The notes under the pieces: generated by a model
The model's database searches: none
What the model saw: only the letters and a program-made list of their open reading frames with translations
Told to the model about the DNA's origin: nothing
Source of the DNA: Xiphias gladius
Lineage: Eukaryota > Chordata > Actinopteri > Istiophoriformes > Xiphiidae
Length of the DNA stretch: 64,000 nt
Direction of reading: 5' to 3'
NCBI RefSeq assembly: GCF_016859285.1
Contig: NC_053414.1
Location: 3,596,517 to 3,660,516 of the forward strand
Part shown: piece by piece, positions 1-64,000 of the stretch
How positions within the stretch are numbered: position 1 is the stretch's first letter
How the letters are laid out: each line of letters starts with the position of its first letter
Translations under genes and position numbers: made by a program

Positions 1-814
1 TGATCAGATGTACGCGTTCTCTAAAAAGCAGGACTGCAGAAACCATAAGACATCAAATATATCAAAAAATGACCCCCCCAAAAAATATTTGTAAGTTACA
101 TAAAGGAAAGAATATTGTTCATGACAGAAAGTTGGTGATATCAATTTGTCCTCCAAAGATTTAAGAAGGTTTGGATTCATGTCCCCGACTTTTGCGTTTT
201 GACCTCCTTGACGCTGGCCTGAGCGTTTTGCTTCTGAAACTCACTGCCGCTGGGCCACATTGGTCCTGGGTGTTGACACGTAAAATGAATGACCAATAAT
301 GCTTCTCATTTTCCTGATTTTGTCTCTGCAACGTCAGACAGCAGAGAACCTCAAAAGTTCATTTGGAAAATTGTTCTCGCCTTGAAGTGCGAGTGAAAAA
401 GTCAGTTTACACAAATTACAAAAACGTGGTTTCTCTAATTCCTCCGGTGATATCCGTCTCTGAGATTTCTGCCTCCACCTCAGCGCGGTGCAGGTGAACT
501 GAATTTAGTTTGTGTTGCTCACAGCATCGGAAAATTAAATTTCAAATTTCAAAAGAAAGCAAGGTTTCAGAAACAGTGTCCCTGCTGCTCTGGATAATCA
601 GAACACACAGTTGTCACGGGGACTTTTTCTCAGCAGTTGTCAGATACATAGAGGGAAATAATAAAATATGTTCTTGGGTAAGTCGGGTGAACCGACCCAA
701 TAACGATCCAGTTTAATGTCGTCGTCCTAAAAATGTCAAAGATGCCGCTTCTGCGTGTGGTCTAGTCCGATCGCTCTGTTAACGCTGTCTGTTCGGTCGC
801 TCCCCTTCCTGCAG
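1..814 (+). other. last intron of mark1 (no coding exon seen)
   Basis: No stretch here reads as a further MARK exon in any frame with splice sites. It ends in a pyrimidine-rich acceptor (tccccttcctgcag, ending at 814). The rest of the gene lies to the left of the window. Confidence 0.6.
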
Positions 815-1157
815 GAGTTTATCAGGCGAACCCAAAGAGGAGGTGCGGGACTCCAAGCCTCGTTCCCTGCGGTTCACCTGGAGCATGAAGACCACCTCCT
901 CCATGGAGCCAGGGGACATGATGAAGGAGATCCGGAGGGTTCTGGACGCCAACAACTGTGACTACGAGCAGCGCGAGCGCTACTTGCTGTTCTGCGTGCA
1001 CGGCGACGCCCGGCAGGAGAGTCTGGTCCAATGGGAAATGGAGGTGTGCAAACTGCCCCGCCTCTCGCTGAACGGCGTGCGCTTTAAGAGGATCTCTGGC
1101 ACGTCCATCGCCTTCAAAAACATCGCCTCCAAAGTGGCCAACGAGCTCAGGCTGTGA
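815..1157 (+). CDS. mark1: MARK-family Ser/Thr kinase, last coding exon (KA1 domain), probably MARK1; partial
   Basis: MARK (Par-1) kinases phosphorylate tau and other microtubule-associated proteins and act in cell polarity. Only the terminal exon is in the window: one base of a split codon at 815, then 113 codons and TGA at 1155-1157. The translation begins [17 protein letters not shown] and carries the whole kinase-associated KA1 domain, with the hallmark segments [36 protein letters not shown] and the C-terminal ANELRL. KA1 binds anionic phospholipid and autoinhibits the kinase. Paralogue choice: the tract [14 protein letters not shown] resembles my memory of MARK1 (DARQDSL) rather than MARK2 (DGHAENL) or MARK3 (TPGHEDF), and the neighbours traf5 and rcor3 also point to the MARK1 block. 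The gene converges on the creatine kinase-like gene at 8219-16619. Family is certain; MARK1 is likely. Confidence 0.9.
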
Positions 1158-3844
1158 ACGACTCCCACTTGATAAGTTAAATTATCCTTAAACACTGCGA
1201 GGAGAATACTCTCTGCTCCTCTTCTTCCGAGACTGACGCCCCACCGAGTGACGGCGGCCGTCTTGTGTTCAGCACTATTCCAGGATAACTGCTGTATGAC
1301 TCAGAGAAAATACACCTTATTATACTCAACACAATTACTACTTAATGTTATCACTAAATGTTGATGCCAGTGAAACCAAATATTAAAACAAGTGACGTCG
1401 CAGACATTCAGCAGGTTGTGGTTCGTCCCTCAGTGTTGCTTCTCGACAACCGGTTGGTTTATCGCTGTGTTTACATGCACTTAAGAAATCGGATTTTTCC
1501 AAAGCCCTGGAAACTGAGCTGTGTAACATCGTCTCTGGAAACTCTGTATCAAGGTCAAAGGGATTAAAGCTGATTCACACAGGTAGATTTCTCTTGGGGA
1601 AACCCGATGAGTCTCAAACCAGGTTTCCGAGCTTTTTTCGAGACTGAGCAATTTGCATGTCAGCGAGGTAGGACAAGAAAGCAGCTGTATGCGGCAGTAC
1701 GGTTGGTGGAAATGCGGAGACTGATCAGACTGCATGTCATCTGGGGTTTTCGAGTCATAACAATATTGCAGTGCATGTCAACACATTATGCAGTTTCTTG
1801 CCTTAACCCGATTGCTAACAGTAATCTGGTTTCGAGAGTGCAAATAAACAGTCAGGCGAAACGTTACCTCTGCTCCAGCCGTGCAGCTCTCCCGGCATTG
1901 TGAAGTACGCAGAAAGTAGATGGGCTAGCTATGAATGCGGTTACGCTCTAAAACACACAGTATTCACCAGGCGTTTATCTGTCACCATGTGCTCTTTGCT
2001 TTCTGATGTGTATCTGTGGCCTGGGCCTCCGGTGCCATAGACCCGGCTAGTTAGCTGGCTGGTGTCAGCTGACCAAAGATGAGTTCGGACTGAATGTGAG
2101 GCTTTAAAGTGGGCCGGAGTGAAACCAGAACTTCCCCAATTCAAAAAAAATCGCACTGGCATTTGTAGCTACGCTAATAACTGAATATCCGGCTTTGCAG
2201 CAGAGCCCTTCTCGTTGTGTGGGTTCGTTTTGTGTGTTTAGATCAGGATGGTAGTTTTGTGAAAAATGATCTAACCTAAGAGGACCGAACGCTGTGGAGG
2301 GTTTTAAACGGCAGACGTTACAACTAGAGAGTTGAACAATGACTTTAGAGGAGAGCGTTGGTGAGTTTCACGGATGTTCCGGACATGGGAGCTGTAGCTT
2401 TTTTTTCCTGTGCCCACGAAGTAAGCAATGTTTAACCGTGTGAAAATTTCCATTTCAGTTTCATTTTCAATTTCTTATAGCAGCTGCTGTAGTGGAGCCG
2501 ATTCGTCTTGGAATGTGGAAAATAAACTCCAGGAACAGGCTTCGCTCTTTCACAAAGACCAGTGAAAGAAATGCTGAATGAGAGATTGTATTGAGCGACA
2601 GAAGACAGTCGACCGGAGGCTGGGACGGACGTGACCAGGTTGAGATGTAGAGTCGATGCTAAGAAACGGCGACGGCGTGTTGAGGAGAGGAGCTCGAAAA
2701 GGTTTCAGCTCGTCTTCATCCCGCGGCTCTCTGACGCCAATCCGTGAACGTAAGAGGCAGGGAAAAGGAGAGAGACTGAGGGCATTAATAGAAAGAAACC
2801 GCAGCACAAGCAGCGCATAGACGCTCCAAACACATGCGTCCGCCGCGTGCATGTTTCTAGCTAGCAACAGCTAACGTACACACAGTTAGCTTTTCGTGGT
2901 GGACGAACTCGGATGAATTACACCTTAAAGCTAGCTGTCAAACTAACAGACGTTAGTTCATGAGCACAAAAGTAAAGGTATAAATGAGGTTTCTCTCTAG
3001 CTAACGGTAGCGTAGCTTAGCGTGCTGCTTTGCTGGATGGTTAAGTGACTTTTTCATTCATTTTGTCTGACCTGGATGTTTTTAGTGAAACAATGTGTGG
3101 TTGGTTTTCTCTCCTGATTTTAAATGTCCACCGAGAACAGTAGCCCGTCGTCATGTCCACATTCACTCTCGGGTTTTGATGCTGTAAGTTGCACAGTTTG
3201 CAGCAGAGGTAACGAGTCATGGAAAGTGACGAACGATCGGGTCGTGACAACCTCCTCGCGGTTGGTTGTGTCACTGAGGACGTGTGATGTCCGTGACCTC
3301 TGACCTCCTGAAGTAGCACTCCCCCGCTGGCTGATGTTAAAATACTATTGCAATAATATTGGAGCCTTGGCGATGACACCAGTGCTCAGCAAACTTTTCT
3401 GGTGGTCGAAACACAAACTGTAAAGCACCGTAAATCTCTTTCCACATTTACAGCTGACAGAACAGAATGTGTTAAGTTTATTTTTTCGCTGAGTTATTGT
3501 TATTATTGGCGTATGAAACGATACCTGTCCGGGTGGTTACGTGCAGGTGCAGTGTTGATTGGTCTTGGTTTGTGTACAGAGTCTGTTTTTAGTTGGTCTA
3601 CACTGTCTACAGTCTTTATTTGTTTTCCACCACTGAAAATGTGTTTTTCTTATTTTTCAAGGTTTTTAGCAGTAAGGTAAAATTTCTTTTTTTTTTTTTT
3701 TTATATATAGTTGGTCATGTTTATGTTGCCGTTGAACGGAGCATAAACCAGAACTACACCACTGACCCCTGTTCAAACTTAAGATCAGTCTGTTGTTATC
3801 CTATATTTTTCTATCATAAACAAATCTCGGCAAATGTGCAGAGC

Positions 3845-3990
3845 TGAACCGACAACGTGTGAGTCCATCATTCAGTACTGTCTGACTTCAGCTCCAAAGC
3901 CATTGGTTCCTACTGAAGATGTAAATCTTTAAAAAAAACAAAACAAAAAAAAAACACCTCACAAATACGTAGTTTCATTAGAAAGAAAAA
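3845..3990 (-). repeat. dispersed repeat family A, inverted copy
   Basis: The reverse complement carries the tcttcagtaggaacc core that recurs in the other family A copies at 45065-45370 and 55440-55960. Ends are approximate. Confidence 0.4.
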
Positions 3991-4056
3991 CTCAGTAATT
4001 TCTTAAATCAGCTGGTCACCAGTTTTTATCAAACAAACAGGAGGAAATCATTCATG

Positions 4057-4442
4057 TTAGAGCTGCAACGACAAGTCAGCGGACAGAAAATAAATTGGCA
4101 ACTATTTTGATAATTGAATAATGTCAAATTTCTACTTGTACGAAAGGTGCTATATAAATAAAGTTTCACTGATCGAAACGTTTGCTATTTCAAGCATCGC
4201 ACTTATGAGGATTTGATTCTTTTTCCTCGTCGCACGTGATAGTGAAGCGAGTGTCTTTTGATTTTGGACTGTTGGTCAGACAAAGCGAGACATTCAAAGA
4301 TCTCACTTTGGTCTGTGGGAAATTACAACGCGCATTTTTCACGATTTTCCCGCATTATACAGACAAAACGATGAATTGATTAACTGGAAAAATAATCAGC
4401 AGATGGATCGATAATGAGAATAAATGTTAGGTGCAGCCCTAG
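4057..4442. repeat. MITE-like element with short inverted termini
   Basis: It starts gttagagctgcaacgac and ends ttaggtgcagccctag, whose reverse complement (ctagggctgcacctaa) is close to the start. The interior is AT-rich (attttgataattgaat, gattaactgg). Related fragments lie at 10150-10290 and 56436-56770. This is the texture of a hAT-like non-autonomous teleost repeat; no transposase is present. Confidence 0.55.
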
Positions 4443-4625
4443 TGCATTTGTTGGGGACTATTTTCAGAGGCGGATTAATCCACATCTGGTGCTCCAGTGA
4501 GTATTTTTTGAATAGTTTTTGGAAACAACGAAGGAATAATGATACACACACAGCGCTCGTTAGCAGGAGACATTCTTTGTTGGTTTAAGTCTGCACATGG
4601 GATTTGTTGGCAACAAGAATAATAT
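4440..4625 (+). repeat. dispersed repeat family A
   Basis: Contains the words gcggattaatccacat and gtctgcacatgggatttg, shared with copies at 48860-49175 and 55440-55960. Confidence 0.5.
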
Positions 4626-6576
4626 AGAATATACAGTAACTAAACCTGTGCTCTAAGCCTGTTCACTGCTGTTTCCTGGTAGATCAACTCAGATCTGTAT
4701 CTGTTCCACCACCTAATGCCTTCTGAATGTACTGCTTCGTATTTCTTATGCATTCGGTCGCGTCAGAGGAAAAGAGAAGTTAGTGGTTTTTCTTTCAGTT
4801 TTCGTTTTTTGTATATTTTTGATTATTTTCCCGCTAATCTTTGGCTGTATATCAACAGAGCCACTAACTCGCTCCACTTGTCTCTACAGTGTTGAGGACC
4901 TGAGGGTTCACTGTGCAACGGTTCTCCATCATTACTGCAACTTGAGAACGCTTTGTACTGTATGTTGTAGCACTTAAAACCAGGAAGGGAACAAACAATG
5001 CAAATCCAATGCCCTTGTCCGACAGGGATGAGAGAGGTTCAAATGTGCAGAGCCTGAATATGATGCTGCCTTCGTGTCGTGGGAAAGACTGTACGTAAAT
5101 CTGAGCCTCTTACTTGAAAATAGCCTTCACCTCAGCTTTCAGATAGTAACTCGTACGTGTTGACTGCCTCTGATTTGTCGGGCTCGTCACCAACAGGAAA
5201 GTAGCAAAGTCCATGATTGATTCATTTTGAATAAAAACCACCGAAATTAAGCGTCTTCACCGTGATTCATTTTGTGATGACAGCTGTTAAAATGCTACTG
5301 TAGGATCAAACTGCTACTGTTTTGTGACTCTTCTGAACATCCACTCCGGGACATTTTGCAGTTGATAAATTCTAAATTAGTTGTTCTCACTCGGCTACTG
5401 AGGGGTTTTCGATCTTCAAGAAGGCTCGACTGAAGGAATGGACTGGGGTCCAGAATGGAATACCTGCTGTACACAATGACACACATGCGTAATGCGACTT
5501 GTTCAAATACCGACCTCTTTCAGCTTTCCGCGTTACCTTCCAGCGGGTGACTCCGGGACTAGGCTCTAGCAGAGGTACGCACACAGAGCTCCAAGGTGAA
5601 TCCAGACCAGGTTTTTGCGACGGATCTCCGGACCACGCCGCAGCTGGAGAGCATCTCTGGACCAGTCGACGAACCCCCAGAAGAAACCGCCTGAAGTCCA
5701 TAAAATGAAAACCTCTTCAAGCCCCCAAGTCTGAAAACACCTTCAATCACAGTTAAGGTTGATCTCTGGTCGTGGTTATAATACGTTATAGTATGTCTCT
5801 GTTTATAAGAGATGGCACAAGGACGGAAAACTTTGAAGTGAAAAACACGAGCACCCATTCACCACCCAGACCACGGATTCAACAAGAATTCCCATGAATC
5901 TTTGCCACGGTCTGGCCATATTATTCGGATTATACCCACGAGCCGCAGGGTTGGAAAAACTGCTCTCTTCAGCTTTACTAGTTTTAATTCTGAGTTGGAG
6001 ATATCAGCAAGTTCTGATGGCTACGATATGTCCCACCCGGTGATGATAACTTCAGGAGAGTCGGCATAGGGTTGGAAAATGCTTGCGTCGAAATAAAATC
6101 CAAACTAACACTAACACAATCGATTAGGAAAAACTGAGAGAGATGCACGGTTTATCCCACTTGTAAAATAGCTTAGGCTTCATTTCAATTTATCTCGTGC
6201 AGTTTTTCCGGTTTAACTGTTTTTGGAATTTCGAAGACAAGGTGGCATAAAACCACATCGTGCTCAGACTGTAACGGCTCGCGACAGCCTCCTCGATGAA
6301 ATTCAGAGAGATATAATATGTAGTCAGTCGGTGAAAGGAACCGGAGACGTGTCGACAAAGTGGTGGAAATGTAAATGCACAGTCACAGCTGTTGACAGTT
6401 ACATCTAAATAAAATCCACTACAATAACAATCAAGCGAGCTGAAAAAGCTGCACAGCGCTTGATAGGAGCGGTTTCACTTGATAATGAACTACTACAACC
6501 AAATTAAAATATCTGATTTAGGTCATTTAGGTTACTATAATACTCCGCGAGCCTCAGGGATAAGCAGCTATAGTCA

Positions 6577-6985
6577 GTAGGTGATTTGAGGGGGGATGTG
6601 GGGGTGAGGGGGGGGGTACCATCCCCCCTTGTTAACCTGCCGTCGCTCCACCCCCCTAGTGGCAGAGAGAGCGCAGGGGGCAGAGCGGCTGTTCGGGTGA
6701 ATCTCGTGTCCGCCGGACGCATCGATCCTTCAGCTGAGCGAGGTTTGTGCGAGTTGGAGTCAACGACCCCGACCGTGGGTCCGATATATCAGGAGCCTAA
6801 CTGTGCCCACGGTGCCGTACGTGGTGCTGAAGGAGCAGACGGATCTGAGCAATAATGTCCTTTGGGAGGTGTACATGGGTGTGTGTGTGTGTGTGTGTGT
6901 GTTGGTTGGTGGTGTGGGAGCACGGGGGAGGGGACGCTCCCATTGGGCCATCCCCCCTGTTGAAGCATAACAAATCACCTGGGTA
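6577..6985. repeat. GC-rich interspersed repeat with inverted ends
   Basis: The left end reads taggtgatttgaggggggatg. The right end is its imperfect inverse, with catcccccc followed by aacaaatcacctg. The interior is much more GC-rich than the flanks and includes a (TG)n run at 6879-6902. The direct words ggttactataata occur just outside both ends (about 6531 and 7005). Family unknown to me. Confidence 0.45.
6879..6902. repeat. (TG)n microsatellite
   Basis: About 12 uninterrupted TG units. Confidence 0.9.
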
Positions 6986-7079
6986 TGACTCATGCTGTGA
7001 TGGAGGTTACTATAATATTATGTGACTATTCTAGTCAGAAAAATCAAAGGCCTTTTGTGGTTGTGGGCGAATCGATCCC

Positions 7080-7520
7080 CAGAGTTTCGTTACCACCGAT
7101 ACGAGCATCAATACCGGTGCCAATGGGACCGATACCAAAATAAATGGATCCGTTGCACGTCAGACCACATCCTGGGCACATGAATACTCCTTCTCCTTAC
7201 TGTCGCGGCATTTGCCTCTCTGCCGCTGCCGTGTTCGTACACGCGACGATGACCTCTTTAGTTCAGAGAATTCACGTTCAACGTTTGTTATTTACCACTG
7301 AAAACTGCCTTGTGTTTAAACCTGCGTGTGATAAAGCCCTTAAAAAAAACGCTGATCACACTTGGAGAAATTATTTAAAGGTAATTGAAATATATTCATG
7401 ACATATTTATTTCCTTTACACGAGAGAACATCAGCTGCTTTTTACCAATAAAAATCATTGATATTGGTATTGATATCGGTGATCCTGGCCCTGGTATTAC
7501 TTGGTATCAGATTGAAAACA
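7080..7520. repeat. MITE-like repeat (ends rich in GATACC/GGTAT words)
   Basis: The left part contains accgatacgagcatcaatacc and ggaccgatacc. The right part contains ttggtattgatatcggtg and cttggtatcag, broadly the inverse. No coding capacity. Ends are approximate. Confidence 0.35.
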
Positions 7521-7706
7521 CATTTTAAGGTATCACCCCACCCCTTGTTTTTGGTTCATCCAAAGCCTCATGGTAGATGCAATATGTTGTTAAAGGCCAA
7601 GAAAACAGTTTTTGTTTTTCTTGGTAAAAGTAACAAAGTGTTCAAATAAAACCGTAAAGTAGTAGATACCCGTTTATCTTAAAGGTGCTATATGTAGGTT
7701 TTTGCT

Positions 7707-8060
7707 GTAGGGCTTTGCGAAGGATAAATTCAGCATCACAGGTGTAATAACAATATTCTCCAGTATTGATATTTATCATAATGCACCAAATATTTAAACA
7801 TCACATATAAAATAATCAAACTGATGGCGGTGCAATGACGTCTGTTCATCTACTACATCAAATTCAGATAAAAACATAACTCGTATAAATTGATGCCTTC
7901 GGAAAACCGGTGTCTTATTAGCTTTTAATAAGTTCGTGTGAAATGATTATGTTAGCAACAAAGATTTGTAAACCAATAACATGATATGATCATATAATGA
8001 CAAAATAATTCAGCTGAGTGTCAATAAATGTCCTAATTTTGAATCATCACCCAGCCCTAC
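7707..8060. repeat. MITE-like repeat with GGGCT termini
   Basis: The left end is gtagggctttgcgaagga. The right end tcacccagccctac inverts to gtagggctgggtga. The interior is AT-rich. A related fragment (agggttggatgatatgacc) lies near 12591. Confidence 0.45.
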
Positions 8061-8218
8061 TCTTGGGAACTTAAACAGGCCTGATGAAGAAAGTTTAAAA
8101 CATGAGTTGCTAGAAGAAAAGACACTGTTCCGTTGAATGACGGACCAAGTCACACGCTTCCATCTTATTGGTCAGTCCATCTGTTCTCCTGCTCGTTCCA
8201 GCCAATTATCATCCAGAT

Positions 8219-8657
8219 CTACTTCTGTGTAGGAACGAGCTCATCGACGTCTCTGCCGACCTCCAGCCTCTTCTCCATTGCGATGAGCAGCTTGACCCCG
8301 TCCACAACCAGCTGGGTCAGTCCCACCTCGCTCAGGCCGATGGTCGCCACGTTGCTCACAAGATACAGCGCAGGGGATTCTGGGAAATAAAAGGTAAATT
8401 TGAACCGGGGACTCTCGTGCTGACTTCTGTTGAACTACTGGTGAACTCTGACTTTTAGAGAAAAGAGTTGAAGGTTAAAAAGCATTAAGGTTTGTCAGAT
8501 GTTTTTTTATGCTGAAGGAGTAGCAGGAAGGTCATAGATCTGATCATAAGAAAAGGAAAGAGGGTCAGACGTCCTTCAGAGAAATCAAATCAAATCCCTC
8601 AACGGCACAATTTTGGAACATGCTAATCCTGTCTCTGTATTTGACGCACTTTTATTA

Positions 8658-8700
<43 letters not shown>

Positions 8701-11700
8701 TTAATAAAATGTCCAAAGTTACTGAAGAACACAAACAAGATGAAAAATGCTCTCAGATAGTGAAGTAAAAAATACAGGCATAAAAAGTAGGCTCGGCACA
8801 ATTACGGGCACCTTTTTGATGAATTCAAATTAGTTCCTAAACCAAAATAAAAGACAAATGAGACTCATCGGTGCTTAATTGTCAGTGTTCATATGACCTG
8901 AATTAACCAATGAATGATGGTTTTACTGCATTAAAAAGGGGCAGATTGCTTCCTGTTTCTTTGACACAATGGAGAAAAAAAGGGAGCATCAGAGACGCTT
9001 TTATCAGAACACGAAACGATCCCAGAGGCCACAAGGCGACCGCCAAAGATCCTGAAATCCCTGTTTCAACGGTTGGTCGTGTTTTCAGGAAGTTTCACAT
9101 TCATTAAAACTGTCAAGACGCTTCCAGGACGTGGGGCCGAGAAGAAACTCAACGACAGAAGTCTGGGAATGTTGTGGAAAAAACACTAAGCAAGACATCT
9201 AAAGAGCTTCAGGCCGACCTGGATCAATCTGGAGCGGTGGTTTCAGTCCGTACCAGATGCCGCGCACTAAACCAAGTAGGGCTCCATGGGCCACGGTCAA
9301 GGAGGACACCGATATTGAAAGAAAGGCAAAAAAAGACAAAACTAATTTTTGCAAAAACCTTCATAGATAAGCCGCAGTCTTTCTGGGATAAGGAAAATAA
9401 CATCCTACCTACAGTAAAACATGGAGGAGCTTCTATCAGGCTGTAGAGCTGCTTTGCTGTCTCTGGTTCTGGAGGCACTGAATGTATCAAAGGGAAGACG
9501 AACCAAGGCGCTTTAGAGCCAAATGTGTCACCCAGTGTCAGAAAAGTGGGTTTGAGGTGAAGGTCGTGGGTCTTTCAGCAGGACATCGACCCAAAGCAAA
9601 CATCCAGTAGCACAGAAGAATGGTTGAAAAGGAAAAGATGGACTGTTTTAAACTGGCCAGTGATGGGTCCTGACCTAAATCCCATTGAAAACCTTTGGAG
9701 AGAGCTGAAGTCTGCCGTTGCAAAAAGGACTCCTGCAAACTATAAAGAGCTTTAACGCATAGTAATGGAAGAAGCGGCAGAAACTACCAGCAGACAGGTG
9801 CCAGAAGCTTCTCGTTGGCTACAGGAAGCGTTTAGAGGCCGTCAATGTTGCCAAAGGTTCTGCAACCAGATATTAGTGAAGGTGCCAATAATTGTGTCTG
9901 GGGTAGATTTTGTGTTTGTGTTATTTCACTATTATGCTAGTTTTGTTTTTTCATTTTCTTTTGTTCAGTAACTTTGGACATTTTATTAAAATATTTTTGA
10001 TTACATAAAAGATGTTGATTTGCATCTACTGTGTTTCTGATTATATTCTAAATTCTGAACTTAGAATTCAAGGGTGCCAATAATTTCAACCAGGACTCTA
10101 TATATGTCGATAGATAGATACATATGACAAAGACTAGCATCTACAAATCTTTTTTGAGAGGCTAAAATCTGCAAATATTTGGCTTTTTCTCACTATTTTG
10201 CTTGAAAAATGGCTGAAAAAAATATAAAAATAGTTGCCGATTATTTTTCTGTCGATTGACTGATTGACTGTTTCAACTGTAACGCAAAGTGATATTTTAC
10301 ATGTAAGGTCACTGAGGCAGTTAGCGTTTTAAAAAAATGCTGAACTCTACTAATGGGACATAAAGTATCCTGCCCTCAAAATAGTTTAAAATCTGACTCA
10401 TGATATCTGACATATCCTATGGCAATAAATTTATAGATGGATCATTTTTAATTCCAAAGGTTCCACCACAGTTCAACACTGCCTAAAATTTGTTTGTGGT
10501 AAATGTGCCTGCCTGTCAGATATATTTGATTTGTGCAAGTCGCTGCATTTTGTTCGATCTTGATCTCGAGTAGAGTTGTCAAGTGTGAGGAGCTGTTTCA
10601 GGTGCCCCTGGTTCAGAAAGCAGCAGGAAGGTCACAGTCCGCTGATGTTCTCGATTAATCAGTTCATTATTTGGTCAATAACGTGACGGAAGACAGCGAA
10701 AAATGCCCATCGCAACATCCTGGAGCACAAGTTGACGTCATTAAATGTCTTGTTTTTTTCCATCTGACACTCCGAAACCCAAAGAGAGTTAATTTTCTAG
10801 AATGCAAGAGCAAGAAGAGCAGCACATTCCCCCATTTGAGCAGCGGGATCCATTAAATGTTTGGCGCTCTTGCTTATGAAATTCAGTAATTAATCATCAA
10901 AATCAGCAATAATTACATTATCTGCAAGAGGCCTGTGTTTCTGTTAGGCAACACTGAGGTTACTGTGGAAAGAAAAAACTGGAATGAGAGTACAGACAGG
11001 AGAAAAACACCCCAAACCAGCAACCCCTCCTAACTCTATCAATACATATTCCACTAATGTAACATGATATTGGAAACGCAGCCTTAACGGCTGTTGCTGT
11101 TCTCACATCCAGTGAGAGACTCTGACGGTGCAGAAGGTGGCTCCGCTGTCAAAGAGGTTCATGGTTCATTAAGTGGCAGAGAGTCGTCGCAGCACATTCA
11201 GAATGTAGTCAGGAGCAATTGCGAGCTGGAACAGCAGATTTCAGGTTGTCCCTCAGGACACACGGAAGGTTTGTGGAGGTGGTAAATGCTCCCAGCCGCC
11301 TAGCTCCCATGCCCCCAACGGTCTGATACAAAAACAATTACTGGTGCATTTGGAGCAACAGGATACACCAGGATTCAGTGCCAGTTCAGGGCTGCTATAG
11401 GATATTATATTTTACTTTTCTAATAACACGGATCCTGACACATCGCATCTCATTAACTGTGTACTGTGGTCACAAGATGGCAGTTAAAAAAATCTCCTAA
11501 CTCGTTAAATACTTGGTCTTTGAGGTGTGATGTAGTACTACTGCTCATTTTCCCAAAATATTAATAAGCTTAATATTATATTTCATACTCATTTCCTCTG
11601 ATATCAGTGGATGCGCTGCATGAAACCCTGGATTTACATCTAGACAGTAACTTACTGGCCATGAATCTTCAACGTCTAACCCAGAACTGAACGTGGAGCA

Positions 11701-14700
11701 CATGCTGGCCTGAGGTTCGCAGTCACGTGGATCCCATGTACCTGTTTTGTCCATGCGGATCCTCAGTCTCCTCAGGATGTCCTTGAGTCGTTTGTGCGTG
11801 GGAAGGTGTTGCAGTTTCAGGTGGACGCTGATCCTCAGACCCGTCCCCACGTCAGCCGGAGAGCTCGTCACCCATCCCAGCTGCTGCTTCCAGATGAACG
11901 GGTGTCTGAGTCCTCTGTAGTACGCCTCCAGCTGGAAACGCAGAAGAACAAAGCAAATAATCAGAGGACCCTGAAGATCAAAGGTCGTAAAATCCTGGCT
12001 TCGCTGCAGGAATGTTTTCGAGGGCTCAGAAACTCCTTTTCCCGCTGAGGGAACCTTCATGTTTTTTGGGAGGGCAGATATCCTACACCAAAAACAGTCC
12101 CTGTACATGAGGTACTGCACTTTACTGACTTTACTGGTTAAACAGTCACAAACAAGTTCCATCTTTAAATACCAGGAAAACATACCTTAACAGATACAAG
12201 GTTTCTATGCGGATGCGATAACGGAGATAAAGATACTCCGGTAGAAAATATACTGGCTGATGGTAATTTTTTAAACAGAAACACGTGGGACATTTTACAG
12301 TTGAAAAATCGACTTGTCGGTGCTCTCTGGTGGGCAAACTACGTAATGGAGACACTGTTTCTAAATGACCTCAGACCCGGTTTGGTTTCTGCAGTGACAT
12401 TTCTTGTAATTGGCCGATATATAGACTTACACCTATATACCGTATAAGCAGTAAGCCGATATCGACCCATATATCAGCCGGATCAGTTTGTTGGTCCAGC
12501 ACTACAGGGAACTGTCAGGTAGAACTATCAGGAGTGTAGCTGGTAGTAAATGTTCAATTTCATCATTATAAAACACTGTGTATAAACTAGGGTTGGATGA
12601 TATGACCTGAGATTTATATCCAAAGAAATTGTCACATTTACTGTGATAATGATCAATTCAACACCGTATGTTTTTGTTAATACATTTGTGTGCAAAATTT
12701 TCTTACATGTTCCAATCTGACCAGTTTAAGACTCCGTGCCTTTGGACTGGTCTGTGTGCCGATTGTTTGATTGAACTGGTCAGATGTTGTTGGTTGTTGC
12801 TGACATTTGTGGATTAGTTATAACTAACCCATTCACTGAGCACTTTATTAGGCACACCAGACTAATACTGAGTAGTTCTTCTCTTTGCTCTCTAATCAGC
12901 CTCAGGTCTTCGTGGCCTGGATTCTACAGGATGTCGGAAAACTTTCCTCTGAGATTCTGGTCCACGTTGACACGATTGCATCACATCTTTTCTGCAGATT
13001 TGTCAGCTGCACATTCATGCTGCCAGTCTCCCGTTCTACCACATCCCAAAGGTTTTTCTACTGGATCCAGGTGTGGTGACTGGGGAGGCCACTGAAGTTC
13101 ACTGAACTCACTGTCATGTTCATGAAACCAGTTTGAGACGACTTTTTCTTTGTGACATGGAGCATTAACCTGCTGGAAGGAGCCATTAGAAGATGGTAAA
13201 TTTTGACAATAAAGGGAAGCACATGGTCAACAACAATACTCAGACAGGCTGTGGAATTTAGACCATGACCGACTGGTGTTTAAGGGGCCAAAGTGGAGCC
13301 AGGAAAACCACCACCAGCGGCCCATCTGGCATCAACAATTATGCCATGGTCAAAGTCACTGAAATTCCATTTCTTCCCCATTCTGATATTTGATGTGAAC
13401 ATTAACTGAAGCTTCTGAGACCTGAATCTTCAAGGTTTTATGCACCGCACTGCTGCCACAGGATTGGCTGATTGGATAATTGCATGAATAAGCAGATGTA
13501 CATTTGTTCCTAATAAAGTGCTTGGTGAGTTTATAGAGTAATTGTTCATGGTTAAAAACCAACAGGTGTAGATAAAATGCATGCAGATTGACTAAATTTA
13601 CGGATATTTACGGACCTTTTGCAGGTTGATGCAGATGCATTTAAATGCCTCAGCGATGTTGGCGTCGTCTCGTGTGGACACCAGTCTGAGGTGGTCTTCC
13701 ATGTTGACCCAGACCACTAGGCTGCCATCTTTACTCAACCTGCAAAAAAAGGAATATATGGGACAATACATGTGTCAATTGGCATCTTGCACAAGGGTTT
13801 GAATCCCCGGTGTCCCAGGCTCCGATTACTGGTCTGAATGTATGGTGGTTTTGCATTTCTTTAATGTGGGAGACGCTTTCATCCAAAGCCCCTTCATTTT
13901 TTCCCCCACATACACACACATCTGGAGCAATTAGCGGTTCCTTGTCCTTTCTTAAGAACGGTTTGACATGTGGACAGATGGAGCTGGGGAATCAAACCAC
14001 CAGCCTTAAAATTAATGGCTGGCCTGCTCCACCACCTGAGCTAAAGCCTTTCTCTATCCATACAACAAACTAGACTGCTGCAGACTGACCAGACGGCCCT
14101 GGCGTCAGGCCAGTCGCGGGCCACACCGATACGGAGCTGGGAGGCAGACGGAGGGCTCAGGTTCAGCTCCCCCTGCTGCTCCTGGTTCAGCTCCTCCAGT
14201 AGCAGGAGTCCACCCGGCAGCCCCTCCTCCAGCCGCTGCAGAGCTGAAAGAGAGGAAACTCTGGTCAGCTGGTTTACAGCAACTGGTTAAGGGCTTACTT
14301 TGAGGCCATTTTGATTTTTGTTTTGATCTGGATTCCACTTGTGTTTTCCTTTTATCAACAAAGTTGAAATCGTTTACCAGCTGTTTTGTTGTTTAAATGA
14401 TAATGTAGTTGGAACCACATGACTGAAGGGTCGCAACCACATGTTCAGGCCATAAACAAGTCAAAAATGAGCACTCCTCATTCATCACCCTAGTGGGAAA
14501 AAAAAGATTACGTGGCATCAAGTCAGGCCTCAATGTCTGCTTACAAATATGTTTCATCACTCCTGTTTTTCTTGCCAAAAATGCAAAAATGACACTTTAT
14601 CATTTTGTTAATGTCGGAGTACAAATGCTTGGACTGCACAAAAGCTGGACCGGTCTGCATGAAGCCGGTCTCAGACCACCTCACTCACATCTTCTCAGGT

Positions 14701-16619
14701 CTTCACAGAGGTGCACCTAAGCATCTAAATGACCTTCATGTGGACAAACAAATCCCTTTCCAGATTTCTTGACTTCAACGACTCCACCCATTTTGCCGTG
14801 TTCGTATGTGTAATTAAGAGAGATCAGAAATCAGAGCTCAACCCTGTCGTAACCTGCTGGGATAGAATCGGGTTGGTGAGAATCCAACCTACTCCGTGCA
14901 AAGTAGATGAGACACAGATGTGCAGTACCTTTCTTGGCCAGTGTGAGGAGCTGTCTGCGCTCTCCTCGGCTGCAGTGTGTCGGGAAGCAGAAGTCTTCGA
15001 CGCCTCGAACGACACTCACCTCACAGCGCACAGCGTATGACCTGTCCAAGTCATCACCCCCCTGCGCACACACATCAAGGTTCGTTAGATTGGTCAAATG
15101 TCCGCAAACACTTTGCAGTAGCATGTGTTTGAAGTGTTGCTAGCATTGAACACATCGTCACTTTCTACCACTTCTTTTCAGGCTTCTATGTAAATCTAAC
15201 AAGTTTGAAAGCCTGCTTAAACACAGGGGATGGTAATAAACGCCATTCGATTTAGACTTCTTTAGGATAAGGTTCTAAGTTAACTTTCTCAGGTCTTAGT
15301 AGATAATAGAAAGCATCTTAGTCACGTAACTGCAGGCTGCCATCTATGTTCACTTAAGTCAGATTGAGGAATATGTGACGGGATATTTTTCTAAACTGGT
15401 GTCTCCATTCATTCAATGTTTCCTGCCTTGTCTGGTTGATCCTAGTATGATTAAAATGTAGGTTTGTTTAATTGTAGTTATGCAATGATATGCACGGTGC
15501 GGTGCCTACAAACATATCTTGTTAATGCTAGAATATCACCGGATAAATCTCAAAGAGAACACATCATATTTGAACTTTGGTGTCAAAACTAATGATACAC
15601 TGAGATGGTTGCTAACATCCCTCTTCGGGAAATCCCATCTGTGCTACACAACGTCTTGTGCAATGCCACACTTGTACGTTTGATGTGAAACTCCAGTCAG
15701 AGCTTTCTGGGGTTTGTGGCTGGATCCTGTTGCAAACCAATAAAGCCAATCAGAGAAACAATTGCAAGGTGTTATGATCCCAGAGATGATCAACGAGGAT
15801 ATGCTACTTGACACCCGCAGACACCCAGTGGTCTGACCGGCTACCTTCAGGTTATCGTAGTTGAAGTCGCTCTCTGGCGTCTGGATGGTGATCTTGTGTT
15901 CGTGATACGCCTCGATGACTCGGTCGAAGAAGTCACAGAACAGGATGTAGGACTGGGCGTCGCCCGCAACGCATCCCACAGTTACGGGACCCGACCACTC
16001 ACCTTCATACACAAACATTATAGATTGACAGACAAATTTACAGACTAACACCGACCATCCTTCCAAATCCTCGTAAATGTAAGGAAAATATATTGACTTT
16101 GTATTTTTAGACAGTTTTTTCCCCATTTACTCAGTTTTCTTTCAAACGGCCATCTAGTGGCCACAAGAGGAGCTGCAGTTTAACACACAAACCCCACAAG
16201 AAAAACACATAACAGGAATACAGCAGTAACACGGAATGACAGCAGGGTTTTATAATACAGAGAATAATCCTCAACCTCAGCTAAAGTTATTAACGTTTAC
16301 ATCAGTTATGCTTGTAAACATAACATTAAAATGGGACTATATTTTGAATTATGATCAACTGAGAAACAAGATCCAGATCAAGAGAGCAAATTTTCAAAAT
16401 CTTCAAATATATATTTGAAAACATCATCACAGTGACATCACCTGGTTCCTCCAGGCCCGGGCGTATGACATCATCAAAGATGACTCCGCTGTGGGTGCAG
16501 CGGTCGAACTGTCGGCGGTACATGGCCGGTGTGAGGATCCGTCCCATCCAGGTCGAGTTCCTGCAAAGGTCAGGAAACTCCTCCTCAGGGGAACCTCTCC
16601 TCAGGTGGAACTGGGACAT
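8219..16619 (-). CDS. divergent cytosolic creatine kinase-like protein, predicted catalytically dead
   Basis: Creatine kinases (CK) transfer phosphate between ATP and creatine. Coding exons on the minus strand: 16442-16619, 15845-16002, 14929-15061, 14090-14243, 13616-13739, 11742-11931 and 8219-8379 (stop at 8219-8221). Phases join cleanly to 365 aa, against about 381 for CKB/CKM. Exons of 133, 124 and 190 bp equal those I remember for CK genes. Conserved pieces: [61 protein letters not shown] and a C-terminal VPTQK like CKM's IPAQK. Against CKM numbering: Cys283 is Ser, Ser285 Ala, Asn286 Asp, Arg130 Glu, Arg132 Ser, Glu231 Met, Arg341 Thr, and the Arg320 loop is shortened by six residues and lacks the arginine. 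Glu232, Arg236 and Arg292 remain. The start is the first in-frame ATG after an acceptor at about 16640. An upstream coding exon (ATG near 18002) is possible but speculative. Expression and substrate are unknown. Confidence 0.88.
8657..8700. repeat. (TA)n microsatellite flanked by inverted GTGTGT/ACACAC
   Basis: Reads atatgtgtgt, then a long (TA) run, then acacacatat. The whole is one near-perfect palindrome inside CK-like intron 6, just left of the Tc1 relic. Confidence 0.85.
8790..10105 (+). mobile_element. Tc1/mariner transposon remnant with broken transposase
   Basis: Plus-strand reading gives a Tc1-like transposase in pieces. An N-terminal helix-turn-helix stretch (8910-9107) includes [18 protein letters not shown]. 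The middle (9174-9446) includes [13 protein letters not shown]. The C-terminal catalytic end (about 9560-9880) includes [10 protein letters not shown] and [14 protein letters not shown]. Several in-frame stops (for example at about 9105, 9444 and 9755) separate them, so it is inactive. Termini are near 8790 (ctcggcacaattacgggcacc) and 10100 (gggtgccaataatttcaacc), imperfectly inverted. It sits in the large intron before the last CK-like exon. Confidence 0.85.
10150..10290. repeat. fragment of MITE-like family seen at 4057-4442
   Basis: Shares gccgattatttttctgtcgattgactg-type AT-rich words and ends near tttcaactgtaacg. Partial copy. Confidence 0.35.
12834..13530. mobile_element. non-autonomous element with ~22-bp terminal inverted repeats
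   Basis: The left end is gagcactttattaggcaca and the right end ttcctaataaagtgcttgg, whose reverse complement is ccaagcactttattaggaa. The interior contains cggcccatctggcatcaac and gattggctgattgg, words I recognise from a repeat common in fish and frog genomes. No intact ORF. Located in CK-like intron 5. A fragment with ttattaggtacacctggc lies at about 45765-45800. Confidence 0.65.
13840..14050. repeat. teleost interspersed repeat (gacgctttcatccaaag type)
   Basis: Contains gagacgctttcatccaaagc, ctggagcaattagcggttcc, a ccttaaaattaatggctgg-like block and gctccaccacctgagctaa. This order of words is typical of a very abundant fish repeat. It lies 40 bp downstream of the CK-like exon at 14090-14243 (on the minus strand). 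A related copy is at 31290-31500. Confidence 0.6.
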
Positions 16620-19600
16620 GGGGTCGGGGGGCACCAAACTCTGGACGCACACGGAAGAGCTGTTAGCCAGAATGATGCCAATAGTTTTAAAAAAAAAGTT
16701 TAACTGTCATCCATTTTAGCTGTTTTATACAGTCACATGGAGTTGATTTTTTTTGCTTAAATAAGAAATGATCAAGATCAACTTAGTCTTGCAGCGTTAG
16801 ATCTTTGTCTTGACAAGCTCGCTTAGCTCTGGAAGAACAAGGTAACAGATCTCTACCCAACAGAGGAGATACTTTGGGCCGCTGCCGCGTGTATGATTTG
16901 AAAATGTGTGGCTTTGGCGACCCCCGCAGGTAGTATCAAAAAAGACACTGCGGCAGAAAACGAGCAGGAAATTTCCAGGTCGGAAGGCGAAAATAGGTGG
17001 AAGGACTGAGTCTGAAAGTTCATCTCTTGGACGCTGCGGATGGCGAAACACTTTGACCACGAGGCTCATTTAGTAGCTGTGCTAGAGCTTTCAATAATAT
17101 CACATGACTTTTTATCACAGCAGATGGAGCCGTGGACAGTCAAACTTCTATTCCTCTGAGGGCTTTAAGGATTTTCTCATCGATTTTGGCTTTAAAGGTA
17201 AGATTGAAAGTCCATTCTTAGCCTTGGAAACAACAGGTGACGAAACAGTCTGACCGCCGGAGCCTTTGATTGTATTACGCAGTCTTCCGCAGCAACCAGT
17301 CTTCTCAAGAATGAACTTTCAGTCTCAACTGTTGAGCCAGTGTGGACGAGAAGTCTTTCAATTGCTCAGAAAACTCGAGCAGCTGAAATTCCAAGAAAAC
17401 TGGGGAAACTCCATCTTCTGAGGTGGATCATGGGCCAGAGGAGCATCTAAATGGACCTTAAAGTGAGACTGTTTTGCCAACATGGGGTAAGGTTTGTAAA
17501 TTCAGGTATGACAAGCACCAAGTTTCCTTTTACTATTCGCTTTTTGGAACAGAATAAATTCCTTAGCTAAATTATTCTGATGGCATTTTTAAGACCTGCA
17601 CAGATTCTAGAGATATGTTGTAAATGATAATCGCAACATCCGCAGCGGGACTTTAAAATGGTCTCTGGTTATGTAATGACGAGAAAAAATATCAGCTTGA
17701 TGGTGAAAATTCAGAGGGCATAAGTAGGGAAGGAAGGCAACCCACCATGACCGAATTAATGAATTAGAAACACCGTGTTCATTTTCATCCTGTCATTTTA
17801 AGTTGAACGGATCCAGGAAGTTCCCTGCAATTGACGGCAAAGTTGTCACCGTCCGTCAGAGGGAACATGAGTACTGCACTGGCTCTCCGTCACATTAATG
17901 ATGCTCAGTTTAGCTTCAGTTTCAGCTCGCTATGGAGGCATTGCTAACTCGCCCCGTATCGCTGGATCATCACCTCTAAAATCGGCCGGTACCTCGTCTC
18001 CATGGGAAACGCAACTGGAGCTGCAACAGGAGAAAAATGTCAAAAATTTCATTGATCAAACCTCTTAAAGACGTTTTCACTCTTTTCACCTCATTGTGTT
18101 TTGCTGCACAATGTAAATTTGGAAAGATTGTTTAATTAACAAATTGTTTTGATGAGTTGATGAATCAATTGTAAAAAACCTTGGGATAAAAAGATATTTA
18201 GAAATAAATTGTGCCTGGAAAATTGTTATGTGTACAAAGATAAAACCAATTATCACTTTAAAATTAGTTAATTGAGAACCTAGCAGTGAAAATGAGTAGT
18301 TGCCATCATGATTGAAATGTTAACACACTTGCCTTCAAAGGAACTATTCATCCTCCCAGTGTTTTCTAATCGTACACGTGTTAATTATCACTGAAGACCC
18401 ACATTTATGTTTGTTGCGAGCTCAAACTATAAAGCAAATTAAAAACTCCACATCAAAACCGAACATGTGTAAAGAACTTGATGTTTTTCTTGTATAAAGT
18501 CAAAAAGAGACATTAAGCGGGTGGGGGGGCACAGGATACAATACAACATTTTATAACACGGAAGATTCTTGTGTTCAGAGAAAGTCACGTGCACCTCATC
18601 CCTGTATCTGGACAGAGCAAACGTTTAGTCAGCCAGATATAACAAACTAAAACGGCGAGTTAGTTTCCTGTGTGAAAAACAGAGAGGCATGCAGTGAAAA
18701 CGACGGGACACTCACGTTTGACCTTCCACATGTCGTCAGTGTGATGGCAGACACAGACAGTCGTCAGCACAACAAAAGATCTAAGAATAGTCGCGTCGGT
18801 CCTGAGCAGCTCATCCTGCGGCCTGCAGGAGTCCAGTTACAGTCCGAACAATGTCAGCCTTTTTATAACTGCGCACGAGGCAGCCCAGCTGCTATGTTTG
18901 TGCCGCCGTGTGTGTCTGTGAGAGAGAGAGGTCACGGTCTCATCCATCAGTACAGAGTGTGTGACACCACGTTTTTCTGCCCTAAACGAAGGGACCAAGG
19001 TCCCTGTTCGCCAGACCTCATTCGTTTCCGTGACTTGACCCGACCTTTTGCCTTGAGCGGAGTTCAGTCTGACGGAGCTTTGCCACACGGTATCGGGAGG
19101 TTCTCCGATGTCCAGTCAGTTTGAGGGAGGGAGTGGTGCTAATGATTAGATGGATTTTTACTTCATAATGTCTGTGCAGACAAATGTGCTACTGTTAGCT
19201 AGGTAGGTGACGTGTCCGTTAATCCTGTTAAGCATTTCTGTTCTGATGAGTCGCAGCTTGTGGCAACATCTCTTGAAACACTTGTTTTCTAATCTGCTGA
19301 CGAGTGTTATTCGCTATTGGCAAATTGACACACAGATGTGGGCTATGAAAAAGCAAGTCACAAGTTAATTTAGGTTTTAACGGCATCTGAGTGATACGCA
19401 GCCTATTGGCAAACTCTTACATATTACGGTATCGCTAAGTGGCCAGCTATGACTACTAACTATCCAGCTAGCTCACTGAGCTTAGCTCGCTAACAATGCA
19501 TTTTTAAAGCTAGCTGTCGATTCATTCGTTACGTATTTAGCTGACATCTGGGTATAAAATAGTAATAGTTGATATACATTTACCATCAACCCTTCAAAGA

Positions 19601-19871
19601 AAGAGGCATGATAACGTAGAAAATTGGGCTTGTGAGACACCTTGATGGTTATTTTAGCCAGCTAATGTGTAGTAGATGTTAGCTTAGCATCACGCTGCGA
19701 GCCAGCCAGTGAGCTAACTTAGGAAGAATAGTCTCGTTATAGAACTGACTGTTTTCCGTCTAATTATCTCGTTGTGGAGCCCAATATATGGCCACTGTGC
19801 TAGTATTTTCTCAATCTATGCACAAAAATCACTTTCTCGGCATTTCGTTTGTTTTTTAATTTTGGCCTCAG

Positions 19872-20289
19872 GAGCATTGTTGAAATTCTTCCAGCCATTG
19901 GAACCTTTTCCATCCAGGCTCCCACTTCTGACACTGACATGAACTGTAAGTCCAGGGTATCCAAGGCTTACTGGACCCTTTTTTTTTTGGTTTCCATCTG
20001 ATCTCGCTCCATCTCTCTCTCTCACCTTCCCTCTCTCTCTCCTTGGATTCATACGTATTCTTTCTCTTGCAGCACTTCCATCAACTTCCACACAACCACA
20101 ATATGCCGTCCATGATGAGGCCGAGAATACGGCACAGGACGAACACGATGAGACTGACGCCCTGCTGCCCGATACACCATCATCCTTCACATGCTGGGAA
20201 AAATGGTATTGCTCAAATTCAAACGGAGCTTCGGTCATACTACCTTGGGAAGCTGTTGACCACCACAATCGGCTGGAAAATTCACCACG
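19872..20289 (+). CDS. tentative two-exon coding fragment of unknown identity
   Basis: A T-rich acceptor (…ttggcctcag) opens an exon at 19872-19945 ending in a strong donor (aact|gtaagt). A second acceptor (ttctttctcttgcag) opens an exon at 20073. Phases match (1+1, then 2), giving an open frame that reads SIVEILPAIGTFSIQAPTSD, then STSTQPQYAVHDEAEN and an acidic stretch (QDEHDETDALLPD), to a stop near 20310. I recognise no domain. It follows a GCTAGC-rich block of the kind often seen near fish promoters. It could be a real small gene, a domesticated or decayed transposon ORF, or chance. Confidence 0.25.
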
Positions 20290-20469
20290 TGTTTCCAGGC
20301 TTTTTTTTTACTGATGTCACCGCGTTCGCAGATGTCTGCTATGAACTTGTTGAGTATAGTTTGATTATTGATAGAAAGTATCTTCAAACGATGAAAATAA
20401 GAGCCAAAATGTACTAAACCAGAATTGTCCTTTAACACACAAATGAAGTGGTGAGCTTTTTGTTTGGTT

Positions 20470-20770
20470 TGAACTCTCTTCCTGATTCCATCTTCCTTTC
20501 TACCTACCACCACATGCTCTCGCCTTCCTCTCCTTTTCCCTGTGCTTTCATTCTTTCCCCATTTCCTTCCTTTCCTTCCCTCCCTTTCTTCTGCTAACTG
20601 TTTTCTTCTTTACCACCTTCTTTTACGCCATACTCCACAGTTTACTTCTTTACCCCTACCTTTTCTGTCTTGAACCCTCTCTCTTTGAATTTGCTGCCTC
20701 CTTCTTTCTGCTCTTTTCCTGTTTTGAATTCACACCAAATTGTCATTTCTTTCTCTCCCTCCTTTCCGCC
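20470..20770 (+). repeat. pyrimidine-rich (C/T) tract
   Basis: About 300 bp with very few purines on the plus strand (runs such as ttccttcctttccttccctcc). Low complexity; no coding. Confidence 0.7.
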
Positions 20771-21380
20771 TCAGTCATCTCAACACTGTGGGAAGTGAAG
20801 TCACGTCTTTTTGGAGAAAAACACATCGGTTCGTTGGAAACACAGATGTAACACACCCCTGTGCCGGCATCGTCTGACTGCACCAGGTGCATTTCACCAG
20901 CAGATGTCGCTCACTGTGTTCACTTATGGCCTCGGCAGTGAAAACGTTTTCAGTAGAATCTGCTGCAAAGCCTCAGAACTCAAAAACGTATACACACCAA
21001 CGATCATGACCCCAGTGAGGGCACTTCTATTACAATGACTTCCACTTCTTCTGCTTCTTCTTTGCCTTAACTTTATCTGATCGTTATTCGATGTGACTCT
21101 ATGCCACTGATTCCAGGTTTGGTTTAAGGAAGTGGAGGAGGACACAGTGAAGTCAAAGGCGGTAGGTGCTCCATGTTTATATATTTACAGGGTGGTATTC
21201 ACAAAACACACTGTACAAACAAGTCAGTCGGAATCACTAAATACGGACACGGAACCTGAAGGAGAGACGGCAGAACCTGTCAGCTGGGGTTTAAAGAACT
21301 GCTGCCGTCCATTGGTCCAGTCCAGAGGCAGCAATCCCTTAGAATGGACCAGTCACAGGGTCCCATCTTATTCATCATCA

Positions 21381-21410
21381 ATACACACACACACACACAC
21401 ACACACACAC
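21381..21410. repeat. (CA)n microsatellite
   Basis: About 14 uninterrupted CA units. Confidence 0.9.
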
Positions 21411-23059
21411 CGAGGGGAGGAGAGACACATCTGCCGTGTCACGAATATGACCCGGGATCATAACACGCGCTAAGCGGGCCAAGGTGAACGGTCCTCGCTC
21501 TGTTCAAAAATATATTCTAAAGTTTATCTGAGACTACTATGAAGCTTCAACAGTCCAGACCAAGTGGGTTTCTTCAGAAGTTACGGGCCTAATTATGTAC
21601 ATCACATGTTACACGAACAAGTACAAAGCTCTTCTTTTGAAAAACTAAATGACTGAGTTAAAATAGATTCTGCAAGAGTGTTTTATTTTCTGTTAAACTG
21701 GGAAAGACGAGATGCAGACATCTGTAGTCTGTAATGACTAGATGATCTGATGAGTAATACGAATACGCAGAAATACTTGCTGCTGTCTCAAGCGATCAAA
21801 GGCAAATAAGTAACTAGCCCAAACCTGTTCTCAGGTCGTCTGCTGCCGAACGCTACAAAACATTTGTTTGTGGAGGGATGTTCAGAAGTGACTTCGCAAC
21901 CTATTGTGAGATGGGAGATAAAAATGCTTCTACAGAAAATCTACGTTTGAGAATGTGTCTGCAACGGTTGCAGAGAGTCCCCGGCCAGGATTCTCACCAC
22001 CAGTTCCTGGGTTCAGGGGGCGGACCGGGGATAAAACAAGGGCCCGGGACTTTTCACTTGGCCCGGCCCACAAAGACCCGTCTGGAGACACACCGTCACG
22101 TGCGGCCCGTGCCAGATTCTATAAGAATCATGTAGTAAACAGAGGATAAATTATCTGTAATGATTTGTAGAACAACACATGAAATAGAACATGAGCTATA
22201 TTGAATTATATTTATATCATTTTGTAATAAAACAGTCTTATTGTCATTTACTCAATTCAATTCCAGATCACTTTATTCCTGTAGTTTGTGGAAAAACTAT
22301 AACAGAAAGACCTTTTCATATCAGCTACGGGCCACAACTGCAGTAGCAAAGTAGATACAAGTTTCCCAAAAAAAAGTCCCCACACCAACAAGTATCAACA
22401 AAAACTGAACATTAATAAGTGAGGTAGCTGGGCCCGACTCAATAATAAGGTAGTGGGAAATTTCAGAAGTGCAATAAGACGAACTCTGACTCAGCAGCAA
22501 GTTTCCTCTCTGTGGTTCATCGACAGGAAAGGTTTTTCGTCATTTCCTCTGCAGGCCTGAACGGAGGAGACACAGTTCAGTTTTTGTTGAGTAGTGGCAC
22601 ACTGAGTCTTCTTAGCATTTTTATGCGCTAGTATTGGATTGCAATACACCGGAGAGGGTGTCTGGCCTTTTGTCCACCCACTGTATGTATGGAGAAGGAG
22701 AAAAAAAAACAATCCCATTTCTCAACATCTTGAGATGGGTAGGGACTTACTGTCAGCGTTGGGGAGTAACAAAGCTACTACTTCAACTGCACTTCCCCGT
22801 AGTTTTTGGGTGTAATAGCTATTTTCAAATTCATGTAACATTTCCATTATCCTGCAGTTCATTCCACAAAGTAGCATGAAGCAGGACCGAATGTTACATT
22901 TTTATACTTCATGTTTTATTTACTCCCGATTGACAAAAGGCCCCAAAATGTCCATCTGTATCTCCAGCACAAGCTTAGATTCTTCACCAAACCTCCCCGG
23001 CTTCTGACTGAGGAGATTAACAAACAAGTGGGCTGGTTGCAATCACTGTAAGTTGGCAA

Positions 23060-24000
23060 TGAAACCTAGGGCCCTATTGTAACCGCACAAGCCCAACGGT
23101 TTGGGTCTCGGGCACATGGGCTTTGTGGGTTTCCCCCAGAGCACCTGCTCATTGCAGCAGTGCAAAGTGCAAAAATGCTGGGTGAAGTGGAATAAATCGG
23201 AGGCTGTGGTGATTAGCAAGCTCTTAGCCAGACACATCAGTGGTCTCATTGCTCCCGAACCGCTGTGCCAATGACAGTGATGCATGACTGCAAAAGCGCA
23301 GCAAAAAAGAGGCCTCTTCAGGAAATTCTATTGTTGTCTCGATGGTTTCGAGCGGCATGACCTGAACGCACAGCATCACAAATCGGCAGCCAGAGGCGGA
23401 TGGTGTGGGTGTTTATTTAACTTGCACGATGATGATAGAAATAAATGATAAAAAAAATTATGTGACCGCACCAATCTGTGTTTTATGTATGGGGTTGATT
23501 TGTAGCAGCCTGGTGTCGGCTGCAGGTTACTCAATAAAGGCAAACACAGTGGACGGCCGTGCACTGGCGCGACACCTCTGAAATTAGAGGCTGCTGATTT
23601 ATCAATGTAAGTGTCCTGTTGCCATCAGATGGCTGCAAGCTTTTCACATATATTATAGAGCAGCTGACGACAACAGATACTGTTAGAACTATACACTTGT
23701 AGAAGTACAGATGAATGCAGACTGATTTGCTGACGTTTCTGCACAATAAACGTTACTATTTTATACCAATATAAATGCATCCACTGGCTGCTATTAGTCA
23801 AAATGGTTCATGGTTTACTTTTTAAGCGTTATTCCATCATTGCTGCGCGTTTTCCTTGCATTGCTCTGCGCCAAAGTATCACACAGATGCAGAATTTCAA
23901 GGTCAGGAAATTACCAAGCTGTCAGAGCGCTGCTTGCGCTGGTCGTTATCCCCCACAAAATACCTCAGGGGACACGGCCACGAGTCCTCCTCAAAACCAC
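23060..24000. repeat. probable MITE-like teleost repeat
   Basis: The left part has agggccctattgtaaccgcac. The right part has gctgcgcgttttccttgc and ttgctctgcgcc. These are words I associate with a common fish hAT-like non-autonomous element. The two halves are separated by unrelated sequence. Low certainty on ends and family. Confidence 0.3.
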
Positions 24001-24049
24001 ATTTGAGTTTCTACTTCTGTGACTAAAGAATCTGTGGTTCTTCTGACCT

Positions 24050-24350
24050 CCAGATACCCGTTTGGTTCTTCGGGAGTCCCCTGGGCCCACCAAGCCAGAA
24101 AGGACTTCTTCAGCTCAACATTCCTCTTGACCACTGGTCTCTACCAGTAAGGTTTTCGGTTGTTGCCATGACAAGCACAGACAACCTTCTGGCCAAAACT
24201 CCGAGCAGCTGAGCTGGCTTTGAACAAGGCCTACTTGAATGTCACGTCCCCAGCTTCCCCCAGGAGGTGCAGAAAGTTCCACATGAGCATTGAAGTCCCC
24301 GGAGCAGAACGATAGAATCCCCAGGTGGCACCCTCACATTTTTGTTTTTA
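24050..24350 (-). mobile_element. LINE endonuclease-region relic
   Basis: Read on the minus strand, with one frameshift, it gives PPGDSIVLL then DFNAH, the typical AP-endonuclease GDFNAH core of LINEs. Further downstream (24060-24120) it reads FLAWWAQGTPEE. Short, frameshifted, inactive. Confidence 0.45.
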
Positions 24351-24408
24351 ACCTGGATCCCTTTCACATATTAAACAATTTCACCTTTGTAGTTCTGTAG
24401 TTCTGTAA

Positions 24409-24840
24409 GTCCAACGAATGTTACCAGGTCAAACTTAAATGTGTGTCAGTCCCATGTGTCACATCTTTACCGAGCTGTATTTGTTCTTCGTCTTAACATC
24501 TTTGCTAAATCATCTATGACAAAACAGAATCTCTGAACCCCTTATTCACAGGTCAGGTGATGACTGGAGGAAATTGAGTCCTGGCTCCTGGTCATTTTGT
24601 CTGTTTTTCATTCAGTTATAACTCAGAAGGAAACTGGAAACATGACAGTCGCTGCCTGTGACGGTCACTAACTCTAAATGTTTCCCCTGAATTTATAAAT
24701 CGAATGCATGATTATGCTGAATTGTGTAATTGCCTAAAATTAAATGCATTTAATTATTCGTGTCTTTCTCAGGAAATGTTCCACGTTTCTCTTTCAGCTG
24801 TCGGGACAGATGAGGCTGACGTTGTTCCTATTATTTCAAA
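24409..24840 (+). pseudogene. decayed duplicate of NLR N-terminal exons 2-3
   Basis: Nearly the same sequence as 27561-28080: gtccaacgaatgtta, the acceptor region, the exon start ([11 protein letters not shown]), the following intron and the next short exon. In this copy roughly 100 bp are missing from inside the exon, from just after the MTV codons to the donor, which removes the rest of the exon and its splice donor. It is the remnant of a tandem NLR duplication or of an upstream lost NLR gene. Confidence 0.75.
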
Positions 24841-25329
24841 CCAGCATACTTCACATTCACACAATATAACAGGCGTGACTAACCTGTCAAAAAAAAATCG
24901 AAATCTAATATCTACAGGTAAATCAAATTCTCTTGAATGGCAAACTTATGATTCTCTGTGATACCAAGATATTTAAAACAATGGACAAAGTTTTCCCCAT
25001 TACATTCAAACTTAAGTTTGGTGATATCAAAAACAGTAACTTAAGTTTCATCGCTATTGAGCATCTTCTTCCATTTCTCACAAACCTTTTCATTTGAAAA
25101 ATAAAAATAACATTGAAATTAATTCTGTTTGAGTATTTTACTTTCTATTTAACTGAGCGCAAAGAGATACAGATGGGTTAATGGAGAATTATGGGCGTTA
25201 ACAAAAAACCACACGGGACCACTTCCTGTTTTCACGTGATCAAATTGCATTTGCATTGTCATTTCAGCTCCAAGTGTGTTTTTTATTCTTCACATCTGAA
25301 GTCAGGGAAGTTGTGTGAAGGAATGCAGA

Positions 25330-28300
25330 ATGGGAAACTGGTTTACAACTGACCAGACTGTGGATCCAGAAACATCACAGTACGGTAAGATGCTAGTTTT
25401 TCTTTCCTTATTAAGTATCACAATTTATGAGCACACAGGCTTAAAAGAGTCACAGTCACAGTCCAGCTCTGCCTGAGGCAGAAAGAAAGCAGATGTTCAG
25501 ACTCTTATCAGTAACTGTAAGATACTTGACTTGACCCAACCTGTCTTGTCAGTTCTTCTGCTGCAGAACACCACATACACCAAGTGTTCCTCTGATGAGT
25601 GAGGGAAGAAAAAGGGTCCAAAACATGATTCTGTGGGATGATGTTCAGAAGTCATTTTTTTGTGGAAAAATAGATAATAATATAATATAATATAATAATA
25701 GAATTGGATGAATGCAAATGAATGTGTGAACCCGCCTATAAAATCTCTTCACAAAAAAATCAAAGTTTTCTTATTTCAGTAAAAAACATTTGCGCAGGAT
25801 GGACAGAATATCCTGCCAGTGTTCAAGTCAAGAAGTCCTGGTTTCTGTTCCTGGTAGTTCTTCTGCCAGTTTGACCCGTCAGCACTAAAACCAATGCACA
25901 ATCATTTCTTACAAGCAGCGGCCCAGTAAATATTCGACCTCAGTGGACCTCATTCGCCTTTGTGGTTAGTAGGGGAATCAGTAAAGAAGGAAATAATGAA
26001 GTGTGTCATCAGTAATTCAGAATGTATAATACTTTCATCAGCATATTTCAATCTCTTTCATAGCATACTGTATTTACTGTGTGAGACTTTCACTTTGTAG
26101 TTTTACAACATTATAGAACATTATTTCTTTGATAGTTGTGTCATGTCATAGGTCTTCATTAAATCCTGGGAATAAGACAAACTGGATGTCGTTTTAATGG
26201 CGCTGGAATCATGATTTATTTGCAGAATTAGAGTAAAATTTGTTCCCACTAAGCGCTAGCCCTGTCTGCAGCACAGAAATCGAATAATCCAAATATGTGC
26301 GAAAAGGTGGCTCCAATCTTAAAGCTAAAAACACAGGATTAAGGTCTGGTATCACTCTGACCCATTTACTTATCTGTATCAAATCAGAACATCACAACAA
26401 CTGTTAGACTTTTCTGATGCTGTGTAGGTTTGTTTGCGTCAGTGATGTTTGTAAACATAATGGTAAAACTGATCGAAACAAAGTTGATCAATGTTTCTCA
26501 CTATTTTATTACCCCTCTCGGCATCGCCAGAGGCATCTTTCAGCTGCTAGCTATGTCATGTCTACTTGTTGTGTTCGGACTGCTTAACAATGTATTATTT
26601 TTAAAATATCTGAGCTAGACTGTTAGACTGTTTTATATATTTATTATACTTGTGTTTTTTTTTTTTTTTGGGTATTTTTTTTGTATGCTTTTTTTTTTTT
26701 TTTTTTTTTTTTTTTTCCATTGTAATTATTTTAGGAATTCAAATTGATCCTTAAGATAAACCGGTAAGTCCAGAGCTTCTTCACCACGATAGTTCAGCAC
26801 AGCGTCTTCATTACTGCTGACGTGGCACCAAACACAAAACACGTGTTGTCTGGTGAAACTCACATGAGTTTTCCTGTATCTTTGCTAAGGTAAACACCTA
26901 GTCCACTGTTTTTTCCTTTTTCTGACCTTTTCACTGTTTTCACTGTTGCTGGGTTCTCTGTTTTTCTTCCCTTCTTCCTGAACATAAGCATTCCCAGGGA
27001 GGCTGTAACACCCTGGTGGTTGGAGCACACATTTGGTCCCCTTTTTTAAAAATGGAAACCATCACTTCAGTCAGCCAGACCTGCACTCGTCATTGAAGAC
27101 GCACTTTGGCACCTTTGCCACTGAGCTTTTATGCTTTGGATTTTTTTGAGGCCATGTCCGTTTGTCTGGATGTCTGCCAGAGGAATGGACATGGCCTCCC
27201 TTGAGCTTTCAACTTCTGCATCCTCTGTAGTGGACATGTTAGTCGGTTACAGGAGTCCATTTGACAATATCTTTAGTCGGCACCTTTCAACCCTGAGTTC
27301 AACCCTTATCAAGAAGTTTGGTTCCAGAGCCATTACTGGTCCAACTCCTGCACAAACTCCTTCCCAGTCAAGGAGTGTTGATGTACCACGGTCCTACAAC
27401 CAGTTTTCATATCCTGGGCTCAGCATGACAAGGCCACAATTGGTGGTGTACCCAACGCTCACATCCAATCTTATGAGTGGTGGGCCCACAAGGCCCCCTA
27501 CGTCATCCCGTCAAGCTGAAACCAACTGGGCTCCATGTGTGTACCCGTAGGTCAAGAAAAGTCCAACGAATGTTATCAGGTCAAACTTAAATGTGTGTCA
27601 GTCCCATGTGTCACATTTTTACCGAGCTGTAGTTGTTCTTCGTCTTAACATTTTTGCTAAATCATCTATGACAAAACAGAATCTCTGAACCCCTTATTCA
27701 CTGGTAAGGTGATGAATGGAGGAAATTGAGTCGTGGCTCCTGGCTCCTGATCATTTTGTCTGTTTTTCATGCAGCTATAACTCAGAAGGAAACTGGAAAC
27801 ATGACAGTCACTGCCCAGAGTGGAGGTGTCGTCAACACACCTCAGTTTACCGGTGTTCATGTGAAAAGGGATCTAACTCTCAATGTCAACAACACATATG
27901 GTAAATGTTTCCCCTGAATTTATAAATCGAATGCATTATTATGCTGAATTGTATAATTGCCTAAAATGTAACTAAATGCATTTATTTTGCGTGTCTTTCT
28001 CAAGAGATGTTCCACGTTTCTCTTTCAGTCCAATCACCTGCCAGGACAGTTGAGACTGACGCTGTTCCTCCCAAAACCAAAGGTATCGTGCTTTTCACAA
28101 TCAGACCACAAAACTGCTTTTTACTGCACTTTCCTGCTGGTAGCACCTACTTAGAGTGAATTGTTTGCAAAGTTTGGCAGCCAAGTAAAACAGAGAGGGG
28201 AAGTAATGAGGCTGCACACAAGTGATTATTAGCTGTTAGCTAACTGTTAACGTGTTGTGTGGCGATTTCTCCTATTTCATCAAATACAACCAAAAAAGCC

Positions 28301-31300
28301 TTAATTTAAATAAACCATCAATATGTGTCTGTATCAGTTGTTCTTAAACATTTTTTCAGTGCTCCTCTTTTGAAAGCTTTATCACCACAGAGAAAGGGAA
28401 GAACAAAGTAGACAAGTTGAATTTTATCCAAATAAAATGATAAAAATCATGAACTGAATCTTTCCTTAGATACACCTTTTCTGCCATATGGGCGAGAGGG
28501 CCTTTACATATTTTTGATTTTACAGATGTTTGAGTGTTAAACATCTGTCCATCCTGCACTTTGCATGATGTTTTGCTTTTTGAACAAGTGTTGTTAACCT
28601 GAATCTTGATAGCCTACCAGCATAGCTACCTTTTATTGGTGTAATCATCTCAAATTAAACAGATTTATTATTATTGATTTAACCATATAGCATAATTCTG
28701 GAGTCCTGTTGGGTTCGATACATTTTGTTTTTTCTTTTTTTCTTTTTGCATTTACATGGACCAGAAATCCGTCGTAACCCAAGGTAAACTCAAGTCTGGA
28801 ACTAGTGTGATCCAGGTCTCTTTCTGGGATATTTGGTTTTTCAAGTTTGTCCAAAAAACCTAGCACACATATGCTAACTTAACAGGTTATGAGCAATTAA
28901 TTGTCATTAATGTCACTATACTTTAATTCATCTTTCAGAAAACATCCAAAGGTGCCAAGCTGAACTAAAATCTTACCTTCAAAATAAAACAAAGAATCTG
29001 TTTCAAGGACCGAAAGAGGATGGATCAGCAACTCCTTTAAACAAGATCTATACGGAGCTTTACATCACAGAAGGAGGCAATGGCGAGGTTAATAGTGAAC
29101 ATGAAGTGATTGAATTAGAATATACAAGGTGTACGAGTGAGGAGAGGAAAATCCACCTTAATGACATCTTTGAACCTTTATCAAATGAAGAGAACCCTCC
29201 CCAGAGAGTCCTGACGAAGGGAATTGCTGGCATTGGAAAAACTGTCGCTGTGCAGAAATTTACTCATGACTGGGCAGAAGGAACAGCCAATCAAAACATC
29301 CAGTACATATTTCCATTCACATTCAGAGACTTGAATTTAATAAAAGACAAACGTTTGAGTCTTACTGAGTTGATAGGTAACTATTTTGAAGAAGTGAAGG
29401 ATTTGGGAATACTCAACTTCAAAAATTCTACTGTTTTGTTCATCTTCGACGGCCTGGACGAAAGCACGTTCCCCCTGGACTCAAATCAAATGTGCCGCAG
29501 TATCATGGAGGCTGCGACACTAGACATCCTGCTATCCAACTTAATCAACGGGAACCTCCTCCACAAAGCCTTGGTCTGGATCACAGGTAGACCAGCTGCA
29601 GCCAGTAAGATTCCTCCCGAGTTCATCAACAGAGTCACCGAGGTACAAGGCTTTAATGATGAGCAGAAGGAGGAGTACTTTCAAAAGAAAATTAGTGACA
29701 AGGACATGGCTCAGAAGATCTTCAGTCATCTTCAGTCAAAGCCGTTGCGAAGTCTTTACATCATGTGCCACATCCCAGTGTTCTGTTGGATTGCAGCCAC
29801 GGCTCTCCAGAGTCTCCTCGCAGACACACACGAAAATGAGCTGCCCAAGACTGTGACTGAAATGTACACACACTTCCTGATCATCCAGACCAAGCAAAAA
29901 CAACAGAGGGATTATCAGGCAGGTGAAGCAGAAAAAGCTTTGATCATGAAATTGGGAAAGCTGGCATTTGAACAGCTACAGAAGGGCAACATCATCTTCT
30001 ATAAAGAAGATCTGAAAGATTGTGAAATTGATCTGAAACAAGCTGCAGTTTTTTCAGGAGTTTGTACACAGATCATAAGAAAAGAATACGGTCTTCACAG
30101 ACACGAGTGTTACTCTTTTGTACATTTAAGTGTTCAGGAGTTTCTTGCAGCTCTGTATGTATTGGAGACCTTCATAGATAGCGGAGAAAATCTGCTTCCC
30201 AGCCGTAGGAGCGTGACTGTGGCGCCAAAAAACGGAGAAATTCCTATCGCCCTTCTCCACAAAAACGCAGTGAATAAGGCTTTGGACAGCGATTATGGAC
30301 AATGGGACTTGTTTCTGCGCTTCCTGCTCGGCCTGTCACAGGATAAAAATCTGAAACTTCTTCAGCAAGTATTTGGATTTAAAAGAAGACGTCTGCAGAG
30401 CCACCAGCAGACAATCAACTACATTCACATTAAGATCAGGAACCTGTCTCGTACCAACCGGAGTATCAATCTATTCCACTGTTTAAATGAGCTGGGTGAC
30501 CAGTCTCTGGTAGAGCAAGTCCAAAGGTATCAGAGGTCAGGAGATTTTAGTAAAATTTCCCCTGCACATTGGTCAGCTCTGGCCTTTTTGCTGCTCGTTT
30601 CCAACGAAGACTCGGCCGTCTTTGACCTGAAGAAATACCACAGATCAGATGAAGTCCTGGAGAGGCTGCTGCCAGTGGTCAAAGCGTCAAAGACATCTTT
30701 GTAAGTGTTTTACCATAAGAAACCCAACTACTCTGTGGCTGTGAGGTTATGTCTAAGTGTGCTAGGACAGAGGAAAGTGTGAAAGTACAAAATGTTAAGT
30801 TATTTTGCTTTTCATTTTAGGTTAAGTGACTGTAACCTCACTGACAGATGCTGCAAGTATATTTCATCAGTTCTCGGCTTGAAGTCTTCTGGTCTGGAGG
30901 AGTTGGATCTGAGCAGAAATAAACTGCAGGACTACGGGACGAAGCTGCTCTCTGATGGCCTACAAAGTCCCAAATGTAAACTCCAAAGACTCAGGTACTA
31001 CGACCATTGCACCTCCAGGCACCTCAGTTTAGGTGCTGCACAGTGTATTTAATGCATATGGGTGGTGCAAGTCACTCGTATGTAGTAATCATGTACCCCT
31101 CCAATCTTCCAAACAGGTTTAAGACAAATCCATAATTTAGTGAAATCCCTTGTTCGCTGTCTTCTCCAAAGCCAGATGTTACACATGGATGTTACACATC
31201 AGTTTCATCTCTGTGGGTCCGGTACAGAGAGAGGTCCAGCACACGTTCAGCCTAGCTTAGCACAAAAACTGGAAGCAGGGGGGAGGCTTTACATTTACTC

Positions 31301-33820
31301 GCTTGGCAACCACTTTTATCCGAAGTGACTTACAAGTGAGGGATAACACTCAAGCTTCAGTACAGGAGGAGATCTTGGAGTAGGCACCAAGTACTAAATC
31401 TGTTCAAAAAGAAAAAGTGCAAGGAGATCAGTTAAAGAAGTGAAGTGAAAGTGTAAGTTAGGCCTTTTAGGCTGTTAGGGGAGGAAGAAACATACAGTAC
31501 ATATGTAGCATATTGTACAACTGCTACAAAAGAGAGAAGGCCACGATGTCCAGAATTCAATTGTTTGTGAGAGAAGAGAGAGGACTGTACCTAATAAACT
31601 GAGCCACTGAGCGTTATTCTACATGCTTTAAAATCTTTGTAATATTGACCAGACTGACGAATCTTGCTTTTTAACAAGAGCCGTTGTATCTAATTCCTGC
31701 CACTGCTGCTTTTTTACGAACTACTGGCTTGAAGTTGAAAAGTGTGAATTCTAACGCACTCACTTGTGTTTTGTAAGTGTACTTAACTGAGGTCACTATG
31801 TAGAGACTTTATCAGTGTCAGTTTGTCAACCCAAGTGAACCAGAATTGTCACATTTGTAATTTGGAAGTATTTTCCTCGGTCATTCAAATAAAGTTGTAT
31901 GTTTTAAGAAAATGCTATAAAAGTATTGGCTACCAAAATGTTGTTATAACTCACAGTATATATAGAGACTAATGTTGTCACATGTTTACTGTGCATCTTT
32001 TTTAAGACTGGTTGGCTGTAACCTGACGGAGAGAAGCTGTGAAGCTCTGGCCTCAGTTCTCAGCTCCACTTCCTCTAGTCTGAGAGAGCTGGACCTGAGT
32101 CACAACGACCTGCAGGATTCTGGAGTGAAGCTGCTTTCTGCCGGACTGGAGAGTCCTCACTGTTCCCTGGAAACTCTCAGGTCAGGAGACGACCGCTTGA
32201 GTGCTGCTTTACAGAAGAACGAATGTCGAATTTAAATGCGTGGTGCCACCCTTCTGGAATTCAAATTTTTAGTGCCAGAGAATGATTGTATGTAAGGAAA
32301 GATGAATTCTTTTCTGCTTCCATCGTTGTTGGGTCTTGAAATCGAAAGGTGTATAGGAGTAACAGCAGTGTAACTCATTACCGCTACTTTCTAATCTCTA
32401 GATATTTGACTGAGCTAAATGGGCCAATTGTCGGCTCAAATGTTCAGCCATGCCAGGGACAATATGTGATGTTGGAAAATCTGCTAAGAAAAAAAAAAAA
32501 AAATTCTGCTCATGCCTTCTAACTCTCCATAATCAGTGCTCAGAGCCAGGCAGGGACATTTTTTTTATAATTAGTGCAAACTACTATTACTATTTTGTAT
32601 TTGTATCATTTATTTGATCCATCAAATGAATAATACTTTAAAACAATTTGTGCCCCCAAATTCTGCATGTGCATCCTTTGAAGGTTCCAGGCTTATTATT
32701 CCAGTTCAAGCCCTGGTTCTTGTCCTTGAATATTAGGTATGATTTTTGTATTTCTCCAGCAAATTTAACACAAAGCAGATCATTAAGTCAACTTCTGACT
32801 GTTACACCTTCTGCCTGAATTTGACAGCATTATCATAAACCCTTTCAAAGCCATAGCTCAACTCAAAAGTAGCAAAATTACTCTTTTTGATAGACAGAAA
32901 CTCAGGTGTGTTTGTTAGGGGTGGAGAAAAATCTCTTCACATAAGAATCGTGATTTTCATCTTCCATGAATCAGAGTTGATTCTCAGATTCCAAAGATAG
33001 ATTTTCTGTCGTTAATAAAGTTATGTTGAACGAACAAAAAATGGCAGCAGCCAGCCGCGAGGGCACAGTCAAGCAACCGTACAATGTGCAGCACAAACAT
33101 ACCAGAGTTATCTTCCGTAAAATAAGTCAGCATTTGGGTGGATTTGGGACTTATTAACCTGACAGCTACCTTTGTAAGATGGTCAAGTAATTTATGAATA
33201 TCTTGTTCACCGTCACCAACAGGCTAACGTTCGCAAAAGCAAAGTACCAAACTCTGAGTTGGCCGACCATCACACGCATAACAAACCGCATAACAACACT
33301 TCAGCCAACTCTGATTAGGTAAAGAAGTGAACTTGGTCCATAGTCTGGTTTATTTCAAAAGAACTACGCCATTGCAGCACTGTGGATAAAGATGGGTTTC
33401 CCTGTTATTAACGTTACAGCGGAGAGAGTGCTCTCCACTGCTGCAGACATTGATAATGTTACTAGAAGCACAACGGCGCCCTCCTTTCTCCCTTACTTCA
33501 GAACACGTACACCAATTTCTGTTCTTTTATAAACTTCACTCGGCCAGTGGTGGTAGCAAATTATAATTTAAATATTCTCATGGAGGCAGAAGACCACAAC
33601 ATACCATTGCAAACCATAACAAATCATCATAGTTTAAATCTGTGTACTCTCGCCAACCTTCCGGTTTGTGTGTTCGGTCACACAGAGACCTTCATCAAGA
33701 CCAGTTCGCTTAACTGCCAGTTATGTTCCATATTGAGTCGAGAATTGATTTTGAATCAAATCTTGGCACCAATTATCAGAATAAAAAGGTGCTAGGTACA
33801 TTCAAGAAGATTCCTACCCA

Positions 33821-33887
<67 letters not shown>

Positions 33888-35193
33888 TGTGTGTGTGTCT
33901 CCAGGTTGTCAGGCTGTCAGGTCACAGAGGGAGGCTGCACGTCTCTGGCCGCCGCTCTGAGATCCAACCCCTCCCACCTGAGAGAGCTGGACCTGAGCTA
34001 CAATCATCCAGGAGACGGAGGAGTGAAGCTGCTGTCTGCTGGGCTGGAGGATCCACATTGGAGGCTGGACACTCTCAGGTATGAAGAGCCCACATGCTAT
34101 TTCTTTTCTTCACAATGACGAGCTGAGGACTGTTGGTCCACAGTCGTTACCAGCACCACTGTTGTTTTCCTCACAGGCAATGAGGCTGTGTCTATTGCCA
34201 AAGGTGCTTTGTGAGTTTATCGTGTACTTAATTGATGTGATTTTGTAGAGGTTTTATCAGTGTCAATGTGTCAACCTATAGAGAGTGACCTAAATTACCA
34301 ATGAGACAAACATTTATAATTTAGAAGCATTTTCTTATGTCAGTCGATCACTTGTGATTTCAGAAAATGCTATAAAAGTAGTGCCAACCAAAATGTAGGT
34401 ATATCTCCAGTTAAATGTAGAAATTAATGTTTTCACATGTTTACTATGCATCTTTTTTAAGACTGGTTGGCTGTAACCTGACGGAGAGAAGCTGTGAAGC
34501 TCTGGCCTCAGTTCTCAGCTCTACGTCCTCTAGTCTGAGAGAGCTGGACCTGAGTCACAACGACCTGCAGGATTCTGGAGTGAAGCTGCTTTCTGCCGGA
34601 CTGGAGAGTCCTCACTGTAAACTGGAAACTCTCAGGTCAGGAGACGACTATTAGTTCGGTGGATGGAACATTTAAATGCTGCTCTACAGACGTATGAATG
34701 TCGGAGAAGATTTTTAAAAAGTCTGTAGGACTTCATCCTTTAGATTACTCCTAGATGTGTGTTGCCACCCTTCTGGAATACAAGTTTTAGTCGATGAGAA
34801 CGAATTTACGCAAGGGAGATTCATTATTCTCTTTCATTCTGCCTTCATCGTTAAGTATGGAAGTACCGGCACATTAGATTTCAGCCCAGCTGCATACCTT
34901 TACTTAGAGTATAACTCATTACTGCCACTGCGTATCCTATGAGGACTCCTGGCTTATTGTTCCAGTTCAAGCACCGGTCGTTGAGTTCTTGAATGCTGGA
35001 TATAATTTTTATGTTTCTCCAGCAAATGTAACACAAAGCCAAAAACAAGATCATTACATCAATTAATGATAATTATACTTTCTGTTGGCATTTGACAGTT
35101 TTATAATAAATCATTAAATCATTTCACAAAACGCTTGTTAACAAAAGCGGCAAAATTACTCTTATTTGATACCCCAAACCAAACCTTGCTTAG

Positions 35194-35234
<41 letters not shown>

Positions 35235-38127
35235 AGGTTGTCAGGCTGTCAGATCACAGAGGGAGGCTGCACGTCTCTGGCCGCCGCTCTGAGATCCAAC
35301 CCCTCCCACCTGAGAGAGCTGGACCTGAGCTACAATCATCCAGGAGACAGAGGAGTGAAGCTGCTGTCTGCTGGGCTGGAGGATCCACATTGGAGGCTGG
35401 ACACTCTCAGGTATGAACAGACTAAAAGAGCTCACACGTTATCTCTCTGTCACACTGACAAGCTGAGGACTGTTGGTTCACAGTCGGTAACAGCAGCACA
35501 GGTGATAAAAGTGAAGACAGTAGCTGATGTGCTGATGGTCCCTGTCTCCACTGAGACTGACCTCCTAACTGATGCCAGACCAGGATCTGTGTTGGTAAGA
35601 TATGATTGTCTGGCACACTGCTTTCTTTGACGTGAAGAACTTCTTCGCTTTAGTCAAACAGAGTTCGTACAAAAACTACTTCTACTACTAATGACGCTGA
35701 CACAGTGAGTAACCTTTTACCGGAGTCCTGATCAGGAACCACAATGCAGAACGTTTAATGTGTTTAAGCTAGCAAGTATGAGGTTCCATACTGACAATGG
35801 CAAACAAACTGGCGAAGTAAGGGCCATCCCGCCGACTGGCCTTTCAGAGCACCACACTATCACCCTGAAGATACCTCAGAACAGAGGAAGAACGACACAA
35901 ATTATCTTTGGTTGAGTACAGACACACAAACTAGACAATTGCCAAGTTTAATTTTTGGCCTGTTATCAAGTTACTCACAAAACTGATGTTACTTACTTAC
36001 GGCTGGTGTGATCTGCCACCACTGATGTTGTCATTTTAACCAAGCCACAGTCAGCACCAGGTAAAAGTTGAGAATCTGCTAGCACCGTGTTTTGTGCACT
36101 GCTCTTTGCTAATGAGAATTTGTTGTATTTTGCTAACGTGGACTTCAGAATTCAGAGTCACTCGCACTGGTTTGCCTAAATAATCTTTCACATTCACAAA
36201 CGCTTGCACTGTAGGCTGGCGTAAAGGAGAGCAGCAATGCAACACTAGACGGTTGTAGTGGACAAAAGACAGTGGAGCACTTCGGCTTTATTGTAACCGA
36301 CACCGATCCATTAAAAATATGCCCAGATCGGCCCTGGCACTGATACTTTGGATTGAGTCAGGACATGTGATGGGGAATCAGTGTCAGAGGACAAGATCTG
36401 TCCACAAAGATATACTCAGCCTGGACTACGGAATATGACGCATTTTAAATGGCCCCTCCACAGGTTTGTGGCACTCAAGAGGCCCAGACCTGTTTGAGCT
36501 TCTCAGAGAGAGGGCGGGAGCGCGATACCTGCAATGACATGACCTCTAACCTCCAAGTGCAACCGACGCAGCAGCAAATTGCTCGCCAGTTTAAGCGTGC
36601 TGGAGAGCCTCACATTGAGGAGACGCTTTAGGGGAAGGAAACCCTTTACACCACCGTCGGTCCTTACCCCATTATTGAAGAAGCCTACAGAACTGCACCA
36701 ACAATTTTGTGGAATGAATGAACGACTGAATGAATGAGATCATTTTTCTTTCATGTCATGTCGTGTATCTAACCAATCACTCACAGGATTACTCAGACGT
36801 ATTCTTTAATCGACAACATCAAGAAAAAATACGGCAAATACATCTTGAGAGCAAAGTATCCATAGTTGTTCCAAATAGTCATCGTCAATGGCGGGATGAA
36901 AAACCTGCTGTCATAGAGATTTGGGAGACACGATAATCGATCCTCTCCTGGAGGACATTTGTATGACAGAAATAGTTCCCTAAAGAACGAAACACCTCGC
37001 ACCTCTGCCCACCTGATCAATCACTGCCTGAGGGGGGCAGGATTGTTGGTTTCGGAAAATTACGGAAATTGTCACACCCCCAACTCCCACTTCGGAAAAG
37101 TATGAGTGGAGGGCGTTTCCGAAGTTGTTCGACCATCCAACTAGCCATTCCTTAATGCAACATAGAAGTCAATAATGTACAGCTTTTATTCTTCCTGGAA
37201 TTTAATTTGAACCTTATCATAAATGACTTCCGTTAAATCTCCATCCGAGACTTTCGTCAAGAGGAAAAACAGCAGCATTATAAACAAGCTATGTTTAAGT
37301 TTACCTAACAAAGACCTATAGTGGCTGTGAAAATAATTCTAAAATTAGACAGGTTGACCAATCCATACAATGTCTGCCAGATTTTTTGAAGATAAATGAT
37401 GATGAAACATCTGAAGGTTCATTCTGACTTTGTTTCTTCCTCCAGGGTGGAACACGGTGGGAAGCAGAGGCTGACACCTGGTCTGAGGAAGTGTGAGTGT
37501 GTTTTAGCTTTGATTCATGAAAACAAGGCAGCACTTGTTAAAGCTTCAGTTGTGTTAGATGATAAACCGCTGCTGTCCTGTGTCTTGTTCTCTCCATCAG
37601 ATGCTGAAGAACTCACCCTGGACCCAAACTCAGCACACAGAAACCTCACACTGTCTGACAACAAGAGGAAGGTGACGGTAGTGACGAAGAAGCAGCCATA
37701 TCCTCATCATCCAGAGAGGTTTGACCACTGGCATCAGCTGCTGTGTAGAGATGGTCTGACCGGGCGCCGTTACTGGGAGGTCGAGTGGGAAGGAGAAGTT
37801 CAAATAGCAGTGAGCTACAGAGGAATCGTAAGGAAAGGAAAACGTTTTGACAGCAGGTTTGGAGAGACCAACCAGTCCTGGAGCCTGAGCTGCTCGAAAC
37901 GTGGTTATTATGTCAGTCACGAAAAGAACAAAACAGTCCTCCCTCCCTGCTCTGTCTCTAACAGAGTAGCAGTGTATGTGGACTGTCCTGCCGGCGTTCT
38001 GTCCTTCTACAGAGTCTCCTCTGGCACACCGATCCACCTCCACACCTTCAACGCCACATTCACTGAACCTGTCTACCCTGGGTTCTGGGTTGAATCCAGT
38101 TCCTCGGTGTCTCTGACTTCACTGTAG
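25330..38127 (+). CDS. NLR-C family receptor (NLRC3/NLRP12-like): FISNA-NACHT-LRR-B30.2, complete
   Basis: Cytosolic innate-immune receptor of the large fish NLR-C family. Exons: 25330-25384, 27775-27900, 28029-28082, 28939-30700, 30821-30994, 32007-32180, 33905-34078, 34462-34635, 35237-35410, 37446-37492, 37601-38127. All phases match, giving 1146 aa with no stop. Residues 1-18 start MGNWFT, fitting a myristoylation pattern. Residues 19-60 carry [15 protein letters not shown], a motif of fish NLR N-terminal exons. FISNA is about 80-150. The NACHT domain has Walker A GIAGIGKT (173-180) and Walker [11 protein letters not shown] (about 245). Five LRR exons of exactly 174 bp (LRELDLS motif) span about 666-955. 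PRY-SPRY is 972-1146, with [10 protein letters not shown] and GRRYWEVEW. Exon 1 is placed by phase and donor (tacg|gtaaga) and is the least certain part. Exons 6/8 and 7/9 are near-identical pairs. The ligand is unknown; the B30.2 domain is the likely recognition surface. Confidence 0.88.
26655..26716. repeat. interrupted poly-T tract in NLR intron 1
   Basis: T runs of 16, 8 and about 28 broken by ggga and gtatgc-like spacers. Confidence 0.85.
31290..31500. repeat. teleost interspersed repeat (cttttatccgaagtgactta type) in NLR intron
   Basis: Contains tttacatttactcgcttgg and acttttatccgaagtgactt, words of an abundant fish repeat; related to 13840-14050. Confidence 0.5.
32918..33822. mobile_element. 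non-autonomous DNA-transposon-like insertion between LRR exons 6 and 7
   Basis: It starts ggggtggagaaaaatctcttc. It ends near gaagattcctacccaca, whose reverse complement tgtgggtaggaatcttc resembles the start. Near both ends are agaatcgtgattttc and gagaattgattttgaatc. It explains why this intron is about 1.1 kb longer than its duplicate between exons 8 and 9. Confidence 0.5.
33823..33904 (+). repeat. (GT)32 microsatellite directly upstream of LRR exon 7 acceptor
   Basis: 33823-33886 is an uninterrupted GT run. It is followed by ctgtgtgtgtctccag and then the exon at 33905, so the run occupies the place of the polypyrimidine tract. Confidence 0.95.
35193..35236 (+). repeat. (GT)n microsatellite at LRR exon 9 acceptor
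   Basis: About 19-20 GT units with one interruption run straight into gtccag and the exon at 35237. There is no separate polypyrimidine tract. Confidence 0.95.
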
Positions 38128-38949
38128 GAGTGAGCATAAGTAGTGTCTCTTTTAAAGTTTCTCAAGGGCTACCTATCAGTTTGCTGAAAGAAAAATCGAG
38201 ATGTTCTACCCAGTAATAATTTCTCTGGTCCTTGAGTTGATTCTCCAAGGCCCGAAACTCGTATTGATAAAGCTTGTTAAAGTCTTGACCCCTAAATATT
38301 TTTGATTTATTTAGGTCCCATTTCAGATTATATTTTAGGTTTAATAACTTGTGATATTGGCTGCTTGACTACTGTTGCTTCTTACCTATATTTAATTTGT
38401 AATCTGACACAGGACTGCATTGTGTTGTTTCCTCCATCACTGCCTCAAAGGTTTGTGGTATATTAGTTAAGTAGAGAATGGGGTCATCTGCTGTTTGCCC
38501 CTTTTCCTGTCCAAGAACCAGTAATTGTATGTTAGAACTACGCCTTACTTTCTCCCACAAGGGTTCCACACCATGTTCCCAGAAAAACTGTTCTGATTCC
38601 TGGGGCTAAGGGGGCAATTTTTCTTGTGTGGAGAACACTCTTCCAGTGTCTGCTGCCAGTGAGTTAGTTCAGCATAGTTCAACTTGACAAGATTCAACGG
38701 TTCACTTTAAAAGACGCCAAGAATCTTCCCCAAGACTCACCGAAACCAAACCACTGAAGTCCTGTGCTGCGAATGGGACTTCTACTTGTTGGGATATGTA
38801 AGTTATGGATTCACCTCGGCCCACTTGGACCTGGGACATCTGCAGACAACCAGAGGCGGAGATAAACAGAGGCCACAGTCAAAAATGTCTCGCATGGATC
38901 CAAAGAAGAAAATCTCATCTAAACAGAAGATTCAATCTACAAATGTGGT

Positions 38950-39210
38950 TGTTGTCACAATCTGCCCCTTTAATTCTGTTATGGAGTCTGTGCTTCCTGT
39001 TTTGTTACTTCTTACCTGTTGTGTATTTATTGTGAGTATATTGGTTTCACCTGTCCCCTATTACCCTTGCGTATTTAAGTCCCTGTATTCCGCTCAGTCT
39101 TTGTCGTTTCTTCTGTTTTGTTTCCTCTCTGCATGTTTCTAGTGTTCCTGATGTGTCTGTGTTCCTGCTTTCCTGTTATTGTCATCGGGCAATGTGCTAA
39201 ACTGTTTAAA
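38950..39210 (+). repeat. possible solo LTR fragment
   Basis: Starts with tgtcacaatctgcccc and contains gcgtatttaagtccctgtat followed by tcagtctttgtcg, resembling a promoter block of fish Ty3/gypsy LTRs. No internal retroelement sequence or target duplication was confirmed. Confidence 0.25.
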
Positions 39211-40709
39211 TAGGTACCGTCTCCACCCCAACCAAGAGCACACCAAGTGAAACACCAGCCTCGCTGATAACCAGCGGTGGTTGAAACTGCGCTTTCTGAA
39301 GCGCTGAACTGCTACGAAAGCAGTTCAGTGCTAAAAATGGTGACATCTGCAGGCCAAATCGGGGGTATTGCATTTGTAGTTAAATACAGTGGCCTTTAGT
39401 GACTCTGGTACAGGTTCGATGCAACGAGGACCTCGATGGTCCCTTGATTTTTGGCGTCTTGCAACAATACTTTGATGAGGCCAAATTTCTCTAACAAGCC
39501 GAGATCAGAGATTGTGCACCTGGATGTGATGTTTAGTGGATGCCGCTAAACATGACACTTCTTCTTAGATGTACCACTCTTGAAGACAGACACTTTTTGT
39601 ATTTTACAAAGTAGAGTGTGTCATAACGAGCCTCTGGGATTAGGAAAGACAAAAACATAGTTGTGTGGGGAACCAGCGATGACGTCGGCAAAAATAACAC
39701 CAAAAATATGCCTACCGTAACAGCAGAAAGGCATTCTGGGTGGACTGGCCAGGTGCATCCTGTTGCTTGAATGGGCAATATTTGATACACATTCCTGCTC
39801 ATATCATTCTTGATTTTTTTCAAAACTGTCATCGAGATGCTGTTAAGTAGAAACGTCGCGTAAATTTAGGACTAAAGAGGACAAGACAAGAACGCCTCCA
39901 CGGTGTCTGCGGGACATTAGTCAACAGATGGAAGGGAAAAAAATGAAGGAAGCACATTTATCACACTTTGTTTAATCAAAAAAAACAAAACGTTGTTCTT
40001 ATTATTTATTCCAGCTCAGTTGCCTGATAAAACCTTAAGTCGTCTTTTTCACAAAAAGGTAAAGTACCTCGTTGTCTTTGTTAATGACAAACCATCCTTT
40101 CTTCTGTACAGCAACAATAAAACGACAAACTCTTGTAAACAAACTATGATGGAGTTTGACTGACATGTGAGGTCATTCGTCCTATTTTCCCTCAGACCTA
40201 CAGGGGGGATCACACCGTGAATCCACTCTCACCTGAACCTCTATGAGATCTAACCTGAACCTATCTGAAATCAGTCAACACTCCCATGACTAGCAGCCTT
40301 TCAGCTTCCACGTCAGTTCCGCCCAAGACAGACTGACCTCTGCTGAACCCACATGCGGCTCCACCTTCACTAACTCACACAATTCTGTTTTTAAATTCTA
40401 GTGAAGAGCTTAAAGTTGCCAAATTTTCTGTAACCCCTCATCCTGTCTTTTGTCCTCAGACTTTATTTAATGTTCAGCATAATCTTTTTTGTTGTTTTTT
40501 TGGTCCTTTGCAGTTTTTGGGTATTTTTGAGTGAGACTTCGTAAGCGGAAGTAGTATGGAAGCCCATTTCCACCAATGTGCTGAAAAAAAATCAAAAACC
40601 CTATAATTCATTATAATGAGAAACGTACAATTTGAAATAATGACTTAGTATCTCAAAATAATGAGAAACCTTCTCAGTATTTTGACTTAGGCCAACCATC
40701 ATGAAGTCA

Positions 40710-40757
40710 TGTGCACTAGCTAGCTTTCTGTCTTCGCTGAAAGCTAGCTAGTGCACA
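40710..40757. other. perfect 19-bp inverted repeat with 10-nt loop
   Basis: The arm at 40710-40728 (tgtgcactagctagctttc) is exactly complementary to 40739-40757, around the loop tgtcttcgct. Arms are rich in GCTAGC. Confidence 0.9.
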
Positions 40758-41689
40758 ACAGATGGAGGCAGCCCCGGTTCTGTAGCGCCGATGTAGAGCA
40801 AGCAACTTGTAGATATTGCTGCGCTCTCGACAACCAAGCTAAACTTGGCTGCGTATCTTCTTGTACAAATGACAAAATGTAGTAATATAATGTTATCCTT
40901 AACATTAATCTGGATAATATTGTGTGTAGGAACACATTTAACATTATTTTACTGGATTCTGCATACATGAAGCTCACGTCTAGCTTTGAATATTGAGAAA
41001 GTTTCTCATTGTAATGACTTACAGGATCTTTTCTTTTTCATCTCCTTGGGCTACCACAGGGGTGGTAAGCGTAGGTTGAACTAACGGTTGCTTGTGAACA
41101 GTGAGATCTCTCTACAGTAGTACAGTGCAGTGTTTCAGTAGATGCCACTTTCACATATAGAAATAACGTCCTGCGGGTCCCCTAAAAAGCGAACTGTGTT
41201 TCGGTTCTTGTGGACAAACAGCAGCAGTTCATGATTGTTTTCATCCCTTTTATCTTGTGATCACAACTTCATTACATCTTGCATCTGAGATAACAAATTA
41301 TGTTTTCGGTTTTTGTTTTATGTTTTTGTTCTTTTTCCTTTTTCCAAAGGTAATGACCTAATTACAGACACGATTCTACGATGAAACAGCTTCTTTTCCT
41401 GAGATAAAGACTAATGCAAGTCCTGATTAATACTGAACTGTTTGATAGCTACAGATAACCTGATCATTCAATCCTGATCACAGTATAAGAGACCTAAATA
41501 ATTTGATCAGAGCACAAATAGTTACTTTCAGATAATAAAATAATATTCATGATCTTGAGATAATAAAATCTTTTTCAAAAATAATTCCATTCAGTCTTCG
41601 TCAGATTTTATGAGTCAGAGCTTCACCAAACGATCCTTGATGCGATCCTGAAGCATTACATAAAAAAGTTCAACGTTTTGCCGACTGCT

Positions 41690-41900
41690 CTTCTTCTCTT
41701 TGTTCTTGAGTTAGAGGTTCAAACTGGTACAACTCTCATGTTTATACAGCAACTCTGAGGCTACAGCCAGCAGCTGGTTAGCTTAGCTTGGCACAAACAC
41801 TGGAGACAGGGGGAAACAGACTGAAACAAACCTGGCTCTGTCCACAGGTAACTTAGTCCGCCCACCAGCACCTCTTCAGCTCACTGATCAACGTGTTGTT
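41690..41900. repeat. common teleost interspersed repeat
   Basis: Contains cagcagctggttagcttagc, ttggcacaaacactggagac and aacctggctctgtccacagg in the order seen in a repeat abundant across fish. A short related piece lies at about 31235-31280. Confidence 0.5.
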
Positions 41901-42378
41901 TCTCACTTGTTTAACTGTAGATGATAATTCACGGTTTAACGGTGTTAAGACCCCAGGAGGTTGCCATCGTGATTCCTGGTGTGCATGAGAATTTGTCTGC
42001 TTATGCGTATCCCTGATTCTAGTATGTACACGTGCATGGGCGCGTCCACAGTTGGTCGTCCCTTTGAAAGGTCGCAGCAGTCCACATCCACGTCCTTCCA
42101 AGAGCAAGATCGAGGCTTCATATATAACAGACTTTGACTCCCGACAAGAAAAACCAGTATTTTCTAATATCTTGAACTGCTCTTTTAGTCACTAGGATTT
42201 AGAGTGTTTTATGTGTGTTTAAATTTTTTTCAAATTATTCTGACGACATATTCTGAAGGAAAACAAGAAAAACAAAGCGAATGCAGTGTTGCATTGCTGT
42301 CTACCACTGGGTCATTCCTGCGTCGACCACCAGATGACGCCAAAGAGATTAATTACGATACATGAGATGGAGGAAATC

Positions 42379-45300
42379 TTACAGGTTCTCTAAACCTGCC
42401 ATGTCCACCTTCACTTTGACGAACAGCGTGTCGTCTTTGACATACGCAGCATTCTGGGGAGTCTCTAGCTTGTCGAGAGGAACGAAGCATGAAAATCCAG
42501 AAGCGACATTGCTCACCGAATCGGCGGCGGGTTGTTGGAAGCTTTTGGATGTTGGGTCGGGTCTAAAGTTGAGACTGCGGTGGTTGCCGGCACCGCTTTG
42601 ATCCAGAATAGACAGAGACACGGTCTGTCTGAAAGGCCACGGCAGCAGAGCGTCGAAGTCTCCCGGCATCAGGACCACATAAAGGGACAGGTGAGTCCCT
42701 CTTCCCTCGCCGTCCCCGTTCAGATAGGCTTTGATGGCCATCTTGTAGCCGCAGCGTCCAGTGTGGAACGGCCTGCTGCTCAGGCACAGCGGCTGACCTT
42801 TGGCCTCGGCGTCCCTCCTTTTCCTGAAGTCCTGGATCTTCCAGATCAGTTTGCCGTCATAGGACGTGGCCTCGAGCTCCTGCAGGTGCTGCATGTTGCG
42901 ACTGAGCTGAGCGGCGTGGAGATCCAGGAGGCCGGATTGATGCTTCAGATTCTCCTCCAAAGTTCCTGGAGGAAGGAAATACCAACAGCATTTACCGAAA
43001 TGTTGTACCAGCCTTCTTAGTAGGTGTGTTTAAAAGGAGTCAACCCGGCGCCCGTCAGCTGAACCTCCTGCTGGAAGCTGGTGAGTCGTCCTGTTTTCAG
43101 TCCCTTTTGAACTGCTGATTTCAGATTAGGGTCAACTGTTCTCAGTCTTTACCGGTCTTCGCTGCAAAATTACCAAAAACTGAGAAAGCCGTTGTGCTCC
43201 GTAAGTCTCCTGGTGGCAGGTGTTTCTGCGCCGTGGCCAACAGCTAGCCTGGTCATCAGACTGAAACGCCGCCGCTCGGTTTCATTTCACTCATTTAAAC
43301 ACTGAGCATTTTGACTCTTTCCATAAACGTCCTGTTTCACAAACATGAACGTGCAAGTCACCTGGGTCTGAACCGACAGGTGAAGTCAGCAAAGTTACAT
43401 ATTTCATTTTTGAAGACGGCTGCAATGTCACAATTTGTAAACTGTGGGATCCAGGAACTGGTCCCAGTGGGAGAATCTTAGTAGTTAAAGTGGGACATTT
43501 TTGACTTTAGGAGTTACCTAAGCGCACCCGAACCTGATTAGTTTCAGGTTGGATCTTCAAGGATCTTCTTCGTGTCTAGACCAGAGAGGCAGGTCACTGC
43601 TACAGTTTTTCAGTTGTAAAAAAAAACAACATCTTTCTTGCTGATTTAATTTGGGCATCGCTGCGCTGTTCAATAAGTTTCACATATTGGTCTCATTATC
43701 AGTTTCAGATTGGAAAAATGATTCAGCTGGACTGTAAACGGCACTTTCTTGCAACGGGAAACACCAGTTTAGGGGTGCGTGTGGACATAAGATCAACCTG
43801 CTCCTTAAAAAAAAGAAGCAGGTATTTTCAGTAGAGACAGAAAAACTGTTTCAAAGCAGGTTTATAAAGGTAGGTTTTCAGGTTTTGTTACCCAGGTGTT
43901 CTCTGAGGGCCTCGACCGCCGACACCTCCTGCATCACGGCATCCAGAGACTTTCTAAGCTGCTCCAGCTCCTCCAGACCGGGGAGTCCCCGGGACACCTG
44001 CTGGACCTCCAGCTGGACGGTGGACAGGACGTCCTCCTGCCTGTTCAGAGTCCTCTGATCACACACACAGACAGAGGTAACGTGGTTAAATACTGCTGCT
44101 CTGACTCGGAGAACCACAGGGATCGCAGGCAAATCCAGATTGTGTGATTTAAGAAGGAAAACACCGTCGCGATTTTTTTAAAACACGCGGTTACGTGTGA
44201 TTATGTGTTTTTGAGGAACAAGTGTGAAGCTGATACTTTGTGATGTTTGGGATCTAAGAAGGTATGAAGAACCACTTAAGAAGGTGTGATCATCGTTGGC
44301 ACGTTTGTAGGCATGAAACTATTTTCTCTGCAGGTTTTGATGTGATAGTAAGAGTTTGGATAAGCTTTTGAAAGCATGGTTTGAGTATTCAAACCATGAA
44401 CGCAGCCGTACAAGACTACAGAAATACCCCATTACAAGTAAATGTCCTGCATTCAAAATTTCACTTTAGTAAAAGTAAAGAAGGACTTGCGACAAAACGT
44501 ACCTAAAGTCCAAAAAGTAAAAGTACTCGTTACGCAGAACGGCATCTTTCTTTGTTATTTCTATTATCAATGTTGATTTTACTTTAATGTTGTAGCTGGT
44601 CGATGCGGAGCTCATTTTTTAACTACTTTATATACTGTTGCGTAGTTTAATCTCTAACAGCGCATCATTCTATGAACTGACAATATGTTCTGTAAGTAAA
44701 ATCTTGATCTGAGGAGTAATTAGTAACTACAGCTGTAGTGTAATAAAGTTTCCCTCTGAGATGTGGTGAGGTAAAAGTATAAAGTAAAGCATAAAACGGA
44801 AACAAAGTATCCCAGAACTGTACATACGTACAGTAGCTGAGCAAACGTACTTAGTTACTTTCTACCAGTGAAAAAATTCTAGCGGAGCCCAAATGTTTCT
44901 CTAAAGTCGGAGTCTGCAAACCGCTCAGGTGTTTGACGCCCTCGCGGACTTCAGTTTCGTCCTTCTGCTCAGAGCGTTGATCTGCGTTTCTTCATCGTCG
45001 TAGTTGATGCGACTTAATTTAACGTCACAATATCGTACTAACGCGAACTGACGTCGACGTAACACTAACAGCTTTCCTTCTTGTCAACAAATCCCAGACT
45101 GTGCAGACTGAAACCACCACTGAACGTCTACTAACAAGTTTTCTGTGTGTGTATCAAAGCCTGATGTATCTTATTCCTCTGTGTCATACAAAAATTATTC
45201 AAAACAGAATGAATGAGGTTTTTTTTTTTGGTAAACGAAGCTGTATACTGTATTTGTGAGGTGTTTTAAAGACTTCCATCTTCAGTAGGAACCAATGGAA

Positions 45301-48300
45301 AGAGCTGAGAGTCGGACTAAATCCATTTTGCAGCTAGGATTTGGATTCATTAGCACGGATAAATTTCAAGCTCACAACTCCTACATGATCCGGGATGATG
45401 GAGACCCGAGGGCTCAGAGGAAATGGGGGTCGAGACGGGGATGATCAGACGCGACCAGAGGAGGGAGAGGGAGAGTTAAACTGTGCGCTAACCTGAGCTG
45501 TAGCGACGCTGCGTTCGTGGCAGCTGCTCTGTTGCAGCAGCGGCTGGATTTTCTTCTGCAGGCCGGCGAGCAGTAGGCCGTCGGCCTGGGCCTCCTGCTG
45601 CCTCAGCAGCACCTCCTCCTGGAGAACCCCCACCTGACGGAGGAGACAGCAGTCTCAGGTGAACGCTCTCTAACGCTTTGCAGTCAGAAATCTCTAGGAA
45701 CATTGGCAAGAATTAGATCTGTGCGTCATTCAGGTTTCAAGCTATATCATACACACTCAGTTATCAGTTTATTAGGTACACCTGGCTAAAACGAATGCAG
45801 TGGGATTCAGCAGCCCTGTGATAAATCCTTGAAACTGTAACTTGGTGTTTATTCAACTGATCATTCTGGATGCAGTTTGTGCTGCTTTTGAACTGTATCG
45901 TATTACATTATTTCATCCCATTCATATCAATGTGGGTAGACCGAAGTAAAGCACTGATAAGCCTCGGGGCTTTTTTAGGTTGGTCCTCGGTTCACCGTCA
46001 GTAGCAACAGAACGAGTCACCTAACTAACTAATAAATATGCTGCTTTGTGATATGGCAGGCTGCTTGTTCGGGTCGTCTTCAGCGCCTCTGTACTATGGG
46101 GCGGAGGTATGATCGTATTATCTTGTTAAAAGGTGTGACCGGCTGTTCCCACATCTATTGTTTCCCAACAATCTCTTAAAAAAAAGGGAGAGGAAAGACA
46201 AGCGTGGCATACCACGGACGCCCATAACTTCTGCAGGATATCACGGGACTGGGAATAAGGTGGATAGCTGAGGTATGTTTAACAGAGCTTGGTCTTCTTT
46301 TACTGATTTTAAAAGGAGAATTTGGGCCAACGACCGACGCAGACGTCTGCCGAATCAAACCGTCGCTGCGTTACATTAAATTTACTGGGAGCCGTCAGCG
46401 AAGCGAAAAGGGGTCTTTTGTCCGACTTTTGCTTTCAGTTTTTCTTTGGCAGACCTGTTGTTCCAGGTTGGTGTTGCTCCTCAGGACCAGCAGCATGTGA
46501 TGGTTGACACCGGCGTCTTCGTGCAGTTTAACTTTCCCTCTTTTATCCTGCAGGAGACAACACTTCAGAGATCAGCGTCTTCGAAAATGTTAGCGTGAGC
46601 ACCGGGGTGTTTTTTGTTGCTTCGTCGGATGAACACACCTGGACAGAGCAGCCGAACTTCTTATAAGAGCAGAAAACGTGAACCTCAGGACACGACTCTC
46701 TGTGCTCCGTCAGCTGAAAGAAAAAAAAACAAAACACGCACAACATGGACAAACTCATTCTTGACTCCGATTGGTCAATTATGACTTTCTCAAGTCTGTG
46801 GAATCACAGATGTTCACAGTAACTGTCATCCTGTCGTCCCACCAACACTAGTCCTGCTGCTGATCTCGGCAGTCATAAATTAAAAGGAGCCTGTGGAGTT
46901 TTAGTCCTCTAGAGGCGCCATGGAGCTGTTTTCTATTAGTGGCTTCCTTGTTTTGTCGCCCCCCCACACACACGTGAACGCGGGTGATGCAATGCATCCC
47001 TGCACTACCTACACTCCTTCGGTGATTTCACACATGTGGCGGTAAAGCGTCAAGACATGCAGCAATGTACCTGCCGGTGTTGGAGTTAAAGAAGCTTACT
47101 TTAAAACCTGAGTCATAACTCAGTCAAATCTGATCACACAGATTTGAAACGCATAATTTTGGATTCAGTGTGACTTGCTTTTTCCGAGGACGTCATTATC
47201 TCTGACGTACATCCCAAGTAAACGTGCAAAAATCTGCTTGGAGAAAAAGACGCTCCTTATGACTGCAGAACCTGCCTGAGATTCATCATTTTTAAGTTTT
47301 CTTATTGAAGTAATCCGCACGAAAAGCAAACACACGTGCCGACACTCAGCCAATCAGCCGTCGGATGATCGCTGCATCTGCAGGTTTATGGTGCGAATCA
47401 GAGGACGAGCTCACCTTGTGTCTGGGAACCTTCTGCGAGCAGCTGCTGGGACAGTCCACCTCCACGTCTGGACACGTGCTCTGCACGTGATCCTAACAAC
47501 ACAGAGACACCACCAACACATCAGCGGGACTCAACATTTCAGCTCGATGAAAAGCTGTGACTGCTCACGGTGGTCACGTGTCCTGTCTCTGGGGTGGAAA
47601 CTCTCAGTTAAAGTCGTGTCTAAGAACGGCATCTCTGCAGATTCCCTTTAACCCCCCCCGACTCATTTCTGGTGCATGTTTGCAGGGTAGAAATCCTCTC
47701 CTGAAATCGAGTCCTTGAGCATGTCCTGAGGCAGCTGGACCAGGAACAGGACGCGGCCGGAGCATGGCGGCTTTACCTGGATCAGGCTGAGTCGGTGCGG
47801 TTGCCCGCAGTGTGGGCAGGGCTCCGTCCGGTGAAGACAGGTGTTGGTCAGGTGTTCCTGCAGGCATCTCCTCTGTAGCACCGCCCTGCAGCCTGGATTG
47901 GTGCACTGCAGCTGCTCATGCTGACAGGACCTCAGGTGCTCCTGCAGAAGACGAAAAGATACACGATTCTGATGATAAGATTTTGTCGGCTCCGAGCTCC
48001 ACAAAACTGTGCTTTTATACGTGTTTATCAGGCGGATTGCTGAGTTTACATCTATTATGCAAATAACAGGAACATTTACTGAGGTCACGCTATTTACGAC
48101 TGTCAGTTTTGCCTCCGAGAAGCAGTCGCAAACACCGTAATCCCTTCTGCCGCAAGCGCAGATGGGATTTACAAGAGCCTGTAACGGCAAGAGAAACCTG
48201 CGTTAAACACAGGCTTGTAAATAACTGAAACCTGACTGTCAGAAACGAAAATGAAGAAATGAGGCTGGTATTAATGAACACAATATCTAAACACCCTGAC

Positions 48301-51156
48301 ACAAACGAATATATGGCTGTTGCGGTTGGCGTTCATCAAACTTGATGTTGAACTCGACCGTCACAGAGTCACTACAGGCTGCAACTAGACTTTTCTTTGT
48401 TTTCTTGTTTGGCTGCTTCTCCGCCTCCACCTGCTCCGCCTCTCTCACTCCGCCAGCGAACGGGAGCTGACGCTGGCAGAGTTTGTCTGGAGGTTCGGTA
48501 CCAGCTGGAGTCCGGGAGCTGACCGCGTAACCACCCGCGAAAAACCGCAGCACGCGTCGGCAACAACAGCATTTTCTTAGTAAATGCGGCCCAGAGTGTA
48601 TTATCGCCCCCCCCCCCCGGTCTCTGCTGCCCCGAGCTCGGCGTATCCACGTGAGGAGTGACAAGGTCAACTCTCTGCATAGCCACACACACTCTGCTGG
48701 TTTATGGAGTCTACCTGCAGTTGGTGTAACGTGATGACAGAGGTACATGCCGGGGAGTTGGTGCAGAACACCTCTAAACTGGAGATCTCTCGTTTGCAGC
48801 AGTTGTCCTGGAAAACCTGCAGGGACAAAACTCTTGATTAGCGTCCTTTTATCCTTCAACCAGTCCCAGACTGACCCGACACTGAACGTCCCCTACCAAC
48901 CAGAACGGTGTGTGTATCCACAGCCTGACACGTCTTCTTCCTCTGAGCCGTAGGACACTATTAAAAACACCTGACAACCTCACCTTCCTGCTGCCACAAA
49001 TGCTCACCACAGCACCAAATGTGGATTAATCCGCCGCTGAAAATAGTCCTTAATAAATGCACCGTTTCCTCCTCAAATTACTTACTTTAAAAAAGAAAAA
49101 GTATAAATGTATTTGTGAGCTTTTTTTTTTTTACAGAAACATCGGTGGTTTGCTTCTGCACATGAGATTTGCTGACAGTAAGAAATTAACACGGGAGTCC
49201 GAGGAGGAGCTGCGTGTATGTGCGGCTATATGTTTGGTTTATACTGGCCTCAGCTGGTGTGATCACGGCTCCGTCCACTGGACAAACTGGGCTGGACGGT
49301 GAAGAACTCTCCCTGAAACACAAAGCAGACTGGAGTTCTTACCGAGACGGAGCTTCACGGACTGGAGCTATAAGCTACGTGCGGCCCGACTAACAGCCCA
49401 CCCATACTGGTCCCGTACAGGCTGCTGCTGTAAACTACAGCCTACTGTAATCTCATTATGCAGTCAGATAGAGCGGGATGTAGCCTTAAATAAAGGGAAT
49501 GATCATGACACAATGGTAGGTCCAGACTTGGTGACCAAAAACCAGTTTGGTCTCTGCTGGTGAGGAGGGTTACGGATAATCCAGGGAACTCAGACGCCAG
49601 TAGAATCCGCTCAAGCATCGTTTACTTGAAAAAAAGCTCGGTCACGGGACAGGCCAGATTAATGAGGACGTCCCGTCGCGCGTGCAAACACTGGCGCGCT
49701 GCACGATCGAGCTCGACCACATCAACCAACCAGTTTCACCGTTACAATGAGATGGAAGTAAAAAAGCACAGTCAGGACCTGAGAGGAGGAATACAAGACT
49801 TTAAATGGGGTCATCTACAAGCTCGTAGTCCACGGTACATAAAAGACACAAAACATTATAGTATTTTGATGGATTTTTTCAAATCCTGATATTAACGGAT
49901 ACACTGAATATTCATCTTGACAGCGACAGATTCTTACAGTGTCAGTCCCATGAAGAAGAACTGATTGTTAATTGTTACGTGAGGAGGTTCTGACATGACT
50001 TTGTAGGGTTTGGACATGAGTAATATTCAGGCCTGAATGCACCGCGTCATAAACTTAAACTTCCTCGCGACCTCTCAGTCCTAAAACCAGCATCCAGCTG
50101 CTGCCAACACCTGGACCGGTGTTGAGCGCTGGACTGTGGGGAACTGCGGGAAGCATTTAGCCCCGAACATCGCTGTCTATCAGGGGTGGGTCAGATGTTC
50201 TGTGTGTTTTTCTGAGATGGGACACGCCCGTCTACTACCGTCGCCTCGTGAACACACACTTGAGTGCTCAAGACCACGACTGTGGGTACTGGGACAGACC
50301 CGTTCACTCTGCAGCGCTTGGTCTGAAACCAGCCCACATAGTAAAGTGGACTTTCAGTGTGAGTGTGTTTTAAGGTTGACTGTGTCAGTGTGAGTGTGTT
50401 TTAACGTGGACTGTGTCAGTGTGAGTGTGTTTTAAGGCGGACTGTGTTCAGTGTGTGTGTGTTTTAAGGTTGACTGTGTCTGTGTGAGTGTGTTTTAAGG
50501 TGGACTGTGTCAGTGTGAGTGTGTTTTAACGTGGACTGTGTCAGTGTGAGTGTGTTTTAAGGCGGACTGTGTCAGTGTGAGTGTGTTTTAAGGTTGACTG
50601 TGTCAGTGTGAGTGTGTTTTAACGTGGACTGTGTCAGTGTGAGTGTGTTTTAACGTGGACTGTGTCAGTGTGAGTGTGTTTTAACGTGGACTGTGTCAGT
50701 GTGAGTGTGTTTTAACGTGGACTGTGTCAGTGTGAGTGTGTTTTAACGTGGACTGTGTCAGTGTGAGTGTGTTTTAACGTGGACTGTGTCAGTGTGAGTG
50801 TGTTTTAACGTGGACTGTGTCTGTGTGAGTGTGTTTTAACGTGGACTGTGTCTGTGTGAGTGTGTTTTAAGGCGGACTGGCTCCTACAGCAGTCCTTGGA
50901 GGCAGTGGAAGCAGTAGATGTGTCCACAGGAGTTCTGCTGGGGGTTGAGCACGACTCCACTGCAGATGGGACAAACAAACTCCTCCCTCAGCTTCAACAC
51001 AAACTTCAGGGAGTGCTGGATGGAGGCCAGCTCCGACTCCCAGGAGCCCACGGGGCCGGTCGACCTCATCCTGGACTCCTCTGACCCCAGCTTCGACTCC
51101 TCCGACTGCAAACTGGACTCCGGGGATCCTCCCAGCTTTGTATCTGCGGTGGCCAT
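42379..51156 (-). CDS. traf5: TNF receptor-associated factor 5 (TRAF5), complete coding sequence
   Basis: Cytoplasmic adaptor linking TNF-receptor family members to NF-kB and JNK signalling. Minus-strand exons: 50888-51156, 49249-49312, 48715-48816, 47777-47941, 47415-47492, 46639-46713, 46455-46547, 45493-45633, 43892-44054, 42379-42965. Phases join to 578 aa (human TRAF5 is 557). RING ligands are C62, C65, C77, H79, C82, C85, C100 and D103, split over exons 1-2 (CPIC…SCGH…CPVD). Exons 3-6 carry TRAF-type zinc fingers (DNCCKRE; CxxxxLxCxxxxC spacing). Exons 7-9 are coiled-coil-like. The MATH/TRAF-C domain is about 419-575 (GKLIWKI, YLNGDGEGRG, DALLPWPFRQ, VKDDTLF). AQLSRN before the MATH domain, RCGYKM and LDQSG favour TRAF5 over TRAF3, as does adjacency to rcor3. 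The start is the only ATG with enough upstream coding. The second exon's donor looks non-canonical (gag|gccagt). Confidence 0.93.
45065..45370 (+). repeat. dispersed repeat family A in traf5 intron 8
   Basis: Shares ctgaacgtc…ctaacaag, gtgtgtatcaaagcctg and cttcagtaggaaccaatgg with copies at 48860-49175 and 55440-55960. Confidence 0.5.
48860..49175 (+). repeat. dispersed repeat family A in traf5 intron 2
   Basis: Contains gtgtgtatccacagcctgac, aaatgtggattaatccgccg and gcttctgcacatgagatttg. It is the most complete copy in the window and lies between traf5 exons 2 and 3. Confidence 0.55.
50353..50880. repeat. 31-bp minisatellite, 17 copies, abutting traf5 exon 1 donor
   Basis: The unit is cagtgtgagtgtgtttta + acgtggactgtgt. 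Seventeen units in 527 bp are counted by the gtgttttaa word. Units differ at one spot: acgtgg (A), aggttg (B), aggcgg (C), aggtgg (D). Read left to right the order is B A C B D A C B, then eight A, then C. The array ends about 8 bp before the splice donor of the RING exon, so it forms the very start of traf5 intron 1. Confidence 0.95.
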
Positions 51157-52439
51157 GAGTCTGCAGGAGGCCAGACCAAACAGATCATGCAGGTGGTTAT
51201 TACAAGTTATTTAATTCTTGTGATTTGATCCTTTTTGCTAAGTTGTAGCTGCAACAGTCGGATCGTCACAGACCGAGCAATAACGCTAATCTCAGCTGCT
51301 CTACAACACAGACTGTTAGAACATAACGTTTAAAAGCAACTACCAAATTATGATGGAACGCTTTAGTCACGTTCCTGCATATTCTCCCGTCCTCTTCAGG
51401 AATATGTGATGATACCTATTGTGACCTGTAATCAAACATAGGGCTTTTTAACGATGCACTCGCTTCCACAGGAAAAGGATCCGAGTGCTTCTTCCGCCAC
51501 TGGCAAAGCGATAACTTTGCCTGGGGTCCGTCCAGCTCCCGACAGAACCAGTTGATTGGAGGAGCTTGTCTTGATTATGGGGTGTTAGGTTTCCTCATTG
51601 GCCGACATGGGACTCGGTGAGTTTTATAAAACTTGAGAGGAGGTTGAGTCTGAGAGGCAGGACTCGGGGCCTAGAGTTTACTCCCTAATCCTGAGTCTAT
51701 GACCGGGGAGCACCGGTGATGTAAAAATGTCGGTCATGGTCATGGTTTACAAATTACAAAAGGCTGGACACAGTGTTTACACTAACATTAAATCATTTTC
51801 ATTTTAATTACCATTACACTTGAATTCAGGTTTCCTCACTAAAATCCCTGTGAACGGTGTCCTCCGAAAGTCCAGCCAGTCCGAGACCCAGATGACAGGG
51901 TGCAGGTCCCGACGCACATCTTGACCCACCCTGTCGCTCTATTACAGCTGACCCGCAGCAGTTTGAAGCAGCAAGCGCTTTGCGGACCTCGCCTGCCCCG
52001 CGCTGGGGCTTGTCAGGCTACATAGCCTCTTCTACCCAACCCTCTGATTGGCGGAAGTTGCACCTGCAGCCTGAGGCCTGCAGACGCTACTCAGGGCTGT
52101 AAGACAAATCCATGCCAACACTTCGCCTCAGGTAAAAGAAATTCATTTCATCTCTATGTTTTCAACGAATGAACGAATCATTGATAAAGACGGAACTTAA
52201 ACGTTCTTAGATTTACTCTATCGGGTCTCTATCAACGAAAAGCCGAACCCGGGCGAAGCGGAGATTGCCGTCGCTGGTTCCCAGAACGTAGCGAAATAAA
52301 ATCCCGACAACCGCCGGTTCCGTGCTGGAACGCGTCCAGCCTGCCGCCAAGAATCCGAAGGTTTTCAGCAGCACGCAACAGAACGTTTCCATGTTTCCAT
52401 CTTCCCAAAAAGATCATTAAGTACGATCCATTTTTTATC

Positions 52440-52870
52440 TTGTACAGACACACGCTTTCATCTCCTCACGCCTCGAAGACCGCACCGGCCTCTTCACCTG
52501 CCTCAACAAGAAATCTGTTAATAGGCTCCAGACGCTGCTGAACTCAGCCGCCAGACTTTTAACAGGATCCAAGAGAAGCGACGCCAGCTTCAGCCTCCGG
52601 ACACTGGGCTCCCAGTACGTCTTACAATTGATCGTAAGATCTTACCATTGACTTTTAAGGCTGTTGGTGGCCTTGCTCCATCTCATATATCTGACCTCTG
52701 AGTTGCACAGGGACCAGTTCGTGGCACGAGATCCCCGGGCGAGGCTGGAAACTTAGAGGGGACAGCGCGTTCGCAGTCAGAGCCTCGAAACTCTGGAACG
52801 AGCAGAATCACCGACTTCTTTTAAGTCTCTCCTTAAAACCTACTTTTACTTGTTTTTACTGAACTTCGCA
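52440..52870 (+). mobile_element. LINE reverse-transcriptase 3' end, decayed (L2/CR1-like)
   Basis: Plus-strand reading gives LEDRTGLFTCLNKKSVNRLQ and LLNSAARLLTGSKR, the conserved C-terminal RT pattern of fish L2-like LINEs. The frame then breaks, but the typical SDQ…PRARLET and LKTYFYLF endings are still traceable. Inactive. Confidence 0.65.
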
Positions 52871-53199
52871 AAAACCCCGCCACAGTCGTTTTTTTACCTG
52901 TGTGACATCATCGCTGCGGGCGTGGCTGAAAGTCTGTGTGCGCTTTAACATCCGCTGTAGCTCAGTGTCCCGGCCGTCCCCCACCGAACTTGAAAACCCC
53001 CGGGTGAAGAAGAAGGGGGTCTGGTCTGGTCTGGTCTGAGAGTCCGCAGCTGGGGCTCAGGAGGGTTGTGTCATTTCGCACAAACATGGTTGCGCCGACC
53101 GAGCGTCTGTTGCAGCAGTGGCCCCCGGAGCATTTGCCAGAAAGGGGCCCCACTTTTGCCGAACCCGGCCTAGTCAGCTCAGCGAGTACCTCAGACTGT

Positions 53200-54660
53200 A
53201 CCTAAGTAGGGTACTTGAGTAAATGTACTCAGTTACATCCCAGACACCGACCTGCGCAACGTGAAACCGAGGCCACGACTACCAGAGGAAAAAAAAAGTC
53301 CGTCTGGCTGATGAAAAACCGCGTGGACGGAGACCGGACGTGTCACTCCCAGGTGTCAGCAGCACGGCACGTGCCGGTGCCACGCGCGCGGTTAGCCTCC
53401 TCTCTAACGGCCGTAACGGTCACTGGCAGCGGCGTCGACGGCGGGATGCGGACGAATCCAGGAAACCGGGTCTGGATTACAGTGAGGTCAGACTGCAGGG
53501 GAATCCCCGCCGCCGGGTGGGGGGTGGCTCTGCTCACTTCACCCAACCGGAGCGGCCCCGACGGCCGCTGCCCGGCACGTCGACCCCTCGCACGCACCGG
53601 CCCGCGCGTTCCCAACGCTCGCGCTCTCCCTTTCCTCCCTCTAGCCTCCGGTAACTTTGAGACTCCTGCTGCTCGGAGCCTCTTTACTTTCAGTTTCCAC
53701 AGACGCTCGGTGCACCGGTCCAGACTCCAGTTTTCGGCGGATGTTCTTACCTCGCTCGGCGAAATCCCTCCGAAATCCCCGGGAAACGGCCCCGCACTGC
53801 AGCCCGGCGGATCGATGCTATCGATCGGTATTGATCACCGACAGTCGACGGACCCGCAGCGGCGGCGGCAGCAGCCGAGGAGGAGGAAATTGTAACTGCA
53901 GGAAGTGACTTAACATTAACCTGCTGCTGCGGCGGCGGCGGCGGCGGCGGCGGCTGTTACCGCCGCGGAGCGGAGACAGTTCGGGTAAAACTGGCCGGAG
54001 GAAACTACATCCGAGACACTTTGCCTGTGACGAAGGAGAAAATGAACCGCGAGCCCCACCGGCGTCGGCGCCACGGGGAGCAAACACCCCCGGTGCCACT
54101 TCAGACCATCATCACACACGTCCAGGTGCTCCCGACGCGGGGGGGGCAGGTTTTCACGATTGGGGGGGAAACGATCGGGCTCACGACGCAAGAGTCGTCG
54201 CCGGGTAACTTGTGGATTTCTCCGGTCTCGTCTTAACCTGCGACCATAACAAAAGTCGTGAGCGGAGACCTCGGCGCCTAAGTCCAGCGCGAGCCCCTCA
54301 CTGCTCGTGCTCCAGCGCAGCGTTTGGGAACGAGCACGTAGTTACTCTCCGCCGCCGTCGTCCGCTCGAGCGAAAGTACCAGTACCGCACTTCAGAAATA
54401 CCTGCACCACGAGAGACAGACCAGGTCCCCGGACCCGTCGGAGGCAAACTGGCGGCCGGCTCTGCGCAGACGCGGGAGGAGAACCCGGATCCCTCGCTCC
54501 AGTAAGAGCCCAGAAGAATCACGGTCAAGTACATGACCTCATTCTGACCGACCCACGTCACACGGTCAGATCCGCGATCCAGGACCGTGGAGCTGGTCTC
54601 AGCTACGTCACACACTGGGAGAGGGTCTAGGTCACCGGGGCCCCGCCACGGGGGCCACCA
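53200..54660 (-). promoter_or_regulatory. CpG-rich block, likely traf5 promoter / first non-coding exon
   Basis: About 1.4 kb markedly richer in C+G and CpG than the rest of the window, with a CGG repeat at 53921-53956. It is upstream of traf5 and 3 kb downstream of the rcor3 stop, so traf5 is the natural client. Assignment is by position; no TATA box or transcription start was identified. Confidence 0.5.
53921..53956. repeat. (CTG)3(CGG)8CTG triplet repeat
   Basis: Uninterrupted CTGx3, CGGx8, CTG in the CpG-rich block. Confidence 0.95.
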
Positions 54661-55097
54661 GGTGAACCCGAGGGGTCGTGAGGTGACTCCTGGGAGAGGA
54701 GGGAAGAGAAATTCATGTTCTTCTTCATGATAATCACAGTTTTGTAGTGGTAGGATCCTACAGCTGCCTTTGCTTCACCGGAAGATGAAGCCGTTCTCCC
54801 ACCGCCGCGCACAATCTACCTGAAAACAGTCAGATGGTACAGATGTCGTCTTTAACGAGAGCGGCCCCCAACCACTGAAACGCAAAGGGGGGCCCCGTGT
54901 GTGGCTCTAGGCTTCCGGTCACATTTAATGTCGTGATACATCTGCGTCCAAGAGACTAGGACGTTTTCACACCGAGTCCAAACTGGCAGCACCAGGAATA
55001 AGTAGAATAAATAATAAAAAAAAGACAGACTGACAGCGCATCTGAAGCTCAGAGTTTTAGTTTTCAAATGAATCTTCAACATGTAGAGAAACAAAGA

Positions 55098-55105
<8 letters not shown>

Positions 55106-55140
<35 letters not shown>

Positions 55141-55141
55141 G
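55106..55141. repeat. (ACA)n microsatellite
   Basis: About 12 units of ACA/CAA. Confidence 0.9.
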
Positions 55142-55439
55142 CTACTCTGAGAACTTTGACCCCAAAAAACAAAACAAAAAAACAATGACGAGAACAGTGA
55201 GGAACTTTTGTCATTTGGCTGACGGAGACATTTCCACAGATACTGAAGGGCGTCTGAGCGACGCTTTAGTGTTTTCTAAAAGCATCACAGCGACTATAAA
55301 ACCAAATGTACGGCGGCTGTTCGTCACAGTTAGCTAACAAGTTACCGACAGCTGATCGGATGGACAGCGGGTTACAAATTATTCAAATAAATACCAAACT
55401 GTACATGCTGATGTCTAATGCTACTGTACACGACACCGA

Positions 55440-55960
55440 GGCCTTCGGTTCAGCCTCCACCTCCTAACCATCTGCACAAGTCTGGTGACGCCCTGTACTT
55501 TTCGTCTCGTCAACGAGTCCCCGTGTGCAGAGCCAAACCGGCGCCGGACGTCTCGTACGGACGAGGGCTGACAAAGCCCGATGGGTCTCGGCCCCCTGCG
55601 GCGAAGGGACCAACCGCTGTCCCAAACACGTCACGCCTGCACCGGCCAACCCCACGCACCCCACTGCAGCACCAGATGTGGGTTAATCCGCCGCTGAAAA
55701 CAGTCCCCAACATGGGCCCTGTTTCCTCCTGCATTGAGCAGCTGTTTTAGGGGAAATTACTGAGACTTTTTTTTAAAATAAAAGTACTTTTTGGAGTTTT
55801 TTTTTTTTTTTTTTAAAGATTTACGTCTTCAGTAGGAACCGATGGGCTCGGAGCTGAGAGCCACAGACGGAGGAGGGAAGTCAGAAAGTGCTGAGTGACG
55901 GACTGACACGTACTCGGTTTGGGTCTGCACATGCGATTGGTCGACAACACGAAAAAAAGT
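55440..55960 (+). repeat. dispersed repeat family A
   Basis: Contains gatgtgggttaatccgccgc, acgtcttcagtaggaaccga and gtctgcacatgcgattgg; a poly-T run sits at 55795-55814. Confidence 0.5.
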
Positions 55961-56435
55961 AATGTCACCGGACTGATCCTTTAAACACAAGACTAACAGT
56001 TTACAGTCCGTCTGCAGTGTTCTTTACAGCCACTATATGAACAAACAACATCCTGAAGACTTATTTACTCTTAGAATCTTAGTGGAGCTAAAAATGTAGA
56101 GTTTGGCCTGAGGGTGCCGCTAGGGGGAAAGGTCACGAGGTCATTAAGCTCACAGCAGAGATAACGTGAACCCTGAAAGGGGGATTGCAACAAAACTGAA
56201 CTGACGAGACTTAGGTTCCATACTTAAAGCAATCACACTGACTCAAGTTCTAAATTTACAGGATCCTTAGACCCTAAACATTAGCAGGTCATCGTTTCTG
56301 ATTTGGATGCATTTGGCTGTAGAGCGTAATGTGACATCCAGCTTTTTAGCCACGGGAGCATCATGGTTCTAGGGACAGTGTTGGTCTGTCAGTCCAGCAC
56401 TTTGGTCCAGACTGAAATATCTCAATTACTGAATT

Positions 56436-56770
56436 TAGGGTTGTAACTAATGAATATTTTCATTACTAATTAATCTGGATATTATTTCCTTGATTAATCT
56501 GTTTAAAATTTCCAACAGCCCAAAGAAAAACTATTTAAATAGCTTGTTTTATTCAACCAACAGTCTAAAAACACCAAAATATTCTCTTTGCTATCATATG
56601 ACACAGAAAGCATTAAATCCTGGCATTTCGAGAACCTACAACCATCAATTGTTGGTATTTTTGACTGAAAAATGCTCAGTTAATCGATCATCAGAATAAT
56701 TGCAGATTAGGCTTCTGTCAATGGACTAAATGACTAATCAAATAATCGTTGCAGCTTCAATTAAAATCAT
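56436..56770. repeat. MITE-like repeat related to 4057-4442
   Basis: Begins agggttgtaactaatgaata and ends aaataatcgttgcagcttc. The AT-rich interior includes cttgattaatctg and gttaatcgatcatcag. Confidence 0.5.
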
Positions 56771-57679
56771 TCCCATGAAGTATATATTCTAATACCTTTT
56801 GTGATCCTGACTTTTCATCTAGCACCATAATCAGGTCAGAGAATTAATTTGTCCAACTCTTTGGTTTATGACCGAATACCTACAAAACTAATGACATTCC
56901 CATCAGCCGCAGCTGTACTTTGCTTTTCGTGCTAATTAGCAGATGCTGGCATGCTAAGATCGTGGACATGGTTAACGTTAACGGTATACCTGCTGAACAT
57001 CAGCATGTTAGCACTGTCACTGGGTACGTTAGCATGCCGACATTACCACTTAACTCAAAGCACCACTGTGCCTCAGTAAGGCCTCACAGGGCTGCTAGCA
57101 TGGCTGCAGACTCTTAGTCTTGCTGTATTTAAAAAGGCAGATTATGAGACTGACTAAATCACTGGCTTTGAAATGTTTTACTGCTGTGCCATTTCTGTTT
57201 GTGGTTAAGGACACGTACTGATGTAGAAAAATAAAGGGACCCAGGATTGAACCCTGTGGGACGCCATGTAATGTCTGTTGAGGATTAGTTGATGACTGAA
57301 AAGACTGAGATTTACTTATCTGTCTGAAGACTGAATTACTTCTAGTCAAACCTCCTGTACAAGACAAAGACTTTAGAACCAGGTGCCCATCAGCCAGCAG
57401 GTACGCTACATGTTAAGTCCTGTGGGAAAGACGAACTTTGACCCCTAACGCACTCTTCACCAAATATTAAAAACTCAGATTAGGATTTTGGATTTTGTTT
57501 TTTGTCAATGTGTCTTTCAAATGTGTCTGTTCGTGTGGGTCGAAAAGGTGATCAAAAGCAGTGAAAAACTGCACAAAGTCCCTAAGATTTTCCCACCAGG
57601 CCTGAACGCAGCAGCTTCAATTTGAAACTGAATATTTTCTTTCTTGTGTCTCTTCAACAGCAATTCAGTCTGACGTTCG

Positions 57680-60600
57680 TTAATGGAGGGAGGAAGATGA
57701 GGCCGTCTCCGACTGGTGGATGGCCAGGCCCGAGGGCTGCTGGGTGGAGCTTGGACCTGACCCCCCGGGGTTGCCGCCGAGCGTCATGGGAACCGGAGGG
57801 CGGGGGTTGAGGCGGGGGGGCAGGGGGTTAGAGGGGCGGATGAGTGGCGGGGGCTGCTGCAGGGTGGGACGGGGCTGCAGGAAGCGAGCCTGCTGTTGGA
57901 GGGGCGGGGGCTGGCGGTGCAGGGAGGGCGTGGCCGGCAGGGAGGGCCGAAGGAGGGGAGGCGGCTGATGGAGGGAGGAGGAGGAGGTGCTGGACATCAC
58001 CGGAGTCTGAGCTGTAGAAGAAGAGGAGGCAGCAGGAGACGCACCTGAGGAGGTCACCTGACCCTGCAGAGAGGAGGGGGCGGGGCAAGAGTTATCTCAC
58101 TGCATGTCTGGATGGATATTTTATTTCCCTCATGGTGAAAAACATTAATATAAACCCATTTTTACTCTCAATTTGACCCTTAAAATGGTTCCCAGCCTGG
58201 AGGTCAGTCACAGGACAATTAACAAGACACGAAAGGAGAAAAAAACACTGCCACACAAATTAATCATTGAAATGTTTCTCACTCACTGACGCATGTCTGT
58301 TATTAAATACAGGATAGTTTTTTGTTCAGGCCCCTAAAATTTACTCAAAATGAAACATTCCAAGAAATTAGCATCAAATTTGCCTGATCTGCTCAAAACT
58401 CTCAGACTGTGACAAAGGCTTTCACTCTACAGTTGTCACAAGTCGATAAGGTTGAGAACCATGGGCCTTAAAGGGTCACACTACTAAATTTAAATGTTCA
58501 TACCTTTAAGTACAGAGCATTTCCAAAATATTGCCTTTACTCGTTCGAATGATTTCCACTCTCACAGAACAGTGTTGGCAGCTATTTTCAACGGAAAGTA
58601 GCTAAAGCCCGATTGAAAAGCCGCTAGATCACGCCGCACACTAATTTGCATTTTAGTGACATCACAACGTAACTACTGTATTTACATCATTTCCCAGGTG
58701 GGTCCGTTGAGACGGAGACCGAAAAAAAGCGCATTATTCGCGGCTGCAGTGCGTCAAAGGAATCACTGCACGGCCTTCCAAAAGGGAAAAATGTTGCAGA
58801 CAAGTGGATGGATTTTATTTTTATTTTACTTAAACACGGGACCTTTAAGTGAAACCAACGTCTGCTGTAAGAAAGGAAACCAGTCTAAAAAACTTAGGGA
58901 TGATTTGGAAAATGATCAGCAGTAAATGCTTGAAAACACGAACACAACACAGTATATAAAACAGATACAACATGAATATAAAGGGAAATGTCTCACCTCT
59001 TCGTCCTCTTCGTCGGTGCTCTTCCCTGACGGAGTGGTGGAGCTATTCTTTCCCTCCTCTCCGGAGGTGGCGCTGTCTCCGTTAGGAGCTCGTGTTCCCT
59101 GCTCGGCCTCCCACTCCTGCAGCACCTCCTCCAGGTTGAACCGCCGCCGGTAGTTCACAAAGAAGTTCTTCACCTGGCCCACCGTCTTGTTGCCTATGAC
59201 GTCTGCGATGGCCTGAAAGTCTTTTCCGTATTTCCTGACACCTGGAGAACATCGCAGGTGGTTTATAGAGATGCAACCAAATCTTAAACTGCCACTAAAA
59301 TGCACAGATTCTATCTGGTACAAAATTTGCTGACAGGGTGTTTCTGGGGAGAGGTTCAGGACTGAGGGGAAGTCGTCACGGGACTCTAAGCGGCCACATC
59401 TGGTGGTCATTAGAGCTTCGAGTACCAGCTGGTCTCTGCCTGGGTCTGTCTGCTGTTTGCTGCTGAGCAGGTAGCGGACGGTGGCTTTTTTACAGCTGTT
59501 TCTCTGAAAACAGCTGCCTGCCGTACGAGAGCGGTGAGTGCGAACCAGGACCGTAGAGCTGTGGTCCGGACAGATAAACGACGAGCTGAAACTCAGTGTA
59601 AAGCTCCGATTCGGCTGGTAATTCTCGTTAGGAGACTCCTTCCACATTGTCACGTAGTTTTTCGCACTGTCGTTTGATCTTGTTATTAGAAAAACATCAA
59701 CTACAGCTGCATTAAAGACCAACAGGCAGATATGAAAACAGTGTTCACCTACATGAAAAGCTCAGATGACCTTTATGATGTGCGTTGTTTGCTGGATTTC
59801 AGATCTTTGCCCCTTTCAAACTCTTTTACCCGCTGTTGTTAAGAAACAGTGCTGAAGCTCACCTTGAACAGCCAGGAGCTGCTCGTCTGTGGTCCAACGA
59901 GCGTTCACCTTCTGGTTACACTACAAGATTAAACATCAGAGTTACAGTGATCGACCAGTAGAAGCCGACAGTTCGTATCTAGAACTAAAGGGATTTTTAC
60001 CCCGAAGCAGAAAACTATCGCTGCACAAAAATGGTTTATACCGATGAACATTTCTGATGAATTTCATGTAGTTTCCTGACAAAATATTTGATTTGACAGC
60101 TGTGAGACGAGGAAATGGTGAGCGTCAGTGAGTTTGTACCTCAGGGAGCCTGAACTCTTCAATCCCAGGGTCCAACATGTGTTTCAGTCCACTGTTCATC
60201 TGTTTGGCGTTCTGGACCTGAAGAACGAGACAGAAACTGTTTTGTCTGTTTGCTGTTTCCAAGGGTCTACGGTGAACTTTCAGTGCACATACATCTGTTA
60301 ACAGACCTGTAACCATGTCCTGCACACACATTAAAGAACATCCACTGCTTTGACATGCAGCACTAAGAACAACAAAGAGAACTGACCTTAGAGGAAAAGT
60401 CGACCTTTAGAACCTTGGTGATCTTTGTTAGTATTTTTGATCGTTCTTGTCTGGTATGGTGACATTTTAGTCACTAGTTTTGTTAAATTGAAAAGTTTTG
60501 AATGCAGCAAATGAAGGTTGAACCAGGACGTTTTCTTTGTCCCTGATCTGAGTCCTTTATTCCTGAGCACCCGATATTCTGATATTTCTCACTAATACAT

Positions 60601-63600
60601 TTTTTATCTCTTCCTACATTAAACGGCTCACAGCCGTTTTTATTAAAATTAGTGAAGCAGTATAAATATTTCTGAGAGCTGAACAGCTCAGCAGTAAGAA
60701 AATACAGCCTACGTCACAGCTTTCCTTTGATGGTTTCCTCCAATATTTTCTATGGTGAGCTTTTAAAGTCACACACTGCGGCAGCCCCCTCAAAAACTGA
60801 GACAGCTGCAATCGGTGAATTAGCTCTGGGCCACAACTTTAGCCCCATTTTCTAGCCTATATTCGTTTACATTTTGGTAAAATGGCACCATTAAAAGTAG
60901 CCGAATTAGCTATTAGCAGTTCCTTTTTGCAGTGTGCCCATGGACGTACACCCCTCTCTCACTGGATTACCGTGACACTGAAGAAAACCTAAAAACCTGA
61001 TGATTCTCAGGCAAGTTCTGCAGTTACAAGGGGGGGTCCTTTTTTTTTCTCTCTGTTTTTAAGGCGGGTTTATGGACGTTTATATGGAGATGACGTCCTC
61101 ACAGAGTGTAAGTCACACTTAATCTAAAACTGTGGATATAAAGCTTGTGTTCAGATTCCTGAGAAGGCCAAAAGGGCCAAACCAGCAACCGAGCTACATT
61201 AACTAAATTCCCTTTTTTTTTTTGTAGAACTACAGCATGCACCTGTCCCTTCCACCTCACTGTGTCTTTGCCTTACGTCTCTCCCTCCGTTCCCCCGTTT
61301 GCACTCGCCTCACAGTCTGAAAAAACCTCTGCGCTATAGTATTATTTCTTTTTTTTTTCTTTACAATCTCTGTGAGGAGGAGAGTCAGTCTGGTCCCGCT
61401 GTGGCAGGAAGGCTTCATCAGACTCTCTTCATCTCCGGTAGGAACAAAAGACGTCATTTCAAATGCAGTTTTCAAACAGCAGGGGAACTTTAGAGGTGTG
61501 GAAACGCTGCTGAAATAGATGCAAAACGATCTGCATTGGGGTGCCTCTGACAGCTGCGGTACTCAGAGCAAACAAAGGCTTGAAAAACAACCGGGACCCC
61601 TCAAAAAAGGCCTGGATCGGCCCAGATCCTGATCCTGAAGTACAGCTCTTGGAGTTATAGCGGACTTATTGGATCAGTAGTTGGGTCAATGTTGTCATAA
61701 CTGATAGAAATGAGGGGTTTTTCTCAGATCCCTGGTCTACGGGAGGACTGAGGAGGACGAGGAGGAGGATTGCTTTAGCGCCCCCAACCTGTCTCTTGAG
61801 GGACACCAGCTCCATGTCCAGCTGACGGAGGAGGGTGTTGGCGGCGGAGGCGCTGCAGGACACGGCCACCACGTCTTCCTGGGTCAGGTACATGCCTTTC
61901 GGGGGGCGGCAGCGGGAGCGCTGGTGGTGTCGGTGCTGCAGGGTCTGGTGCTCCCGTCGACCCAGAGCCACCTTAGAGCCCGGCACCGTCGGCTCCACCT
62001 GGGTCTGAAGGTGAGAGGACAGAAAGAGAGAGAGAGGGAAGAGCTGTGTAAGGCTGAATTCAAATGCTGGTTTACGGAGCCCTGACACTGACAAAATGCT
62101 GTAAAAAGTAATGAGTCAAAAATGTAACGATGCATCAATAAATATCAGTGTTAGTTAAACAATTAAAATACAACGTGAAAAGAATTATATTGCTTGATGC
62201 TCTTCCTTTAACCTTTTTCTTTCGTCGGCATAATTATTTCTCTCTTTTCCACCTCAGGATATTTCCCTTTCCTCACCACGCTTCCGAACTTCCACACTTC
62301 CTTACGCGCCAGTAGATAATGAGGTAGGCGTGTCCATGAAGTATAAAGTGTTCACACATTTTTTTCACCCCTCAGCTAACGTCTAATATTATTTACTGAT
62401 GTATTTTGTTATACGTTTGATTCGTGTGAAGACATTTTACCACATTTTGGCAGCTTTGAGACTCCATACTGATTTGGTATTGACATGAAACGGTTCCATT
62501 ATTTACCTAGGGTTAGCTCCTCGCTAACGTGACAGTGTCGGGTGACTTTGTTGTTCATCAGCTGTTTGTGGAGCAAAGCCAATAAACTGGGTTTTTACGG
62601 TCGTGGAAAACCCGGAAAGGTCGTGGAATTTGAAAATAGCGTTTTCCTGGCCTGGAAACCTTTTTTGAAAAAATTAGACATCATCGTAGATTTTGGAAAA
62701 GTCATGGAAAATATTTTCAGAAATATTTTAAGGCGGACCAATGATATACTTTACTGTCCTCAGTTTTTTCAGACATATTTTAATCCCTTCAGTTGTTCCC
62801 TAACAGGCAGCTGGCAGCCATCTTCCTTTGAAATGGCCGAGAACCATATCAGCACATTAATAATAAATATCTTTTCCATTATCTCTCTGTATACGTATAT
62901 ATCATAATATGACAAAGACATTAAAATAGTGATATTGATTTTCAACGGGGTGAACTGTGTTCCGCCGTTATGCATCATCAGACCAAACCCTCCAAGTGTG
63001 TAAAACAAAACCTAGAGTAACTCATTTTGTATTTTAGTTTTTTTTTAAATTATCAATTGCTTTAAATCATTCATTTGCACAGTATGAAGTTTAGAAAATA
63101 ATAAGACATTATCATATATTTACTATACGCTTCCATCTATAATCGATAAAGGACACTGGATTATCGCCCCGTCCTCCTTTTATGTAAGTGTAGTTTTGAA
63201 TTGTTGTGGTTAATTTACTATACAAACTTTCCATGTTTACACAGAAATCACAATGTCCGGTCATTAAATAGATTTAAAGTCATGGAAATCTGTTAATCAC
63301 TCAGCCGAAGAACCTAAAACTGAATATTGGCTATTTTGTTCAAATATTCATCATTTACGCTGCTTATAAAAGTAGAAATGAGAGCAAACAACATCAGGAC
63401 CCAGCTTCTAATTTCGTTCGGGAAACATGAGCAGCTTCGAGACACTTTGAGCTTTGGAGACGTAATGTAGTTTGTTTTTATCTTGATATTTTGTAGATGA
63501 AGTCGTTAACTGAAAAAAAACATCCATTCATCGGCAGTAAAAATGAATAAATACTAGATGCGGCCCCACTGTATTACAGAGATCATTAATTCTGTCTTTT

Positions 63601-63821
63601 GTGGTTGAAGAAGAATAATTAATAAATCTGAAGGATTCCCAGTTCCCACCTTGGATTCCAGAGATTTTAACAGGAACCAACTGTACCGAGGCCTCGGGCG
63701 TGTCGTCGCCACGGCGGCGGCAGCTCAGGCGCGTCCACGTACCTCTTTCTTGGCCTCCTTGTTGGGGTCGTAGTCGCTGTCGTTGGCTTCGATGGGATTG
63801 GCTTCCTCCATCTCCTCGTCA
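57680..63821 (-). CDS. rcor3: REST corepressor 3 (RCOR3), C-terminal six coding exons; 5' part outside window
   Basis: CoREST-family scaffold that joins the histone demethylase LSD1 and HDAC1/2 in nuclear repressor complexes. Minus-strand exons: 63743-63821, 61789-62004, 60140-60217, 59863-59920, 58997-59241 and 57680-58063 (stop 57680-57682), all phase-compatible. The order is an acidic linker ([15 protein letters not shown]), the LSD1-binding linker with [16 protein letters not shown] and [14 protein letters not shown], then a coiled segment. Next is SANT2 across three exons ([42 protein letters not shown]), a Ser/Glu tail ([10 protein letters not shown]) and a proline-rich C-terminus ([28 protein letters not shown]). 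The Pro-rich tail, [10 protein letters not shown] and [14 protein letters not shown] identify RCOR3 rather than RCOR1. The ELM2 and SANT1 exons lie beyond 64000. It is upstream of traf5 on the same strand, as in human. Confidence 0.95.
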
Positions 63822-64000
63822 CTACGGCGACACGGACAAGCCACGGTTCAGTCGTTACGCGTCGTCACACAACAACAACGACACAGAAAGCCGAGGAACA
63901 TGATGTCAAAACGACGAGGAAGAGCAGCAACACGAGAATTGACAAAGAATTCTGGTCCGAATGCAAAAGTCTTTTTGAAACAGAAATGATCTGGTCGGTC

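Follow-up and report, generated by a model that had tools for sequence, protein, structure and literature searches.

The question raised by this locus is whether a gene of the creatine kinase (CK) family whose active site has been taken apart, but whose reading frame has been kept, still encodes a protein that is in use, and in what role. To our knowledge, the members of the CK family are known only as enzymes. The gene in question, referred to below as the CK-like gene, is encoded in a stretch of 64,000 nucleotides of the Xiphias gladius genome (contig NC_053414.1), which is called the window here; all positions are those of the window.

The CK-like gene lies on the minus strand, with its ATG at 16619 and the end of its stop codon at 8219, and these are also the gene ends that a preliminary description of the locus had given. 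The coding sequence (1098 bp) is distributed over seven coding exons (Table 1) and encodes 365 residues with no internal stop, all six introns being of the GT-AG type with phases 1/0/1/2/0/1. Indeed, the GT-AG introns and the open frame bear out, at the level of the sequence, the seven phase-compatible exons without stops of the preliminary description, including the 133, 124 and 190 bp exons that it had singled out. The GC content at third codon positions (GC3) of the coding sequence is 0.75, against a GC content of 0.44 for the window. The coding exons of human CKM measure 193, 155, 133, 172, 124, 190 and 179 bp (sum 1146, i.e. 381 residues and the stop codon). Compared with these sizes, the exons of the CK-like gene differ by -15, +3, 0, -18, 0, 0 and -18 bp, all multiples of three, and the six intron phases are all those of human CKM. 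Exon 2 is preceded by an acceptor with a poor pyrimidine tract, and the start codon lies in a weak context (C at -3, T at +4). PolyA-like hexamers are present 290 and 808 nt 3' of the stop codon.

Table 1. Positions of the coding exons of the CK-like gene and of its neighbours in the window (residue numbers after human CKM).
Feature	Position	Strand	Description
Coding exon 1	16442..16619	-	178 bp; ATG, N-terminal domain; last codon equivalent to Gly65, phase 1
Coding exon 2	15845..16002	-	158 bp; acceptor weak; loop 60-70 rebuilt as EWSGPV (HPFIM in CKM), followed by an intact TVGCVAGD
Coding exon 3	14929..15061	-	133 bp; S128R, R130E, R132S; HCSRGERR block, R148 kept
Coding exon 4	14090..14243	-	154 bp; deletion of 187-192 including His191; ARDWPDAR block, R209 and D210 kept
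Coding exon 5	13616..13739	-	124 bp; NMEDHLR for NEEDHLR (E231M; E232 and R236 kept)
Coding exon 6	11742..11931	-	190 bp; CPSNLGTGLR segment altered (C283S; R292 kept)
Coding exon 7	8219..8379	-	161 bp including stop; loop 319-332 six residues shorter, D335L, R341T; C-terminus ...VPTQK
MARK1 C-terminal KA1 domain	855..1154	+	Synteny anchor in tail-to-tail orientation to the CK-like gene
TRAF5 exons	42382..51210	-	Synteny anchor; MATH exon 42382-43029 identified as TRAF5; position alone assigns the zf-TRAF (47666-48202) and RING-like (50887-51210) exons
RCOR3 exons	57683..62115	-	Synteny anchor; 61669-62115 REST_helical, RCOR3; 58919-59761 Myb/SANT; 57683-58096 proline-rich, presumed C-terminus

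Two introns of the CK-like gene also harbour repeat-like DNA. Intron 6 contains a Tc1/mariner-type element (8700-9990) with 36-nt terminal inverted repeats that are 92% complementary, and with broken transposase ORFs in which Tc3-type HTH and DDE domains score above the Pfam cut-offs. In intron 5, a noncoding stretch (12820-13540) resembles an interspersed fish repeat, which we take to be of the 'cactttattaggcacacc' type.

The best PDB match of the product is a cytosolic creatine kinase (E = 4.6e-92) and both Pfam domains score above their cut-offs (PF02807 at residues 20-90 with 79.8 bits, cut-off 25.7; PF00217 at residues 153-350 with 129.8 bits, cut-off 22.4), which excludes a chance resemblance. 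On these matches, the product belongs to the ATP:guanido phosphotransferase (phosphagen kinase) superfamily. It shares 41-43% identity with the six cytosolic CK rows of the alignment and 34-35% with the three mitochondrial rows. Among the PDB matches listed, ten cytosolic CK chains score 284-312 bits and six mitochondrial chains 214-216 bits, and the latter scores are equalled by two glycocyamine kinase chains (217-219) and by a two-domain arginine kinase (222). Furthermore, at the 33 columns fixed differently in the cytosolic and the mitochondrial CKs of these nine rows, the residue of the CK-like protein is of the cytosolic kind in 18 cases, of the mitochondrial kind in one and of neither in 14. 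The gene is read as a protein-coding one with a cytosolic-type creatine kinase fold. An origin from a mitochondrial CK was considered and is rejected because of these 18 discriminating residues against one.

Descent from CKM alone or from CKB alone is not favoured on either side: at the 21 columns fixed differently in the two, the CK-like protein has the CKM residue in four and the CKB residue in five, and AU tests reject neither a position with CKM (p = 0.0856) nor one with CKB (p = 0.418), nor one beside a CKM+CKB clade (p = 0.402), at the 0.05 level. In a tree of ten rows, the CK-like branch is 3.82 changes per column long and lies nearest to CKB and CKM, at a place without support; a branch of this length would also fit weak constraint. 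A scan of IMG/VR for relatives of the product yielded five stretches that matched a pattern, none of which was confirmed.

The KA1 domain ending at 1154 scores 204.6 bits to MARK1 (3ose) and 187.2 bits to MARK3 (1ul7), chains of MARK2 and MARK4 not being among the matches listed. The MATH exon scores 337 bits to 6ku5 and 197 bits to 4gjh, both of them TRAF5, and 184 bits to TRAF3 among the matches listed; of the other two exons, zf-TRAF scores above its Pfam cut-off, whereas the RING-like one falls just below. The REST_helical exon is nearest to RCOR3 (115.9 bits), with RCOR1 at 59.7 bits or less, only chains of these two proteins being among the matches listed. No Pfam match was obtained for the proline-rich stretch, which we assign to the C-terminus of RCOR3. 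As a side observation, the match of the MATH exon to 6ku5 is much stronger than that to 4gjh, and a fish source of 6ku5 is suspected. LRR and PRY-SPRY exons, which are typical of fish NLR-type immune receptors, are also present on the plus strand between the CK-like gene and TRAF5 (30783-38124); the LRR match at 30.8 kb does not reach its cut-off, and a duplication is suggested by the near-identical reading of the LRR exons at 33.7 and 35.1 kb.

In the human genome, MARK3 is the tail-to-tail neighbour of CKB on 14q32, a region that also contains TRAF3 and RCOR1, MARK4 is the tail-to-tail neighbour of CKM on 19q13, and MARK1, TRAF5 and RCOR3 are located on 1q32-41. By this arrangement, the three neighbours in the window (MARK1, TRAF5 and RCOR3) are paralogues of the neighbours of CKB and CKM. 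The simplest reading of a MARK1-TRAF5-RCOR3 block with a CK inside is that this CK belongs to the MARK1 copy of the block. The CK-like gene is thus most likely a third 2R ohnologue of the cytosolic CKs, which would stand beside MARK1 as CKB stands beside MARK3 and CKM beside MARK4. The equal distance of its product to CKM and CKB fits such a descent, of which it is no proof. The preliminary description had named mark1 but not this duplication context.

The residues of the active site were compared with human CKM (1i0e), whose numbering is used throughout. The arginines that bind phosphate are given as R130, R132, R236, R292 and R320, with two more cleft arginines at R96 and R135 (PMC12387690); R341 is added to these (PMC12467219), and two catalytic loops are placed at 60-70 and 323-332 (PMC3457962). 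In the CK-like protein, (i) only two of the five arginines of the phosphate clamp are kept, R130E and R132S being part of a stretch that is also changed by S128R, S129C, T133V and G134V, with R135 kept, (ii) a deletion of six residues (187-192) removes His191 and another deletion of six residues (319-324) removes R320, an alternative alignment on the intron placing an Asp there, so that neither alignment has an arginine at this site, (iii) the reactive Cys283 of CPSNLGT is absent, a Ser standing in its place in SPADVGT, (iv) R96Y, E231M, G294S, D335L and R341T are found in addition, and (v) the loop 60-70 reads EWSGPV for HPFIM, is one residue longer and includes H66E and I69P. The catalytic Glu232 is present (NMEDHLR), and R236, R292, H296 and Val72 are also kept. 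The losses named in the preliminary description (Cys283, Arg130 and Arg132, Arg341 and the six residues of the Arg320 loop) all recur in this alignment, as does its retention of Glu232, Arg236 and Arg292. Its claim of a CK-family active site taken apart within a kept frame in fact comes out stronger than it was made, since H191 and R320 are gone and both catalytic loops are changed: the 187-192 deletion with H191, the loss of R320 itself, S128R, S129C, E231M, G294S, D335L, R96Y and the rebuilt loop 60-70 were all beyond it.

It is extremely improbable that these losses come from an assembly or gene-model error, i.e. from mis-splicing or mis-assembly. The junction of exons 6 and 7 falls inside the shortened loop, as such an error would have it, but the deletion of 187-192 lies inside an exon, as do the changed residues at 128-134, 231 and 283-287, and the intron phases are those of CKM.

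The arginine kinase of Limulus (1m15), which is a working enzyme, provides a control at the same distance, its identity to human CKM being 43.5% and that of the CK-like protein 42.7%. Sixteen catalytic residues were counted: the arginines 96, 130, 132, 135, 236, 292, 320 and 341 and the residues at 128, 191, 231, 232, 283, 294, 296 and 335, the latter eight being our own choice. The CK-like protein keeps five of the 16 and the arginine kinase 14 (Fisher p = 0.003). R96Y and G294S are also found in the active arginine kinase and are therefore uninformative about activity; nine of the 14 catalytic residues common to CKM and the arginine kinase are nevertheless lost from the CK-like protein. The preliminary description had suggested an enzyme with another substrate as one possible reading. 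A neofunctionalised enzyme moving phosphate between other substrates could indeed draw on the catalytic E232 and on R236, R292 and H296, but the loss is on the nucleotide side (R130, R132, H191, R320 and D335), where the arginine kinase, equally distant from CKM, has lost none of the five residues and has the complete clamp. This reading looks very improbable, because the nucleotide site is broken and not the creatine site alone.

The dimer interface has the opposite pattern. E19, D55, D62, R148, K156, R209 and D210 (PMC4754747) and D54 (PMC3457962) are named as residues of the CK dimer interface. The D54-R148 contact is described as one inside a single monomer (PMC12387690). Six of these eight charged residues are kept in the CK-like protein (the exceptions being D62E and K156T) against two of eight in Limulus arginine kinase. 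Lys267, which PMC3457962 places at the interface but not among the key residues, was left out of the count; human CKM has Ala at this position and the CK-like protein has Leu. The opposite behaviour of the catalytic and interface sets in the two proteins gives an interaction p of about 0.001, with sets that are small and partly hand-picked; the interface and the catalytic site differ within the CK-like protein with p = 0.08. The dimer partner proposed in the preliminary description thus gains some support from the sequence through this reversal, six of eight against five of 16, but the interface difference from arginine kinase taken alone is not significant (p = 0.13).

Losses are not confined to the active site. 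Of 205 residues invariant in CKs, 100 are kept; the other 105 have been replaced or have disappeared, no exon being spared, and conserved glycines, prolines and the interface residue K156 are among those lost. No preferential loss of residues common to phosphagen kinases was found, 53 of the 111 invariant residues shared with Limulus arginine kinase and 47 of the 94 present only in CKs being kept (p = 0.78). These widespread losses count against the explanation preferred below and, together with the weak exon-2 acceptor and the weak start context, would fit a unitary pseudogene in the making, i.e. an old CK copy whose function was lost so recently that stops have not yet accumulated. A neutral simulation, started from the CK-like coding sequence with point substitutions only, without selection or indels (400 runs), leaves some room for a short, recent release of this kind, since 147 of 400 frames were still open at 95% identity. 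Only eight of 400, however, were open at 80% identity and none of 400 at 70% or less, which argues that most of the divergence arose under constraint on the frame and was not neutral. For the retention proposed in the preliminary description, this is support of an indirect kind. The in-frame changes of exon size relative to CKM, the GC3 of 0.75 and the mildness of the replacements also speak against a pseudogene. Indeed, the 93 changed CK-invariant columns have a mean BLOSUM62 score of -0.36 against -0.93 after shuffling, with 14 of 2000 shuffles as high. Among the substituted columns of the hydrophobic core (hydrophobic in nine CKs, with a novel residue here), 37 of 55 are still hydrophobic, which is significant against the 42% found overall (p = 0.0001) and only suggestive when compared with the 0.565 expected under a single-step neutral model (p = 0.068). 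A pseudogene in the making is accordingly regarded as improbable, with a small chance of being the right reading.

The explanation that we prefer is that the product is a protein of the cytosolic CK type that has been retained, is catalytically dead and dimerises, a proposal that we hold to be evenly poised between right and wrong. The loss of the active site would have turned the CK-like gene into one for a pseudoenzyme. Because His191, Asp335 and three of the five clamp arginines have been lost and neither the loop 60-70 nor the loop 323-332 is intact, one or the other having been rebuilt or cut, the product is predicted to be unable to hold ATP or to close over its substrates as CK does, and would be inactive. 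Since most of the interface residues examined are kept, it is proposed to fold and to dimerise. CKs form MB heterodimers (PMC3457962), and a dead chain with a kept interface would then be used most simply by pairing with a live chain. In the manner of the MB heterodimer, the CK-like chain could pair with active CKM or CKB and thereby titrate, place or stabilise active CK; from the sequence, this is offered tentatively, the balance being somewhat against it. Taken together with descent, it would mean that a third 2R cytosolic CK was kept by at least one lineage, probably fish, after the loss of its active site, as a dedicated non-catalytic subunit of heterodimers with CKM or CKB, a full proposal that we consider doubtful at present.

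A folded, non-catalytic CK-like protein could also have a job that does not rest on the dimer surface of CK, as a binding protein, a ligand sensor or a moonlighting scaffold. With Glu232, Arg236, Arg292, His296 and Val72 still present, a ligand pocket may have survived in part, and conserved residues are kept in all exons and not at the interface alone. Such a job leaves the six kept interface residues out of account, however, and the sequence names no partner or ligand. We regard it as unlikely, with an appreciable chance nonetheless.

Many protein folds are known to include pseudoenzymes that regulate an active relative. Among the best matches in the accessible literature, no CK or phosphagen-kinase pseudoenzyme regulating a live relative was found. 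Likewise, the titles and abstract openings of the best matches in the accessible literature on CK pseudoenzymes, on the evolution and ohnologues of CK, on fish CK paralogues and on CK-MARK or TRAF-RCOR synteny yielded no such gene. The gene may well be annotated already in gene databases. A zebrafish egg proteome study names Ckba, Ckbb, Ckma and Ckmb (PMC8082894). If the heterodimer proposal is true, CK activity would have a dedicated dead subunit, and a third member would be added to the 2R set of CKM and CKB.

In comparison with known systems, a possible likeness exists with pseudokinases of the protein-kinase fold (HER3, Fam20A), in which a dead subunit pairs with a live one; their fold is unrelated to that of the CK-like protein, and the likeness is one of analogy only. 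The mitochondrial CKs CKMT1 and CKMT2 (1qk1, 4z9m, 1crk) share its fold but differ in their lower identity (34-35%) and in the discriminating residues, only one of 33 being of their type, and the C-terminus of the CK-like protein is cytosolic-type. Limulus arginine kinase is alike in its distance from CKM (43%) and opposite in pattern, having kept 14 of 16 catalytic residues and two of eight CK interface residues. A further close system is that of the cytosolic CKM and CKB (e.g. PDB 1i0e, 8ci4, 1vrp, 3b6r, 1qh4). The CK-like protein differs from them by its identity of at most 43%, a phosphate clamp reduced to two of five arginines, the deletion of H191 and R320, the changes C283S, E231M and D335L, and the rebuilt loops 60-70 and 323-332, but is like them in its full-length fold with both Pfam domains, in 18 of 33 cytosolic-type residues, in six of eight dimer-interface residues, in its intron phases, which are those of human CKM, and in a MARK neighbour on the opposite strand, as in human.
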